Positions 1 to 44,545 are shown, counted from the first letter of the stretch. The stretch is DNA of 44,545 bases from Candidatus Pelagibacterales bacterium (GCA_028412835.1 JAONQW010000008.1:1-44545), one strand, 5' to 3'. The notes: generated by a model from the sequence alone, not told the origin. Made by a program: numbers and translations.

Positions 1-251
1 AATACGACTTCTAAATCAAAAATGATAAATAGTAGAGTTACCAGATAAAAACGAACATCAAATTTCATGCGGGAGTCTCCAAATTGATCAAAGCCACATT
101 CATAAGCAGAATTTTTTACATCGTCAGGATTGTGACGAGCAACTACAAAGTTTACAAAAACAAAGAGGCAGCCAATAACTAACGAAAGAATTAAAAATAT
201 TAGTACTGGTAGATATTCGCCTAAGGCGTGATCCATATGTAAAGTATCCAT
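1..251 (-). CDS. nuoA: NADH-quinone oxidoreductase subunit A (5' part; runs off the window)
   Basis: This is a small membrane subunit of respiratory complex I. The minus strand reads 83 codons from an ATG at 249-251 to the left edge without a stop. A hydrophobic helix near residues 14-34 is followed by the conserved loop containing KNSAYECGFDQFG and RMKFDVRFYLV, then a second helix ending in IIFDLEVV. This layout and the ECG/KFDVRFY signature are diagnostic of NuoA/NdhC. The other nuo genes presumably follow beyond position 1. A second Met lies five codons in, but the first is the better match in length. In many alphaproteobacteria nuoA follows hup and tRNA genes; here about 9 kb of other genes lies in between. 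Confidence 0.93.
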   Translation of the reverse strand, partial: MDTLHMDHALGEYLPVLIFLILSLVIGCLFVFVNFVVARHNPDDVKNSAYECGFDQFGDSRMKFDVRFYLVTLLFIIFDLEVV

Positions 252-341
252 TAACAGTACCTATATATACCCAAAAATTTAGAAGAAAACTCTATTTTTT
301 AAATATTTTAAGCAACTGAAATAGTCAGATATTTAGCTGAT

Positions 342-1334
342 TTAATTAACTTTTGACAAAAATTTGAGCAAGAAATCATTTACTTCCTTTGGCTTCTCTT
401 CTTGCACCCAATGTCCAGCTCCATCTAACAGGACAACATCAACTAAATTCTCATATTGTGGTTCAATATTTACTCTTAAGTCATTGGAATCCTTATAACC
501 ATTTGGTAAAATAAAAAAATTAACAGGGTCATGACTCCCAGCTAAAAATGCTGATGGTTGGCTGATTTTTTTTCCTGCAAGATGCTCCATATCCTTAAAA
601 TCAAGCTCATAATTACGATACCTATTTAAAGGCCCCCTTAAACCACTACTTTCAAACTCACCAACAAGATAATCCATCTCTTCTTTATTGATCCAGTCAG
701 GATAACTATCGAAAGAATTAATGTCGTCCAGTAACTTTGATTCGGGAGATTTATTGCTAGAAGCACTAAATACAGCATTCTTAATGTCATTCATTCCTCT
801 GTAATCTGCAGTAAAATATGTAGTTTCTAGATACTTTCTAATATCCGCCTCAAGTTCTTTCTCTGCAACACCTTCATCTTGAAAGTAAATTTGATAAAAA
901 AACTTATCTTTATAAATTTGTTTAAACAGTTCAATTGGGGTGACGTTTAATCTTCTAAAATATGGAACTGACAGCCCAGCAACCGCAGTTATAGTATCTT
1001 CATTTAGTAAAGCAGTATGCCAAACAATTGGACCGCCCCAGTCTCTGCCAATTAAAATTGCTGTTTTAAAATTAAGTTCATGAATAATGCCAATGATATC
1101 ATCAGCTAATTTTTTAAGACTATACTCACTTACAGCATGTGGTTTATCTGAGCCGCCGTAACCTCTGACATCGATTGCCGCCACTGTATAGCCAGCATTG
1201 GCAAGTGAGCCAATCTGTTTTCGCCAAGAATACCAACTCTCCGGACACCCATGAACAAGTATAATTAAGGGTCCAGAGCCCTCGATATGAGCTCTAATGT
1301 TAATTCCATTAGTTTTGATCATTTTCATTTGCAT
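342..1334 (-). CDS. alpha/beta hydrolase, epoxide hydrolase type
   Basis: A predicted soluble alpha/beta-hydrolase of 330 residues. The oxyanion-hole motif HGCPESWYSWR lies near residue 28. The nucleophile elbow GRDWGG has Asp at about residue 98, which is the epoxide-hydrolase and haloalkane-dehalogenase arrangement rather than a Ser esterase. An acid in AGSHDPVNF and a His in GAGHWVQEEKP complete the triad. Epoxide hydrolases open epoxides to diols through an aspartyl ester; the substrate cannot be told from sequence. The first ATG (1332-1334) is used; a TTG two codons earlier and ATGs at 1328 and 1322 are alternatives, and no strong ribosome site separates them. It is divergent from the SMP-30 gene, with a 60-bp shared promoter region. 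Confidence 0.85.
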   Translation of the reverse strand: MQMKMIKTNGINIRAHIEGSGPLIILVHGCPESWYSWRKQIGSLANAGYTVAAIDVRGYGGSDKPHAVSEYSLKKLADDIIGIIHELNFKTAILIGRDWGGPIVWHTALLNEDTITAVAGLSVPYFRRLNVTPIELFKQIYKDKFFYQIYFQDEGVAEKELEADIRKYLETTYFTADYRGMNDIKNAVFSASSNKSPESKLLDDINSFDSYPDWINKEEMDYLVGEFESSGLRGPLNRYRNYELDFKDMEHLAGKKISQPSAFLAGSHDPVNFFILPNGYKDSNDLRVNIEPQYENLVDVVLLDGAGHWVQEEKPKEVNDFLLKFLSKVN

Positions 1335-1394
1335 AAACAAATATTGTCACTTTAATTGATTTAAGTGAAGAGTAATGTAACATTAAGTCTATAA

Positions 1395-2309
1395 ATGCCT
1401 ACAACGCTAAAATTGTTAGTTGAAAATTTATATTTTTCGGAAGGTCCGAGATGGCATAATAATAAATTTTGGTTCTCCGACTTCTATCAACATGCAGTGT
1501 TTAGTGTTGATAGTGATGGTAAGCTTGAAAAAATAGTAGATATTCCTAATCAGCCATCAGGATTAGGTTGGTTGCCAAATGGTGACATGTTAATTGTTTC
1601 CATGAACGATCAAAAGCTTATGCGCTTTAGTGAAGGTGTTTTATCCCTACATAGCGATCTATCACACCTTACTCAATATACTTGTAATGATATGGTGGTT
1701 GATAAAGAAGGTCATGCGTATATTGGAAACTTTGGAACTACAAAACATAACATTGATGTTAAGCCAACTTGCCTAATTCATGTATCACCCGAAGGAACTG
1801 CATCAATTGTTGCTGACAACTTAGAATTTCCCAATGGTACTGTTATTACACCTGATGGAAAAAAATTAATTGTTGGTGAGACTTATGCTGGACGTCTTAC
1901 ATCATATGACATCAATCCAGATAAAACTTTATCTAACAGAAAAATTTGGGCTCAAATGATGCCAACATGGATATTCTATATTACTAAACTTAGAAGATTT
2001 CTTAAACAGGTTCCAAAAGAGTCTTCTTTTCCAGTGAGAGTTCCAGATGGAATCTGTTTAGATGAGAATATGGGAATTTGGGTGGCCTCCCCAACTACTT
2101 ACGAGGTTTTTCGTATTGAAGAAGGAGGTAAAGTAACAGACATTATCAGTACTCCACAACGTGCATACGCATGCATGCTTGGTGGTCCCGAAGGTAAAAC
2201 TTTGCACATATCAACTGCAAATGACTCAACTCCAGAAGTTGCAAAATCAAAACGGATGGGTAAAATTTATACTTCGAGAGTTAAATATGCTCGAGCTGGC
2301 AATCCTTAA
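1395..2309 (+). CDS. SMP-30/gluconolactonase/LRE family protein
   Basis: A 304-residue beta-propeller protein of the SMP-30/gluconolactonase family, whose members hydrolyse lactones or related esters using a bound divalent metal. Visible features are the N-terminal SEGPRWHNNKFWFSD block that carries the metal-ligand Glu, the repeated blade motifs (for example NQPSGLGWLPNGDML and EFPNGTVITPDGKKL), and the late VPDGICLDENMGIWVA motif with the conserved Asp. No signal peptide is seen. It starts at the only reasonable ATG and has no clear ribosome site. It sits head to head with the epoxide-hydrolase-like gene, so the two may serve one catabolic step, but this is inference. Confidence 0.85.
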   Translation: MPTTLKLLVENLYFSEGPRWHNNKFWFSDFYQHAVFSVDSDGKLEKIVDIPNQPSGLGWLPNGDMLIVSMNDQKLMRFSEGVLSLHSDLSHLTQYTCNDMVVDKEGHAYIGNFGTTKHNIDVKPTCLIHVSPEGTASIVADNLEFPNGTVITPDGKKLIVGETYAGRLTSYDINPDKTLSNRKIWAQMMPTWIFYITKLRRFLKQVPKESSFPVRVPDGICLDENMGIWVASPTTYEVFRIEEGGKVTDIISTPQRAYACMLGGPEGKTLHISTANDSTPEVAKSKRMGKIYTSRVKYARAGNP

Positions 2310-2582
2310 CTAGTATCTAATCATTAAATAATAAAGATCTCTCGATAATCCTTCGTATATATTATCTCGCTCCTTATCTTTAGGCATTTGTTCTGCTATT
2401 TGGTCTTCAAACGTAAGATCTAAATTTAATCTTTTACGCTTCCCATCAATTATTTTTGAGTCTGAAATTTCTTCAATTATTGTATTTTCATCAGCAAAAG
2501 CAACACCAAGTAATTCGCTAGCAAAGATTTGATTGCTCTGCACAAATAGAAAGATTAAAAATGAAAAATATTTTATGTACAT
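2310..2582 (-). CDS. small secreted or periplasmic hypothetical protein (90 aa)
   Basis: I do not recognise a family. The N-terminus (MYIKYFSFLIFLFVQSNQIFA) is a classical Sec signal with likely cleavage after IFA-SE. The mature part of about 68 residues is acidic then basic, with the stretch SDSKIIDGKRKRLNLD. Its stop codon directly abuts the stop of the convergent SMP-30 gene, with no spacer. A real signal peptide makes it more likely than chance to be a gene, but it could be lineage-specific. Confidence 0.6.
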   Translation of the reverse strand: MYIKYFSFLIFLFVQSNQIFASELLGVAFADENTIIEEISDSKIIDGKRKRLNLDLTFEDQIAEQMPKDKERDNIYEGLSRDLYYLMIRY

Positions 2583-2693
2583 CCACTAAATTTTTTAAAA
2601 TAGTTTCAGTTTGTTACAATAAGTTTTATTAGTGATATTTTTTAATACTAAAAATTATTTAATAAATCAATAAATGCTATCAATAATTACATA

Positions 2694-2727
2694 AAAAAAG
2701 TTATAATTTTACAGAATTACTCTGTAA
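2694..2727 (-). terminator. weak intrinsic terminator after the 61-aa gene
   Basis: On the minus strand TTACAGA and TCTGTAA form a perfect 7-bp stem with a 5-nt loop (2709-2727), overlapping the stop codon of the gene at 2717. A run of seven T follows at 2694-2700, about nine bases beyond the stem. The gap makes it a weaker match than a standard terminator. Confidence 0.4.
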
Positions 2728-2902
2728 TTGCATTTTCAATTTTCATCAAAATTGGTCTGCCATCATGAGCGGTATTTAAAGGAATAATTTTGCCATCATA
2801 TCGCGCGCATAGAGTTGGTGCATTTTGTTTTTTGTCACCAAGAGTTACTTCCAAGTCAACAATAATTAGCTCGACATCGGTAAGGGTTTTTAAAATTTTC
2901 AT
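2717..2902 (-). CDS. conserved-looking small soluble protein (61 aa)
   Basis: A 61-residue protein beginning MKILKTLTDVELIIVDLEVT. This start is chosen because the sequence AGGAG lies seven bases before it; the frame stays open further upstream but that extension would overlap the preceding gene and lacks a ribosome site. The product has alternating hydrophobic strands and includes CARYDGKIIPLNTAHDGRP. No named family is recognised. It follows the DUF4149-like gene by ten bases, with its ribosome site in the gap, so the two form a small operon. Confidence 0.65.
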   Translation of the reverse strand: MKILKTLTDVELIIVDLEVTLGDKKQNAPTLCARYDGKIIPLNTAHDGRPILMKIENAITE

Positions 2903-2912
2903 AAATGATCTC

Positions 2913-3326
2913 CTATATAAAATATAATACAACTAAACTAATTGAGCTAAGCAACTGACATAAAAAAATAAACACTGATATAAAGTGAAACTGCTTAAAT
3001 TTCTTTTCAAAAATTAATTCACCTGCTTTAAACTTATCTCGATATAGATTTATCTTAGGAGTTATAGCGTAAGTATTAAATAGAAAAAAAAGACCTGAGA
3101 TTAATGGTACTGAATAAAATATGACGTCGCCACTTATTAAGGCTGTTACAAAAGCAAAAAATGATAGAATGAACCCATAAAGAAACATTCTTGGAAAAGT
3201 AAATCTTAAGAATTTTCCAGCTGTATCTTCGTTTAAGGTATTAAAAACTGAGGGTGTTATTACCGTCATAAAGAAAATCATGAAGCCAATAATAAGCAAA
3301 TGAAGTAAAATAGATATTTGTAACAT
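2913..3326 (-). CDS. DUF4149-like integral membrane protein
   Basis: A 137-residue protein with four predicted membrane helices (about residues 5-25, 45-65, 70-88 and 115-135). The motif ITPKINLYRDKF between helices 3 and 4 resembles the ITPxxNxxRD signature of the DUF4149/TMEM205-like family, whose function is not established. No signal peptide beyond helix 1. First gene of a two-gene unit with the 61-aa protein. Confidence 0.65.
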   Translation of the reverse strand: MLQISILLHLLIIGFMIFFMTVITPSVFNTLNEDTAGKFLRFTFPRMFLYGFILSFFAFVTALISGDVIFYSVPLISGLFFLFNTYAITPKINLYRDKFKAGELIFEKKFKQFHFISVFIFLCQLLSSISLVVLYFI

Positions 3327-3377
3327 GTTAATGAATTAGCTCAAATTAACGCAAAAACAATTAATGTTTAAATTAAA

Positions 3378-3473
3378 CTACTTATTTTTTTTTGCTTTTT
3401 TTGCAGCCCTTTTTTCTTTCAAAGACTTGCCTTGCTTTTTTGAATCTTTTTGTCTGTCCATGCCTTTGGCCAT
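3378..3473 (-). CDS. very small, highly basic protein (31 aa)
   Basis: A short minus-strand frame: MAKGMDRQKDSKKQGKSLKE followed by KRAAKKAKKNK. It is preceded by a good ribosome site (AGGAG, nine bases before the ATG). More than a third of its residues are Lys or Arg. Tiny proteins starting MAKGxDRxK with Lys/Ala-rich tails occur in several proteobacteria and are usually missed or left unnamed; this is recalled family knowledge, not checked. Low-complexity codons (runs of AAA) mean chance cannot be excluded. Confidence 0.6.
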   Translation of the reverse strand: MAKGMDRQKDSKKQGKSLKEKRAAKKAKKNK

Positions 3474-3556
3474 AGTGAATCTCCTTAGTTAAAATAGATT
3501 AGCATCAAATACAAAATAGCCATAGCTTTCTGTATTAAAAGTACTATATTACCGAA

Positions 3557-3853
3557 ATGGACACATTCAAGCGAGTCTGGAATTCAGTTATGAATTCTAA
3601 TTATAACCCAATCAGCAATGTGCAGAACATGGAAGTTCGCCACCTGGTAATGCAAATTTTAGCATTTATGTGGAGTGGCGTATTTTCTATATATATTGTG
3701 AATAGCCTTGGTGTTTTTAAATATACTGCTATTGCTCACGCACTTTTAATAGCAGCTATATTCGTAACTGCTTTTGTCTTTCAAACCGCAAAGAATAAGC
3801 CTGAAGTTTTTGACCACAAATTTTTTCGTGGTAAAGACGGAGAGCATGACTAA
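3557..3853 (+). CDS. small membrane protein (98 aa)
   Basis: A 98-residue protein with two hydrophobic helices (about residues 30-50 and 55-75), an N-terminal amphipathic stretch and a charged tail ending FFRGKDGEHD. No family is recognised. Its last eight bases overlap the start of the methyltransferase gene (ATGACTAA), so the two are probably translationally coupled. The pairing suggests a shared role, but nothing in either sequence tells which. Confidence 0.7.
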   Translation: MDTFKRVWNSVMNSNYNPISNVQNMEVRHLVMQILAFMWSGVFSIYIVNSLGVFKYTAIAHALLIAAIFVTAFVFQTAKNKPEVFDHKFFRGKDGEHD

Positions 3854-4703
3854 CGAAGAGCAGAACGTTAAACAAAAAGCCTTCTGGTCAGGTAAAGGTG
3901 GAGATGTCTGGGTTGAAAGACAGGATGAGCTTGATATTACCCTAAAGCCACTAGGTGATGCTGCTTTAAAAAAAATAGATTTATCAAATTGTAATAAAAT
4001 ACTAGATATTGGATGCGGTACTGGCAGAACAACACTTGATATTGCCAGTGAGCATGTAAATAGTAAAGTATCTGGACTAGATATATCGCTGCCTATGTTA
4101 GTCCACGCAAAATCACTCGCAGCAAATGAAAATATTTCAAATGCTGAATTTATTGTTCAAGATGTACAGTTAGAACCTTTAAAAAAAGATAATTATGATG
4201 CTGCCTTTTCTAGGTTTGGAGTAATGTTCTTTGATGATCCAAAAGCCGCTTTTTTAAATGTATTTGATTCATTAAAAAAAGATTCCACTCTATCTTTTGT
4301 TTGCTGGCAATCACCTAAAGTTAATCCTTGGCATGGAGTATCGGCGACAGTGTTGAAGGAGTTTCTAGAGCTGCCCGCAGTAGAAAAAAGAGCACCAAGT
4401 CCTTTTGCATTTCAAGAACCTGAATATATTGATGAAATACTAACCGCTGCTGGTTTCGTAAATGTAGCAATTGAACCAATGGCAACTAAAATCTTGTGGT
4501 TTGCAAATCAGAGTATTGATGAAGCAGTTTTTAATTTTGTTTCTTTAAATCCAGTAATTGCTGAAAGTATAAAATCAATTGACCCAGCAATAAAAGATAA
4601 ACTCTTACAATCTTTAGCTAATGCATTCGAACCATTCATGACGAACGAAGGTTTAATGTTTGACAGTGCAACTTGGATTGTTTCTGCAAAAAAAATAAAT
4701 TAG
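3846..4703 (+). CDS. class I SAM-dependent methyltransferase
   Basis: A 285-residue methyltransferase of the UbiE/Methyltransf_11/25 type. Motif I, ILDIGCGTGRTTLDIA, is at residues 52-67, with the acidic residue of motif II in SGLDIS and motif III near YDAAFSRFGVMFFDD. The C-terminal part (FAFQEPEYIDEILTAAGF) is typical of this group. Substrate unknown. The start is the ATG at 3846, which overlaps the upstream stop; the frame is open further upstream but that would put most of the extension inside the preceding gene. It ends six bases before the convergent GST gene. Confidence 0.85.
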   Translation: MTNEEQNVKQKAFWSGKGGDVWVERQDELDITLKPLGDAALKKIDLSNCNKILDIGCGTGRTTLDIASEHVNSKVSGLDISLPMLVHAKSLAANENISNAEFIVQDVQLEPLKKDNYDAAFSRFGVMFFDDPKAAFLNVFDSLKKDSTLSFVCWQSPKVNPWHGVSATVLKEFLELPAVEKRAPSPFAFQEPEYIDEILTAAGFVNVAIEPMATKILWFANQSIDEAVFNFVSLNPVIAESIKSIDPAIKDKLLQSLANAFEPFMTNEGLMFDSATWIVSAKKIN

Positions 4704-4709
4704 TTATTG

Positions 4710-5321
4710 TTATTTAAGCTCAATTGCTTTTTTAAAAGCTGGTCTTGCTGATATTCTCTCAACATAATCTTTGATATGTGTCATTTCATCGGTTACGCAG
4801 CCCATTCTATTTGCCATAAAACATGCATGACCAAGCATTAAATCAGCAGCAGAAAAGTTCCCAATCAAATAGTCTTTATCAGCCAGGTTATCATTTACCA
4901 TCATTAATGATTTTGTTAGTAAATTTTTTGCCTGTCTTAAAACATTCTCATCTCTACGATCAGGTGGTAGTAAAATTGTTTGCACAACTATTTGGTTCAT
5001 TGGTGGCATAACCATGCCTTCACAATAATGAAACCATTGCAGATAATAAGGAAATTCTGTGGAATTTATTTCAGGTTTTAAACCACCGTCCTTATGTCGT
5101 GCCAATACATATTCAATAATTGCGCCAGATTCAAAAATAGACACATCACCATCTTCCAATACAGGTACTCTACCAAGTGCGTGTCTTGCTCGGTGTTCAT
5201 CAGATTTAAGTCCTTCTTTTGAAAATGGCATTATATTTACTTCATATTCAAGACCTAGCTCTTCTAATAACCAGATTATTCTCTGGGCTCTTGAATTTGT
5301 TGCAAAATGAACTTTTAACAT
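4710..5321 (-). CDS. glutathione S-transferase family protein
   Basis: A 203-residue two-domain GST. The N-terminal thioredoxin-like domain starts MLKVHFATNSRAQRIIWLLE and contains the cis-Pro/ESGA glutathione-binding signature (GRVPVLEDGDVSIFESGAII). The C-terminal helical domain has the N-capping motif NFSAADLMLGHACF. Members conjugate glutathione to electrophiles or act as thiol reductases; the subclass is uncertain. The start at 5319-5321 avoids overlap with the upstream secreted-protein gene; an earlier in-frame ATG would run into it. Proximity to the epoxide-hydrolase-like gene hints at detoxification, as inference. Confidence 0.85.
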   Translation of the reverse strand: MLKVHFATNSRAQRIIWLLEELGLEYEVNIMPFSKEGLKSDEHRARHALGRVPVLEDGDVSIFESGAIIEYVLARHKDGGLKPEINSTEFPYYLQWFHYCEGMVMPPMNQIVVQTILLPPDRRDENVLRQAKNLLTKSLMMVNDNLADKDYLIGNFSAADLMLGHACFMANRMGCVTDEMTHIKDYVERISARPAFKKAIELK

Positions 5322-5331
5322 AATTTTCTCT

Positions 5332-6615
5332 TTAGTTTGGACAAGGAAAAAATGTTTCAACTTGATTTGGCATCAAGTACCTTGCTTGAGGCATATACGG
5401 CCCCATAACTGTTTCTAACTGATCTTGTTTCATCACTCTTTGTATTGCATGATCAAAGTCTTTAGATGGTAACATATGTCGAAATTGAATCACGGTCACA
5501 TCTTCATCAAACATTCCATCCCCATCATCAGCCATAGGTAACCAAGCCATTCCACATTCTCTAGTGGCATTGCGTGGTCGGTCTTCAGCTCGACTTATAG
5601 CTATCGTATAAAAACCATTTTTATTAAGTGGTATTTCTTGATCAAACAAGCAGTCGTTAACTCTAGTATTCACAAAACTCTGATTGGAACAAAGCGACCA
5701 ATAACGTAAATCAGCTTCTTTTGCTACATTTGCTCCATTAAATGTTTGTGGGGTTGTCGGCGCCTTACCTCTGACAATTAAAACTTTACCATGTTTACGA
5801 TTAATAATGGCTCTTATGTAATCATTATCTAAGTTTGGATAAAAACCACCCTCACTTCGGGGTGCGTTTGGATCGATATCACCAGTATACATTCCAATTA
5901 AGCTTTTTCGATCGAGTTGAATAAACCATTTAGTTGGATTGTGTGCTGGCCAAGTATCGGGTTTGTCTGATTGAGTAATTAACTTACGATATTCATTAGG
6001 CGGTATTCCAAGTGCATCGAAGGAGACTGTTAAGAATTGACTTGCATTCATAGCTTTACATGCTTCTTTGCTTTTAAGCTTGGTACCATCACTCAATGTC
6101 AAAGTTGGTTGAGGTAAAGTAACGCCACCTGTCGGGGTAGTATTTTCATCTGGTAAATAAATTCTATAAACAATGAGTTGTTGATTGTTTCTATATTGTG
6201 GAGAAAACAAGGTGTTGTCAGAGTTTGCTATAGCAGCATCATTTATCACTTCAATCGTATACGCACGATTCAAATCAGACCTTTGATTGCCTGGTATAAA
6301 TGGATTTGTCGCAATTGAATCTATCTGATAATCAGTTATTGACTCAATCGGCTTGCCTCTTTCATTGTAACTAAAAAACGACATATAGCGTGAATAAGGA
6401 TAGTCACCATTGAGTTCAAGAGTTGCATCTTCTGGAGTAGAAAATACAGCAGCCCAGTAATAAACATTAGCATCAGGGTAGGCAATATTAATGTACGGAT
6501 CTGCACTAAATGGTCCACGCCAAAAACAGTCATTGGGACCAGGTATTGCCTTTTCAGAAGCCATGGCTTCAAAGCTTAGAAGTAATAGTAAAAATATTGA
6601 TGTTATTAAGCGCAT
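5332..6615 (-). CDS. secreted protein of unknown function (427 aa)
   Basis: A clear signal peptide (MRLITSIFLLLLLSFEAMAS, cleavage likely after AMA) precedes a 410-residue mature protein beginning with FWRGPFSADPYINIAYPD. Motifs such as YPYSRYMSFFSYNERGKPI and NPFIPGNQRSDLN resemble a broadly distributed, unnamed secreted family that I know only by pattern. Six or so Cys residues, including a penultimate FFPCPN, suggest disulfides. No catalytic motif is identified. Ten bases separate its stop from the GST start, so the two are likely cotranscribed. Confidence 0.75.
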   Translation of the reverse strand: MRLITSIFLLLLLSFEAMASEKAIPGPNDCFWRGPFSADPYINIAYPDANVYYWAAVFSTPEDATLELNGDYPYSRYMSFFSYNERGKPIESITDYQIDSIATNPFIPGNQRSDLNRAYTIEVINDAAIANSDNTLFSPQYRNNQQLIVYRIYLPDENTTPTGGVTLPQPTLTLSDGTKLKSKEACKAMNASQFLTVSFDALGIPPNEYRKLITQSDKPDTWPAHNPTKWFIQLDRKSLIGMYTGDIDPNAPRSEGGFYPNLDNDYIRAIINRKHGKVLIVRGKAPTTPQTFNGANVAKEADLRYWSLCSNQSFVNTRVNDCLFDQEIPLNKNGFYTIAISRAEDRPRNATRECGMAWLPMADDGDGMFDEDVTVIQFRHMLPSKDFDHAIQRVMKQDQLETVMGPYMPQARYLMPNQVETFFPCPN

Positions 6616-6683
6616 GTAGAAATCATAAACCAGAAATATCTAAATGTATATTTTATCTGATAGGCCTAATATTAAAAAATTAA

Positions 6684-6929
6684 TTAGCCAGAAATTAGCC
6701 AATTCCAAAAAGATTGTTGCTTAGACAATTCTTGGTATTCTCTTATATGAGATCTTTGAGTTATGTTATAATCACTCTCGTCTTGTAAATATGCAATATG
6801 AGAGCGTTGTGTTATATTGTAATCACTCTCGTCTTGTAGAAAATTAATGTCTTCACGTGTTGTGATAGCTGCAAAAATAGTTGTATAAGAAAACAAAGAT
6901 AGTATTGATATAAGTATTATTTTTTTCAT
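6684..6929 (-). CDS. small exported repeat protein (81 aa)
   Basis: An N-terminal signal peptide (residues 1-21, ending TTIFAA) is followed by two copies of LQDESDYNITQRSHI at residues 31-45 and 48-62, a 17-residue period, then EYQELSKQQSFWNWLISG. The repeat is nearly exact in the DNA as well, so it is a recent internal duplication. No family is recognised. It could be a surface or periplasmic peptide; the neighbouring autotransporter is another exported protein, but a link is not shown. Confidence 0.6.
   Translation of the reverse strand: MKKIILISILSLFSYTTIFAAITTREDINFLQDESDYNITQRSHIAYLQDESDYNITQRSHIREYQELSKQQSFWNWLISG
6744..6839 (-). repeat. 51-bp tandem repeat inside the 81-aa gene
   Basis: Two units at 6744-6788 and 6795-6839, each encoding LQDESDYNITQRSHI, lie with a 51-bp period. 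The DNA differs at only a few positions, mostly silent. Confidence 0.85.
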
Positions 6930-6979
6930 AGATTAGTCTTAACCAAAGATTCACAAAAATGCAAATTTGTGACAAAACA

Positions 6980-7022
6980 TGGATGATGGCGCTCAAACCC
7001 GCGACCTTCTATTAGAAAGAGC
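6980..7022 (-). pseudogene. possible tRNA 3'-half remnant
   Basis: The minus strand reads GAAGGTCGCGGGTTTGAGCG, which looks like an anticodon-stem 3' side, variable loop and T-arm start. It shares 15 of 16 bases (6992-7007) with the T-arm region of the intact tRNA-Asp at 9623-9638. An anticodon-like stem CTTTC/GAAGG has only five loop bases, and the T-stem no longer pairs, so it is not functional. It begins at the stop codon of the autotransporter gene. It could be the far attachment scar of an integration at tRNA-Asp, or a chance match. Confidence 0.35.
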
Positions 7023-9530
7023 TTAAAAAGGAATATTGATATCAAGTTGAATAGAGTGCTCTTCACCATGATCCAGCTGATCTATGCGTTGCAATGACAG
7101 TCGTCCAATATTTTGATCTTGATATGTGATATCTGAGCCGAATAGAATTTTAAAAGCATTATCATAATCACGTTTCATTGCTTTTGTGAACAGTTGTGAA
7201 GTCCCCGCACCATAGACGGCATATAGATTTGAAGTATCGGTAAGATTTTCTTCAATGGCAATCTCTGCATATGGCATAAATGAATAGTGCTTAGTTTCAA
7301 ATGATTTGTTATAAGCAAACTTGGCTCCAAGTGATAGTGCTGAACTATGAATGTGCTGATCATAAAACGTCATACTATCAATACCGGCACTTTCTGAAAA
7401 ATGTTCAAGTTTAATAATGCCGTAATCAAATTTACCATTGGGTGCAATTGATACATCACCAAAATTAAATTGTAATGCATAACCAACGCTCATCTGTAGT
7501 GCATAAGCATCTCGATATCCATAATAGTAAGTTGTATTATCTGTTCCACGTCTTTGTGTTTCAATATCTGATTCGCTATATATAAATGTTGCATTGATGT
7601 TTTGATTGTTTGGAAGTTCTAGATTGTGATAACTAGAAATGCTAATGGTCTGGTTATCAACGTTGTTGATAGCATCAATTTCATCTTTAGAGTTACTGTG
7701 GTGCATGGAGAAGCCATATAAATAACTGGGACTAAACTGCTTATCAATTCCAATGCCTATATTTTGTAATTCAAAATCAATTCCAGATTTTGTTGCAGTT
7801 CGATCACTTTCACCAATGGTAATGGAACCTATTGTCCATATGTTCCACTCCGCATTAATGTCGCGTTCCAAATTGAGTTTATTCAAAGTATAATTAAAGA
7901 GTTTAGCAATCTGTTCATTGGAGCCATTATAGGCCAAAGCAATACCTTGATTGAGAGTTGCTTGTTTGCCAAAATTTAAAGAACTTAATCTCGCATCAAC
8001 AGCATCAGCTGCAATCGATGTGGCACGTAATGTACTTGCAATTTGTGTTTCCACAACAGCTAGGTTTGCAGCAGTATCAAAAGGGTTGGTTCTTTGATAA
8101 ATCCAGACAAATTGATTTGCTACTAAATTTCCATTGCCAGAAGCATCAGTATAAACGCCCGCTAAAATACTAATTGTAATTTGACCTATTGTATTAGGTA
8201 TCAATGTTGCACTATAAGTAGTTCCGCTACCAGTAAAGTTAATTAAAGTGCCATTTGAAACTACAATATCAGCTAGTACAAAATTTGAAGTACTTTCACT
8301 TGATGAAAATGTAATTGAAAGTGTCGAATTCTCAGATGTTGATGCATTCTCGACTTCTGAAGCACTTATAACCATTGATGGTGAATCAGTATCACACGAA
8401 GCAATCAGATCCCAATTGCTTCCTGAAGAATTATTTAATGACCAGCTACAATCACCGTAAGTTCCACTCGGTGCCACTCCACCACTAAAATTACTTACTG
8501 ATACACCAGTAATAACGTTACTATATGTTCCATTTACTACCGATGAACCTGTGGCAATACTAAAAGTTGTTGCTCCATTTACATTGCTGACTGCCAATTG
8601 ACCAAAATCATTAGCATTATTAATTTTTATTTTAGTATTTGTTGGTATGTTGGTGTCCCATAAAAGAGGGTTGCTATTTTCTTTTCCTTGATCATTGACT
8701 AATGTTGTAACAAAACCATCAAGATGCGCTTTAATGGTGCCTTCCATTGTGCCAATATTTGTAAGTGTCGCTATAGTACCATCTGCACCAGAACCATTAT
8801 CTCTGATATAAATAGAATTACCAGTTCCATTAATATTTCCAGTATTTGTAATAGATGTAACCGTTGCACCAAGTATTCGGATAGCTCCATTAGAACCTCC
8901 AATATTTCCAGTACTATCAATGGTACCTGAGTTTGTTATAACAACTCCAGTTGTGGAATCGCAGCTCCCTGGCATCATCATGCAGTCCCCGCCGCTTTCA
9001 TCAGATAAGCTTATTTGTTCTTCTGGGCCTGAAATTGTTCCAGAATTTGAAATTGTTACATTAGCAACTCCAGTAACACTTATGGTCCTAACACCAGACG
9101 TAGAAATAGTTCCTTCGTTATTGATTATTATATCAGATGCATCTGAGCCTGCGTTTACTGCATCATGTCTTGTAGAAACAGATCCAGAACTTTTAACATT
9201 AACTGTGTTACTGCTTCCACTTTGGAATTGAACACCATAATCACTTGATCCAGTTGTGATCGAACCAAATACATTAAAAATATTTGAATTTCCTGAAAAA
9301 CGTGTCGCTGATCCATTCGTATCATTTATAGTAACCCCAGAGTTAAGTGTATGAGTAGTGTTATTACCGGTCATTTGAAAATCACCGTCACAATTCGCAG
9401 AAATTGTGCTTGCATTATCTGTACAATCAGCAGCTAAAGAATTTTCAGGTGATATAAAAAATAAAATTAAAACAATTAAAAAAGTGAAAAAATTAACTAA
9501 ATGGATTGATAAACTCTTATTGAATAACAT
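7023..9530 (-). CDS. autotransporter (type Va) with beta-helix passenger and Ig-like domain
   Basis: An 835-residue surface protein. Residues 1-34 form a signal peptide. Residues 35 to about 380 are rich in Asn, Ser, Thr and Gly with recurring ITNSGTIxGTG-type turns typical of a right-handed beta-helix passenger. Residues about 383-480 resemble a bacterial Ig-like domain (ISASEVENASTSENSTLSIT, ending TDASGNGNLVANQFVW). The last 270 residues alternate polar and aromatic residues as an outer-membrane barrel and end IQLDINIPF, with the terminal Phe used by the Bam machinery. The passenger is probably an adhesin; no protease triad is seen. It stands alone, with its own 75-bp upstream gap before tRNA-Asp. 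Confidence 0.88.
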   Translation of the reverse strand: MLFNKSLSIHLVNFFTFLIVLILFFISPENSLAADCTDNASTISANCDGDFQMTGNNTTHTLNSGVTINDTNGSATRFSGNSNIFNVFGSITTGSSDYGVQFQSGSSNTVNVKSSGSVSTRHDAVNAGSDASDIIINNEGTISTSGVRTISVTGVANVTISNSGTISGPEEQISLSDESGGDCMMMPGSCDSTTGVVITNSGTIDSTGNIGGSNGAIRILGATVTSITNTGNINGTGNSIYIRDNGSGADGTIATLTNIGTMEGTIKAHLDGFVTTLVNDQGKENSNPLLWDTNIPTNTKIKINNANDFGQLAVSNVNGATTFSIATGSSVVNGTYSNVITGVSVSNFSGGVAPSGTYGDCSWSLNNSSGSNWDLIASCDTDSPSMVISASEVENASTSENSTLSITFSSSESTSNFVLADIVVSNGTLINFTGSGTTYSATLIPNTIGQITISILAGVYTDASGNGNLVANQFVWIYQRTNPFDTAANLAVVETQIASTLRATSIAADAVDARLSSLNFGKQATLNQGIALAYNGSNEQIAKLFNYTLNKLNLERDINAEWNIWTIGSITIGESDRTATKSGIDFELQNIGIGIDKQFSPSYLYGFSMHHSNSKDEIDAINNVDNQTISISSYHNLELPNNQNINATFIYSESDIETQRRGTDNTTYYYGYRDAYALQMSVGYALQFNFGDVSIAPNGKFDYGIIKLEHFSESAGIDSMTFYDQHIHSSALSLGAKFAYNKSFETKHYSFMPYAEIAIEENLTDTSNLYAVYGAGTSQLFTKAMKRDYDNAFKILFGSDITYQDQNIGRLSLQRIDQLDHGEEHSIQLDINIPF

Positions 9531-9605
9531 TTTGAGTTTTATAACTTATATAAATATATTTTTTTACATCAAAAACTAGAGATACTTATTAGTCACATTT
9601 GTAAA

Positions 9606-9682
9606 TGGCGGGAGTGACGGGACTCGAACCCGCGACCTCCTGCGTGACAGGCAGGCGCTCTAACCAGCTGAGCTACACCCCC
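9606..9682 (-). tRNA. tRNA-Asp (GTC)
   Basis: A complete cloverleaf: acceptor GGGGGTG pairs with CACTCCC, D-arm GCTCAGCTGGTTAGAGC, anticodon loop CTGTCAC (anticodon GTC), T-arm GCGGGTTCGAGTCCCGT, discriminator G and an encoded CCA. It follows tRNA-Val in the same transcript direction. Confidence 0.97.
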
Positions 9683-9735
9683 ACTAATATAATTGAATTG
9701 CATCAATTATTATTCTTCCATTTCGTGGGATGAAA

Positions 9736-9811
9736 TGGTGGGCGATGACAGGTTCGAACTGCCGACATTCACGGTGTAAACGTGACGCTCTTCCAGCTGA
9801 GCTAATCGCCC
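9736..9811 (-). tRNA. tRNA-Val (TAC)
   Basis: A complete cloverleaf: acceptor GGGCGAT/ATCGCCC, D-arm GCTCAGCTGGAAGAGC, anticodon loop TTTACAC (anticodon TAC), T-arm GGCAGTTCGAACCTGTC, discriminator A and an encoded CCA. It lies between hup and tRNA-Asp, a common alphaproteobacterial order. Confidence 0.97.
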
Positions 9812-9860
9812 TGAAAGATTGGAATATATATATGTTTAAAATTAATTCCTAGTCTTTAAT

Positions 9861-9898
9861 AAAAAAAATCCGACTAAGTGAAAAACCTAGTCGGATTT
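9861..9898 (-). terminator. intrinsic terminator of hup
   Basis: AAATCCGACTA and TAGTCGGATTT (9866-9876 and 9888-9898) pair as a perfect 11-bp stem. On the minus strand a run of eight T follows. It lies 25 bases past the hup stop, so the two tRNA genes beyond need their own promoter or read-through. Confidence 0.88.
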
Positions 9899-9922
9899 AA
9901 AAAATAAATTTTTTAACTTAAA

Positions 9923-10201
9923 TTAGCCGTTGTTAACTGCTTCTTTGAGTCCTTTACCAGCAGTAAACTTTGGTCTTGTTGACTGTGGTATTTGAATAAC
10001 TTCATTTGTTCTAGGATTTCTTCCTTGTGAAGCTTTTCTGATAGATGTCTTAAAAGTACCGAAACCTACTAGTCTTACTTCACTTCGTGCCTTCAGTTGC
10101 TCCGTAATTTGATCAAAAACAGCATTTACTGCTTTTTCTGAATCACCTTTAGCCATGCCAGTGATTTCAGCAACTTTTCCAATTAGATCTTGTTTATTCA
10201 T
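9923..10201 (-). CDS. hupB: HU family DNA-binding protein
   Basis: A 92-residue nucleoid protein that bends and compacts DNA as a dimer. It has the N-terminal helices MNKQDLIGKVAEITGMAKGD, the GFGTFKTSIRKASQGRNPRTNE signature with the beta-arm, and the intercalating Pro in IPQSTRPKFTAGKGLKEAVN. Length and sequence are standard HU-beta; IHF lacks this tail. A strong ribosome site (AAGGGG) precedes the ATG. It sits 140 bp downstream of lon with its own likely promoter and terminator. Confidence 0.96.
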   Translation of the reverse strand: MNKQDLIGKVAEITGMAKGDSEKAVNAVFDQITEQLKARSEVRLVGFGTFKTSIRKASQGRNPRTNEVIQIPQSTRPKFTAGKGLKEAVNNG

Positions 10202-10241
10202 AATAAATCCCCTTCTTTGGATTAACGATTCGCAATATTTC

Positions 10242-10271
10242 TATAGGATCTGAACTATATCTCTTAGTCAA
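10242..10271 (-). promoter_or_regulatory. probable hup promoter
   Basis: On the minus strand TTGACT (10266-10271) and CCTATA (10242-10247) are separated by 18 bp, about 40 bp before the hup ATG. The -35 is good and the -10 is fair; no experiment supports it. Confidence 0.42.
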
Positions 10272-10341
10272 TCTAAAAAACATTGAAAAACTAGTAAAAT
10301 TGAGGATTATAAAATTTAATAAATATAAATATCTATTAGAT

Positions 10342-12762
10342 TCAATGTGTTATTGTCATGTCCTGATCTTCAGAGACATCACTGTCTTTAATGCCTTTTT
10401 TCTCATTTAGCTCAGCAGCTTCATCCCATTCTATTGGTATTAATGGCTTAGTAAGTGCCACTTTTAACACGTCATCAACACTTTCAACTGAAATAAGTTC
10501 AAGACCTTCTTTAACATTATCAGGTATTTCCGCTAAATCTTTTTCATTCTCTTTTGGAATAAGTACTGTTTTAGTTCCAGCACGCAGAGCAGCTAGAAGT
10601 TTTTCTTTTAAGCCACCGATTGGTAATGCTTTACCACGCAGAGTGACCTCACCAGTCATAGCAATGTCTTTTCTCACTGGAATACCAGTTAACACAGATA
10701 CGATAGATGTTACCATACCAAGACCTGCCGATGGACCATCTTTAGGGATAGCGCCTTCAGGGACATGAATATGAATATCTCGCTGATTAAATATTGTTGG
10801 TTTAATGCCAAATTCAATCGCCCGTGAGCGAACATACGATTGCGCTGCATGAATTGACTCCTTCATAACGTCTCCAAGTTTACCCGTAATCGTCATTTTG
10901 CCTTTACCCGGCATAATTACTGATTCAATTTGTAGAATTTCGCCACCAACTTCAGTCCAAGCAAGTCCCGTAACAATTCCAACTTGATCATCAGCATCAA
11001 TTTCACCATATTTAAATTTCTTAATACCGGCAAAGTCTGGCAAGTTATCGCCGTTAATTGTTTCAGAAACACTTTCACCAGCAACAATCTTTTTAATAGT
11101 TTTACGCGCTAAGTTTGAAATTTCTCTTTCTAAGCTTCTAACACCTGCTTCACGAGTGTAATGTCTGATTAAGCCGATGATTGCAGAGTCTTCTATCTTT
11201 ATTTCGTCTTTTTTCAAACCATGTTTTTTTTCAATTTCAGGAACAAGGTGTTGTTTTGCAATTTCTAATTTTTCAACTTCTGTGTATCCAGCAATTCGAA
11301 TAATTTCCATACGATCTAACAATGCTGGTGGCATTCTTAATGAGTTTGCAGTTGTTAAAAACATCATGTCAGAAAGATCATAATCAACTTCAAGGTAGTG
11401 ATCATTAAACGTGTTATTCTGTTCAGGATCTAATACTTCTAATAGTGCTGATGACGGATCACCACGATAATCATTTCCAAGCTTATCAATTTCATCGAGT
11501 AAAAATAAAGCATTGGATGATCCAGCTTTTTTAACCATCTGTAAAACTTTGCCTGGCATTGAACCAATATAAGTTCTTCTATGACCTCTAATTTCTGCTT
11601 CATCACGCATACCACCTAACGACATACGTACAAATTTTCTTCCTGTAGCTCGAGCTATAGATTTACCTAGGGAAGTTTTACCAACACCAGGTGCGCCAAC
11701 TAAACAAAGAATTGGACCTTTGATTTTATTAATACGAGATTGTACAGCTAGATACTCTAAAATACGCTCTTTAACTTTTTCTAAACCATAGTGATCTTCA
11801 TCTAGAACTTTCTGAGCAAAGTTAATATCTTTTTTAACTTTAGTTTTTTTGCCCCATGGTAAAGATAATACCCAGTCTAAATAATTTCTTATTACACTAG
11901 ATTCAGCTGACATTGGGCTCATAGTTTTTAGTTTCTTAAGCTCCGCATTGCATTTTTCTCTTGCTTCCTTAGAAAGCTTGACCTTATCAATTTTTTCTTC
12001 GTACTCATCAACATCATCCTTGCCGTCCTCAGAGTCACCTAACTCTTTTTGAATGGCTTTCATTTGTTCGTTTAGGTAATACTCACGCTGAGTTTTTTCC
12101 ATTTGAGTTTTAACTCGACCACGAATTTTCTTTTCGACTTGCAGCACATCAAGTTCAAGCTGAATAAGGCTAACAATTTTATCAAAACGCTCATTAATAT
12201 CGATGCACTCTAGAATTTCTTGTTTATCAGAAAGTTTAACAGCTAGATGAGATGCTACGGTATCGCATAGTTTGCCTGTATCTTCTATTTCATTGATTGA
12301 ACCCACAACTTCTGGAGGAATTTTCTTATTTAATTTTACATATTGGTCGAATTGATCAGTTAATGATTTAGCTAGACCTCTAATAGCAGTATCATTAGAA
12401 TCAATATTTTCCTCTATGGTGTCAACGTCAGCAATTAGGAACTCTGTATTTTCTGTATATTGATTTATTGAGGCACGACTAACACCTTCAACTAAAACTT
12501 TTACCGTACCATCGGGTAACTTTAATAATTGCAGTACATTTGCAATTGTTCCCAATTCAAAAAGATCGTCTTTTTTTGGATCATCAGTAGAGGCACTCTT
12601 TTGAGTAATTAGCATAATTTTCTTATTCTTGCCCATAACCTCTTCTAGGGCTTTGACAGACTTGTCTCTTCCAACGAACAACGGCACAACCATATGTGGA
12701 AACACCACTATGTCCCTTAACGGTAAAACTGGGAGTGTTTGAGAATCTAATTTGTTTTCCAT
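10342..12762 (-). CDS. lon: ATP-dependent protease Lon
   Basis: An 806-residue cytosolic AAA+ serine protease that degrades misfolded and regulatory proteins. In order: the N-terminal substrate-binding LON domain (LPVLPLRDIVVFPHMVVPLF), a coiled-coil region near residues 200-260, the ATPase with Walker A GAPGVGKT (about 355-362) and Walker B ALFLLDEIDK, and the C-terminal protease domain. That domain has the catalytic Ser in KDGPSAGLGM (about 677) and Lys in PIGGLKEKLLAALRAG (about 720). Full length; ends in an acidic tail. It lies between clpX and hup, all on one strand, as in many alphaproteobacteria. Confidence 0.98.
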   Translation of the reverse strand: MENKLDSQTLPVLPLRDIVVFPHMVVPLFVGRDKSVKALEEVMGKNKKIMLITQKSASTDDPKKDDLFELGTIANVLQLLKLPDGTVKVLVEGVSRASINQYTENTEFLIADVDTIEENIDSNDTAIRGLAKSLTDQFDQYVKLNKKIPPEVVGSINEIEDTGKLCDTVASHLAVKLSDKQEILECIDINERFDKIVSLIQLELDVLQVEKKIRGRVKTQMEKTQREYYLNEQMKAIQKELGDSEDGKDDVDEYEEKIDKVKLSKEAREKCNAELKKLKTMSPMSAESSVIRNYLDWVLSLPWGKKTKVKKDINFAQKVLDEDHYGLEKVKERILEYLAVQSRINKIKGPILCLVGAPGVGKTSLGKSIARATGRKFVRMSLGGMRDEAEIRGHRRTYIGSMPGKVLQMVKKAGSSNALFLLDEIDKLGNDYRGDPSSALLEVLDPEQNNTFNDHYLEVDYDLSDMMFLTTANSLRMPPALLDRMEIIRIAGYTEVEKLEIAKQHLVPEIEKKHGLKKDEIKIEDSAIIGLIRHYTREAGVRSLEREISNLARKTIKKIVAGESVSETINGDNLPDFAGIKKFKYGEIDADDQVGIVTGLAWTEVGGEILQIESVIMPGKGKMTITGKLGDVMKESIHAAQSYVRSRAIEFGIKPTIFNQRDIHIHVPEGAIPKDGPSAGLGMVTSIVSVLTGIPVRKDIAMTGEVTLRGKALPIGGLKEKLLAALRAGTKTVLIPKENEKDLAEIPDNVKEGLELISVESVDDVLKVALTKPLIPIEWDEAAELNEKKGIKDSDVSEDQDMTITH

Positions 12763-12820
12763 ATCTAAATACTAACTATTAATTAGTAACGATTTTAGTA
12801 AAGTCAAAATATCGTTACGC

Positions 12821-12855
12821 TCTATATAGATGTGAATAAAAAGAGATATTTCAAG
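12821..12855 (-). promoter_or_regulatory. possible heat-shock-type promoter of lon
   Basis: In the 112-bp clpX-lon gap the minus strand has CTTGAA (12850-12855) and, about 17 bp on, CATCTATA. This partly resembles the RpoH pattern of a CTTGAA-type -35 with a C-rich -10. A sigma-70-like TTGACT lies closer to the gene. Both are only motif matches. Confidence 0.28.
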
Positions 12856-12874
12856 TAGCTAAATTAAAGTTTAA

Positions 12875-14149
12875 TTAAGCGCTACTTTCCGAGGTTTTTT
12901 TATTATTTTCAGAATAAATGTACAATGGTCTAGCTCGACCCTCAGCAACTTCAGCATTAATTACAACTTCCTCAACGCCTTCTAGTGACGGCAGCTCAAA
13001 CATTGTATCAAGAAGAATATTTTCTAAAATCGATCTTAGGCCTCGCGCACCTGTTTTGCGTTCAATAGCTTTCTTAGCTACAACCCTTAAAGCATCTTTG
13101 GATAAAATTAGTTTAACGTTCTCCATATTGAATAGAGTTTGATATTGCTTTACTAGAGCATTTTTAGGTTCCTGTAATATCGTCAACAAAGCGTCCTCAT
13201 CAAGATCATTTAAAGTTGCAACTATTGGTAATCTTCCAACAAACTCTGGAATTAATCCATAATTTAATAAATCTTCAGGCTCTAAATCGTTTAGTGCCTC
13301 ACCAATACTTTTTTCATTAGCAGACGCTACATTAGCTTGGAAACCCATTCCACTACCTTTTGATCTTTGTGTAATCATTTTGTCAAGACCGGCAAAAGCA
13401 CCGCCACAAATAAATAGGATATTAGTTGTATCAACTTGTAAAAACTCTTGCTGCGGATGTTTTCTCCCACCTTGAGGAGGTACACTTGCAACGGTACCTT
13501 CCATAATCTTTAATAACGCCTGTTGAACACCTTCACCTGATACATCTCTAGTAATTGAAGGATTTTCTGATTTTCTACTGACTTTATCGATTTCATCAAT
13601 ATAGACAATTCCACGCTGGGCTTTTTCGACATTATAATCCGCAGCTTGTAATAATTTTAAAATAATATTTTCTACATCTTCACCAACATAACCTGCTTCA
13701 GTTAGTGTTGTTGCATCAGCCATAGTAAATGGCACGTCTAATATTCTTGCTAAAGTTTGAGCCAGTAAAGTTTTACCACAACCCGTTGGTCCAATTAACA
13801 ATATATTAGATTTAGATAATTCAACATCTGATTTCACATTTGAATGTTCAATTCTCTTATAGTGATTGTGAACAGCAACTGAAAGATTTTGTTTGGCTTT
13901 TAATTGACCAATCACATAGTCATCTAAGGTGTCACAAATTTCACGTGGAGTAGGAATTTTACCAGAAGCATTTTTTTGATTATTGGCTTCCTTATTTTCT
14001 TCAACAATAATATCGTTACATAGTTCAACGCATTCATCGCAAATGAACACTGTCGGACCAGCAATAAGTTTCTTTACTTCGTGTTGGCTTTTACCACAAA
14101 ACGAACAATATAACGTATTCTTAGTTTTATCTTGCGTACTATCACTCAT
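12875..14149 (-). CDS. clpX: ATP-dependent Clp protease ATP-binding subunit ClpX
   Basis: The 424-residue unfoldase partner of ClpP. Residues C15, C18, C37 and C40 form the zinc-binding domain that binds substrates and adaptors. Walker A is [15 protein letters not shown], Walker B is IVYIDEIDK, and the sensor and C-terminal small domain include [14 protein letters not shown]. The ClpP-docking IGF-type loop is represented by the [11 protein letters not shown] region. It is separated from clpP by 119 bp, so it may have its own promoter as well as read-through. Confidence 0.98.
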
Positions 14150-14268
14150 AATTTATTCAAATAACGAATCATTTAACTACATAGAATATGCATTTTAAAA
14201 TGAGATTTTCAACTAAATAGCGTTATTTGATTTTGAAAAACTGTTTATAAACAGTAAATTAACCAGAT

Positions 14269-14898
14269 TTATTCAGACTTAGTATCAGTTTGTGGAGCTC
14301 TTTTGGTCTGAATTTCATCAATTATACCAAATTTTTTAGCATCTTCCGCTGACATGAAGTTATCTCGCTCTAAGGCAGTTTCAATTGCTTCAACTGCTTG
14401 GCCAGTATGAGTAGAGTAAAGTTCATTAAGCCGTTTTTTTAAAGATAGAACTTCTTTTGCATGTATTTCAATATCAGTTGCCTGTCCTCTAAAACCAGCC
14501 GAAGGCTGGTGGACCATAATTCTTGAATTGGGCAATGAATATCTTTTTCCTTTATCGCCTGCAGCCAATAAAAAAGAGCCCATAGAAGCGGCCTGGCCAA
14601 AACATAGAGTTGAAACCGGACATTGGATAAATTGCATTGTATCATAAATAGCTAAACCATCGCTGACTACACCGCCAGGTGAATTTATATAAAGTGAAAT
14701 TTCTTTTTCTGGGTTTTCAGATTCTAAAAATAATAACTGTGCACACACTAATGAGGACATAGTTTCATCTACAGGACCTACAAGAAATATAATTCTTTCT
14801 TTTAGTAATCTAGAATAGATATCAAATGCACGTTCACCTTTGCCGGTTTGCTCAACCACCATTGGCACTAATTGACTAAAAATTTTATCTTGTGTCAT
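14269..14898 (-). CDS. clpP: ATP-dependent Clp protease proteolytic subunit
   Basis: The 209-residue serine peptidase that forms the tetradecameric chamber used with ClpX. The catalytic Ser105 lies in [15 protein letters not shown] and His130 in [15 protein letters not shown]; the Asp follows in the C-terminal half. Oxyanion-loop [16 protein letters not shown] is intact. The start follows the tig stop by one base, so clpP and tig form one operon, the usual arrangement. Confidence 0.98.
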
Positions 14899-14899
14899 A

Positions 14900-16342
14900 T
14901 TATTTTTTTACTTTTGTCGTTTTCTTTTTCTTAGGCGCTGTCGTCTTAGTTTCTCTTTTTACAGTCTTTTTCTTAACAGCTTTACTCTTAGTTTTATCAA
15001 CGGGATTATTTAAACCATTGTAAATCTTAATAAAAGAATCAAGGTCAAGCTCGTTATTCTTTAATTTAACTTTGCTAAGAACAAAGTCTACAACTTTATT
15101 TTCATAAAGTGGTGCCTGTATTTGCATTGCTGCATCTGGATTTTTCTTAAAGTACTCAACAACTTCTTGCTCTTGTCCAGGAAAATTACCTGCATATTGA
15201 TACAATGCTTGTTGCATTTCTTCTTGAGAAACTTGGATTTTATTAACTTGTCCAATCTCATTTAAAACGATACCAAGTTTAATTCTATTTTCAGCCTGCT
15301 CTTGGAAATCTTTTTCCATTTCTTTAGAAATTTCTTGTTTTTCAATATCTTTTTTATGCTGGTCAGATGTAGGGTTTTTATCTTGTAAGTAGCCTGCTTT
15401 TAGATTGTTAAATTCAGACGTTATTAAGCCCTCAGGTAAATCAAATGAATGTTCTTTATCTAGAATATCAAACAACTCTTTTTTTGACATATCCTTAGAT
15501 AGTTTTTCATACTCACTCTTCATTTGCTCTTCTACTTTACTTTGAAAGTCTTTTAAATCTGTAGCACCCATAGATTTAGCAAAAGCATCATTGATTTCAG
15601 TTTCTTTTTCTGAACTTACTACTTTTATTTTACATGCAAATACTGCATCTGCATTTTGCATTTCTTTTGCATGATATGTTTCAGGAAACTTGACACTAAT
15701 GTTTTTTTCGTCACCTGCTTTAAGTCCAATTAAACCCTTTTCAAGATCTGGAAGATATTGACCAGCTCCAATAACAATTGATTGCTCCTCTGCTTTACCA
15801 CCATCAAAGTTTTTGCCATCAATGGTGCCTTCATAATCAAGTACTACTGAGTCACCCTCTTTTGCTTTATAACTATCAGCTTGTTTTTGATAAGATTTTT
15901 GATTTTTAGCAATTAAATCAATTCTTTTCTTCGTTTCTGCTTTTTCTAATTTAACCGTATAATTTTCAATTGTTGTTTTTTCAAAGTCTACTAATTTGAT
16001 CTCAGGAAAAATTTCAATATCAACCGTAAACACAGTCTTAGTTTTATCCTTTTCCTCTTTAAGATTAACTTGAGGTTGGGCAACAGGTCTTAGCTTATTT
16101 TCTGTTACTAATTCAGAAACATTTTTATTTATAAGATCATTTAAAACTTCAGAGTGTGCTTGTTCACCATGTTGTTTTTTAATTAAGTCAGTTGGAACTT
16201 TTCCAGGACGGAACCCATCCATCTTAATAGTTTTTTGAATTTCTAGTATTTTAGTATTTACTAAGGCTTCAACATCAGTTGAAGGTACAGTTACCTCATA
16301 ACTTCTTTTTAAGCCTTTATTTAATGTTTCTTTATAATCCAT
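14900..16342 (-). CDS. tig: trigger factor (ribosome-bound chaperone and prolyl isomerase)
   Basis: A 480-residue chaperone that binds nascent chains at the ribosome exit. The N-terminal domain carries the ribosome-binding signature as [16 protein letters not shown]. The FKBP-type isomerase domain follows ([20 protein letters not shown], near residues 165-250), then the helical C-terminal chaperone domain. It is longer than usual by a tail of about 30 residues made almost wholly of Lys and Thr ([20 protein letters not shown]), which may add RNA or ribosome affinity; that is inference. It starts 18 bases after tRNA-Leu, so the tRNA and tig are probably transcribed together. Confidence 0.97.
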
Positions 16343-16360
16343 ATTCTCTCAATCATTATT

Positions 16361-16445
16361 TGGTGCGGATAAAAGGACTCGAACCTTCACGCCGTAAAGC
16401 ACAGGTACCTAAAACCTGCGTGTCTACCAATTCCACCATATCCGC
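16361..16445 (-). tRNA. tRNA-Leu (TAG)
   Basis: A class II tRNA with a long variable arm. Acceptor GCGGATA pairs with TATCCGC, the anticodon stem is CAGGT/ACCTG with loop TTTAGGT (anticodon TAG), the T-arm contains GGTTCGAGTCC, the discriminator is A and CCA is encoded. It is directly upstream of tig. Its 5' half and upstream DNA are duplicated at 17726-17859. Confidence 0.96.
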
Positions 16446-16533
16446 AAACTGTTAGAATTGGGAAAATAGACTATTTTCTAATAAATTACAGAGTTATTTT
16501 AAAGTGCTTAAAGTATCGATTTAAGGGGTTTTT
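16399..16533. repeat. direct repeat, copy A: tRNA-Leu 5' half plus upstream DNA
   Basis: About 135 bp from the tRNA-Leu anticodon arm through its 5' end and some 90 bp upstream match 17726-17859 with roughly six mismatches, at a constant offset of 1327. The upstream part includes a short inverted repeat GAAAATA/TATTTTC and the run TTAAGGGGTTTTT. Confidence 0.93.
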
Positions 16534-16542
16534 TGACGAGGA

Positions 16543-16563
16543 GTGTCGCCATAGTGTCGCCAG
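16543..16563. repeat. 21-bp flanking repeat, left copy
   Basis: Begins GTGTCGCCATAGTGTCGCC and matches 17641-17661 at 19 of 21 positions in the same orientation. The two copies tightly bracket the SHOCT-domain gene. Each copy is itself a near-tandem of GTGTCGCCA. Confidence 0.85.
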
Positions 16564-16569
16564 AATTGA

Positions 16570-17586
16570 TTAAAAATCTTCTAGTAATTTTGTGCTCTTT
16601 GTATCGTACTGTTCCTGACTAATTAAGCCCTCGTCCAAGATTGCTTTAAGTTCTTTTAGCTTAACTTTCACACCAGGCTCTTCTGAGGTTGTTTCAACAA
16701 CTGTTTTGGAAGTTACATAATCGAGTCTACCAGTAAGAGATCGACAACTTTCGACAGTTAGTTTTCTTGATTTGGCCTCTTTTATATATTCTATTTTATT
16801 AGCATTTTGCAAATCCCAGTCAACCCCGGATAATGTAATTGCTTTAGCACAAACTACCATATCACTACTATTAGATAGTGAGCTAGAGCTTGAATTAGAG
16901 TTTGATTTTGCAATATAGCTATCCGTTAAACTTCTAGTAACATTACTAGTTATTTTTGAAGTACTCGTAAAATTTAATAACTGAGTTGCCATAGTATAAT
17001 CTCCAGGTTTTCCCTGAACATTGTTTTTGAAAACTTTCATCAAACTTTTTCCAATTACTTCAAGTTGATTTTTGTTCAAGGCATTAATATTAGAAAATTT
17101 TTGAGGATAATAAACATTATAATAAGCACTCATTAAAGGGCTTCCTTGGTTTTTTTCTGCGTGAAGCCCAATATGAAGCCAGTCTCCTCCGTTCGCATAA
17201 TCTATATCTTGAATACAATATGATGTTTGCAAAGCATTTCTAATTAGGCCTGTTGCATGTACAGTATATTTATCACCATTATCATTTTTATTTTTACACT
17301 TTTTAACTCCGCTTGATGCAAAGTAATCACCAGCTATTTGAGTATTTGGAATAGAAATAAAAAAAAGAGCACCGTCTATGTTATTATCAAATTCTACACT
17401 GGTATATTGTTTGCGAACAGTGACTTCAACAGCTTTCCATTTTCCAGGTGGAAGTGAAACCGTCATTTTGGTTCCAAAAACTTTATTTAAATGATTTTGG
17501 TAAACTTCACCTTTAATAATATCTGTGGCTAAAGAAATATTTATACTAAAGATGATTGTCCCTATTATTATTAATATATTCCTCAT
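16570..17586 (-). CDS. exported protein with C-terminal SHOCT domain
   Basis: A 338-residue protein with a signal peptide (residues 1-21, ending ISLATD). The mature region has several Cys (for example KKCKNKNDNGDKYT, TSYCIQDIDYANGGDWLHIG, AESCRS-like SCRSLTG) and a Ser-rich linker near residue 240. The last 32 residues, LKELKAILDEGLISQEQYDT onward, match the SHOCT short C-terminal domain, which is common on membrane or exported proteins and has no known activity. It is bracketed by two nested repeat pairs at the tRNA-Leu locus, so it appears to be a passenger gene of a past insertion. Function unknown. Confidence 0.8.
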   Translation of the reverse strand: MRNILIIIGTIIFSINISLATDIIKGEVYQNHLNKVFGTKMTVSLPPGKWKAVEVTVRKQYTSVEFDNNIDGALFFISIPNTQIAGDYFASSGVKKCKNKNDNGDKYTVHATGLIRNALQTSYCIQDIDYANGGDWLHIGLHAEKNQGSPLMSAYYNVYYPQKFSNINALNKNQLEVIGKSLMKVFKNNVQGKPGDYTMATQLLNFTSTSKITSNVTRSLTDSYIAKSNSNSSSSSLSNSSDMVVCAKAITLSGVDWDLQNANKIEYIKEAKSRKLTVESCRSLTGRLDYVTSKTVVETTSEEPGVKVKLKELKAILDEGLISQEQYDTKSTKLLEDF

Positions 17587-17640
17587 CTAAAGATCTAATC
17601 ATAAAAAAACTTATAGTTAAAATGGTTTTTAATACCACAT

Positions 17641-17661
17641 GTGTCGCCACAGTGTCCCCAG
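17641..17661. repeat. 21-bp flanking repeat, right copy
   Basis: Begins GTGTCGCCACAGTGTCCCC and is the partner of 16543-16563, 1098 bp away, with two mismatches. Confidence 0.85.
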
Positions 17662-17725
17662 TAGAGAAAACTCTATTAAAAAGGTCTTATAAGTGTCTGA
17701 AATGAATTTATTTTTATTTTAACAC

Positions 17726-17772
17726 GCACAGGCACCTAAAACCTGCGTGTCTACCAATTCCACCATATCCGC
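17726..17772 (-). pseudogene. tRNA-Leu 5'-half fragment
   Basis: The first 47 bases of tRNA-Leu, from the acceptor GCGGATA through the D-arm and anticodon arm, are repeated with one change (ACCTG to GCCTG in the anticodon stem). The variable arm, T-arm and 3' acceptor strand are missing, so it cannot fold into a tRNA. Confidence 0.9.
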
Positions 17773-17859
17773 AAACTGTTAGAATTGGGAAAATAGACTA
17801 TTTTCTAATAAATTACAGAATTATTTTAAAGTAGGTAAAGTATCGGTTTAAGGGGTTTT
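17726..17859. repeat. direct repeat, copy B: tRNA-Leu 5' half plus upstream DNA
   Basis: Partner of 16399-16533. The match breaks at both ends: in the anticodon arm on one side and after the TTAAGGGGTTTTT run on the other. Confidence 0.93.
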
Positions 17860-17863
17860 TAGC

Positions 17864-17924
17864 GCCTAACTTTATTTGCAAAATAAACATAATGAGTACC
17901 AAAATGCTTAAAACAAAGTTAGGC
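17864..17924. repeat. inverted repeat with 41-nt loop downstream of msrA
   Basis: GCCTAACTTT (17864-17873) and AAAGTTAGGC (17915-17924) are perfect 10-bp complements. No T-run follows on either strand, so it is not a standard terminator. It may stabilise the msrA 3' end or mark an insertion boundary. Confidence 0.6.
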
Positions 17925-17952
17925 AAAATCAGTTTATAGTAAAATAAGGTAT

Positions 17953-18471
17953 TTAGAAATCGGAATTAAATAAGGTTTGGTTTTGATTAACGTACATTTG
18001 ATGGTAGCACATTCTGCCAGTTTTTTCGATAAAGTCTTGATGGTATTCCTCGGCTTTATAAAAAATAGCAGCTTCTCTTACTTCGGTAACAATTGAATCT
18101 TTAAAAAAATTACCTGCATCTATTATCTTTATCTTTTTATTAGCTGCATTCATTTCATCTGGATTGGCATAAAAAATAACTGATTTGTATTGTTCACCAA
18201 CATCTGGTCCTTGCCGATCAACTGTTGTTGGATCATGAATTTTAAAAAACATATCTAACAATGCATCATACGAAACTATATTTGCATCATATTCTATCTG
18301 TACAACTTCGATATGACCGGTGGTACCAGTTAGAACATCTTCATAGGTAGGATTTTCAGTGTGGCCACCACTATAACCAGAAACAACTGCTGAAACACCG
18401 ACCATTCCCTTAAAGAAATGTTCAACACCCCAAAAACAACCTCCAGCAAATATAGCGTTAGATAAACCCAT
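17953..18471 (-). CDS. msrA: peptide-methionine (S)-S-oxide reductase
   Basis: A 172-residue cytosolic enzyme that reduces the S-epimer of methionine sulfoxide. The catalytic Cys12 is in AGGCFWGVEHFF. Other signature blocks are VSGYSGGHTENPTYEDVLTG, GHIEVVQIEYD and EYHQDFIEK. The C-terminal half has one further Cys (RMCYHQMYV) that may serve as resolving residue. A second methionine sulfoxide reductase, MsrB, is encoded far away in the suf operon and is predicted to be exported, so the two appear to act in different compartments. Confidence 0.95.
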   Translation of the reverse strand: MGLSNAIFAGGCFWGVEHFFKGMVGVSAVVSGYSGGHTENPTYEDVLTGTTGHIEVVQIEYDANIVSYDALLDMFFKIHDPTTVDRQGPDVGEQYKSVIFYANPDEMNAANKKIKIIDAGNFFKDSIVTEVREAAIFYKAEEYHQDFIEKTGRMCYHQMYVNQNQTLFNSDF

Positions 18472-18513
18472 AATCTCTAATATATTCTATTATTTGTAAA
18501 AATCAAAAAAACT

Positions 18514-19500
18514 TTAATGACCATAAAGTATAAATCGTTTTGTATGCCATCTCCATGCACTATCTATGATATTCGTCATAGAAGTAAATTGTGGATTCCA
18601 ATTTAAATCTGCTAAAATACTTTTATTATCTGCTACTAACGATATTGGATCGCCTTCTCGTTTATCTTTAAATTTAATATCAATCTTATTTTTAGTTACT
18701 TGTTCACAAGCTTTAATAATTTCTAGCACACTAAAGCCTTTACCAATACCAATATTGTATGCTTGTTGCATCCTGCTAACTCCAAAATTTTCAAATGCCA
18801 AGTAATGAGTATCTACTATATCACTAACATGAACGTAATCTCTAATACATGTTCCATCTTTAGTTGGATAATTATTTCCATAAACATAAAATTCTTCTTT
18901 AGGATCCAATAGAGATTGTAAAATATTTGGTATTAGATGAGTTTCACAAGCATGATCTTCTCCAAATTTACCTTCTGGATCAGCCCCACAAGCATTAAAG
19001 TATCTTAAACTTATAGAATTTAAACCGTATTGTTTTGAAGTTTGATTAATATCTTTTTCTGCCTGTAACTTACTTTTACCATAAGGATTAATAGGCATTT
19101 TGTTGGCGTCTTCAGTAATAAAATCTAATTCAGATTTTCCATATACAGCTGCACTAGATGAGAAGATTAAATTATTTAAATCATTATCAAGCATTACTTT
19201 TAATAAGTTTTTTGTGCCGGTGATGTTATTTAAATAATATAAGTCTGGGTTATTAATAGACTCGCTAACTAAAGACTTTCCAGCAAAATGAAATATGCCA
19301 TCAAATTTTCTTTTATTTAATTTTTTTGATAAATTCTCAGTATCAACTAAATCAATATTTAAGTGTTCACAATCTTGAATATTGTACTCATGACCAGTTG
19401 ATAGATTGTCCAAGACAACAACTTCAGAATTTTTCTTTAATAATAAGTTGACCATGTGTGAACCAATATAACCGGCCCCACCTGTAACAAGAAATTTCAT
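18514..19500 (-). CDS. galE: UDP-glucose 4-epimerase
   Basis: A 328-residue short-chain dehydrogenase-fold enzyme that interconverts UDP-glucose and UDP-galactose for surface polysaccharide synthesis. The NAD-binding motif GGAGYIGSHM is at residues 7-16. The catalytic SSAAVYGK and YxxxK (INPYGKSKLQAEKD) motifs are present, as is the substrate block RYFNACGADPEGKFGEDH. Length is standard. It is preceded on the same strand by a candidate small RNA with its own terminator, so galE probably has its own promoter in the short AT-rich gap before its ATG. Confidence 0.93.
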   Translation of the reverse strand: MKFLVTGGAGYIGSHMVNLLLKKNSEVVVLDNLSTGHEYNIQDCEHLNIDLVDTENLSKKLNKRKFDGIFHFAGKSLVSESINNPDLYYLNNITGTKNLLKVMLDNDLNNLIFSSSAAVYGKSELDFITEDANKMPINPYGKSKLQAEKDINQTSKQYGLNSISLRYFNACGADPEGKFGEDHACETHLIPNILQSLLDPKEEFYVYGNNYPTKDGTCIRDYVHVSDIVDTHYLAFENFGVSRMQQAYNIGIGKGFSVLEIIKACEQVTKNKIDIKFKDKREGDPISLVADNKSILADLNWNPQFTSMTNIIDSAWRWHTKRFILYGH

Positions 19501-19519
19501 ACTAAAAAAATATTTTTAT

Positions 19520-19610
19520 AAAAAAAATGCTCTAAGTAGATTGTTGAAAAATCATAAAGGGAAGTGAAAGGTGGATATTAAGATCCAGACTCCCCACTCT
19601 ACCTAGAACA
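19520..19610 (-). ncRNA. candidate small RNA with closing stem and U8 terminator
   Basis: On the minus strand TGTTCTAGGTAGA (19598-19610) and TCTACTTAGAGCA (19528-19540) form a 13-bp helix with two G-U pairs, directly followed by eight T (19520-19527). Inside are a GGGGAG/CTTCCC stem and an apical hairpin TGGAT/ATCCA with a 6-nt loop. A promoter with TTGACA lies at the right distance, putting the 5' end at the first base of the closing stem. It lacks the GGAA loop and AGCAG of SRP RNA and is too short for 6S RNA. It could instead be a leader of galE, though the terminator would need to be read through. Confidence 0.6.
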
Positions 19611-19615
19611 AGCTA

Positions 19616-19644
19616 TAGTTATGCCTTGAATAGATAAATGTCAA
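19616..19644 (-). promoter_or_regulatory. promoter of the candidate small RNA
   Basis: TTGACA (19639-19644) and TAACTA (19616-19621) on the minus strand are 17 bp apart. The -35 is a perfect consensus and overlaps the stop codon of the ABC-F gene. The predicted start, about seven bases past the -10, coincides with the base of the 13-bp stem. Confidence 0.6.
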
Positions 19645-21533
19645 TTATCTTCTAGTTCAATCAATAATGATGACCAGGATTTTTCTTCTATTTCAATTTC
19701 AATTATTAACTCTGCATGCCTTTTAGATGCCTTTTTTGCAATACTTATATTTTTTCCACTATAAAAATCTGGATCGTTCATTTTTTTTTCAATTCTAGCT
19801 TTGTCTTTTTCGAGCTGTAAAATATTTTTCTCACAATCACTAATTAATCTTTTAACTAAAGATGAATTTCTTTTTTTCTTTATATTGTTTGGCTTAGTTG
19901 TAGTTTCTTTATTTTGAGTATTATCTGAATCTAACAGACTTACCTTGTTAGCTTTTTTTTCAATTTTAACTGATTTGCTACTAAGGAGCATTTTTTTATA
20001 TTCATCCATGTCACCATGAAAAGAATTAACTTCACCATCTTGTACTAACCATAGTCTGTCAGCAACCATTTCCACTAAATGAGAGTCATGACTAACAAGA
20101 ATTACTGCGCCTTGAAATTGATTTAAGGCTAAAACTAAAGCCTCACGACTTTCAATATCTAAATGATTAGTTGGTTCATCAAGTATTAATATATGTGGAT
20201 CTTCTATAGCTGCTATGACCATTAATAGCCTAGCTTTTTGACCACCAGATAGTAATTCAACCTTAGTATTTGCAACATTGGTATCTATACCTGCCGAACC
20301 TAAACGAGCACGTAATTGATGAATTGGCTCAGATGGTTTTAGTCTCATCATATGCTGTACCGGTGTTTCGCCCCTAACTAATTCGTCAAGTTGATGTTGT
20401 GCAAAAAAACCTACTTTTAACTTATTAGATTTATCTTGTTTGCCATCAATCAACTTAATCCGATCTGCAATTAACTTAGATAATGTCGACTTCCCTTCAC
20501 CATTAGCGCCAAGTAAGGCAATTCGATCATCTTGGTCTAAACGCAAATTAAGATTTTTTAATACCGGTACTCCATCATAACCAACGCTACCTTTATCAAT
20601 ACTTACTAGTGGAGGTGGCAATTCTTTAGAGGTATTAAATTGAAATGAGGCAACAGCATTTTCTGATAGAGCAATAATCGGCTCCATTTTTTCTAATTGC
20701 TTCATTCTAGACTGAGCTTGTTTTGCTTTAGAAGCTTTAGCTTTAAATCTATCAACAAAACTCTGAATATGTGCGCGTTGATTATCTTGTTTCCTTTTTA
20801 GAGATTGAAGTTGTTCTAACTTCATTCGTCGCTCTTTATCAAATTGATCATAATTACCTGAATAATAATTAAGTTTTTTATCTGTTAAGTGAAGTATGCC
20901 TGTAACAGCTCGGTTTAATAATTCTCGATCGTGAGATATTACTAAAATTGTATTTTTATATTTAGCTAAAAAGTTTTCTAACCATACAGCACCCTCTAAA
21001 TCTAGATAATTAGTTGGCTCATCAAGCAGTAAAATATCAGGATTGGAAAATAAAACTCCACCAAGCGCAACACGCATTCGCCATCCACCAGAAAATTCAT
21101 GACAAGGCCTTAGCTGTGCTTTGTTATTAAATCCTAAGCCCGATAAGATAATTGATGCTCGTGCTTCTGCTGAGTAAGCATCTATATCAACTAATCTGAT
21201 TTGTATTTCAGCTATTCTATTTGGATCAGTCGCAGACTCTGCTTCAGCAAGCAAGCTTGTACGTTCTTTATCCTGCTGCATAACAGTTTCGATTAAGCTA
21301 TCATTAGTTGCTGGCGCCTCTTGTTCAACGCCTCCAATTCTAAAATGTCTTGGTATTTCAATTATACCACTATCAACAGTCCATTCATTCCTTATAAGTT
21401 TAAATAAACTAGTTTTACCAGTACCATTACGACCCACTATTCCAACTTTTTGACCAGTTGGTATATTTACTGATGTCTCATTAAAAAGTATTGATCCACC
21501 GATAGAGAAAGATAGTTTCTTAATATTTAACAT
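19641..21533 (-). CDS. ABC-F family ATPase (YheS/Uup type)
   Basis: A 630-residue soluble protein with two ABC ATPase domains and no membrane part, the ABC-F plan for ribosome-binding translation factors. Domain 1 has Walker A GRNGTGKTSL (near residue 35), signature LRPCHEFSGGWRMRVALGG and LLLDEPTNYLD. A basic helical linker (about 235-280, KRKQDNQRAHIQSFVDRFKA) corresponds to the P-site tRNA-interaction motif. Domain 2 has GANGEGKSTLSK, LLSGGQKARL and LILDEPTNHLD. The tail from about residue 550 is a Lys-rich coiled coil. Whether it resolves stalled ribosomes or has another role cannot be told. It lies 18 bp downstream of the SulP gene. Confidence 0.92.
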   Translation of the reverse strand: MLNIKKLSFSIGGSILFNETSVNIPTGQKVGIVGRNGTGKTSLFKLIRNEWTVDSGIIEIPRHFRIGGVEQEAPATNDSLIETVMQQDKERTSLLAEAESATDPNRIAEIQIRLVDIDAYSAEARASIILSGLGFNNKAQLRPCHEFSGGWRMRVALGGVLFSNPDILLLDEPTNYLDLEGAVWLENFLAKYKNTILVISHDRELLNRAVTGILHLTDKKLNYYSGNYDQFDKERRMKLEQLQSLKRKQDNQRAHIQSFVDRFKAKASKAKQAQSRMKQLEKMEPIIALSENAVASFQFNTSKELPPPLVSIDKGSVGYDGVPVLKNLNLRLDQDDRIALLGANGEGKSTLSKLIADRIKLIDGKQDKSNKLKVGFFAQHQLDELVRGETPVQHMMRLKPSEPIHQLRARLGSAGIDTNVANTKVELLSGGQKARLLMVIAAIEDPHILILDEPTNHLDIESREALVLALNQFQGAVILVSHDSHLVEMVADRLWLVQDGEVNSFHGDMDEYKKMLLSSKSVKIEKKANKVSLLDSDNTQNKETTTKPNNIKKKRNSSLVKRLISDCEKNILQLEKDKARIEKKMNDPDFYSGKNISIAKKASKRHAELIIEIEIEEKSWSSLLIELEDN

Positions 21534-21551
21534 GATTATTTAATAGAAAAG

Positions 21552-23126
21552 TTAATGGCTGCCAAAAATACCGGTCTTAACACCGTAGTCAGCTGCCAAT
21601 GCATAGTTTGGATCATCATCACTATCAATGATTAAATGGCCAGCTTTAGATAAAAGTGCATGACAGTCTCTGCTTAAGTGTCTTAATTGAATATTTTTTC
21701 CTAAATTTTCATATTTAGTTGCTAACATTTCTATTGATTGAAGAGCAGATTGATCCACTACTTGAGACTTAGTGAAGTCCACTATAACATTTTTAGGATC
21801 TTCATCTGGGTTAAATAATTCAGCAAATCCCTCACAAGACCCAAAAAATAATGGGCCATCTAATTCATATATTTTGGTTTGACCATCATCAGATAAACTT
21901 GTTCTTGTTTTAATGTGCTTAGCTGTATTCCATGCATAAGCTACTGATGCAAATATAACGCCTACAACAACAGCTGTTGCAAGATCTGTTGCAACTGTGA
22001 CACCTGTTACTAAAATAGTAACAAACGCATCCGCCTTAGGAACTTTTCTTAAAATTAATATTGATCGCCATGCAAAGGTTCCGATAACAACCATGAACAT
22101 AACACCTACAAGTGCTGCCAATGGTATTTCTTCAATTATTGGACTAGCCACAAGAATAAATAATAAAAGAAAAAAAGCAGATGAAACTGCAGCTAAACGT
22201 GTGCGACCTCCAGAGTTAACATTAATCATTGATTGTCCAATCATGGCACAACCTCCCATGCCACCAAAAAAACCTGTAGCTACATTAGCAACACCTTGTG
22301 CCACACACTCTTGACTGGCGCCACCTCTTTCGTTGACCATTTCACCAATTAAATTAAGGGTTAACAAACTTTCAATTAGACCAATTGCTGCCAAAATAAA
22401 TGCGTATGGTAAAATTATTAATAATGAATCAATAGAAAATGGTATCTGAGGCACATAAAAATCTGGAAATTTTCCTGCTACTGATGCCATATCTCCAACA
22501 CGTGGAACATCTATACCAAAAAAAATTACAACAAACGCTACTACACAAATACCCATTAATGGCGCAGGAATAGATTTAGTTACTTTTGGTGTTAACCATA
22601 TAACTATCATTGTTAGAAAAACTAACGATAACATAATAATTAAAGATACATCTGATAACCATTCAGAGTCATGTCTACCACCAACTTTAAACTGCTCTAA
22701 TTGTGATAGCCCAATTACTATTGCAAGACCATTAACAAATCCCAACATAACAGAATGAGGAACTAATCTAATAAACCTTCCCCATCTTAAGAAGCCAAAT
22801 ATTATTTGCATCAGCCCCATTAAAATAACAGTCGCAAATAGATATTGAACACCATGAAGAGCAACTAGTGAAACCATAACAACAGCAAGTGCCCCAGTAG
22901 CACCTGATATCATACCTGGACGCCCACCAATTAAAGCGGTTATCAGTCCAATTATAAAAGCAGCGTATAAGCCAACCAGAGGGTTTACTCCGGCAACAAA
23001 AGCAAATGCAATAGCCTCTGGAACCAGTGCCAACGCAACAGTGAGTCCAGCTAAAAGTTCAATGCTTAAACTTGTGCTTGTTAAAGGAAAGTAATTCCAG
23101 AAAATATTGCTGTTTTGGTTTTTCAT
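21552..23126 (-). CDS. SulP family anion permease with STAS domain
   Basis: A 524-residue inner-membrane transporter. About 10-12 hydrophobic helices include the SulP hallmarks ALALVPEAIAFAFVAGVNPLVGLYAAF and the GGMGGCAMIGQSMIN region; the soluble C-terminus (DGPLFFGSCEGFAELF, VIVDFTKSQVVDQSALQSIE) is a STAS domain. Substrates in the family include sulfate, bicarbonate and dicarboxylates. The start is set at the ATG at 23124-23126. The frame stays open for 13 further codons, but those are translated from the tRNA-Lys repeat of the inserted element. Before that insertion the gene would have begun seven bases after tRNA-Lys. Confidence 0.9.
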   Translation of the reverse strand: MKNQNSNIFWNYFPLTSTSLSIELLAGLTVALALVPEAIAFAFVAGVNPLVGLYAAFIIGLITALIGGRPGMISGATGALAVVMVSLVALHGVQYLFATVILMGLMQIIFGFLRWGRFIRLVPHSVMLGFVNGLAIVIGLSQLEQFKVGGRHDSEWLSDVSLIIMLSLVFLTMIVIWLTPKVTKSIPAPLMGICVVAFVVIFFGIDVPRVGDMASVAGKFPDFYVPQIPFSIDSLLIILPYAFILAAIGLIESLLTLNLIGEMVNERGGASQECVAQGVANVATGFFGGMGGCAMIGQSMINVNSGGRTRLAAVSSAFFLLLFILVASPIIEEIPLAALVGVMFMVVIGTFAWRSILILRKVPKADAFVTILVTGVTVATDLATAVVVGVIFASVAYAWNTAKHIKTRTSLSDDGQTKIYELDGPLFFGSCEGFAELFNPDEDPKNVIVDFTKSQVVDQSALQSIEMLATKYENLGKNIQLRHLSRDCHALLSKAGHLIIDSDDDPNYALAADYGVKTGIFGSH

Positions 23127-23132
23127 ATTTAG

Positions 23133-23177
23133 TGGTGAGTCCGCTCGGGCTCGAACCGAGGACAATTCCCTTAAAAG
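23133..23177 (-). repeat. attachment site, far end (tRNA-Lys 3' fragment)
   Basis: Forty-five bases identical to 29750-29794, running from the encoded CCA through the T-arm, variable loop and anticodon stem into the loop. Beyond 23177 the sequence departs at once from tRNA-Lys. This is the chromosomal tRNA end displaced by integration. Confidence 0.95.
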
Positions 23178-23286
23178 CTTGATGAGATACCCGTGGAGAG
23201 ATGTCCGTCTATTCTAATTCCCTAATGCTTTCTACCTTTCGTTATATGGGATTATATACGAGTAGTGTCACGAAGTGAAATGAAAA

Positions 23287-23315
23287 GACGTCAAGTACGT
23301 CAGAGGGACGTCAAG
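23287..23315. promoter_or_regulatory. candidate integrase arm-type sites (left)
   Basis: GACGTCAAG at 23287-23295 and 23307-23315, with TACGTCAG between them, is a set of three ACGTCA units about ten bases apart. The same ACGTCA core recurs at the other end of the element beside the integrase gene. A second pair of near-repeats, GAGTCATYAAA, lies at 23346 and 23367. Confidence 0.55.
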
Positions 23316-23442
23316 GTTTGGGAATGTATTATTAGAATCCATTTAGAGTCATCAAACTCGCTTACTGAGTCATTAAAACTATCTTTGACTCCCTACCTAC
23401 CCTGAGCCACGATACGTGAATCCTGAAGAGTCTGAGTCCGTT

Positions 23443-25326
23443 TTAGAATGGACAATCATCATCATCATAAGGAATTTCATCTACTACTTTGGGAATTTTA
23501 AATGATCCATAGCGTTCACCTTGTATTAATAGACCGCGCTTCCGCATTGATTTAACTTTGGCTTTAACATTCCAATCACCACGATCAAATTTCTGCTTGT
23601 TATTTGCTTCGTCCCATTCAATGAAATTGGATCTTCTCATTTCTGCTATCAGCTCGACTGTCTTACAATCCCCAACAACTTCCCTACTATCATCAGACAT
23701 CGCTTCACATATAGCTTCAACACAAGTGAGGATATTGCGTGTTAACTTATCGTGCTTTTCACCTTTCTCAGCAACACCAACCATTGTCCACGTTCCGTTA
23801 TTCAGTTTTATTTGATACTCTTGTTCAGGTAGATCACGTGCAACGATAGTCATTGTTGTTTCAGGATCCTCGATCCCCGTACCGCGAGCCCTGTCTAAAC
23901 GCCAATTACCGTCCTGACCTTGATAAGCTGAAGTACCGATCATTCTATTGATAGTATCTTCACCTTTTCTTTCATCGCCTTTCTTATCGTGTGTGTTAGC
24001 CATAGCACATACATTCTCAGCTAACATATCGCGTTGAAACTTATCTATTAAGAAAGATCCCTCCTCATACGCGTCATTACCTCCAACTTTCTTAGAGCTC
24101 TTTGCACGTATAAACGTATCGAGAATAATTAGTTTCACATCTAACATATTAGGATCAGCTCTTACTGCGTGTATCTTCTTAACTAAAGCTTCTTCTAAAC
24201 CCTCCATAAGTTTCGGTGAAGTAAAGCTCAGTAAAAAATTATCACATTCATCTAAGCCCATAAGTTTAGAACGGGAATTAATTCTTCTTTCATTATCCTC
24301 TAGTGCAACAAATAAAACTGTTCCTTGAATTACCGGTCGACCAAGAAAAGCTGTGCCTGTGGCAATCGAATGACATAACTGCATTGTAAGAAAAGATTTA
24401 CCTAGCTTTGGTTTAGAAGCTAGAAAGAACAGACCTGAGGTTAACATTCCCTCAACTATTTCTTCGATAGGTTCGTATTCTCTTTTAATGATTGTACCAA
24501 GTGATACCCAATCCATAGTAGTTAATTTTGGTTTAACTATTTCTTCTTCAGGTACACCTTTGACTAACTGAATAATAGAACCCCTGACCTCAAACATATC
24601 TTGAGTAGACCAATTTAATCTTTCTAATTTACTTGGATTATTTTTCTTAATCATTGCGTCTACAGACTTTCGAGTTTCTCCCAATCTTTCGGATCTACTG
24701 ATAGCTGTTAGGAAATTTTCAACTAGATAATGAATTGTATCACTATCTAATTTCTGAAAAATCATTTCGCCAACAATGGGAATTAAGTAATCATTAACTG
24801 ATCCACTATACCCCTCAACTAACTGACAAACTAAGCCTATGGTGTAAAATTGTTCTACTACTGTATTGAAATCGTACTCAGGACTATCAGCTATGCTAAA
24901 GGAAGCTTCACCAATGGGATCACTCAACTTGCCTTGCAATACTGAGTAATTACCCTCACCACGCATTTCTACTAGTACCTTTTCACCAAACTTTATTTGT
25001 TTTCGTGAAAATGATTGTGGGTTTGTAATTTCTACAAGTGCGTGTCCTTTGCCATTTCTTCCAAACTTATGACAACCATTGAAAGCTTGATTACCCCAAT
25101 TAACAGCAAGCTCACAATCAAAATCCAAATCAACAAACTTGAAGCTTGGTCTGATTGCATAGTTTAAATGATCTGCAACTACGTGATCTTTCGATAGTGT
25201 TGGGAATTTATTATTCTCACCATTCCAAGCATATTTAAGTTTTTTGTAATTACCCTGAAAAGAATCTACGTCAGGTATATACGAAAATACATCTACACCC
25301 TTTTCTATTAGTGAATGTATGCTCAT
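23443..25326 (-). CDS. primase-helicase type replication protein of the element
   Basis: A 627-residue protein. The N-terminal 200 residues have FVDLDFD (64-70) and FGRNGKGHALVEI (88-100), resembling the two active-site motifs of bifunctional primase-polymerase domains. A central RepA/AAA_25-type ATPase has Walker A ASKPKLGKSF near residue 303, GTVLFVALEDNERRI and Walker B KLIILDTFIRAKSSK, plus ANTHDKKGDE. The C-terminus looks like a winged helix (VKAKVKSMRKRGLLIQGERY). It likely initiates replication of the excised element. It is the last gene before the left attachment site, and its ATG overlaps the upstream stop by four bases. The Prim-Pol assignment is weaker than the helicase assignment. 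Confidence 0.8.
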   Translation of the reverse strand: MSIHSLIEKGVDVFSYIPDVDSFQGNYKKLKYAWNGENNKFPTLSKDHVVADHLNYAIRPSFKFVDLDFDCELAVNWGNQAFNGCHKFGRNGKGHALVEITNPQSFSRKQIKFGEKVLVEMRGEGNYSVLQGKLSDPIGEASFSIADSPEYDFNTVVEQFYTIGLVCQLVEGYSGSVNDYLIPIVGEMIFQKLDSDTIHYLVENFLTAISRSERLGETRKSVDAMIKKNNPSKLERLNWSTQDMFEVRGSIIQLVKGVPEEEIVKPKLTTMDWVSLGTIIKREYEPIEEIVEGMLTSGLFFLASKPKLGKSFLTMQLCHSIATGTAFLGRPVIQGTVLFVALEDNERRINSRSKLMGLDECDNFLLSFTSPKLMEGLEEALVKKIHAVRADPNMLDVKLIILDTFIRAKSSKKVGGNDAYEEGSFLIDKFQRDMLAENVCAMANTHDKKGDERKGEDTINRMIGTSAYQGQDGNWRLDRARGTGIEDPETTMTIVARDLPEQEYQIKLNNGTWTMVGVAEKGEKHDKLTRNILTCVEAICEAMSDDSREVVGDCKTVELIAEMRRSNFIEWDEANNKQKFDRGDWNVKAKVKSMRKRGLLIQGERYGSFKIPKVVDEIPYDDDDCPF

Positions 25327-25562
25327 AAATTATCCGCCATTTCCATAAGATGATATTCATAACCACCGTCATAGTCATATCCGTACGGATCAATCTGATT
25401 ATCTAAACATTCTTTTGATATATCGCCTTGTTCATACAAACCAATATAGAGTTCGTCCTGATGTTTTTTAAAACAGTTCTTACACAAATCTAAATGATTA
25501 TCTATTTGTGTTGTGATTTTACAGGTATCACACGTACCTATTGTTGTTATCTCTTTTTGCAT
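25323..25562 (-). CDS. small zinc-ribbon-like protein (79 aa)
   Basis: Contains CDTCK (from residue 11) and CKNC about 16 residues on, a likely four-Cys zinc site, followed by an acidic Tyr/Asp-rich tail (DPYGYDYDGGYEYHLMEM). No family is recognised. AGGAG lies upstream. Its stop overlaps the start of the primase-helicase gene (ATGA), so the two are coupled and it may act with the replication protein. Confidence 0.7.
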   Translation of the reverse strand: MQKEITTIGTCDTCKITTQIDNHLDLCKNCFKKHQDELYIGLYEQGDISKECLDNQIDPYGYDYDGGYEYHLMEMADNL

Positions 25563-25646
25563 TTCATAATGCTCCTTGTATTAAGTTAAAAAAATCTCTC
25601 ACCTTTAATTCTTAACTTTCTTCTTTCTTTCAAAATATGCGCTACG

Positions 25647-25796
25647 TCATTTTGTGTTCTCCTCTATTTGTTTAATACGATGTGCTAATATCTTTTCTGA
25701 TTGTTCTCGTGCATTTCTAATTAATTTTCTTCTTCTCTCTAATCTAATTTGCTCTCGATCTTTTTTTGGTAGCATTTTCATTACAGGTTTAAGCAT
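25647..25796 (-). CDS. small basic coiled-coil protein (49 aa)
   Basis: A 49-residue frame beginning MLKPVMKMLPKKDREQIRLE and continuing as one long charged helix, ending IEENTK. The start overlaps the stop of the preceding gene by eight bases (ATGCTTAA), the same junction form seen elsewhere here, and GAGAG precedes it. The overlap and good codon flow support a real gene; the function is unknown. Confidence 0.55.
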   Translation of the reverse strand: MLKPVMKMLPKKDREQIRLERRRKLIRNAREQSEKILAHRIKQIEENTK

Positions 25797-26391
25797 TTTT
25801 TTCTCTCAATCGTTTTCCAATGCGTGCGTACTTCGTGTTGATATGCATTAAAGCTCTACCACCTAAATCATACGATCCAGCTAAGCCAAGAACAGCGTCA
25901 GCACATAGAACAATTTCTTGTGAAGTTAAAAGACAGGGAATGAAATCGTGTGGTCTTGGTGCTCCCATTTCAAGAAACAAACCATTAGATCCATTTATAT
26001 TTATACCAAGATCAGAATGGAACCATTTAGCCTCATCGGGCTTCTTCATAGTGCCCTGAAGTAAAGCTTCAATATCTTTTGTGATCTTTGCTTCTATTTT
26101 TTCAATCGTAATTAAATTTGGATCATCTAACGGTTGCGATATCTCCTTAGTGTAATGATGACTAAAACCTTTGGTATGGTCGCAAATAACTAAGTGCTGT
26201 CCTGTGTGGTCTAGTTTAATTTCTGTAAGCGCGTCCTGATAAGGTTCTGAAACCAATCTCTCCGACAAGTGCATCGTTGACTCAATCATCGGGGTTCGGG
26301 GTTTACCTCTCTGCCTAACCTTTGAATGATAGGTGTTTAACTCATCATTCAAAGATTTAGAAACTTGCTTATTGAAGTTAACTTTAGGCAT
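25789..26391 (-). CDS. element protein of unknown function (200 aa)
   Basis: No family is recognised. The sequence begins MPKVNFNKQVSKSLNDELNT, has a basic patch (VRQRGKPRTP), and a C-terminal third with a hydrophobic segment LTSQEIVLCADAVLGLAGSY followed by GGRALMHINTKYARIGKRLR. It is predicted soluble. The ATG at 26389-26391 overlaps the upstream stop as ATGCCTAA and is preferred; the frame is open to an ATG near 26451, which would add 20 residues and overlap the upstream gene by 68 bp. Confidence 0.65.
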   Translation of the reverse strand: MPKVNFNKQVSKSLNDELNTYHSKVRQRGKPRTPMIESTMHLSERLVSEPYQDALTEIKLDHTGQHLVICDHTKGFSHHYTKEISQPLDDPNLITIEKIEAKITKDIEALLQGTMKKPDEAKWFHSDLGININGSNGLFLEMGAPRPHDFIPCLLTSQEIVLCADAVLGLAGSYDLGGRALMHINTKYARIGKRLREKNA

Positions 26392-26599
26392 TGCCTGAGC
26401 GTGCAGTGAAGAAATCAAAGACTTTTCTTTCAAACTCATTTTCATAATCAAAGCCTAATACTTTTCTTCCGTCTGCGGTTATTGTCGCTACACCTAATTC
26501 GTGAGCTAATAAAATCAGACCTACATAATCATTAGGTTCTTCTTTAAGTTGATTTTCTAATCGTTCTATATTTTGTTTTTCTCTTTTGGGGGTTAACAT
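26384..26599 (-). CDS. small element protein of unknown function (71 aa)
   Basis: Seventy-one residues, predominantly helical, with LENQLKEEPNDYVGLILLAH and a C-terminal FERKVFDFFTARSGNA. It follows the AlpA-like gene by 25 bp with AAGGA upstream of its ATG and is coupled to the next gene by an 8-bp overlap. No domain is identified. Confidence 0.62.
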   Translation of the reverse strand: MLTPKREKQNIERLENQLKEEPNDYVGLILLAHELGVATITADGRKVLGFDYENEFERKVFDFFTARSGNA

Positions 26600-26624
26600 A
26601 TTTCATATTCCTTATTTTTAATTG

Positions 26625-26837
26625 TTATGATTGGAGATTGTATTCTTCTAACCCCATATGATTTTCTTCAAACCATTCTTGAGCATACTCTTTGGGAATG
26701 AATACTCTCTTTCCCTCAGGTTGCTTAAATAGTTTTGGCCCAAGTCCCTCACGACATAGCTGATAGAATTTGCCACGTGAAATACTTGCGTGCTCGCAAA
26801 ACTTATTGATTGAATAAAAAAATTGTGGTGTGGTCAT
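26625..26837 (-). CDS. AlpA-like helix-turn-helix regulator/excisionase (70 aa)
   Basis: A small winged helix protein: FFYSINKFCEHASISRGKFY forms the MerR/AlpA-type helix-turn-helix and LGPKLFKQPEGKRVFIPKEY the wing. In phage P4-like and satellite elements such proteins act as regulators of integrase or excisionases. AAGGAG lies a few bases before the ATG. It is the first gene after the 660-bp non-coding region, where short palindromes could be its binding sites. Confidence 0.8.
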   Translation of the reverse strand: MTTPQFFYSINKFCEHASISRGKFYQLCREGLGPKLFKQPEGKRVFIPKEYAQEWFEENHMGLEEYNLQS

Positions 26838-26965
26838 ACGTTCTCCTTGTTTGTTAAGTAAACATAGGAGCCTTCTTCATAATCAGTTTTTCCCAGTATC
26901 TTGTGCTCGTCTGATTATCGTATGTATTGCACATCGCTAGTTATGAGCGATAAAGTTCTTCTTAC

Positions 26966-26983
26966 GTAAACATTATTGTTTAC
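26966..26983. promoter_or_regulatory. palindromic candidate operator
   Basis: GTAAACATTATTGTTTAC is an 18-bp palindrome with 7-bp arms and a TTAT centre, 129 bp before the AlpA-like start. GTAAACA recurs at 26858-26864 with an opposing TGTTT at 26848-26852, next to the gene's ribosome site. Confidence 0.5.
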
Positions 26984-27044
26984 TGCGTGCATTATCAATA
27001 ATTTGAATCTCCAAGTCAACATAGTTAATAAAAAACATTATTGC

Positions 27045-27060
27045 ATACGAGATAGCGTAT
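27045..27060. promoter_or_regulatory. second palindrome in the control region
   Basis: ATACGAGATAGCGTAT has perfect 5-bp arms and a 6-bp centre. TCGTATG at 26918-26924 is the reverse of the CATACGA that overlaps it. Confidence 0.35.
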
Positions 27061-27468
27061 CTATTTTTTTGATTTAACTTAGAAAAGCATTGTCTAACAA
27101 TAGCTTCAGAGTCTTAGTTTAAATTTTATTTGTTGAAAAAATGATATTTGGTTTTTTTCTGTCAGGTAAGCACAATAACTATCTTTTTTTTCCTATTCAT
27201 CTTATTCAAATGGGAATTAGAAGATTAAGATAAATAATATAAAAAAAAATGAGTGTATGATCTTATTCTCTCATAAAGTTTTCAGCTCGTCTGAATGACC
27301 CCATTAACAGTGTCAAATTTACTCTAGATTTACCCTAACTTAGCCCCCATTAGCGTTGCCCGATCCACGCTCCATTATCCATTATGCAAATAAGTGTTTA
27401 TACTGAATCGCGAACCTTGGATTTTCGAGTTAAGTAAATTATTATCAGCGTAATTTCATAATTCCTTT

Positions 27469-27509
27469 AACGCCGAGTAGCTTCTCACCCTTTTACGCTA
27501 CTTGGCGTT
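27469..27509 (+). terminator. long hairpin at the end of the 61-aa membrane-protein gene
   Basis: AACGCCGAGTAGC and GCTACTTGGCGTT pair over 13 bp with one mismatch and a 15-nt loop. On the plus strand GTTTTCG follows, a weak T-run. It overlaps the stop region of the minus-strand gene at 27498, so it may also end or stabilise that transcript. Which strand it serves is uncertain. Confidence 0.45.
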
Positions 27510-27683
27510 TTCGTTTGTCTGTACTCTCATAGCGTGTTCCATTGGGCTACGATCCGTATCATAACAAATTACACTTGTGATGATGTCTTGTACCCTCCAA
27601 ACACTGAGCATTATCATTAACAGTAAAATGTTCGTGACTACAGGGTGAGCAATTAGTCGCTCAATTAATAAAACATATTCCAT
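27498..27683 (-). CDS. small single-pass membrane protein (61 aa)
   Basis: A hydrophobic helix (VVTNILLLMIMLSVWRVQDI, about residues 15-34) is flanked by charged ends, with a polar tail. AAAGGG lies seven bases before the ATG. No family is recognised. It is the last of a group of three small membrane proteins in the element; holin-like, exclusion or signalling roles are possible but unproven. Confidence 0.55.
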   Translation of the reverse strand: MEYVLLIERLIAHPVVTNILLLMIMLSVWRVQDIITSVICYDTDRSPMEHAMRVQTNENAK

Positions 27684-27804
27684 ACAATTCCCTTTCGATT
27701 TTATTTCTAAAAAATTTTCATATAATTTTCAGGGTTTGTAAATGAGTAAAAGCTTAATTACATAGCTAATAGAAAGTACCCATTATGTCAGTTTGGGGGG
27801 TACG

Positions 27805-27847
27805 TGGTACCTCTTTAAACCTCCTACACAATCGACTTGGTACCTCT
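27805..27847. repeat. TGGTACCTCT direct repeat
   Basis: Two copies, 27805-27814 and 27838-27847, are 33 bp apart (about three helical turns) in the 193-bp gap between two membrane-protein genes. They could be a binding site; nothing else in the gap looks coding. Confidence 0.45.
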
Positions 27848-27876
27848 ATTGAATGTAAGAGGAACACCTCATAAGG

Positions 27877-28074
27877 TTAGCAAAAAGTATTGTTTAATCC
27901 GAAAGGTACTGCAAAAAGACAAACCCACGACGAAAGTGCAATAGGTACATCAAGAAAATCTGGCCACGGGTATTCAAACTTGTAGCGATTTTTAAAATCA
28001 TCAACACATACAATAACTATTGTTGCGAGGCATATTCCAATCACCCATAAAAAATATCCAACTACTGTACACAT
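27877..28074 (-). CDS. small two-helix membrane protein (65 aa)
   Basis: Hydrophobic segments at about residues 3-24 (TVVGYFLWVIGICLATIVIV) and 43-60 (DVPIALSSWVCLFAVPFG), joined by a charged loop. No family is recognised. Its ATG directly abuts the stop of the upstream gene (TGAATG), suggesting reinitiation rather than its own ribosome site. Confidence 0.55.
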   Translation of the reverse strand: MCTVVGYFLWVIGICLATIVIVCVDDFKNRYKFEYPWPDFLDVPIALSSWVCLFAVPFGLNNTFC

Positions 28075-28308
28075 TCAGGCGAGTCCGAGCGTAGCGAGGA
28101 CGAGCGACGCTGAGGCACTAGCTGTTTCGTCATTCTGCGTATTAAAATAAACCCTAGCTCCGCCGAGAATAAAAATTACTGCAAGACCTTTTAGAATTCC
28201 ATTACGACGAGTTTCATTATCAGACCTATCCCACCACGGGCTTAAGATTGACCAAGCAATGTAAGCCCCCATACCTGATAAAATAATCATTATAAAATAG
28301 TCTTCCAT
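28075..28308 (-). CDS. small two-helix membrane protein (77 aa)
   Basis: Begins MEDYFIMIILSGMGAYIAWS; a second helix is near LKGLAVIFILGGARVYF. The C-terminus (ETASASASLVLATLGLA) is unusual and is encoded by locally GC-rich DNA with GAGCG/CGCTC repeats. The ATG at 28308 is preferred to a TTG two codons upstream. No family is recognised. Coupled to the next membrane-protein gene. Confidence 0.52.
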   Translation of the reverse strand: MEDYFIMIILSGMGAYIAWSILSPWWDRSDNETRRNGILKGLAVIFILGGARVYFNTQNDETASASASLVLATLGLA

Positions 28309-28333
28309 TATCAAAAATATTACAGCAAATATT

Positions 28334-28534
28334 TTATGAGTCTATAGCCCCAAACAAATCTAATTCCCTACGCTGTATCTCATCTTCTCGCATAGATTGT
28401 TTACGCCATATACCATAACGAGTAATTTGCATTTCTTTTAAAAGATCACATCTGTAATCGTACCTGAGCTTAAGCTTTAATAGTTCGATCTTCTTACGTT
28501 GCTTCAATCGATAGAGCTGAATATTACTTCGCAT
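28334..28534 (-). CDS. small basic helical protein (66 aa)
   Basis: A Lys/Arg-rich, probably coiled-coil protein (LYRLKQRKKIELLKLKLRYD, later RREDEI-like segments). The start MRSNIQ is chosen because GGAGG stands five bases before it; the frame extends four codons further without a ribosome site. It may bind nucleic acid; no family is recognised. Confidence 0.6.
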   Translation of the reverse strand: MRSNIQLYRLKQRKKIELLKLKLRYDYRCDLLKEMQITRYGIWRKQSMREDEIQRRELDLFGAIDS

Positions 28535-28647
28535 TAAAACCTCCACCGTATTTCTTAATACTAAGTAGAAGTTTTAAATGTTTACGCCTTAGTTTTCTCC
28601 GTATACAAAACAGTCTGAGGAAGCTAGTTCGCGCTGACTTCCTCAAC

Positions 28648-29658
28648 TTAAACATTCTCACCTCTCATCTTCTGAGCTAAGTGTTCACCTTTAATCTGCG
28701 TGTAGCGTTTCAACTGAGATAAAGACTTCCAACCACCTTGAGCCGATAGTTCACTAACAGTCCAACCTTGCATTGCATAATCTGAAGCTGACATATGCCT
28801 GACATCGTGGAATCTAAAGTTATCAATTCCCGCCTTGATACAAGCTCTAGTGAATGCTTTAGAAATAGCATTGCCTACATTCTTTGGTGATACGTGTGGA
28901 GTCGGAAAAAACTTTCCGTCTACGCCCATTGGCAGTGACTTCAACACTTCCATTGCTCGCGGTGACAGCCCCACGGTTCGCGGTGATCCATTCTTGGTCT
29001 TTGGTAAATGCAATGTGCCTTTCTCAAAGTTTACGTCAAATCGAGTCATACGTAGCATTTCAGAACGTCTACACATTGTTTCACGTGCAAAGATAACCAA
29101 CTCTTTCAAGTAGTAGATAGATGAAGTTTCACACGCCTGAAGTAAGGACAACCACTCATTGTCCTCGAGTGTGCGATCTCTACTGTCATCTTCCCTAGGT
29201 TTAGATACCAACATAACGGGATTGTGGGTTAATGGAATGCCAAGTTCTTTTCTACCGATATCGATAGCCTTTTGTAGCAACCCTAAAGATTTCCGTACTG
29301 TAGACTTCTTTAATTCCCCTAATAGTTCGTCCCTATACTGAGCGATATGTCTACCTGTCAGAAATCCTAGTTTAATCTTAGATATAGGGTGATTGAGAAT
29401 TTTATTACATTCAGATTGTAATCTGAGAGGATATTCAGTCTTGTGCTTAGAGTGATCAAAGTAGAGCTCTAATAATTCCCCTACAGACATCTTCACAAGT
29501 TCATTGTTATCCTGATATGTCCCGTTGAATATATCAGTTTCTATTTTATTCGCCCATTGAGAAGCGAATGCCTTAGATTTAAAAGTTTGTCCTTTCCTGA
29601 CACCTTTTAACTTCACTTCACAGAACCATTTTCCGTTTCTTTTTCGCATAGTAGCCAC
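28648..29658 (-). CDS. tyrosine-family site-specific integrase
   Basis: A 336-residue tyrosine recombinase. The N-terminal arm-binding part begins MATMRKRNGKWFCEVKLKG; a SAM-like core-binding domain follows (VGELLELYFDHSKHKTEYPL). The catalytic domain has Arg near 197 (ARETMCRRSEMLRM), the HxxRH box in FRFHDVRHMSAS near 283, a Trp in GGWKSLSQL and the nucleophile Tyr in KRYTQI near 318. All key residues are present, so it is likely active. The start is a GTG preceded by AAGGA. It catalyses insertion into tRNA-Lys, which lies 91 bp upstream of its start. Confidence 0.95.
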   Translation of the reverse strand: MATMRKRNGKWFCEVKLKGVRKGQTFKSKAFASQWANKIETDIFNGTYQDNNELVKMSVGELLELYFDHSKHKTEYPLRLQSECNKILNHPISKIKLGFLTGRHIAQYRDELLGELKKSTVRKSLGLLQKAIDIGRKELGIPLTHNPVMLVSKPREDDSRDRTLEDNEWLSLLQACETSSIYYLKELVIFARETMCRRSEMLRMTRFDVNFEKGTLHLPKTKNGSPRTVGLSPRAMEVLKSLPMGVDGKFFPTPHVSPKNVGNAISKAFTRACIKAGIDNFRFHDVRHMSASDYAMQGWTVSELSAQGGWKSLSQLKRYTQIKGEHLAQKMRGENV

Positions 29659-29674
29659 GACTTTTCCTTTCTTT

Positions 29675-29693
29675 GGACGTCATATGGACGTCA
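29675..29693. promoter_or_regulatory. candidate integrase arm-type sites (right)
   Basis: GGACGTCA at 29675-29682 and GGACGTCA at 29686-29693 are one helical turn apart, just upstream of the integrase start and about 57 bp from the attachment repeat. They match the ACGTCA units at 23287-23315 at the far end. Confidence 0.55.
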
Positions 29694-29749
29694 AACGTGA
29701 TTTCGGAAAGGTAAGAAGACTATCAGCTTGATATTTTTCGCGGATAATA

Positions 29750-29794
29750 TGGTGAGTCCGCTCGGGCTCGAACCGAGGACAATTCCCTTAAAAG
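29750..29794 (-). repeat. attachment site, tRNA end
   Basis: The 3' half of tRNA-Lys, identical over 45 bases to 23133-23177. In this integrated state the element supplies this half and the tRNA stays whole. Confidence 0.95.
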
Positions 29795-29825
29795 GGGAAT
29801 GCTCTACCAACTGAGCTACGGACTC
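29750..29825 (-). tRNA. tRNA-Lys (TTT)
   Basis: A complete cloverleaf: acceptor GAGTCCG/CGGACTC, D-arm GCTCAGTTGGTAGAGC, anticodon stem TTCCC/GGGAA with loop CTTTTAA (anticodon TTT), T-arm CTCGGTTCGAGCCCGAG, discriminator A and encoded CCA. It lies 58 bp after the suf operon's last gene and is the integration target. Confidence 0.97.
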
Positions 29826-29883
29826 ACAGAAATGACTTTATAAAGGATTTAGTAACATTGTACAGTATATTTAGAAGTCTAAA

Positions 29884-30216
29884 TTATACGCTGAATGACT
29901 CGCCACAACCACATCTTTCTGTTTCATTTGGATTGATAAAAGCAAATCCAGATTTAAATTTTTCTTTTTTAAAATCCATAGTTGAACCAAGTAAAAACAT
30001 AATTGCAGCCTGATCTATAAAAACTTTAATACCATCGTGCTCAATAACTTCATCTGAAGGATTAACTTCTTTTATATAGTCCATATCATATGAATAACCT
30101 GCACAACCTCCAGATTTGACAGCAATTCTTAAGCCAAGAGTATCATTATCAGCTTTTGAAATAATATCTTTAATCCTTTGAGAGGCGGTATCTGTAATCT
30201 CTATTATATTTTTCAT
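29884..30216 (-). CDS. sufA: A-type iron-sulfur carrier (SufA/IscA/ErpA family)
   Basis: A 110-residue HesB/IscA-family protein that carries Fe-S clusters to target enzymes. The three conserved Cys are seen: one in KSGGCAGYSYDMDY and two in the C-terminal RCGCGESF. Last gene of the suf operon, 22 bp after the SufT-like gene. The family members SufA, IscA and ErpA cannot be separated with certainty by sequence alone; the operon favours SufA. Confidence 0.9.
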   Translation of the reverse strand: MKNIIEITDTASQRIKDIISKADNDTLGLRIAVKSGGCAGYSYDMDYIKEVNPSDEVIEHDGIKVFIDQAAIMFLLGSTMDFKKEKFKSGFAFINPNETERCGCGESFSV

Positions 30217-30238
30217 AATTTTAATTATAAAATTTTTA

Positions 30239-30550
30239 CTACATCATGTCGAGTTCTAGTCTAGCAACTTCTGACATTCTTGACATGTCCCAAGGTGGTT
30301 CCCATACAATATCAACATTAACATTATTTACACCCTCAACTGCTTGTACGGTCTCTTTAACGCTCTGAGGTAATTCTTCTGCAACTGGGCAATTTGGTGA
30401 AGTTAAAGTCATATTAATCAACACATCGTTATCTTTGGTTACTTCACATTTATAAATTAAGCCTAGCTCATAAATATCAACTGGTATTTCTGGATCAAAG
30501 ACAGTTTTTAAAGCGTTAATAATTTTATTATCTAAAGTTTGTTCGCTCAT
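30239..30550 (-). CDS. sufT: SufT-like MIP18/DUF59 Fe-S assembly factor
   Basis: A 103-residue MIP18 (DUF59) protein with [19 protein letters not shown] and the reactive-Cys block [15 protein letters not shown], plus [18 protein letters not shown] at the end. In suf operons this family (SufT) assists cluster maturation when Fe-S demand is high. Its start overlaps the msrB stop by four bases (ATGA). Confidence 0.9.
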
Positions 30551-31131
30551 GATTTTTCAAATAAAACTAAAAAGTCTCCATATCCTTCTTTTTCTAAATT
30601 ATCTTTTGAAACAAAGTTTAAAGAAGCTGAATTTATACAATATCTTAATCCAGTTGTTTGTGCTGGACCATCATTGAATAAATGTCCAAGATGATTATTA
30701 CCAAAATTACTTCTGACTTCTGTTCTAGTAGTACCGAATGAATTATCTTCAAGCTCTCTAATCTCAGAACCCTTTATAGGCTTATCAAAACTTGGCCATC
30801 CTGTTCCAGAGTCAAATTTATCGATAGAGGAAAAAAGTGGTTCGCCAGTTATAATATCAACATAAATACCTTCAGCTTTATGATCCCAATATATATTGTC
30901 GAATGGTCTTTCAGTACCATCCTCTAATGCTACTCTTTTCTGTTCGGCAGTTAAGTTGTTTATAGCTGAGGCACGTTCCTCTTCTGTCATTGAACACCAA
31001 AATGGAGTTTCTAAGATTTTTACATTACTCATATCATAACTTTCTAAACTATTATCAGCATTAACTAAGTTAATTTGAAACAAATTCAATACTAATACAA
31101 AAAAAACTATATTAATAAATTTATTTTTCAT
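30547..31131 (-). CDS. msrB: exported peptide-methionine (R)-S-oxide reductase
   Basis: A 194-residue MsrB. An N-terminal signal peptide ([21 protein letters not shown]) is followed by the MsrB fold: [43 protein letters not shown] and the catalytic Cys165 in [10 protein letters not shown]. The CxxC pairs that bind zinc in many MsrBs are absent, as in a common zinc-free subgroup. It repairs R-methionine sulfoxide, here probably in the periplasm. It is embedded between sufU and sufT with overlapping ends, so it is expressed as part of the suf response. An exported repair enzyme in a cytosolic assembly operon is unusual. Confidence 0.9.
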
Positions 31132-31558
31132 CTATTGCCGATTTAAATGCATGCCAAGATAAAGTTGCACACTTAACTCGCATTGGAAAAGCCCCTACAC
31201 CTTTTAAAGAATATAATGAATCTTCTTCAGTTATAATTTGAAGCTCGTCACTACTGCCTGTAACCAAATTTGAAAAATCTTGAAATAAATTATTAGCATA
31301 TTCTAGAGATTTACCTTTGAGATTTTGAGTCATAAGTGACGTAGATGCAATAGATATTGCGCACCCTTCACCAGTAAACTTAATATCTTTAATTATATTT
31401 TGATCATCTACCAATAAAGTTAAATGTACCTTGTCACCACATAGTGGGTTATGACCATCGGCAGATTTATTAAATGGTTCACATTTACCAAAGTTACGAG
31501 GGGTATTGCCGTGATCAAGTATTATTTCTTGATATAATTCTTTTAATAGATCACTCAT
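31121..31558 (-). CDS. sufU: SufU/IscU-like sulfur-transfer or scaffold protein
   Basis: A 145-residue U-type protein. Conserved Cys and Asp blocks are [26 protein letters not shown] and [12 protein letters not shown]. The layout and the position beside sufS fit SufU, which accepts sulfur from SufS; here it would replace SufE. The start overlaps the sufS stop (ATGA) and its end overlaps msrB by 11 bp. Confidence 0.92.
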
Positions 31559-32784
31559 TTTACACCAAAGAAGTTTTTACACTTTGTAAGAGAATCTATA
31601 AAATAATCAATTTCAGATTTAGTGTTATAAATACCAAATGATATTCTGGAAGTTGCTGTAACATTAAGTAATTTCATTAATGGCTGACAACAATGATGCC
31701 CTGCTCTGACTGCAATACCTTCAACATCCAAAAATGATGCAACTTCATGAGCATGAATTTTGTTAAGATTAAAAGAAATAATTGATGTTTTATTTTTTGA
31801 TTTAGAATAATTTATTACAAAATCTAAATCTGCCATTTTCTGGTCAGCATATTCTGTTAATATTTTTTCATATTGTTCAATTTTGTCCATTCCAATGCTT
31901 TCAACATAGTCTAATGCAACTCCTAAGCCATGCGCTTCAACAAGCGGTGGTGTACCAGCTTCAAACTTATTGGGTAAAGCAGCATAAGTAGCACCATCAT
32001 AAGTAACTTCACTGATCATGCCTCCACCACCAAGGAAGGGTGGTAATTCATCTAATAAGTTTTCTTTACCATATAAAACACCAATACCAGATGGACCATA
32101 AATTTTATGTCCTGAAAATGCATAGAAATCACAATCAATTTCTTGCATATCAACTTTAATATGGGAAATAGATTGGCAGCCATCTAACAAAATATGAAGA
32201 TCATTTGCCCTAGATATTTCTATCAATTTTTTATCAGTAATAGTTCCAAAAACATTTGATAAATGTGTAACAGCAACTAGTTTAGTTTTTTTTGTAATGA
32301 GTGTTTCAAAGTGATCTAAATTTAAATTTCCATCACTATCTATATTAATAAATTTTAATACAATTCCATAATTATCTCTAAGGAAATACCACGGTAGCAG
32401 ATTAGAATGATGTTCCATAACACTTAAGATTATTTCATCACCAGATTTTAAATATCTTTGGTAATAAGATTGTGCAATTAAATTGATACTTTCTGTGGCA
32501 TTCTTTGTGAAAATTATTTCATTTTCAGAATAAGCATTTAAAAACTTTTGAACTTTTTTTCTTGCATCTTCATATTTAAAAGTCGCCTCAACACATAGAG
32601 TATGAACACCTCTGCTAACATTGGAATAATGATTCAAATAAAAGTCACTTAGTTCATTTATAACTACAGAAGGTTTTTGCGCTGATGCAGCAGTGTCAAA
32701 ATAAATAAGATCATTCTTAAGTATCTTTTTGTTAAGAGCTGGAAAATCTGCTTGGATATTTTCTTTTAATTCAATTTGATCCAT
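31555..32784 (-). CDS. sufS: cysteine desulfurase SufS
   Basis: A 409-residue PLP enzyme that takes sulfur from cysteine. The PLP-binding Lys is in FSGHKIYGPSGIGVLYG, the cofactor-stacking His in VAVTHLSNVFG and the active Cys in VRAGHHCCQPLM. Type II (SufS/CsdA) features are present, including the shorter Cys loop. It lies one base after sufD. Confidence 0.96.
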   Translation of the reverse strand: MDQIELKENIQADFPALNKKILKNDLIYFDTAASAQKPSVVINELSDFYLNHYSNVSRGVHTLCVEATFKYEDARKKVQKFLNAYSENEIIFTKNATESINLIAQSYYQRYLKSGDEIILSVMEHHSNLLPWYFLRDNYGIVLKFINIDSDGNLNLDHFETLITKKTKLVAVTHLSNVFGTITDKKLIEISRANDLHILLDGCQSISHIKVDMQEIDCDFYAFSGHKIYGPSGIGVLYGKENLLDELPPFLGGGGMISEVTYDGATYAALPNKFEAGTPPLVEAHGLGVALDYVESIGMDKIEQYEKILTEYADQKMADLDFVINYSKSKNKTSIISFNLNKIHAHEVASFLDVEGIAVRAGHHCCQPLMKLLNVTATSRISFGIYNTKSEIDYFIDSLTKCKNFFGVK

Positions 32785-32785
32785 A

Positions 32786-33709
32786 CTAAGTATTTAAGTT
32801 AATAAAATTTTTAGCCTTTTCAGCCATAGAAGCATTATCTATTGTCTCAAAGAATTCAGATAAAAATCCCTCCACATAAATTTGCTCAGCTTCTTCTTTA
32901 GATATGCCTCTTGATGTTAAGTAAAAAAGGGTGTTTTTATCTGGTTGTCCAGATGCTGCACCATGTGAACACTCCACATCGTCATTATAAATTTCTAACT
33001 TTGGAACTAAATTTATTTTAGATTCTTTTCCTATTAGTAAACCTTTGCTTACTTGATTAGAAATAGTTTTAGAGCAATAATTGTCTACAAATATTGTGCC
33101 ATCAAAATTAACTTTTGAAGAGCCTTTAGCAACAGTTTTAAAATAACAATCAGATGATGCGGATTTTGTATTATGCCGTATTTCAATTTCAGTATCAGAA
33201 TTAGTTGAATTGTTTATTGAAACACCACTACCTAAATATCTTGAATTAACATCATCTAAATTAATTATAGTTTTACTAAAATTTTCTTTAGAGCCATTTG
33301 AAAAACTATAATCCTTAAAAGTACTATTTTCTAGCAGTGAACAATTATGATAAAATTTATTAGTATTTTCATTGTTATAGCTATTTAGTTTATATAATTC
33401 AAAACAGGAATTTTTGTGTAGTTGAGTAATCAATCTTATATTTGAGTTATTTGAATAGTTTGACTCATCTACAAATTCAAGAATTGCGCCTTCATTCAGT
33501 GTTAGGTTAATTTCAAAGTCAATTAGATCTGTGCTTGAGGAATTTAATGTTAAATTTATTCTTTGAGCATTTTCTGATTTATCAATTTCAATATCTAGGA
33601 CTTTATTGGTAATAAAATCTTCTGCTTTAGTTATAGAAATAAAGCTTGATAAGTTTTCAATAGTTGAATTAAAGCCATTAATTGATATTAAACACTGATC
33701 TTTACTCAT
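32786..33709 (-). CDS. sufD: Fe-S assembly protein SufD
   Basis: A 307-residue SufBD-family protein, partner of SufB in the SufBC2D scaffold. The C-terminal core has ECSHGAASGQPDKNTLFYLT, RGISKEEAEQIYVEGFLSEF and a preceding beta-helix. It is shorter than E. coli SufD at the N-terminus and rather divergent (Asn/Ser rich). Its ATG overlaps the sufC stop by eight bases (ATGAGTAA). Confidence 0.93.
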   Translation of the reverse strand: MSKDQCLISINGFNSTIENLSSFISITKAEDFITNKVLDIEIDKSENAQRINLTLNSSSTDLIDFEINLTLNEGAILEFVDESNYSNNSNIRLITQLHKNSCFELYKLNSYNNENTNKFYHNCSLLENSTFKDYSFSNGSKENFSKTIINLDDVNSRYLGSGVSINNSTNSDTEIEIRHNTKSASSDCYFKTVAKGSSKVNFDGTIFVDNYCSKTISNQVSKGLLIGKESKINLVPKLEIYNDDVECSHGAASGQPDKNTLFYLTSRGISKEEAEQIYVEGFLSEFFETIDNASMAEKAKNFINLNT

Positions 33710-34430
33710 AGCCTTCTTTATCTATTCTTGAAGCTAAACTTGAGTCACCTGACTCTATAATTTTTCCATTTTGAAATATGTGAACAAAATCTGGTTTAAT
33801 GTACTCTAATAATCTTAAATAATGTGTAACAATGATTAATGAACGATTTTTAGATTTCATTTGATTGACTGCATCAGCTGTAACCTTTAGCGCGTCAACA
33901 TCAAGGCCAGAATCAGTTTCATCCATAATAATTAACTTTGGATCAAGTAAATCCATCTGTAGCACTTCATTCTTTTTTTTCTCTCCACCAGAAAATCCTG
34001 TATTTACAAATCTACTATGCATCTCCATAGGGATTTTTAAATATGCTGATTTTTCTTTTAAAAGTTTCAAAAATTCAGCAGCATCAATAGGGTCTTTTCC
34101 TTGATGTTTTCTATGTGAATTCAATATTTGCCTTAAATAAGAAGCATTAGTGACGCCTGGTATTTCTATTGGATACTGAAAAGCTAGAAATAAACCATCT
34201 AGTGATCTTTCAGTTGGTTCCATATCTAATAAATCACTACCATTAAAACTAATTGAACCAGACTCAACTCGATAATTAGGATTTCCAGCTAGTGTATGAG
34301 CAATTGTACTTTTTCCTGAGCCATTTGGTCCCATAATTGCATGCACTTCACCTGTTTTAATTGATAGAGTTAAATCATTTAAAATCTTATTCTCCTCAAC
34401 GCTAACATTTAGTTTTTTAATTTCTAACAT
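33702..34430 (-). CDS. sufC: Fe-S assembly ATPase SufC
   Basis: A 242-residue ABC-type ATPase that powers the SufBCD scaffold. Walker A is GPNGSGKSTIAHTLAG, the signature is TGFSGGEKKKNEVLQM, and Walker B is KLIIMDETDSGLDVDAL, with the SufC-specific ETDSGLD. Directly follows sufB with no gap. Confidence 0.97.
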   Translation of the reverse strand: MLEIKKLNVSVEENKILNDLTLSIKTGEVHAIMGPNGSGKSTIAHTLAGNPNYRVESGSISFNGSDLLDMEPTERSLDGLFLAFQYPIEIPGVTNASYLRQILNSHRKHQGKDPIDAAEFLKLLKEKSAYLKIPMEMHSRFVNTGFSGGEKKKNEVLQMDLLDPKLIIMDETDSGLDVDALKVTADAVNQMKSKNRSLIIVTHYLRLLEYIKPDFVHIFQNGKIIESGDSSLASRIDKEGYE

Positions 34431-35873
34431 TTATCCAACACTTCCTTCTAAGCTAATACTCACTAATTTTTGTGCCTCAACAGCAAATTCCATTGGTAAC
34501 TTTTGTAAAACCTCTTTACAAAAACCATTTACAATTAAACTTTGTGCCTCTTCTTCATTTAAGCCTCTCTGCAAACAATAGAATAGTTGCTCTTCACTTA
34601 TCTTTGATGTTGTCGCTTCATGGTTAATAGATGATGAGTTATTACTATTCTCAGTAAGTGGAACAGTATTTGCTTTACTTTTATCGCCTACAAGCAATGA
34701 GTCACATTGAGTAAAGTTGGTTGCATTTTCTGCTTTAGGGTGAAAACTAACTAATCCCCTATAAGTATTGGTTGATTTGCCTGCAGAAATACCTTTTGAA
34801 ATAATTTTACTTTTTGTGTTTTTTCCAAGGTGAATCATTTTAGTGCCTGTATCAGCTTGCTGATAGTTATTAGTAATTGCTACTGAGTAAAATTCACCTA
34901 TTGAATTATCTCCTCTTAATATACAGCTTGGGTATTTCCATGTTATTGCAGAACCAGTTTCAATCTGTGTCCATGAAATTTTAGAGTTTTTACCCTTACA
35001 TAAACCTCGTTTAGTTACAAAATTATATATACCACCAACACCATTCTCATCACCGGGGTACCAATTTTGCACAGTAGAATACTTAATCTCTGCATTGTCT
35101 AAGGCTACTAACTCGACGTTAGCTGCATGAAGTTGGTTTTCATCCCTCATGGGTGCTGTGCATCCCTCTAAATAAGAAACGTAACTATCTTCATCTGCAA
35201 TTATCAATGTTCTTTCGAATTGACCAGTCTCAGAGGCGTTTATTCTGAAGTAAGTTGACAGTTCCATAGGACATCTTACTCCTTTTGGAATGTAGACAAA
35301 TGAACCATCTGTGAATACGGCAGAATTTAAAGTTGCATAAAAATGATCTGTCACAGGAATAACTGAACCTAAATACTTTTTTACTAGCTCTGGGTGTTTT
35401 TGGATGGCTTCTGAAATAGGACAAAAGATAACTCCAAGTTCATTTAGCTTGCCCTTAAAAGTAGTGGCTACAGATACACTGTCAAAAACAGCATCAACAG
35501 CAACACCTGCTAACATTTTTTGTTCGTTAAGAGGTATACCAAGCTTGTTATAGGTTTCAATAAGTTTAGGATCAATTTCATCTAAAGATTTCGGTTTATC
35601 TTCGTGTCCTTTTGGTGAAGAATAATAATATAAAGATTGAAAATCAATTTCATCAAATTCAACTTTTGCCCACGTAGGCATCTTCATAGATTTTAATCTA
35701 TGAAAAGCCTTGAGCCTCCACTCCAACATCCATTCAGGCTCATTTTTTTTCTTTGATATTATTCTTACAATATCTTCGTTTAATCCCCGTGGAATAGTTT
35801 CACTTTCAATATCAGTGACAAAACCGTATTTGTATTTTTCTTGTTTAAAATTATCTTTACTTACTTTGTTCAT
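34431..35873 (-). CDS. sufB: Fe-S assembly protein SufB
   Basis: A 480-residue scaffold on which nascent clusters form. The N-terminal part has [17 protein letters not shown], the core has [39 protein letters not shown] and the C-terminal [20 protein letters not shown]. The ATG at 35871-35873, with GGAAAG upstream, is chosen; a longer frame would overlap iscR more. Even so it overlaps the iscR end by 17 bp. Confidence 0.96.
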
Positions 35874-36309
35874 AATTTCTTTCCTGCAAATAACTTGCCT
35901 TATTACCCTCAACTAAATCTTTAAGTGAGACTGACTCTAAATAATCTTCGATCAAATTTTCAAGATCTTCCCATAAGTGATGGGTCATACATTTCGCACT
36001 TTTACCGGTACAAAAAGACTGAGGATTATTTCCACAACCCGTAGTTTTAATATTCTCATCAACTGCTGCGATAACATCGCTAACTTTAATATTTTCTCTT
36101 TTGCCAGAAAGTTTGTAACCACCACCAGGCCCTCTATGACTTTTAACTAGATTAGATTTCTTTAATTTCAAGAAAATTTGCTCTAAAAATTGTAAGGAAA
36201 TATTCTGCCTTACTGCAACATTTGATAGTTTGCACGGCTTATCATCTGCATACTTAGCAATATCTACCATTGCCAATACTGCATATCTACCTTTGCTGCT
36301 TAATTTCAT
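35857..36309 (-). CDS. iscR: Rrf2-family Fe-S sensing regulator IscR
   Basis: A 150-residue regulator. An N-terminal winged helix ([20 protein letters not shown], then [20 protein letters not shown]) is followed by the cluster ligands Cys92, Cys100, Cys107 and His110, close to the E. coli IscR set. With its 2Fe-2S cluster, IscR represses its own operon. A near-perfect type-1 IscR box lies before cysE, the gene ahead of it, supporting autoregulation of the whole unit. Five bases separate it from cysE. Confidence 0.93.
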
Positions 36310-36314
36310 ATTAT

Positions 36315-36983
36315 TTATTTTAATTTTCTTTCTATTTCTTCAATACGTTTTTTTAAATCTTCATTTTCATTTATTATATTATCAACAATAGTTTTTCTGC
36401 TGTCTTTACCTGAAGTTAATCCGTAGGCAGAAAAACCAGTCAAATCACTAGGAGATTCAGACGTATATCTAGCGGGTATACCAACTACACTCATATTTTC
36501 ATCAACATCCTTTGCTACAACAGAATTTGATCCAATCTTAGAGTTTTTTCCAACAGTTATTGGTCCTAAAACTTGAGCTCCTGAACCTATAATAACATTA
36601 TCATTGATCGTTGGGTGGCGTTTAGTATTTTTTTGTTTATCACTATCCTCACTTGGGGATGTTCCACCTAGAGTAACGCCGTGATAAATGGTTACCTTAT
36701 TACCAATTGAACTAGTCTCACCAATAACAACTCCCATGCCGTGATCAATAAATAAATGATTACCTATTTTAGCACCTGGATGAATTTCAATTCCTGTTAT
36801 AAATCTAGCAATATAAGAAACTAACCTTGCAAATGTAGTCAATTTTAAGGAATAAAGAAGGTGTGCAACTCTATAAAGACCCAACGCATGTAAGCCTGGA
36901 GATGTTAATAGTGTTTCAATTCTGCTTTTAGCAGCAGGATCACGCTCAATATAAGAGTCGATTAATGTAATTAGACCACGCAT
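36315..36983 (-). CDS. cysE: serine O-acetyltransferase
   Basis: A 222-residue short-form serine acetyltransferase, first step of cysteine synthesis. The left-handed beta-helix repeats include [20 protein letters not shown] and [13 protein letters not shown] with the catalytic His; [20 protein letters not shown] completes them. The C-terminus is a charged helix ([18 protein letters not shown]). As first gene of the suf operon it would raise cysteine, the sulfur source for SufS. Confidence 0.93.
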
Positions 36984-37042
36984 TTTTAAAAAAAGCCTTG
37001 AATTTATATATATAAGTTTAGTATACCGTCTTAGTCGTAGTG

Positions 37043-37070
37043 AATATAATACCTGAGTAATACAGTCAAC
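37043..37070 (-). promoter_or_regulatory. promoter of the cysE-iscR-suf operon
   Basis: TTGACT (37065-37070) and TATATT (37043-37048) on the minus strand are 16 bp apart, placing the start near 37036, about 53 bases before the cysE ATG. The -35 is inside the IscR box, which fits repression by holo-IscR. Confidence 0.65.
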
Positions 37071-37073
37071 TAT
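37049..37073 (-). promoter_or_regulatory. IscR type-1 binding site
   Basis: On the minus strand the left half reads ATAGTTGACT and the right half ACTCAGGTAT around a GTATT centre. It matches 24 of 25 positions of the E. coli type-1 consensus ATASYYGACT-RWWWY-AGTCRRSTAT. The one miss is C for G in the right half. It also ends 18 bp before the divergent hydrolase gene at 37091. Confidence 0.78.
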
Positions 37074-37090
37074 TAATATAGGAATTTTTA

Positions 37091-37753
37091 ATGAGCAATC
37101 AAGTAAAGGAAATACTATTTACGGGACCAGATGGTCGTTTGGTGGGGAAATATAAGAAGGGTCAATCCTTAAATCCTCCAGTTGCTCTTCTATTACACCC
37201 TCATCCACTATATGGAGGGACTATGAATAACCCAATAGTTATGGAGTTGTATAACATCTTTGATGCCTTGGGATTTTCTACGTTTAGATTTAATTTTAGA
37301 GGTGTTGGAAAAAGTGAGGGTAAATTTGATAACGGTTTAGGTGAGCTTGCTGATGCAGCAGCTGCGCTTGATTGGGTTCAAAGACAAAATCCTAATACAA
37401 ACCAATGCTGGGTAAGTGGCTTTTCGTTTGGTGCGGTTATATGTATGCAATTACTAATGAGAAGGCCAGAGATAACCAGGTTTGTTAGTGTTTCCCCTCA
37501 ACCAAACTTATATGACTTTAATTTTCTAGCACCGTGCCCTGCTTCAGGATTAATTGTTCATGGAAAAAAAGATGAAATAGCTCCTTTAGATGATGTTCAA
37601 AAGCTAGCTCAAAAACTACAAGCTCAAAAAAATATTACTGTTGAGTATGAAGAAGTATCTGGCGCAAACCATTTTTATGATAATGAAATACCAAAATTAA
37701 AAAAAATTATTGAAAACTATATAGAGATTGAATTAAATTCTCGCTTTAGATAA
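37091..37753 (+). CDS. alpha/beta hydrolase (COG2945-like)
   Basis: A 220-residue Ser hydrolase. [15 protein letters not shown] and [11 protein letters not shown] are typical of the COG2945 group. The nucleophile Ser112 is in SGFSFGA, the acid is in HGKKDEIAP and the His is in SGANHFYDN. Substrate unknown. Its start is only 18 bp from the IscR box, so IscR may influence it. It ends two bases before the convergent anmK stop. Confidence 0.85.
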
Positions 37754-37755
37754 TT

Positions 37756-38844
37756 TTAATATAAGTCACCACCTGATAGGGCTTTCTTAATACCAGTTGT
37801 TTTTGGATAAGAAATTGGTAATTTTTTAATAGATCTTATACCTAAATAAGCAAATGCTTGAGACTCTATATAATTATCAGATAAACTTAATTTATTAATA
37901 AATTTTATTTTTCCAGGTATAAGATTAGATAGTTTGCTAGAGATAAATTGATTTCTACTGCCTCCACCCACTAAATAGATACAGTCACAATCAATTTCAG
38001 TCTTTTTAATTCCTTCATAAATTGATAATACTGTAAACATAGATATAGTCGCGCATGCATCATAGAAATCTAGATTTTTATATTTTTTAATTGAGAAATA
38101 ATTTCTATCTAAAGATTTTGGATAATCTTTCTTAAAAAAATCATCAGACATATTTTTTTTTAGAATTCTATAATTAATCTTCCCTTTTTTTGAAAAATTT
38201 CCATTTAAATCAAACTGATTTTTAGTATTCAATTTTACATAATCATCTAAAAGACACATACCAGGACCCGTATCAAATGCTGTTAATTCACCTATTTTAG
38301 AAATATAGGTAATATTAGATATTCCACCTATGTTTATAAATATTGCTGATTTTTTAACCTTTAAATATTTTTTCAAAGATGCATGAAAAATTGGAACTAA
38401 TGGTGCACCTTCACCACCATTAATAATATCATTTTGTCTAAAATTTGAAATCACCCTAATATCAAAATACTTTGAAATTTTATTAGCATCTATAAGTTGT
38501 AATGAAATACTATTATTTGGATCATGAAATATTGTTTGACCATGAGCTCCTATAACATCAACTTTTTCTGACTTTATTTTTGTTTTTTTAAGTAATTTTT
38601 TTATACCTTCAATATATTTTTTTGTTATCAGCTCTTCTAATAAAATAATATTAAAATGACTTCTTTTATTCCAAAAAGATTTGGAAAAATTAATAATTTT
38701 TTTTCTTAAATCATCATTATATGAAATACTTAAACTAGATAATGGCTTAAAATAATCTTTGCCATCAGTTCTAATTAATGAAATATCTATACCATCTGCT
38801 GATGTTCCACTCATTATACCTATTGCCAAAAAATAATTTCTCAT
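37756..38844 (-). CDS. anmK: anhydro-N-acetylmuramic acid kinase
   Basis: A 362-residue sugar kinase that turns 1,6-anhydroMurNAc from wall turnover into MurNAc-6-phosphate. Motifs: GIMSGTSADGIDISLI at the N-terminus, GAHGQTIFHDPN, FINIGGISNITYI, AFDTGPGMCLLDDY and VGGGSRNQFI. Unusually rich in Lys and Ile, in line with local AT-richness. Divergent from tyrS over a 55-bp gap. Confidence 0.93.
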   Translation of the reverse strand: MRNYFLAIGIMSGTSADGIDISLIRTDGKDYFKPLSSLSISYNDDLRKKIINFSKSFWNKRSHFNIILLEELITKKYIEGIKKLLKKTKIKSEKVDVIGAHGQTIFHDPNNSISLQLIDANKISKYFDIRVISNFRQNDIINGGEGAPLVPIFHASLKKYLKVKKSAIFINIGGISNITYISKIGELTAFDTGPGMCLLDDYVKLNTKNQFDLNGNFSKKGKINYRILKKNMSDDFFKKDYPKSLDRNYFSIKKYKNLDFYDACATISMFTVLSIYEGIKKTEIDCDCIYLVGGGSRNQFISSKLSNLIPGKIKFINKLSLSDNYIESQAFAYLGIRSIKKLPISYPKTTGIKKALSGGDLY

Positions 38845-38899
38845 ATGATTTAGTATATATTTCCTGTATTCTATCTCAAAATTATATTATTAAAAACCA

Positions 38900-40135
38900 A
38901 TGACTTTATTAGAAGAATTAGAATTAAGAGGTTTTATTCATCAATGTACTGATAGCGATAAACTGGATAGCACTCTCAAAGAGGAATTAATCACATTTTA
39001 TATTGGCTTTGATTGCACTGCAAAAAGTCTTCATGTGGGCAGTTTGATGCAGATAATGATGATGCGTATATTTCAAAAATACGGTCATACACCAATTGTT
39101 TTAATTGGCGAAGGCACTACTAAAATCGGAGATCCTTCAGGAAAAGATCAATCACGCAAAATGCTGTCTAGTGAAGATATAAAATTAAATTCTAAAAATC
39201 TTACTAAAGTTTTTGATATATATTTAGATAACACTCTTAAGAATAAGCCAATTTACTCTAATAATGCAGATTGGTTAGAAAATATAAATTATATAAACTT
39301 TTTAAGGGACTATGGAAAACATTTTACAATAAATAAAATGTTAAGCTTTGACAGTGTCAAGCTAAGACTAGACAGAGAACAATCACTTAGCTTTGTAGAA
39401 TTTAATTACATGATCTTACAAGCATACGATTATCTGGAGTTACACAATAGACATAATTGTAAATTACAGATTGGTGGATCAGATCAATGGGGAAATATAG
39501 TTAATGGAATTGACCTAATAAGGAGAGATAGTTCAAAAGAGGTTTATGGTCTTACAACTCCATTACTAACAAATGCTAAAAATGAAAAAATGGGTAAAAC
39601 TGTAGATGGTGCGGTATGGTTGAATGAAGATATGCTAACACCATATGATTACTGGCAGTTTTGGAGAAATGTTGATGATCGTGATGTTTTCAGATTTTTG
39701 AAACTATTCACCGATATAGATATTGCTGAAATTAATGATTTAGAAGATAAAAAAGATTTGGATATTAATAGTATTAAAGTGTTACTCGCTAATGCTGCAA
39801 CTGAAATGCTTCATGGTAAAGATAATGCTATTTTATCAGAAAAAACTGCAAATGATGTTTTTAAAAACGAAGGATCTTCTAAAAACCTTCCATCTATCAA
39901 TGTTAAATTTGATAAAAATATAGATATATATTTAAATGAACAAATTGTAGGAGTTGGTTTCACTAGTTCAAAAAGTGAGGCAAGAAAACTTATCAAAAAT
40001 AGTGGTGTTAAAATTAATAGAGTCCTTGTGAGTGATGAACTAAAAACGCTATCAATTAATGATTTCGACAATAATAAAGAGTTATTAGTTAGTGTTGGAA
40101 AGAAAAAACACTTTATTATTAAGTTATTAGATTAG
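38900..40135 (+). CDS. tyrS: tyrosyl-tRNA synthetase
   Basis: A 411-residue class I synthetase. The HIGH-type motif is HVGS in TAKSLHVGSLM, the tyrosine pocket includes QIGGSDQWGN, and the KMSKS loop is KMGKT. A C-terminal S4 RNA-binding domain (about residues 345-411) is present. Its stop overlaps the stop of the convergent AsmA-like gene by two bases. Confidence 0.96.
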   Translation: MTLLEELELRGFIHQCTDSDKLDSTLKEELITFYIGFDCTAKSLHVGSLMQIMMMRIFQKYGHTPIVLIGEGTTKIGDPSGKDQSRKMLSSEDIKLNSKNLTKVFDIYLDNTLKNKPIYSNNADWLENINYINFLRDYGKHFTINKMLSFDSVKLRLDREQSLSFVEFNYMILQAYDYLELHNRHNCKLQIGGSDQWGNIVNGIDLIRRDSSKEVYGLTTPLLTNAKNEKMGKTVDGAVWLNEDMLTPYDYWQFWRNVDDRDVFRFLKLFTDIDIAEINDLEDKKDLDINSIKVLLANAATEMLHGKDNAILSEKTANDVFKNEGSSKNLPSINVKFDKNIDIYLNEQIVGVGFTSSKSEARKLIKNSGVKINRVLVSDELKTLSINDFDNNKELLVSVGKKKHFIIKLLD

Positions 40136-42282
40136 TTAATGTTATTGTTATTTAAAAAATCAATAGTTCTTTGAAATAACCTTGGTTTAAAAATAGTTAA
40201 TGGATTAGAAGATACCTCTGGATTATCTTGACTACCAACCATTGTATATTCAACGGCTAAAATTCCCTCACCTTCATTCCCAATAAGTAATTTACCAAAA
40301 AAAGGTATCTTTTGAATTATTCCACTAATTAAATGTAAAGGCGAAATTTGTCCGTCCAAGTTGAGCTTCTTATTCTTTCGATCAATGTTTCCATTTACTA
40401 TAAGACCGATACCATCATTTACTGCAAATGCATTAATATCTGAATAAGCATCTTCGTTTACTTTGTATGCTAGTTTACCATAAGCAAATTCAATGCCAGA
40501 TTCGTTATTTAATACAGAACTTAAACCACTAAATGATGGGAGAGAAAGAAGTTTAAGTGAGGCTGGTGTATTAATAAGTGTAAAATTTGCTAAATCTATT
40601 TCAATGCTTGTCTGTGTTGAGCCAATTGACCTATAACTGGTTAGAGTTGCCTCTCCATTTTTAATCAACTTTCTTGCAGAATGATTGGCTCCAACTGTAT
40701 TTATTATATTTGCAGACTTAATAACTGAGACATCTGCTTCATTGTCCTTCTCTCTTATATAATCAAATGAAGTTTTCAAAATATTGCCTTTAGACTCAAC
40801 CTTAATCATATTTTTCTTCTTATTTATTTTTACAGAAAAATCATCAGCTAGAACACCACTATTTAAATATGCTATACGACTAAATATGTTGTATACCTCA
40901 GATTGGTAGTAATTACCTTTTACTTTGTCATTTATTTTTATAATATTTTTTGAAAGATCAATTACATCTCCAGTTATTTTAGCAATTAGATTTCTATTTT
41001 TTAAACTTCCATTGATTGAGAAATCAGCATTATCCTTATTAGAAACATAAAGATTATTAAATATTAGGTGATTATCCTTAGATAGGGCAATATTTCCGTT
41101 CAAAGATAGATTATCGGTATTTTTAGTTTCAAGCCTTAATTCGATATCTTTCTTTAAATCAAATGTACTATTAACTGTTAATACCAACTTTTCGTTCTTT
41201 GATTTAACAAGATTTATTTGTCTAATGTATGAATGAACATTTATTAGATCAATATTTGAAGATATCTTATAAAAATCATCTAATAAACTTTTTTTATATA
41301 AGTTTATTTTATATGGAGCTATTCCCTTTAAGTAACTAAAATCTTCATTTTCATCGAATCTATAATTAAAGCTTAATTGACCTGAAGCTATAATTTCTAT
41401 TTCTTTAGGCTTAAGTTCGTCATTGGCAACTAATTTAACTTCAATATTTTGCTCTTTATAAAGTGAATCAGATAATGTTTTTAATATCTTATCATTATTT
41501 GTTTCTCTTTTTTTTGAAATAGTATTAAAAATTTTAGTCAAATTTACATTTGGAATAACAGACTTAAGGTTTATTTTATATTCACCATCAAAATAATTAA
41601 TTTTGGTTTCTAATTTTATGTTGTGTTTATTATCAAACCTTTCAATATAAAGTTCTTTATAATCAAGATTTATTTTTAACTTGCTTTTGTAGAAGATATT
41701 CTCATCAAAGAAAAAATTTGATAGGTCAAAAGCATAGTCTTCATTAACTATCTTTAGATATTTTTTAAAATTTTGCTCTATAAATTTTTTGGTAAAAATT
41801 AAATCTATATCAATTGGATAGTAATTGTCTTTTTCGATAATTATATCTTCACTAATAAAAAAATTATCACTAACTAATTCTTTAATAATAAAATTGCTAT
41901 CTCTAGAAACAATCTTTAAATCAAATGATTGTTCTGAATATAAATCCAATCTACTTGAAATATTAATATCACTATCTAAAAATCCTTTGAAAAGAATACT
42001 AAAAATATCAATATCAGCAATTGTATTATTGATATTAATGTTATTAAAGGAATTAATTTTTATATTAGGTATTTCTATTGCAAAACCAATGTCTTTCATT
42101 AAACGTAATTTAACTTGATCAACATCTATAATTGTTCCATTTAAATCCAACATTAGTGTTGAGATCTTTGTTTTAAGATAGGGAATACTAATGCTGCTAA
42201 ATTTTAACTTAATAAAAATAGAAGAGAAAACGATTACTAATCCAACTAATATGCTAATTATTATTTTTTTATTTCTAGTCAT
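40132..42282 (-). CDS. large AsmA-like envelope protein
   Basis: A 716-residue protein with one N-terminal membrane anchor (IIISILVGLVIVFSSIFI) and a long, beta-rich periplasmic region. The C-terminal 150 residues (GEATLTSYRSIGSTQTSIEI, later GNIDRKNKKLNLDGQISPLH) match the AsmA-like C-terminal domain of YhdP/DUF3971-type proteins, now thought to move phospholipids between membranes. The N-terminal half is poorly conserved. Overlaps prfB by one base (TAATG). Confidence 0.8.
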   Translation of the reverse strand: MTRNKKIIISILVGLVIVFSSIFIKLKFSSISIPYLKTKISTLMLDLNGTIIDVDQVKLRLMKDIGFAIEIPNIKINSFNNININNTIADIDIFSILFKGFLDSDINISSRLDLYSEQSFDLKIVSRDSNFIIKELVSDNFFISEDIIIEKDNYYPIDIDLIFTKKFIEQNFKKYLKIVNEDYAFDLSNFFFDENIFYKSKLKINLDYKELYIERFDNKHNIKLETKINYFDGEYKINLKSVIPNVNLTKIFNTISKKRETNNDKILKTLSDSLYKEQNIEVKLVANDELKPKEIEIIASGQLSFNYRFDENEDFSYLKGIAPYKINLYKKSLLDDFYKISSNIDLINVHSYIRQINLVKSKNEKLVLTVNSTFDLKKDIELRLETKNTDNLSLNGNIALSKDNHLIFNNLYVSNKDNADFSINGSLKNRNLIAKITGDVIDLSKNIIKINDKVKGNYYQSEVYNIFSRIAYLNSGVLADDFSVKINKKKNMIKVESKGNILKTSFDYIREKDNEADVSVIKSANIINTVGANHSARKLIKNGEATLTSYRSIGSTQTSIEIDLANFTLINTPASLKLLSLPSFSGLSSVLNNESGIEFAYGKLAYKVNEDAYSDINAFAVNDGIGLIVNGNIDRKNKKLNLDGQISPLHLISGIIQKIPFFGKLLIGNEGEGILAVEYTMVGSQDNPEVSSNPLTIFKPRLFQRTIDFLNNNNIN

Positions 42283-43371
42283 TATATCTTAATATTTGAA
42301 AACAATAATTTATCTATTTCACCATCCAAAACACCATCTGGATCACTGTCTTCATAGCTACTTCTTAAATCTTTAACCATTCTATATGGATGCAAAACAT
42401 AGGAGCGTATTTGATTGCCCCAACCTATTTCAGTCTTACTTTCTTCAGTAGCTTTTTTTTCACCTTCAATTTTTCTTACCTCTAATTCATAAAGTTTAGA
42501 TCTCAGCATATTCATTGCCGTGTCACGATTCTTATGTTGAGATCTTTCATTTTGACATTGCACTACAGTATTTGTAGGAATATGGGTTATTCTTATTGCA
42601 CTATCTGTTGTATTTACATGCTGACCACCAGCACCAGATGCTCTAAAAGTATCTACCCTTAAATCTTTTTCTTGTATTTCGATATTAATATCATCATCTA
42701 TATGAGGAGTAACCCAAACACTAGAAAAGCTAGTATGACGTCTAGAGCTTGAATCAAATGGAGATATTCTAACCAACCTATGGACACCAGATTCTTTTTT
42801 TAAATATCCAAATGAATACTTACCTTCTATTAGCAGGGTTGATGACTTGATACCTGCCTCTTCGCCAATTGATTCATGAATTATTTTTACTTTAAGATTA
42901 TTTTTATCCGCCCACCGCAAATACATTCTTTTTAACATGCTTGCCCAATCCTGACTTTCTGTTCCACCCGCTCCAGCATGAATTTCTACATAACAATCCC
43001 TAATGTCTGTTTCACCATTAAACTGTAATTTAAAAACTTCACTTTCAATTTTCTTATTAATTTTGACCAATTCGTTTGAATATTCTAAAATTGAATCACT
43101 GTCATTTTCTTCAACTGCAATTTCGTAAAATTCAGAAATATCATTGAGGCCTTCAGTGATACCATCTACTAATTTCAGTTGCTCTTCTAACACACTAATT
43201 TCCTGCATTATATTTTTTGCAGAGTTTGGATTTGACCAAAAATTTTCTTTTTCAGTTAGTGATTTTAAGTTATCTAATTTTGATGATAGTATATCTGTGT
43301 CAAAGATGCCCCCTAATGCTCTCAAGCTTTTCTCTAGACTCTGATAAAATACTTTTAAATTCTATTTCCAT
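42282..43371 (-). CDS. prfB: peptide chain release factor 2 with programmed +1 frameshift
   Basis: Release factor for UGA and UAA. The first frame starts at ATG 43371 and reads MEIEFKSILSESREKLESIR-GHL to an in-frame TGA at 43300-43302. A +1 shift at CTTTGAC continues as DTDILSSKLDNLKS to the end, giving 362 residues. The SPF tripeptide (VRISPFDSSSRR) marks RF2 and RASGAGGQHVN holds the GGQ motif. Calling only the downstream frame would lose 23 residues. Starts three bases after the PBP gene's stop, so the two are one transcript. Confidence 0.96.
43299..43314 (-). promoter_or_regulatory. prfB: prfB autoregulatory frameshift site
   Basis: Minus strand reads AGGGGG-CAT-CTTTGAC: the internal Shine-Dalgarno-like AGGGGG (43309-43314), then the slip codon CTT before stop TGA and C. 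It differs from the E. coli site only at the codon after AGGGGG (CAT for TAT). Confidence 0.95.
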
Positions 43372-43374
43372 GCT

Positions 43375-44545
43375 TTAATAAACCAAATATGTATCTTCAT
43401 TTATTTCGTCTACCTCAATTGATTTAAAGCCTTCTAAACCAATTAAAGTGTCACCATAAGAACTAATTTTATCACTTTTTCCAAATGCTTCATAGATAGT
43501 ATTACTATCATTATTAATAATAATTTTACCAGTATCTAAGTCTATTTTAATTAGCTCAACCCCTTTTGGGACTCTAAAAGGCAAGCTTTTATTTGAGCTT
43601 AAATATTCTTTAATAATATTTTTGAATATTGGAACAGCAACTGAAGATCCTGTTTCTTTTTTGCCAAGACTTAAAGGTTTATCAAATCCAGTATAAACTC
43701 CTACAATTAAGTCAGAAGTATACCCAATAAACCATGCATCTGTATTGTTGTTAGTTGTTCCTGTTTTTCCAGCTATTTCTATTCCTTTAAATTTAGTTTT
43801 TTTTCCTGTGCCTCTATCAACAGCTCCTTTTAACATTGAAGTTATTTGATAAGCATGGGATGCAGAAAATATATTTTTTTTATTGTCTACAATTTTTGGT
43901 TTTGTATTCAGTTTTGAAAAAGGATTTTGACAATTGATACAATTTCCTAGATCTGCTCTATAAATGGTTACTCCTCTTCTGTCCTGAATCCTATCAATAA
44001 ATATAGGATTGACGCTATCACCTCCATTTACAAAAGATGCATAGGCTTTTGTAATATTCAATAAACTGGTTTCGCCAGCGCCAAGAGCCATAGATAATAT
44101 CTCAGGCATTTCTTGTAAAATTCCTGAGCGTTCAGCAATTTCAGAAATCTTATTCATGCCTAAGTATTGAGCAATTCTAATAGTCATTAAGTTTCTAGAA
44201 TTTTCAATACCTTTTCTAAGTGGGGAGGGTCCATAGAATTTTTTTCCATAGTTTTCTGGTTTCCACTTTCCAAGTTTTCCCCCTTGGTCAATAACAAATG
44301 GTGCATCTAAAATCATAGTATTTGGCTGGAATCCATTTTCAAGAGCCGACAAATAAACAAAGGGTTTAAATGCAGATCCTGGTTGTCGCTTTGCCTGAAC
44401 CGCCCTATTAAAAGAACTTAGTCTAAAGTCAAAACCACCTGACATAGCCAATACTTTTCCAGAGTATGGCTCCATAATAATTACTGCACCATTTATTTTA
44501 GGAAGTTGTTCAATTAAGTATTTTTTATTAATCTTAGAAAAATAT
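43375..44545 (-). CDS. mrcA: penicillin-binding protein 1A, C-terminal transpeptidase part (5' end outside window)
   Basis: The frame is open to the right edge, giving about 389 residues. It holds the transpeptidase domain of a class A PBP: INGAVIIMEPYSGKVLAMSG, the SxxK nucleophile in RQPGSAFKPFVYLS, the SxN motif in GIENSRNLMTIRI, and KTGTTNNNTDAWFIGYT. The glycosyltransferase domain and membrane anchor lie beyond the window. It cross-links peptidoglycan. The order mrcA-prfB is common in alphaproteobacteria. Confidence 0.93.
   Translation of the reverse strand, partial: YFSKINKKYLIEQLPKINGAVIIMEPYSGKVLAMSGGFDFRLSSFNRAVQAKRQPGSAFKPFVYLSALENGFQPNTMILDAPFVIDQGGKLGKWKPENYGKKFYGPSPLRKGIENSRNLMTIRIAQYLGMNKISEIAERSGILQEMPEILSMALGAGETSLLNITKAYASFVNGGDSVNPIFIDRIQDRRGVTIYRADLGNCINCQNPFSKLNTKPKIVDNKKNIFSASHAYQITSMLKGAVDRGTGKKTKFKGIEIAGKTGTTNNNTDAWFIGYTSDLIVGVYTGFDKPLSLGKKETGSSVAVPIFKNIIKEYLSSNKSLPFRVPKGVELIKIDLDTGKIIINNDSNTIYEAFGKSDKISSYGDTLIGLEGFKSIEVDEINEDTYLVY

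Follow-up and report, generated by a model that had tools for sequence, protein, structure and literature searches.

The stretch of DNA analysed here (hereafter the window) comprises 44,545 nucleotides of a SAR11 relative, Candidatus Pelagibacterales bacterium (GCA_028412835.1, JAONQW010000008.1:1-44545), and carries at a tRNA-Lys gene a 6,617-bp unit (∼6.6 kb) bracketed by 45-bp repeats. The two direct repeats (23133-23177 and 29750-29794, both on the minus strand) are identical, with a spacing of 6,617 bp, and a perfect repeat of this length far exceeds what chance would produce. The copy on the integrase side forms the 3' 45 bp of an intact tRNA-Lys(TTT) gene (29750-29825, minus strand, detected by ARAGORN), which is the integration target, whereas the left, distal copy is a 3' fragment of tRNA-Lys only. 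The start codon of a SulP gene lies ∼10 bp or less beyond this distal copy, and an ABC gene neighbouring the element has alphaproteobacterial matches. The element is single-copy in its own genome. Its GC content is 36.8% versus 32.3% in the surroundings, and its tetranucleotide distance is 0.28, compared with 0.09-0.21 for equally long stretches elsewhere; in composition it is an outlier, foreign to its surroundings.

All recognised genes of the element are on the minus strand. From the tRNA, the order is the integrase, four small ORFs, a gap of ∼0.66 kb, an AlpA-like gene and then the genes for a 71-aa product, a 220-aa protein, a Cys-rich product of 79 aa and the 627-aa replication protein. 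The integrase (28648-29658, 336 aa, GTG start), which adjoins the tRNA-Lys gene, is a full-length tyrosine recombinase (PF00589, E 2.7e-23; phrog_1, E 1e-59), and alignment showed conservation of R197, K222, H284 and Y319, the residues expected for an active enzyme. A preliminary description of this DNA had reported an intact integrase within a ∼6.6-kb block bounded by perfect 45-bp tRNA-derived ends, and both points are borne out, the right-hand repeat lying in tRNA-Lys. The four small genes are evident simply as ORFs: a basic one of 70 aa (28334-28546), two that on sequence reading have hydrophobic segments (79 aa, one stretch, 28075-28314; 65 aa, several stretches, 27877-28074) and one of 61 aa (27498-27683). 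The gap (26838-27497), upstream of the gene set running from the AlpA-like gene to the primase, holds no recognised gene and several short imperfect repeats, and is a candidate control or origin region. Beyond the AlpA-like gene lie the 71-aa product (26384-26599), also called as an ORF only; the 220-aa protein (25789-26451), for which no relatives were found and structure prediction gave no usable fold (pLDDT 36.7); and the Cys-rich, zinc-ribbon-like product (25323-25562), which has no significant family and overlaps the start of the helicase gene.

Just inside each end of the element we noted a doubled motif, GACGTCA, in one orientation throughout (at 23287 and 23307 on the left, and at 29676 and 29687 on the right). 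The motif search delimited two TGGACGTCA repeats at the right end (29674-29693, plus strand) and two GACGTCAAG repeats at the left end (23287-23315, plus strand). Any 7-mer doubled at both ends occurred in only 3 of 2000 dinucleotide shuffles of the element. These pairs resemble arm-type sites and may be bound by the integrase. Taken together, the repeats, the intact integrase, the terminal arm-type motifs and the composition make it well supported that the element's own tyrosine integrase inserted it into the tRNA-Lys 3' end, duplicating 45 bp and leaving the tRNA intact. It is plausible that this insertion is recent and that the element may still be mobile.

The same site is in use elsewhere in the family, as shown by an empty/filled pair in a sister genus: one genome (G022) is empty at tRNA-Lys, and another (G023), with the same flanking genes, has between 45-bp tRNA-Lys repeats a 1.26-kb insert different from the element described here. 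No relative yielded the precise junction of tRNA-Lys with SulP in its empty state: in the nearest genome (G003), of the same genus as the host, the contig extends just 107 bp beyond tRNA-Lys, and SulP is on another contig with different neighbours. This last difference, together with the draft state of the host genome (36 contigs, 72% complete), could be taken to mean that the assembly joined unrelated contigs through the tRNA repeat. We give this explanation hardly any weight, since the words usually used in assembly are longer than 45 bp, the arm-type motifs agree at both ends of the unit and the same architecture recurs across independent genomes.

The replication protein (23443-25326, 627 aa) combines a primase-polymerase-like N-terminus with a hexameric helicase of the AAA_25/RepA type. 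The helicase, in the C-terminal half, was identified with PF13481 (E 3.6e-19) and, using profile A1, was matched to the plasmid RepA helicase (PDB 1g8y, E 5.5e-6). In profile comparison, 423 columns of the N-terminal half could be matched to a family of primase-helicases from other SAR11 elements, and the DxD-like motif FVDLDFD of this half aligns with a counterpart in that family; a related protein in another SAR11 element (L065) has a weak Prim-Pol match (E 0.01). On this profile comparison and motif, the protein probably has primase activity. Its nearest primase genes are in elements lacking a small terminase subunit gene (TerS; G093, 26%, and G185, 21%), not in TerS elements, and this counts against a satellite reading. 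Matches to the helicase in the phage collection are distant and partial, a 3-row primase profile mostly recovers what appear, from size and position only, to be host RadA/DnaB-type genes, and structure prediction from the 3-row alignment gave no usable fold (pLDDT 36.8). The RepA-like helicase and a weak relative (25.8% over 69%) encoded by a Caldicellulosiruptor plasmid of 8.3 kb are what would be expected if a small plasmid with a RepA-type replicon had integrated here and acquired the integrase later. We regard this origin as improbable: of 72,556 plasmid records, only 6 gave a match, in no case extending over 80% of the protein, and the kin of the element are found at tRNA genes in chromosomes and among viral contigs.

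The AlpA/excisionase-like protein (26625-26837, 70 aa) has a weak HTH_17 match (PF12728, E 4.7e-5; phrog_66, E 0.003), its 24 bits falling below the Pfam curated cut-off of 27. Thus, of the two proteins that had been described as an AlpA-like regulator and a primase-helicase, the first retains its family match at a level under the cut-off, and the second retains its helicase, whereas its primase half rests on the profile comparison and the motif. The absence of virion and transfer genes, also reported earlier, was confirmed: with Pfam and PHROGs, the ORFs gave no recognisable gene for capsid, portal, terminase or tail, and none for a relaxase or secretion. Relaxase and mating-pair genes were absent from the Pfam and PHROGs results, and from NCBIfam for six ORFs, which sets the element apart from conjugative and mobilizable elements. 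Similarly, no TerS, capsid-size or cos/pac determinant was recognised in it. A role in defence found no support, the PADLOC matches being marginal.

An integrase, an excisionase-like protein and replication genes could plausibly be the leftovers of a larger prophage reduced by decay to its lysogeny and replication functions. The perfect repeats, the intact genes and the compact arrangement make such a remnant very improbable, as do the many SAR11 elements of similar size: those bearing a primase measure ∼5-8 kb, and virion genes are unrecognised in them.

A profile search with the integrase detected full-length relatives in 18 of 397 Pelagibacterales genomes, the host included. At 14 of the 18 loci, tRNA-flanked direct repeats are present, the target being tRNA-Lys, -Ser, -Arg, -Asn, -Gly or -Met. 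Two further elements with AAA_25 primases are located at tRNA-Thr, and DUF5906 is present in two related SAR11 elements (L070 and L303). Matches to the integrase in the phage collection are generic phage integrases. The closest integrase (41% identical, clade support 100/99) belongs to a 5.4-kb tRNA-Ser element (L190 in genome G300) that carries an AAA_25 primase and a TerS gene (PF03592, phrog_51), with no capsid gene recognised. TerS is also found in two tRNA-Met elements (L296 in G281 and L304 in G122). In the phage collection, the TerS proteins of these elements are closest to those of pelagiphage HTVC027P (43% over 76%) and of the environmental phage 023Pt_psg01; genomes near 59 kb are reported for HTVC023P-type phages (PMC9599517). 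The only IMG/VR contig matching the primases of TerS elements, L305, is a sister of L304 with the same genes; its 6,170 bp have an exact 99-bp terminal repeat, the mark of a circular or concatemeric form. A longer linear contig (L307) is of the same kind. For the tRNA-Lys element itself, the viral contigs scanned yielded no close relative and no extrachromosomal form, and when viral and genome contigs were scanned with single sequences, neither its primase and integrase nor the primases of L190 and L065 found a relative.

The tRNA-Lys element resembles the TerS-bearing elements (L190, L296, L304 and L305) in its tRNA site, related integrase, AAA_25 primase-helicase and size (5-6 kb), and it shares its host order with the three chromosomal ones. 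It differs from them in having neither TerS nor their glycine-motif proteins, and in carrying an AlpA-like gene.

Among known systems, the closest in plan are the phage-inducible chromosomal minimalist islands (PICMIs) of Vibrionaceae, in which AlpA expression leads to excision, the primase to copying, and a virulent helper packages the concatemers (PMC10803314). Like them, the element is ∼6 kb long, is flanked by direct repeats and comprises an integrase, an AlpA-like gene (here with a weak match), unknown small gene(s) and a primase, with no TerS or capsid genes recognised. The tyrosine integrase that defines PICMIs is present (PF00589, E 2.7e-23), and their AlpA is defined by PF05930 or PF12728, the PICMI model counting Pfam HTH_17 as AlpA (PMC10803314); the AlpA-like protein of the element stays below the PF12728 cut-off. 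However, the element sits at tRNA-Lys rather than at fis, its repeats are 45 bp instead of 17 bp, no gene overlaps its integrase, and its primase is of the AAA_25/RepA type, only AAA_25 having been found where PICMIs have DUF3987 and DUF5906. Moreover, its host is a SAR11 relative and not a Vibrio. From its primase type and site, we conclude that it is PICMI-like in plan and outside the PICMIs as defined.

The marine virion-encapsidated integrative mobile elements (VEIMEs; Eppley et al. 2022, as cited in PMC10803314 and PMC11389934) are likewise small and consist of an integrase with replication genes, and the sister family represented by L305 is found as a circular or concatemeric viral contig. 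VEIMEs reportedly occur as concatemers within virions; encapsidation of the tRNA-Lys element is predicted. With PICIs and cfPICIs it shares an integrase, a small regulator and a primase, and TerS-based hijacking is suggested in its kin; however, the scanned ORFs contain no TerS, capsid-size or packaging-redirecting gene recognised by Pfam or PHROGs, which separates it from PICIs. In the general sense of a phage satellite, it does combine an integrase and replication genes without recognised virion genes.

Tycheposons of Prochlorococcus are characterized by a tRNA target, a tyrosine integrase and a replication helicase. As they are generally described, the element has these same features, and it differs in its lack of recognisable cargo and in a host that is not a cyanobacterium. 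It could then be a tycheposon-like or other tRNA-hopping island, replicating itself and spreading in vesicles, by generalised transduction or through accidental packaging, with no specific exploitation of a helper. The absence of a packaging gene agrees with this, and related integrases are found in SAR11 tRNA islands (L294 and L295) that carry metabolic cargo but lack a primase, an observation that also counts against a satellite. Nevertheless, we consider such an island unlikely, since the closest relative of the integrase belongs to an element with TerS, and cargo is not recognisable in an element whose AlpA-primase arrangement is the plan of satellites.

The explanation that we favour, with a probability of roughly two in three, is that the element is an integrated PICMI-like satellite of a pelagiphage-like helper in a SAR11-related host. 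It is supported by the repeats, the intact integrase, the paired terminal motifs, the composition and the distribution of integrase relatives in the order. In addition, the nearest integrase is in a capsid-less SAR11 tRNA element with TerS, the sister of another TerS element occurs among viral contigs in a circular or concatemeric form, and the gene order (integrase, then alpA, small ORFs and primase) resembles that of PICMIs (PMC10803314). The missing TerS, the lack of a close relative among viral contigs and the weak AlpA match weigh against it. Because no recognisable packaging gene, helper or extrachromosomal form was found, the choice of a satellite over a tycheposon-like or plasmid-like element is an inference. 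The satellite or tycheposon plan suggested in the preliminary description is upheld in part: the nearest integrase kin of the element is accompanied by TerS and no recognised capsid gene, and the element itself has no recognisable packaging gene.

If the element is such a satellite, the AlpA-like protein would act as excisionase and switch upon infection by a pelagiphage-like helper. Together with the integrase, it would excise a circle of 6,617 bp, which the primase-helicase would copy into a concatemer, and the terminase and capsids of the helper would then package and transmit the element. Since no TerS is recognisable in it, packaging would rely either on the helper's own terminase by a headful mechanism, as in PICMIs, or on some protein that was not recognised, for which the 220-aa product is a candidate. 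For this element, induction, the identity of the helper and packaging are predicted from analogy with these systems.

More broadly, we tentatively suggest, at slightly short of even odds, that SAR11 and its relatives harbour an unrecognised, order-wide group of tRNA-borne pelagiphage satellites, some of which would use a captured TerS to redirect the terminase, while minimal ones would be packaged otherwise. The tRNA-Lys element may be such a minimal version without TerS. A full-text literature search, the key VEIME and tycheposon papers lying outside it, returned no paper joining SAR11 or pelagiphages to phage satellites. Satellites have already been reported in marine bacteria (VEIMEs and PICMIs), which limits the surprise; what is of most interest is the SAR11-wide distribution combined with an HTVC027P-like TerS. 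HTVC027P is grown on the cultured strain HTCC1062, and the TerS match names a candidate helper, so that the proposal can be put to the test in a culture system already at hand. Few cells in the ocean are as abundant as SAR11 bacteria, whose mortality is strongly shaped by pelagiphages. If SAR11 do host satellites, models of pelagiphage infection would need a third party that steals virions and perhaps protects the cells.

Terminase small subunit (TerS) genes are carried by three tRNA elements of SAR11, namely the tRNA-Ser element of G300 (L190, 7136-7606) and the tRNA-Met elements of G281 (L296, 13200-13670) and G122 (L304, 9772-10326), and for all three the closest phage match comes from Pelagibacter phage HTVC027P. 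The chromosomal element of G122 has a sister in L305, an IMG/VR contig that is, over its whole length (1-6170), a complete TerS satellite in circular or concatemeric form. In G281, the tRNA-Met end is present in three copies in the region 9167-16310 of L296, where a 1.4-kb insert that has no integrase comes after the TerS element; this arrangement is a tandem accretion.

Related integrases also drive tRNA-Met islands of SAR11 from which the primase is absent. Two such islands, L294 (G326), with metabolic-looking genes, and L295 (G334), with secreted-looking proteins and a phrog_4756 protein, carry integrases related to that of the window element, and both appear to be cargo islands and not satellites.

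At the window's own junction, the SulP gene (21552-23126) starts ∼10 bp beyond the distal repeat, which would place it directly after tRNA-Lys in the empty state. The upstream neighbours of SulP in the same-genus genome G003 differ from those in the window. In a sister genus, the tRNA-Lys site is empty in G022, and in G023 the same tRNA-Lys end is occupied by a 1.26-kb insert (L048, G023:C3, 1107-2400) with 45-bp repeats and paired CAGTCA motifs at both ends. This insert lacks an integrase, encodes a single 322-aa protein with a signal-like start, and looks like a non-autonomous element.

Finally, small proteins with a glycine-pair motif (e.g. KxGGxVE) recur across SAR11 elements (L065, L067, L068, L070, L190, L191, L296 and L303-L305), and their genes are often located near the primase gene.
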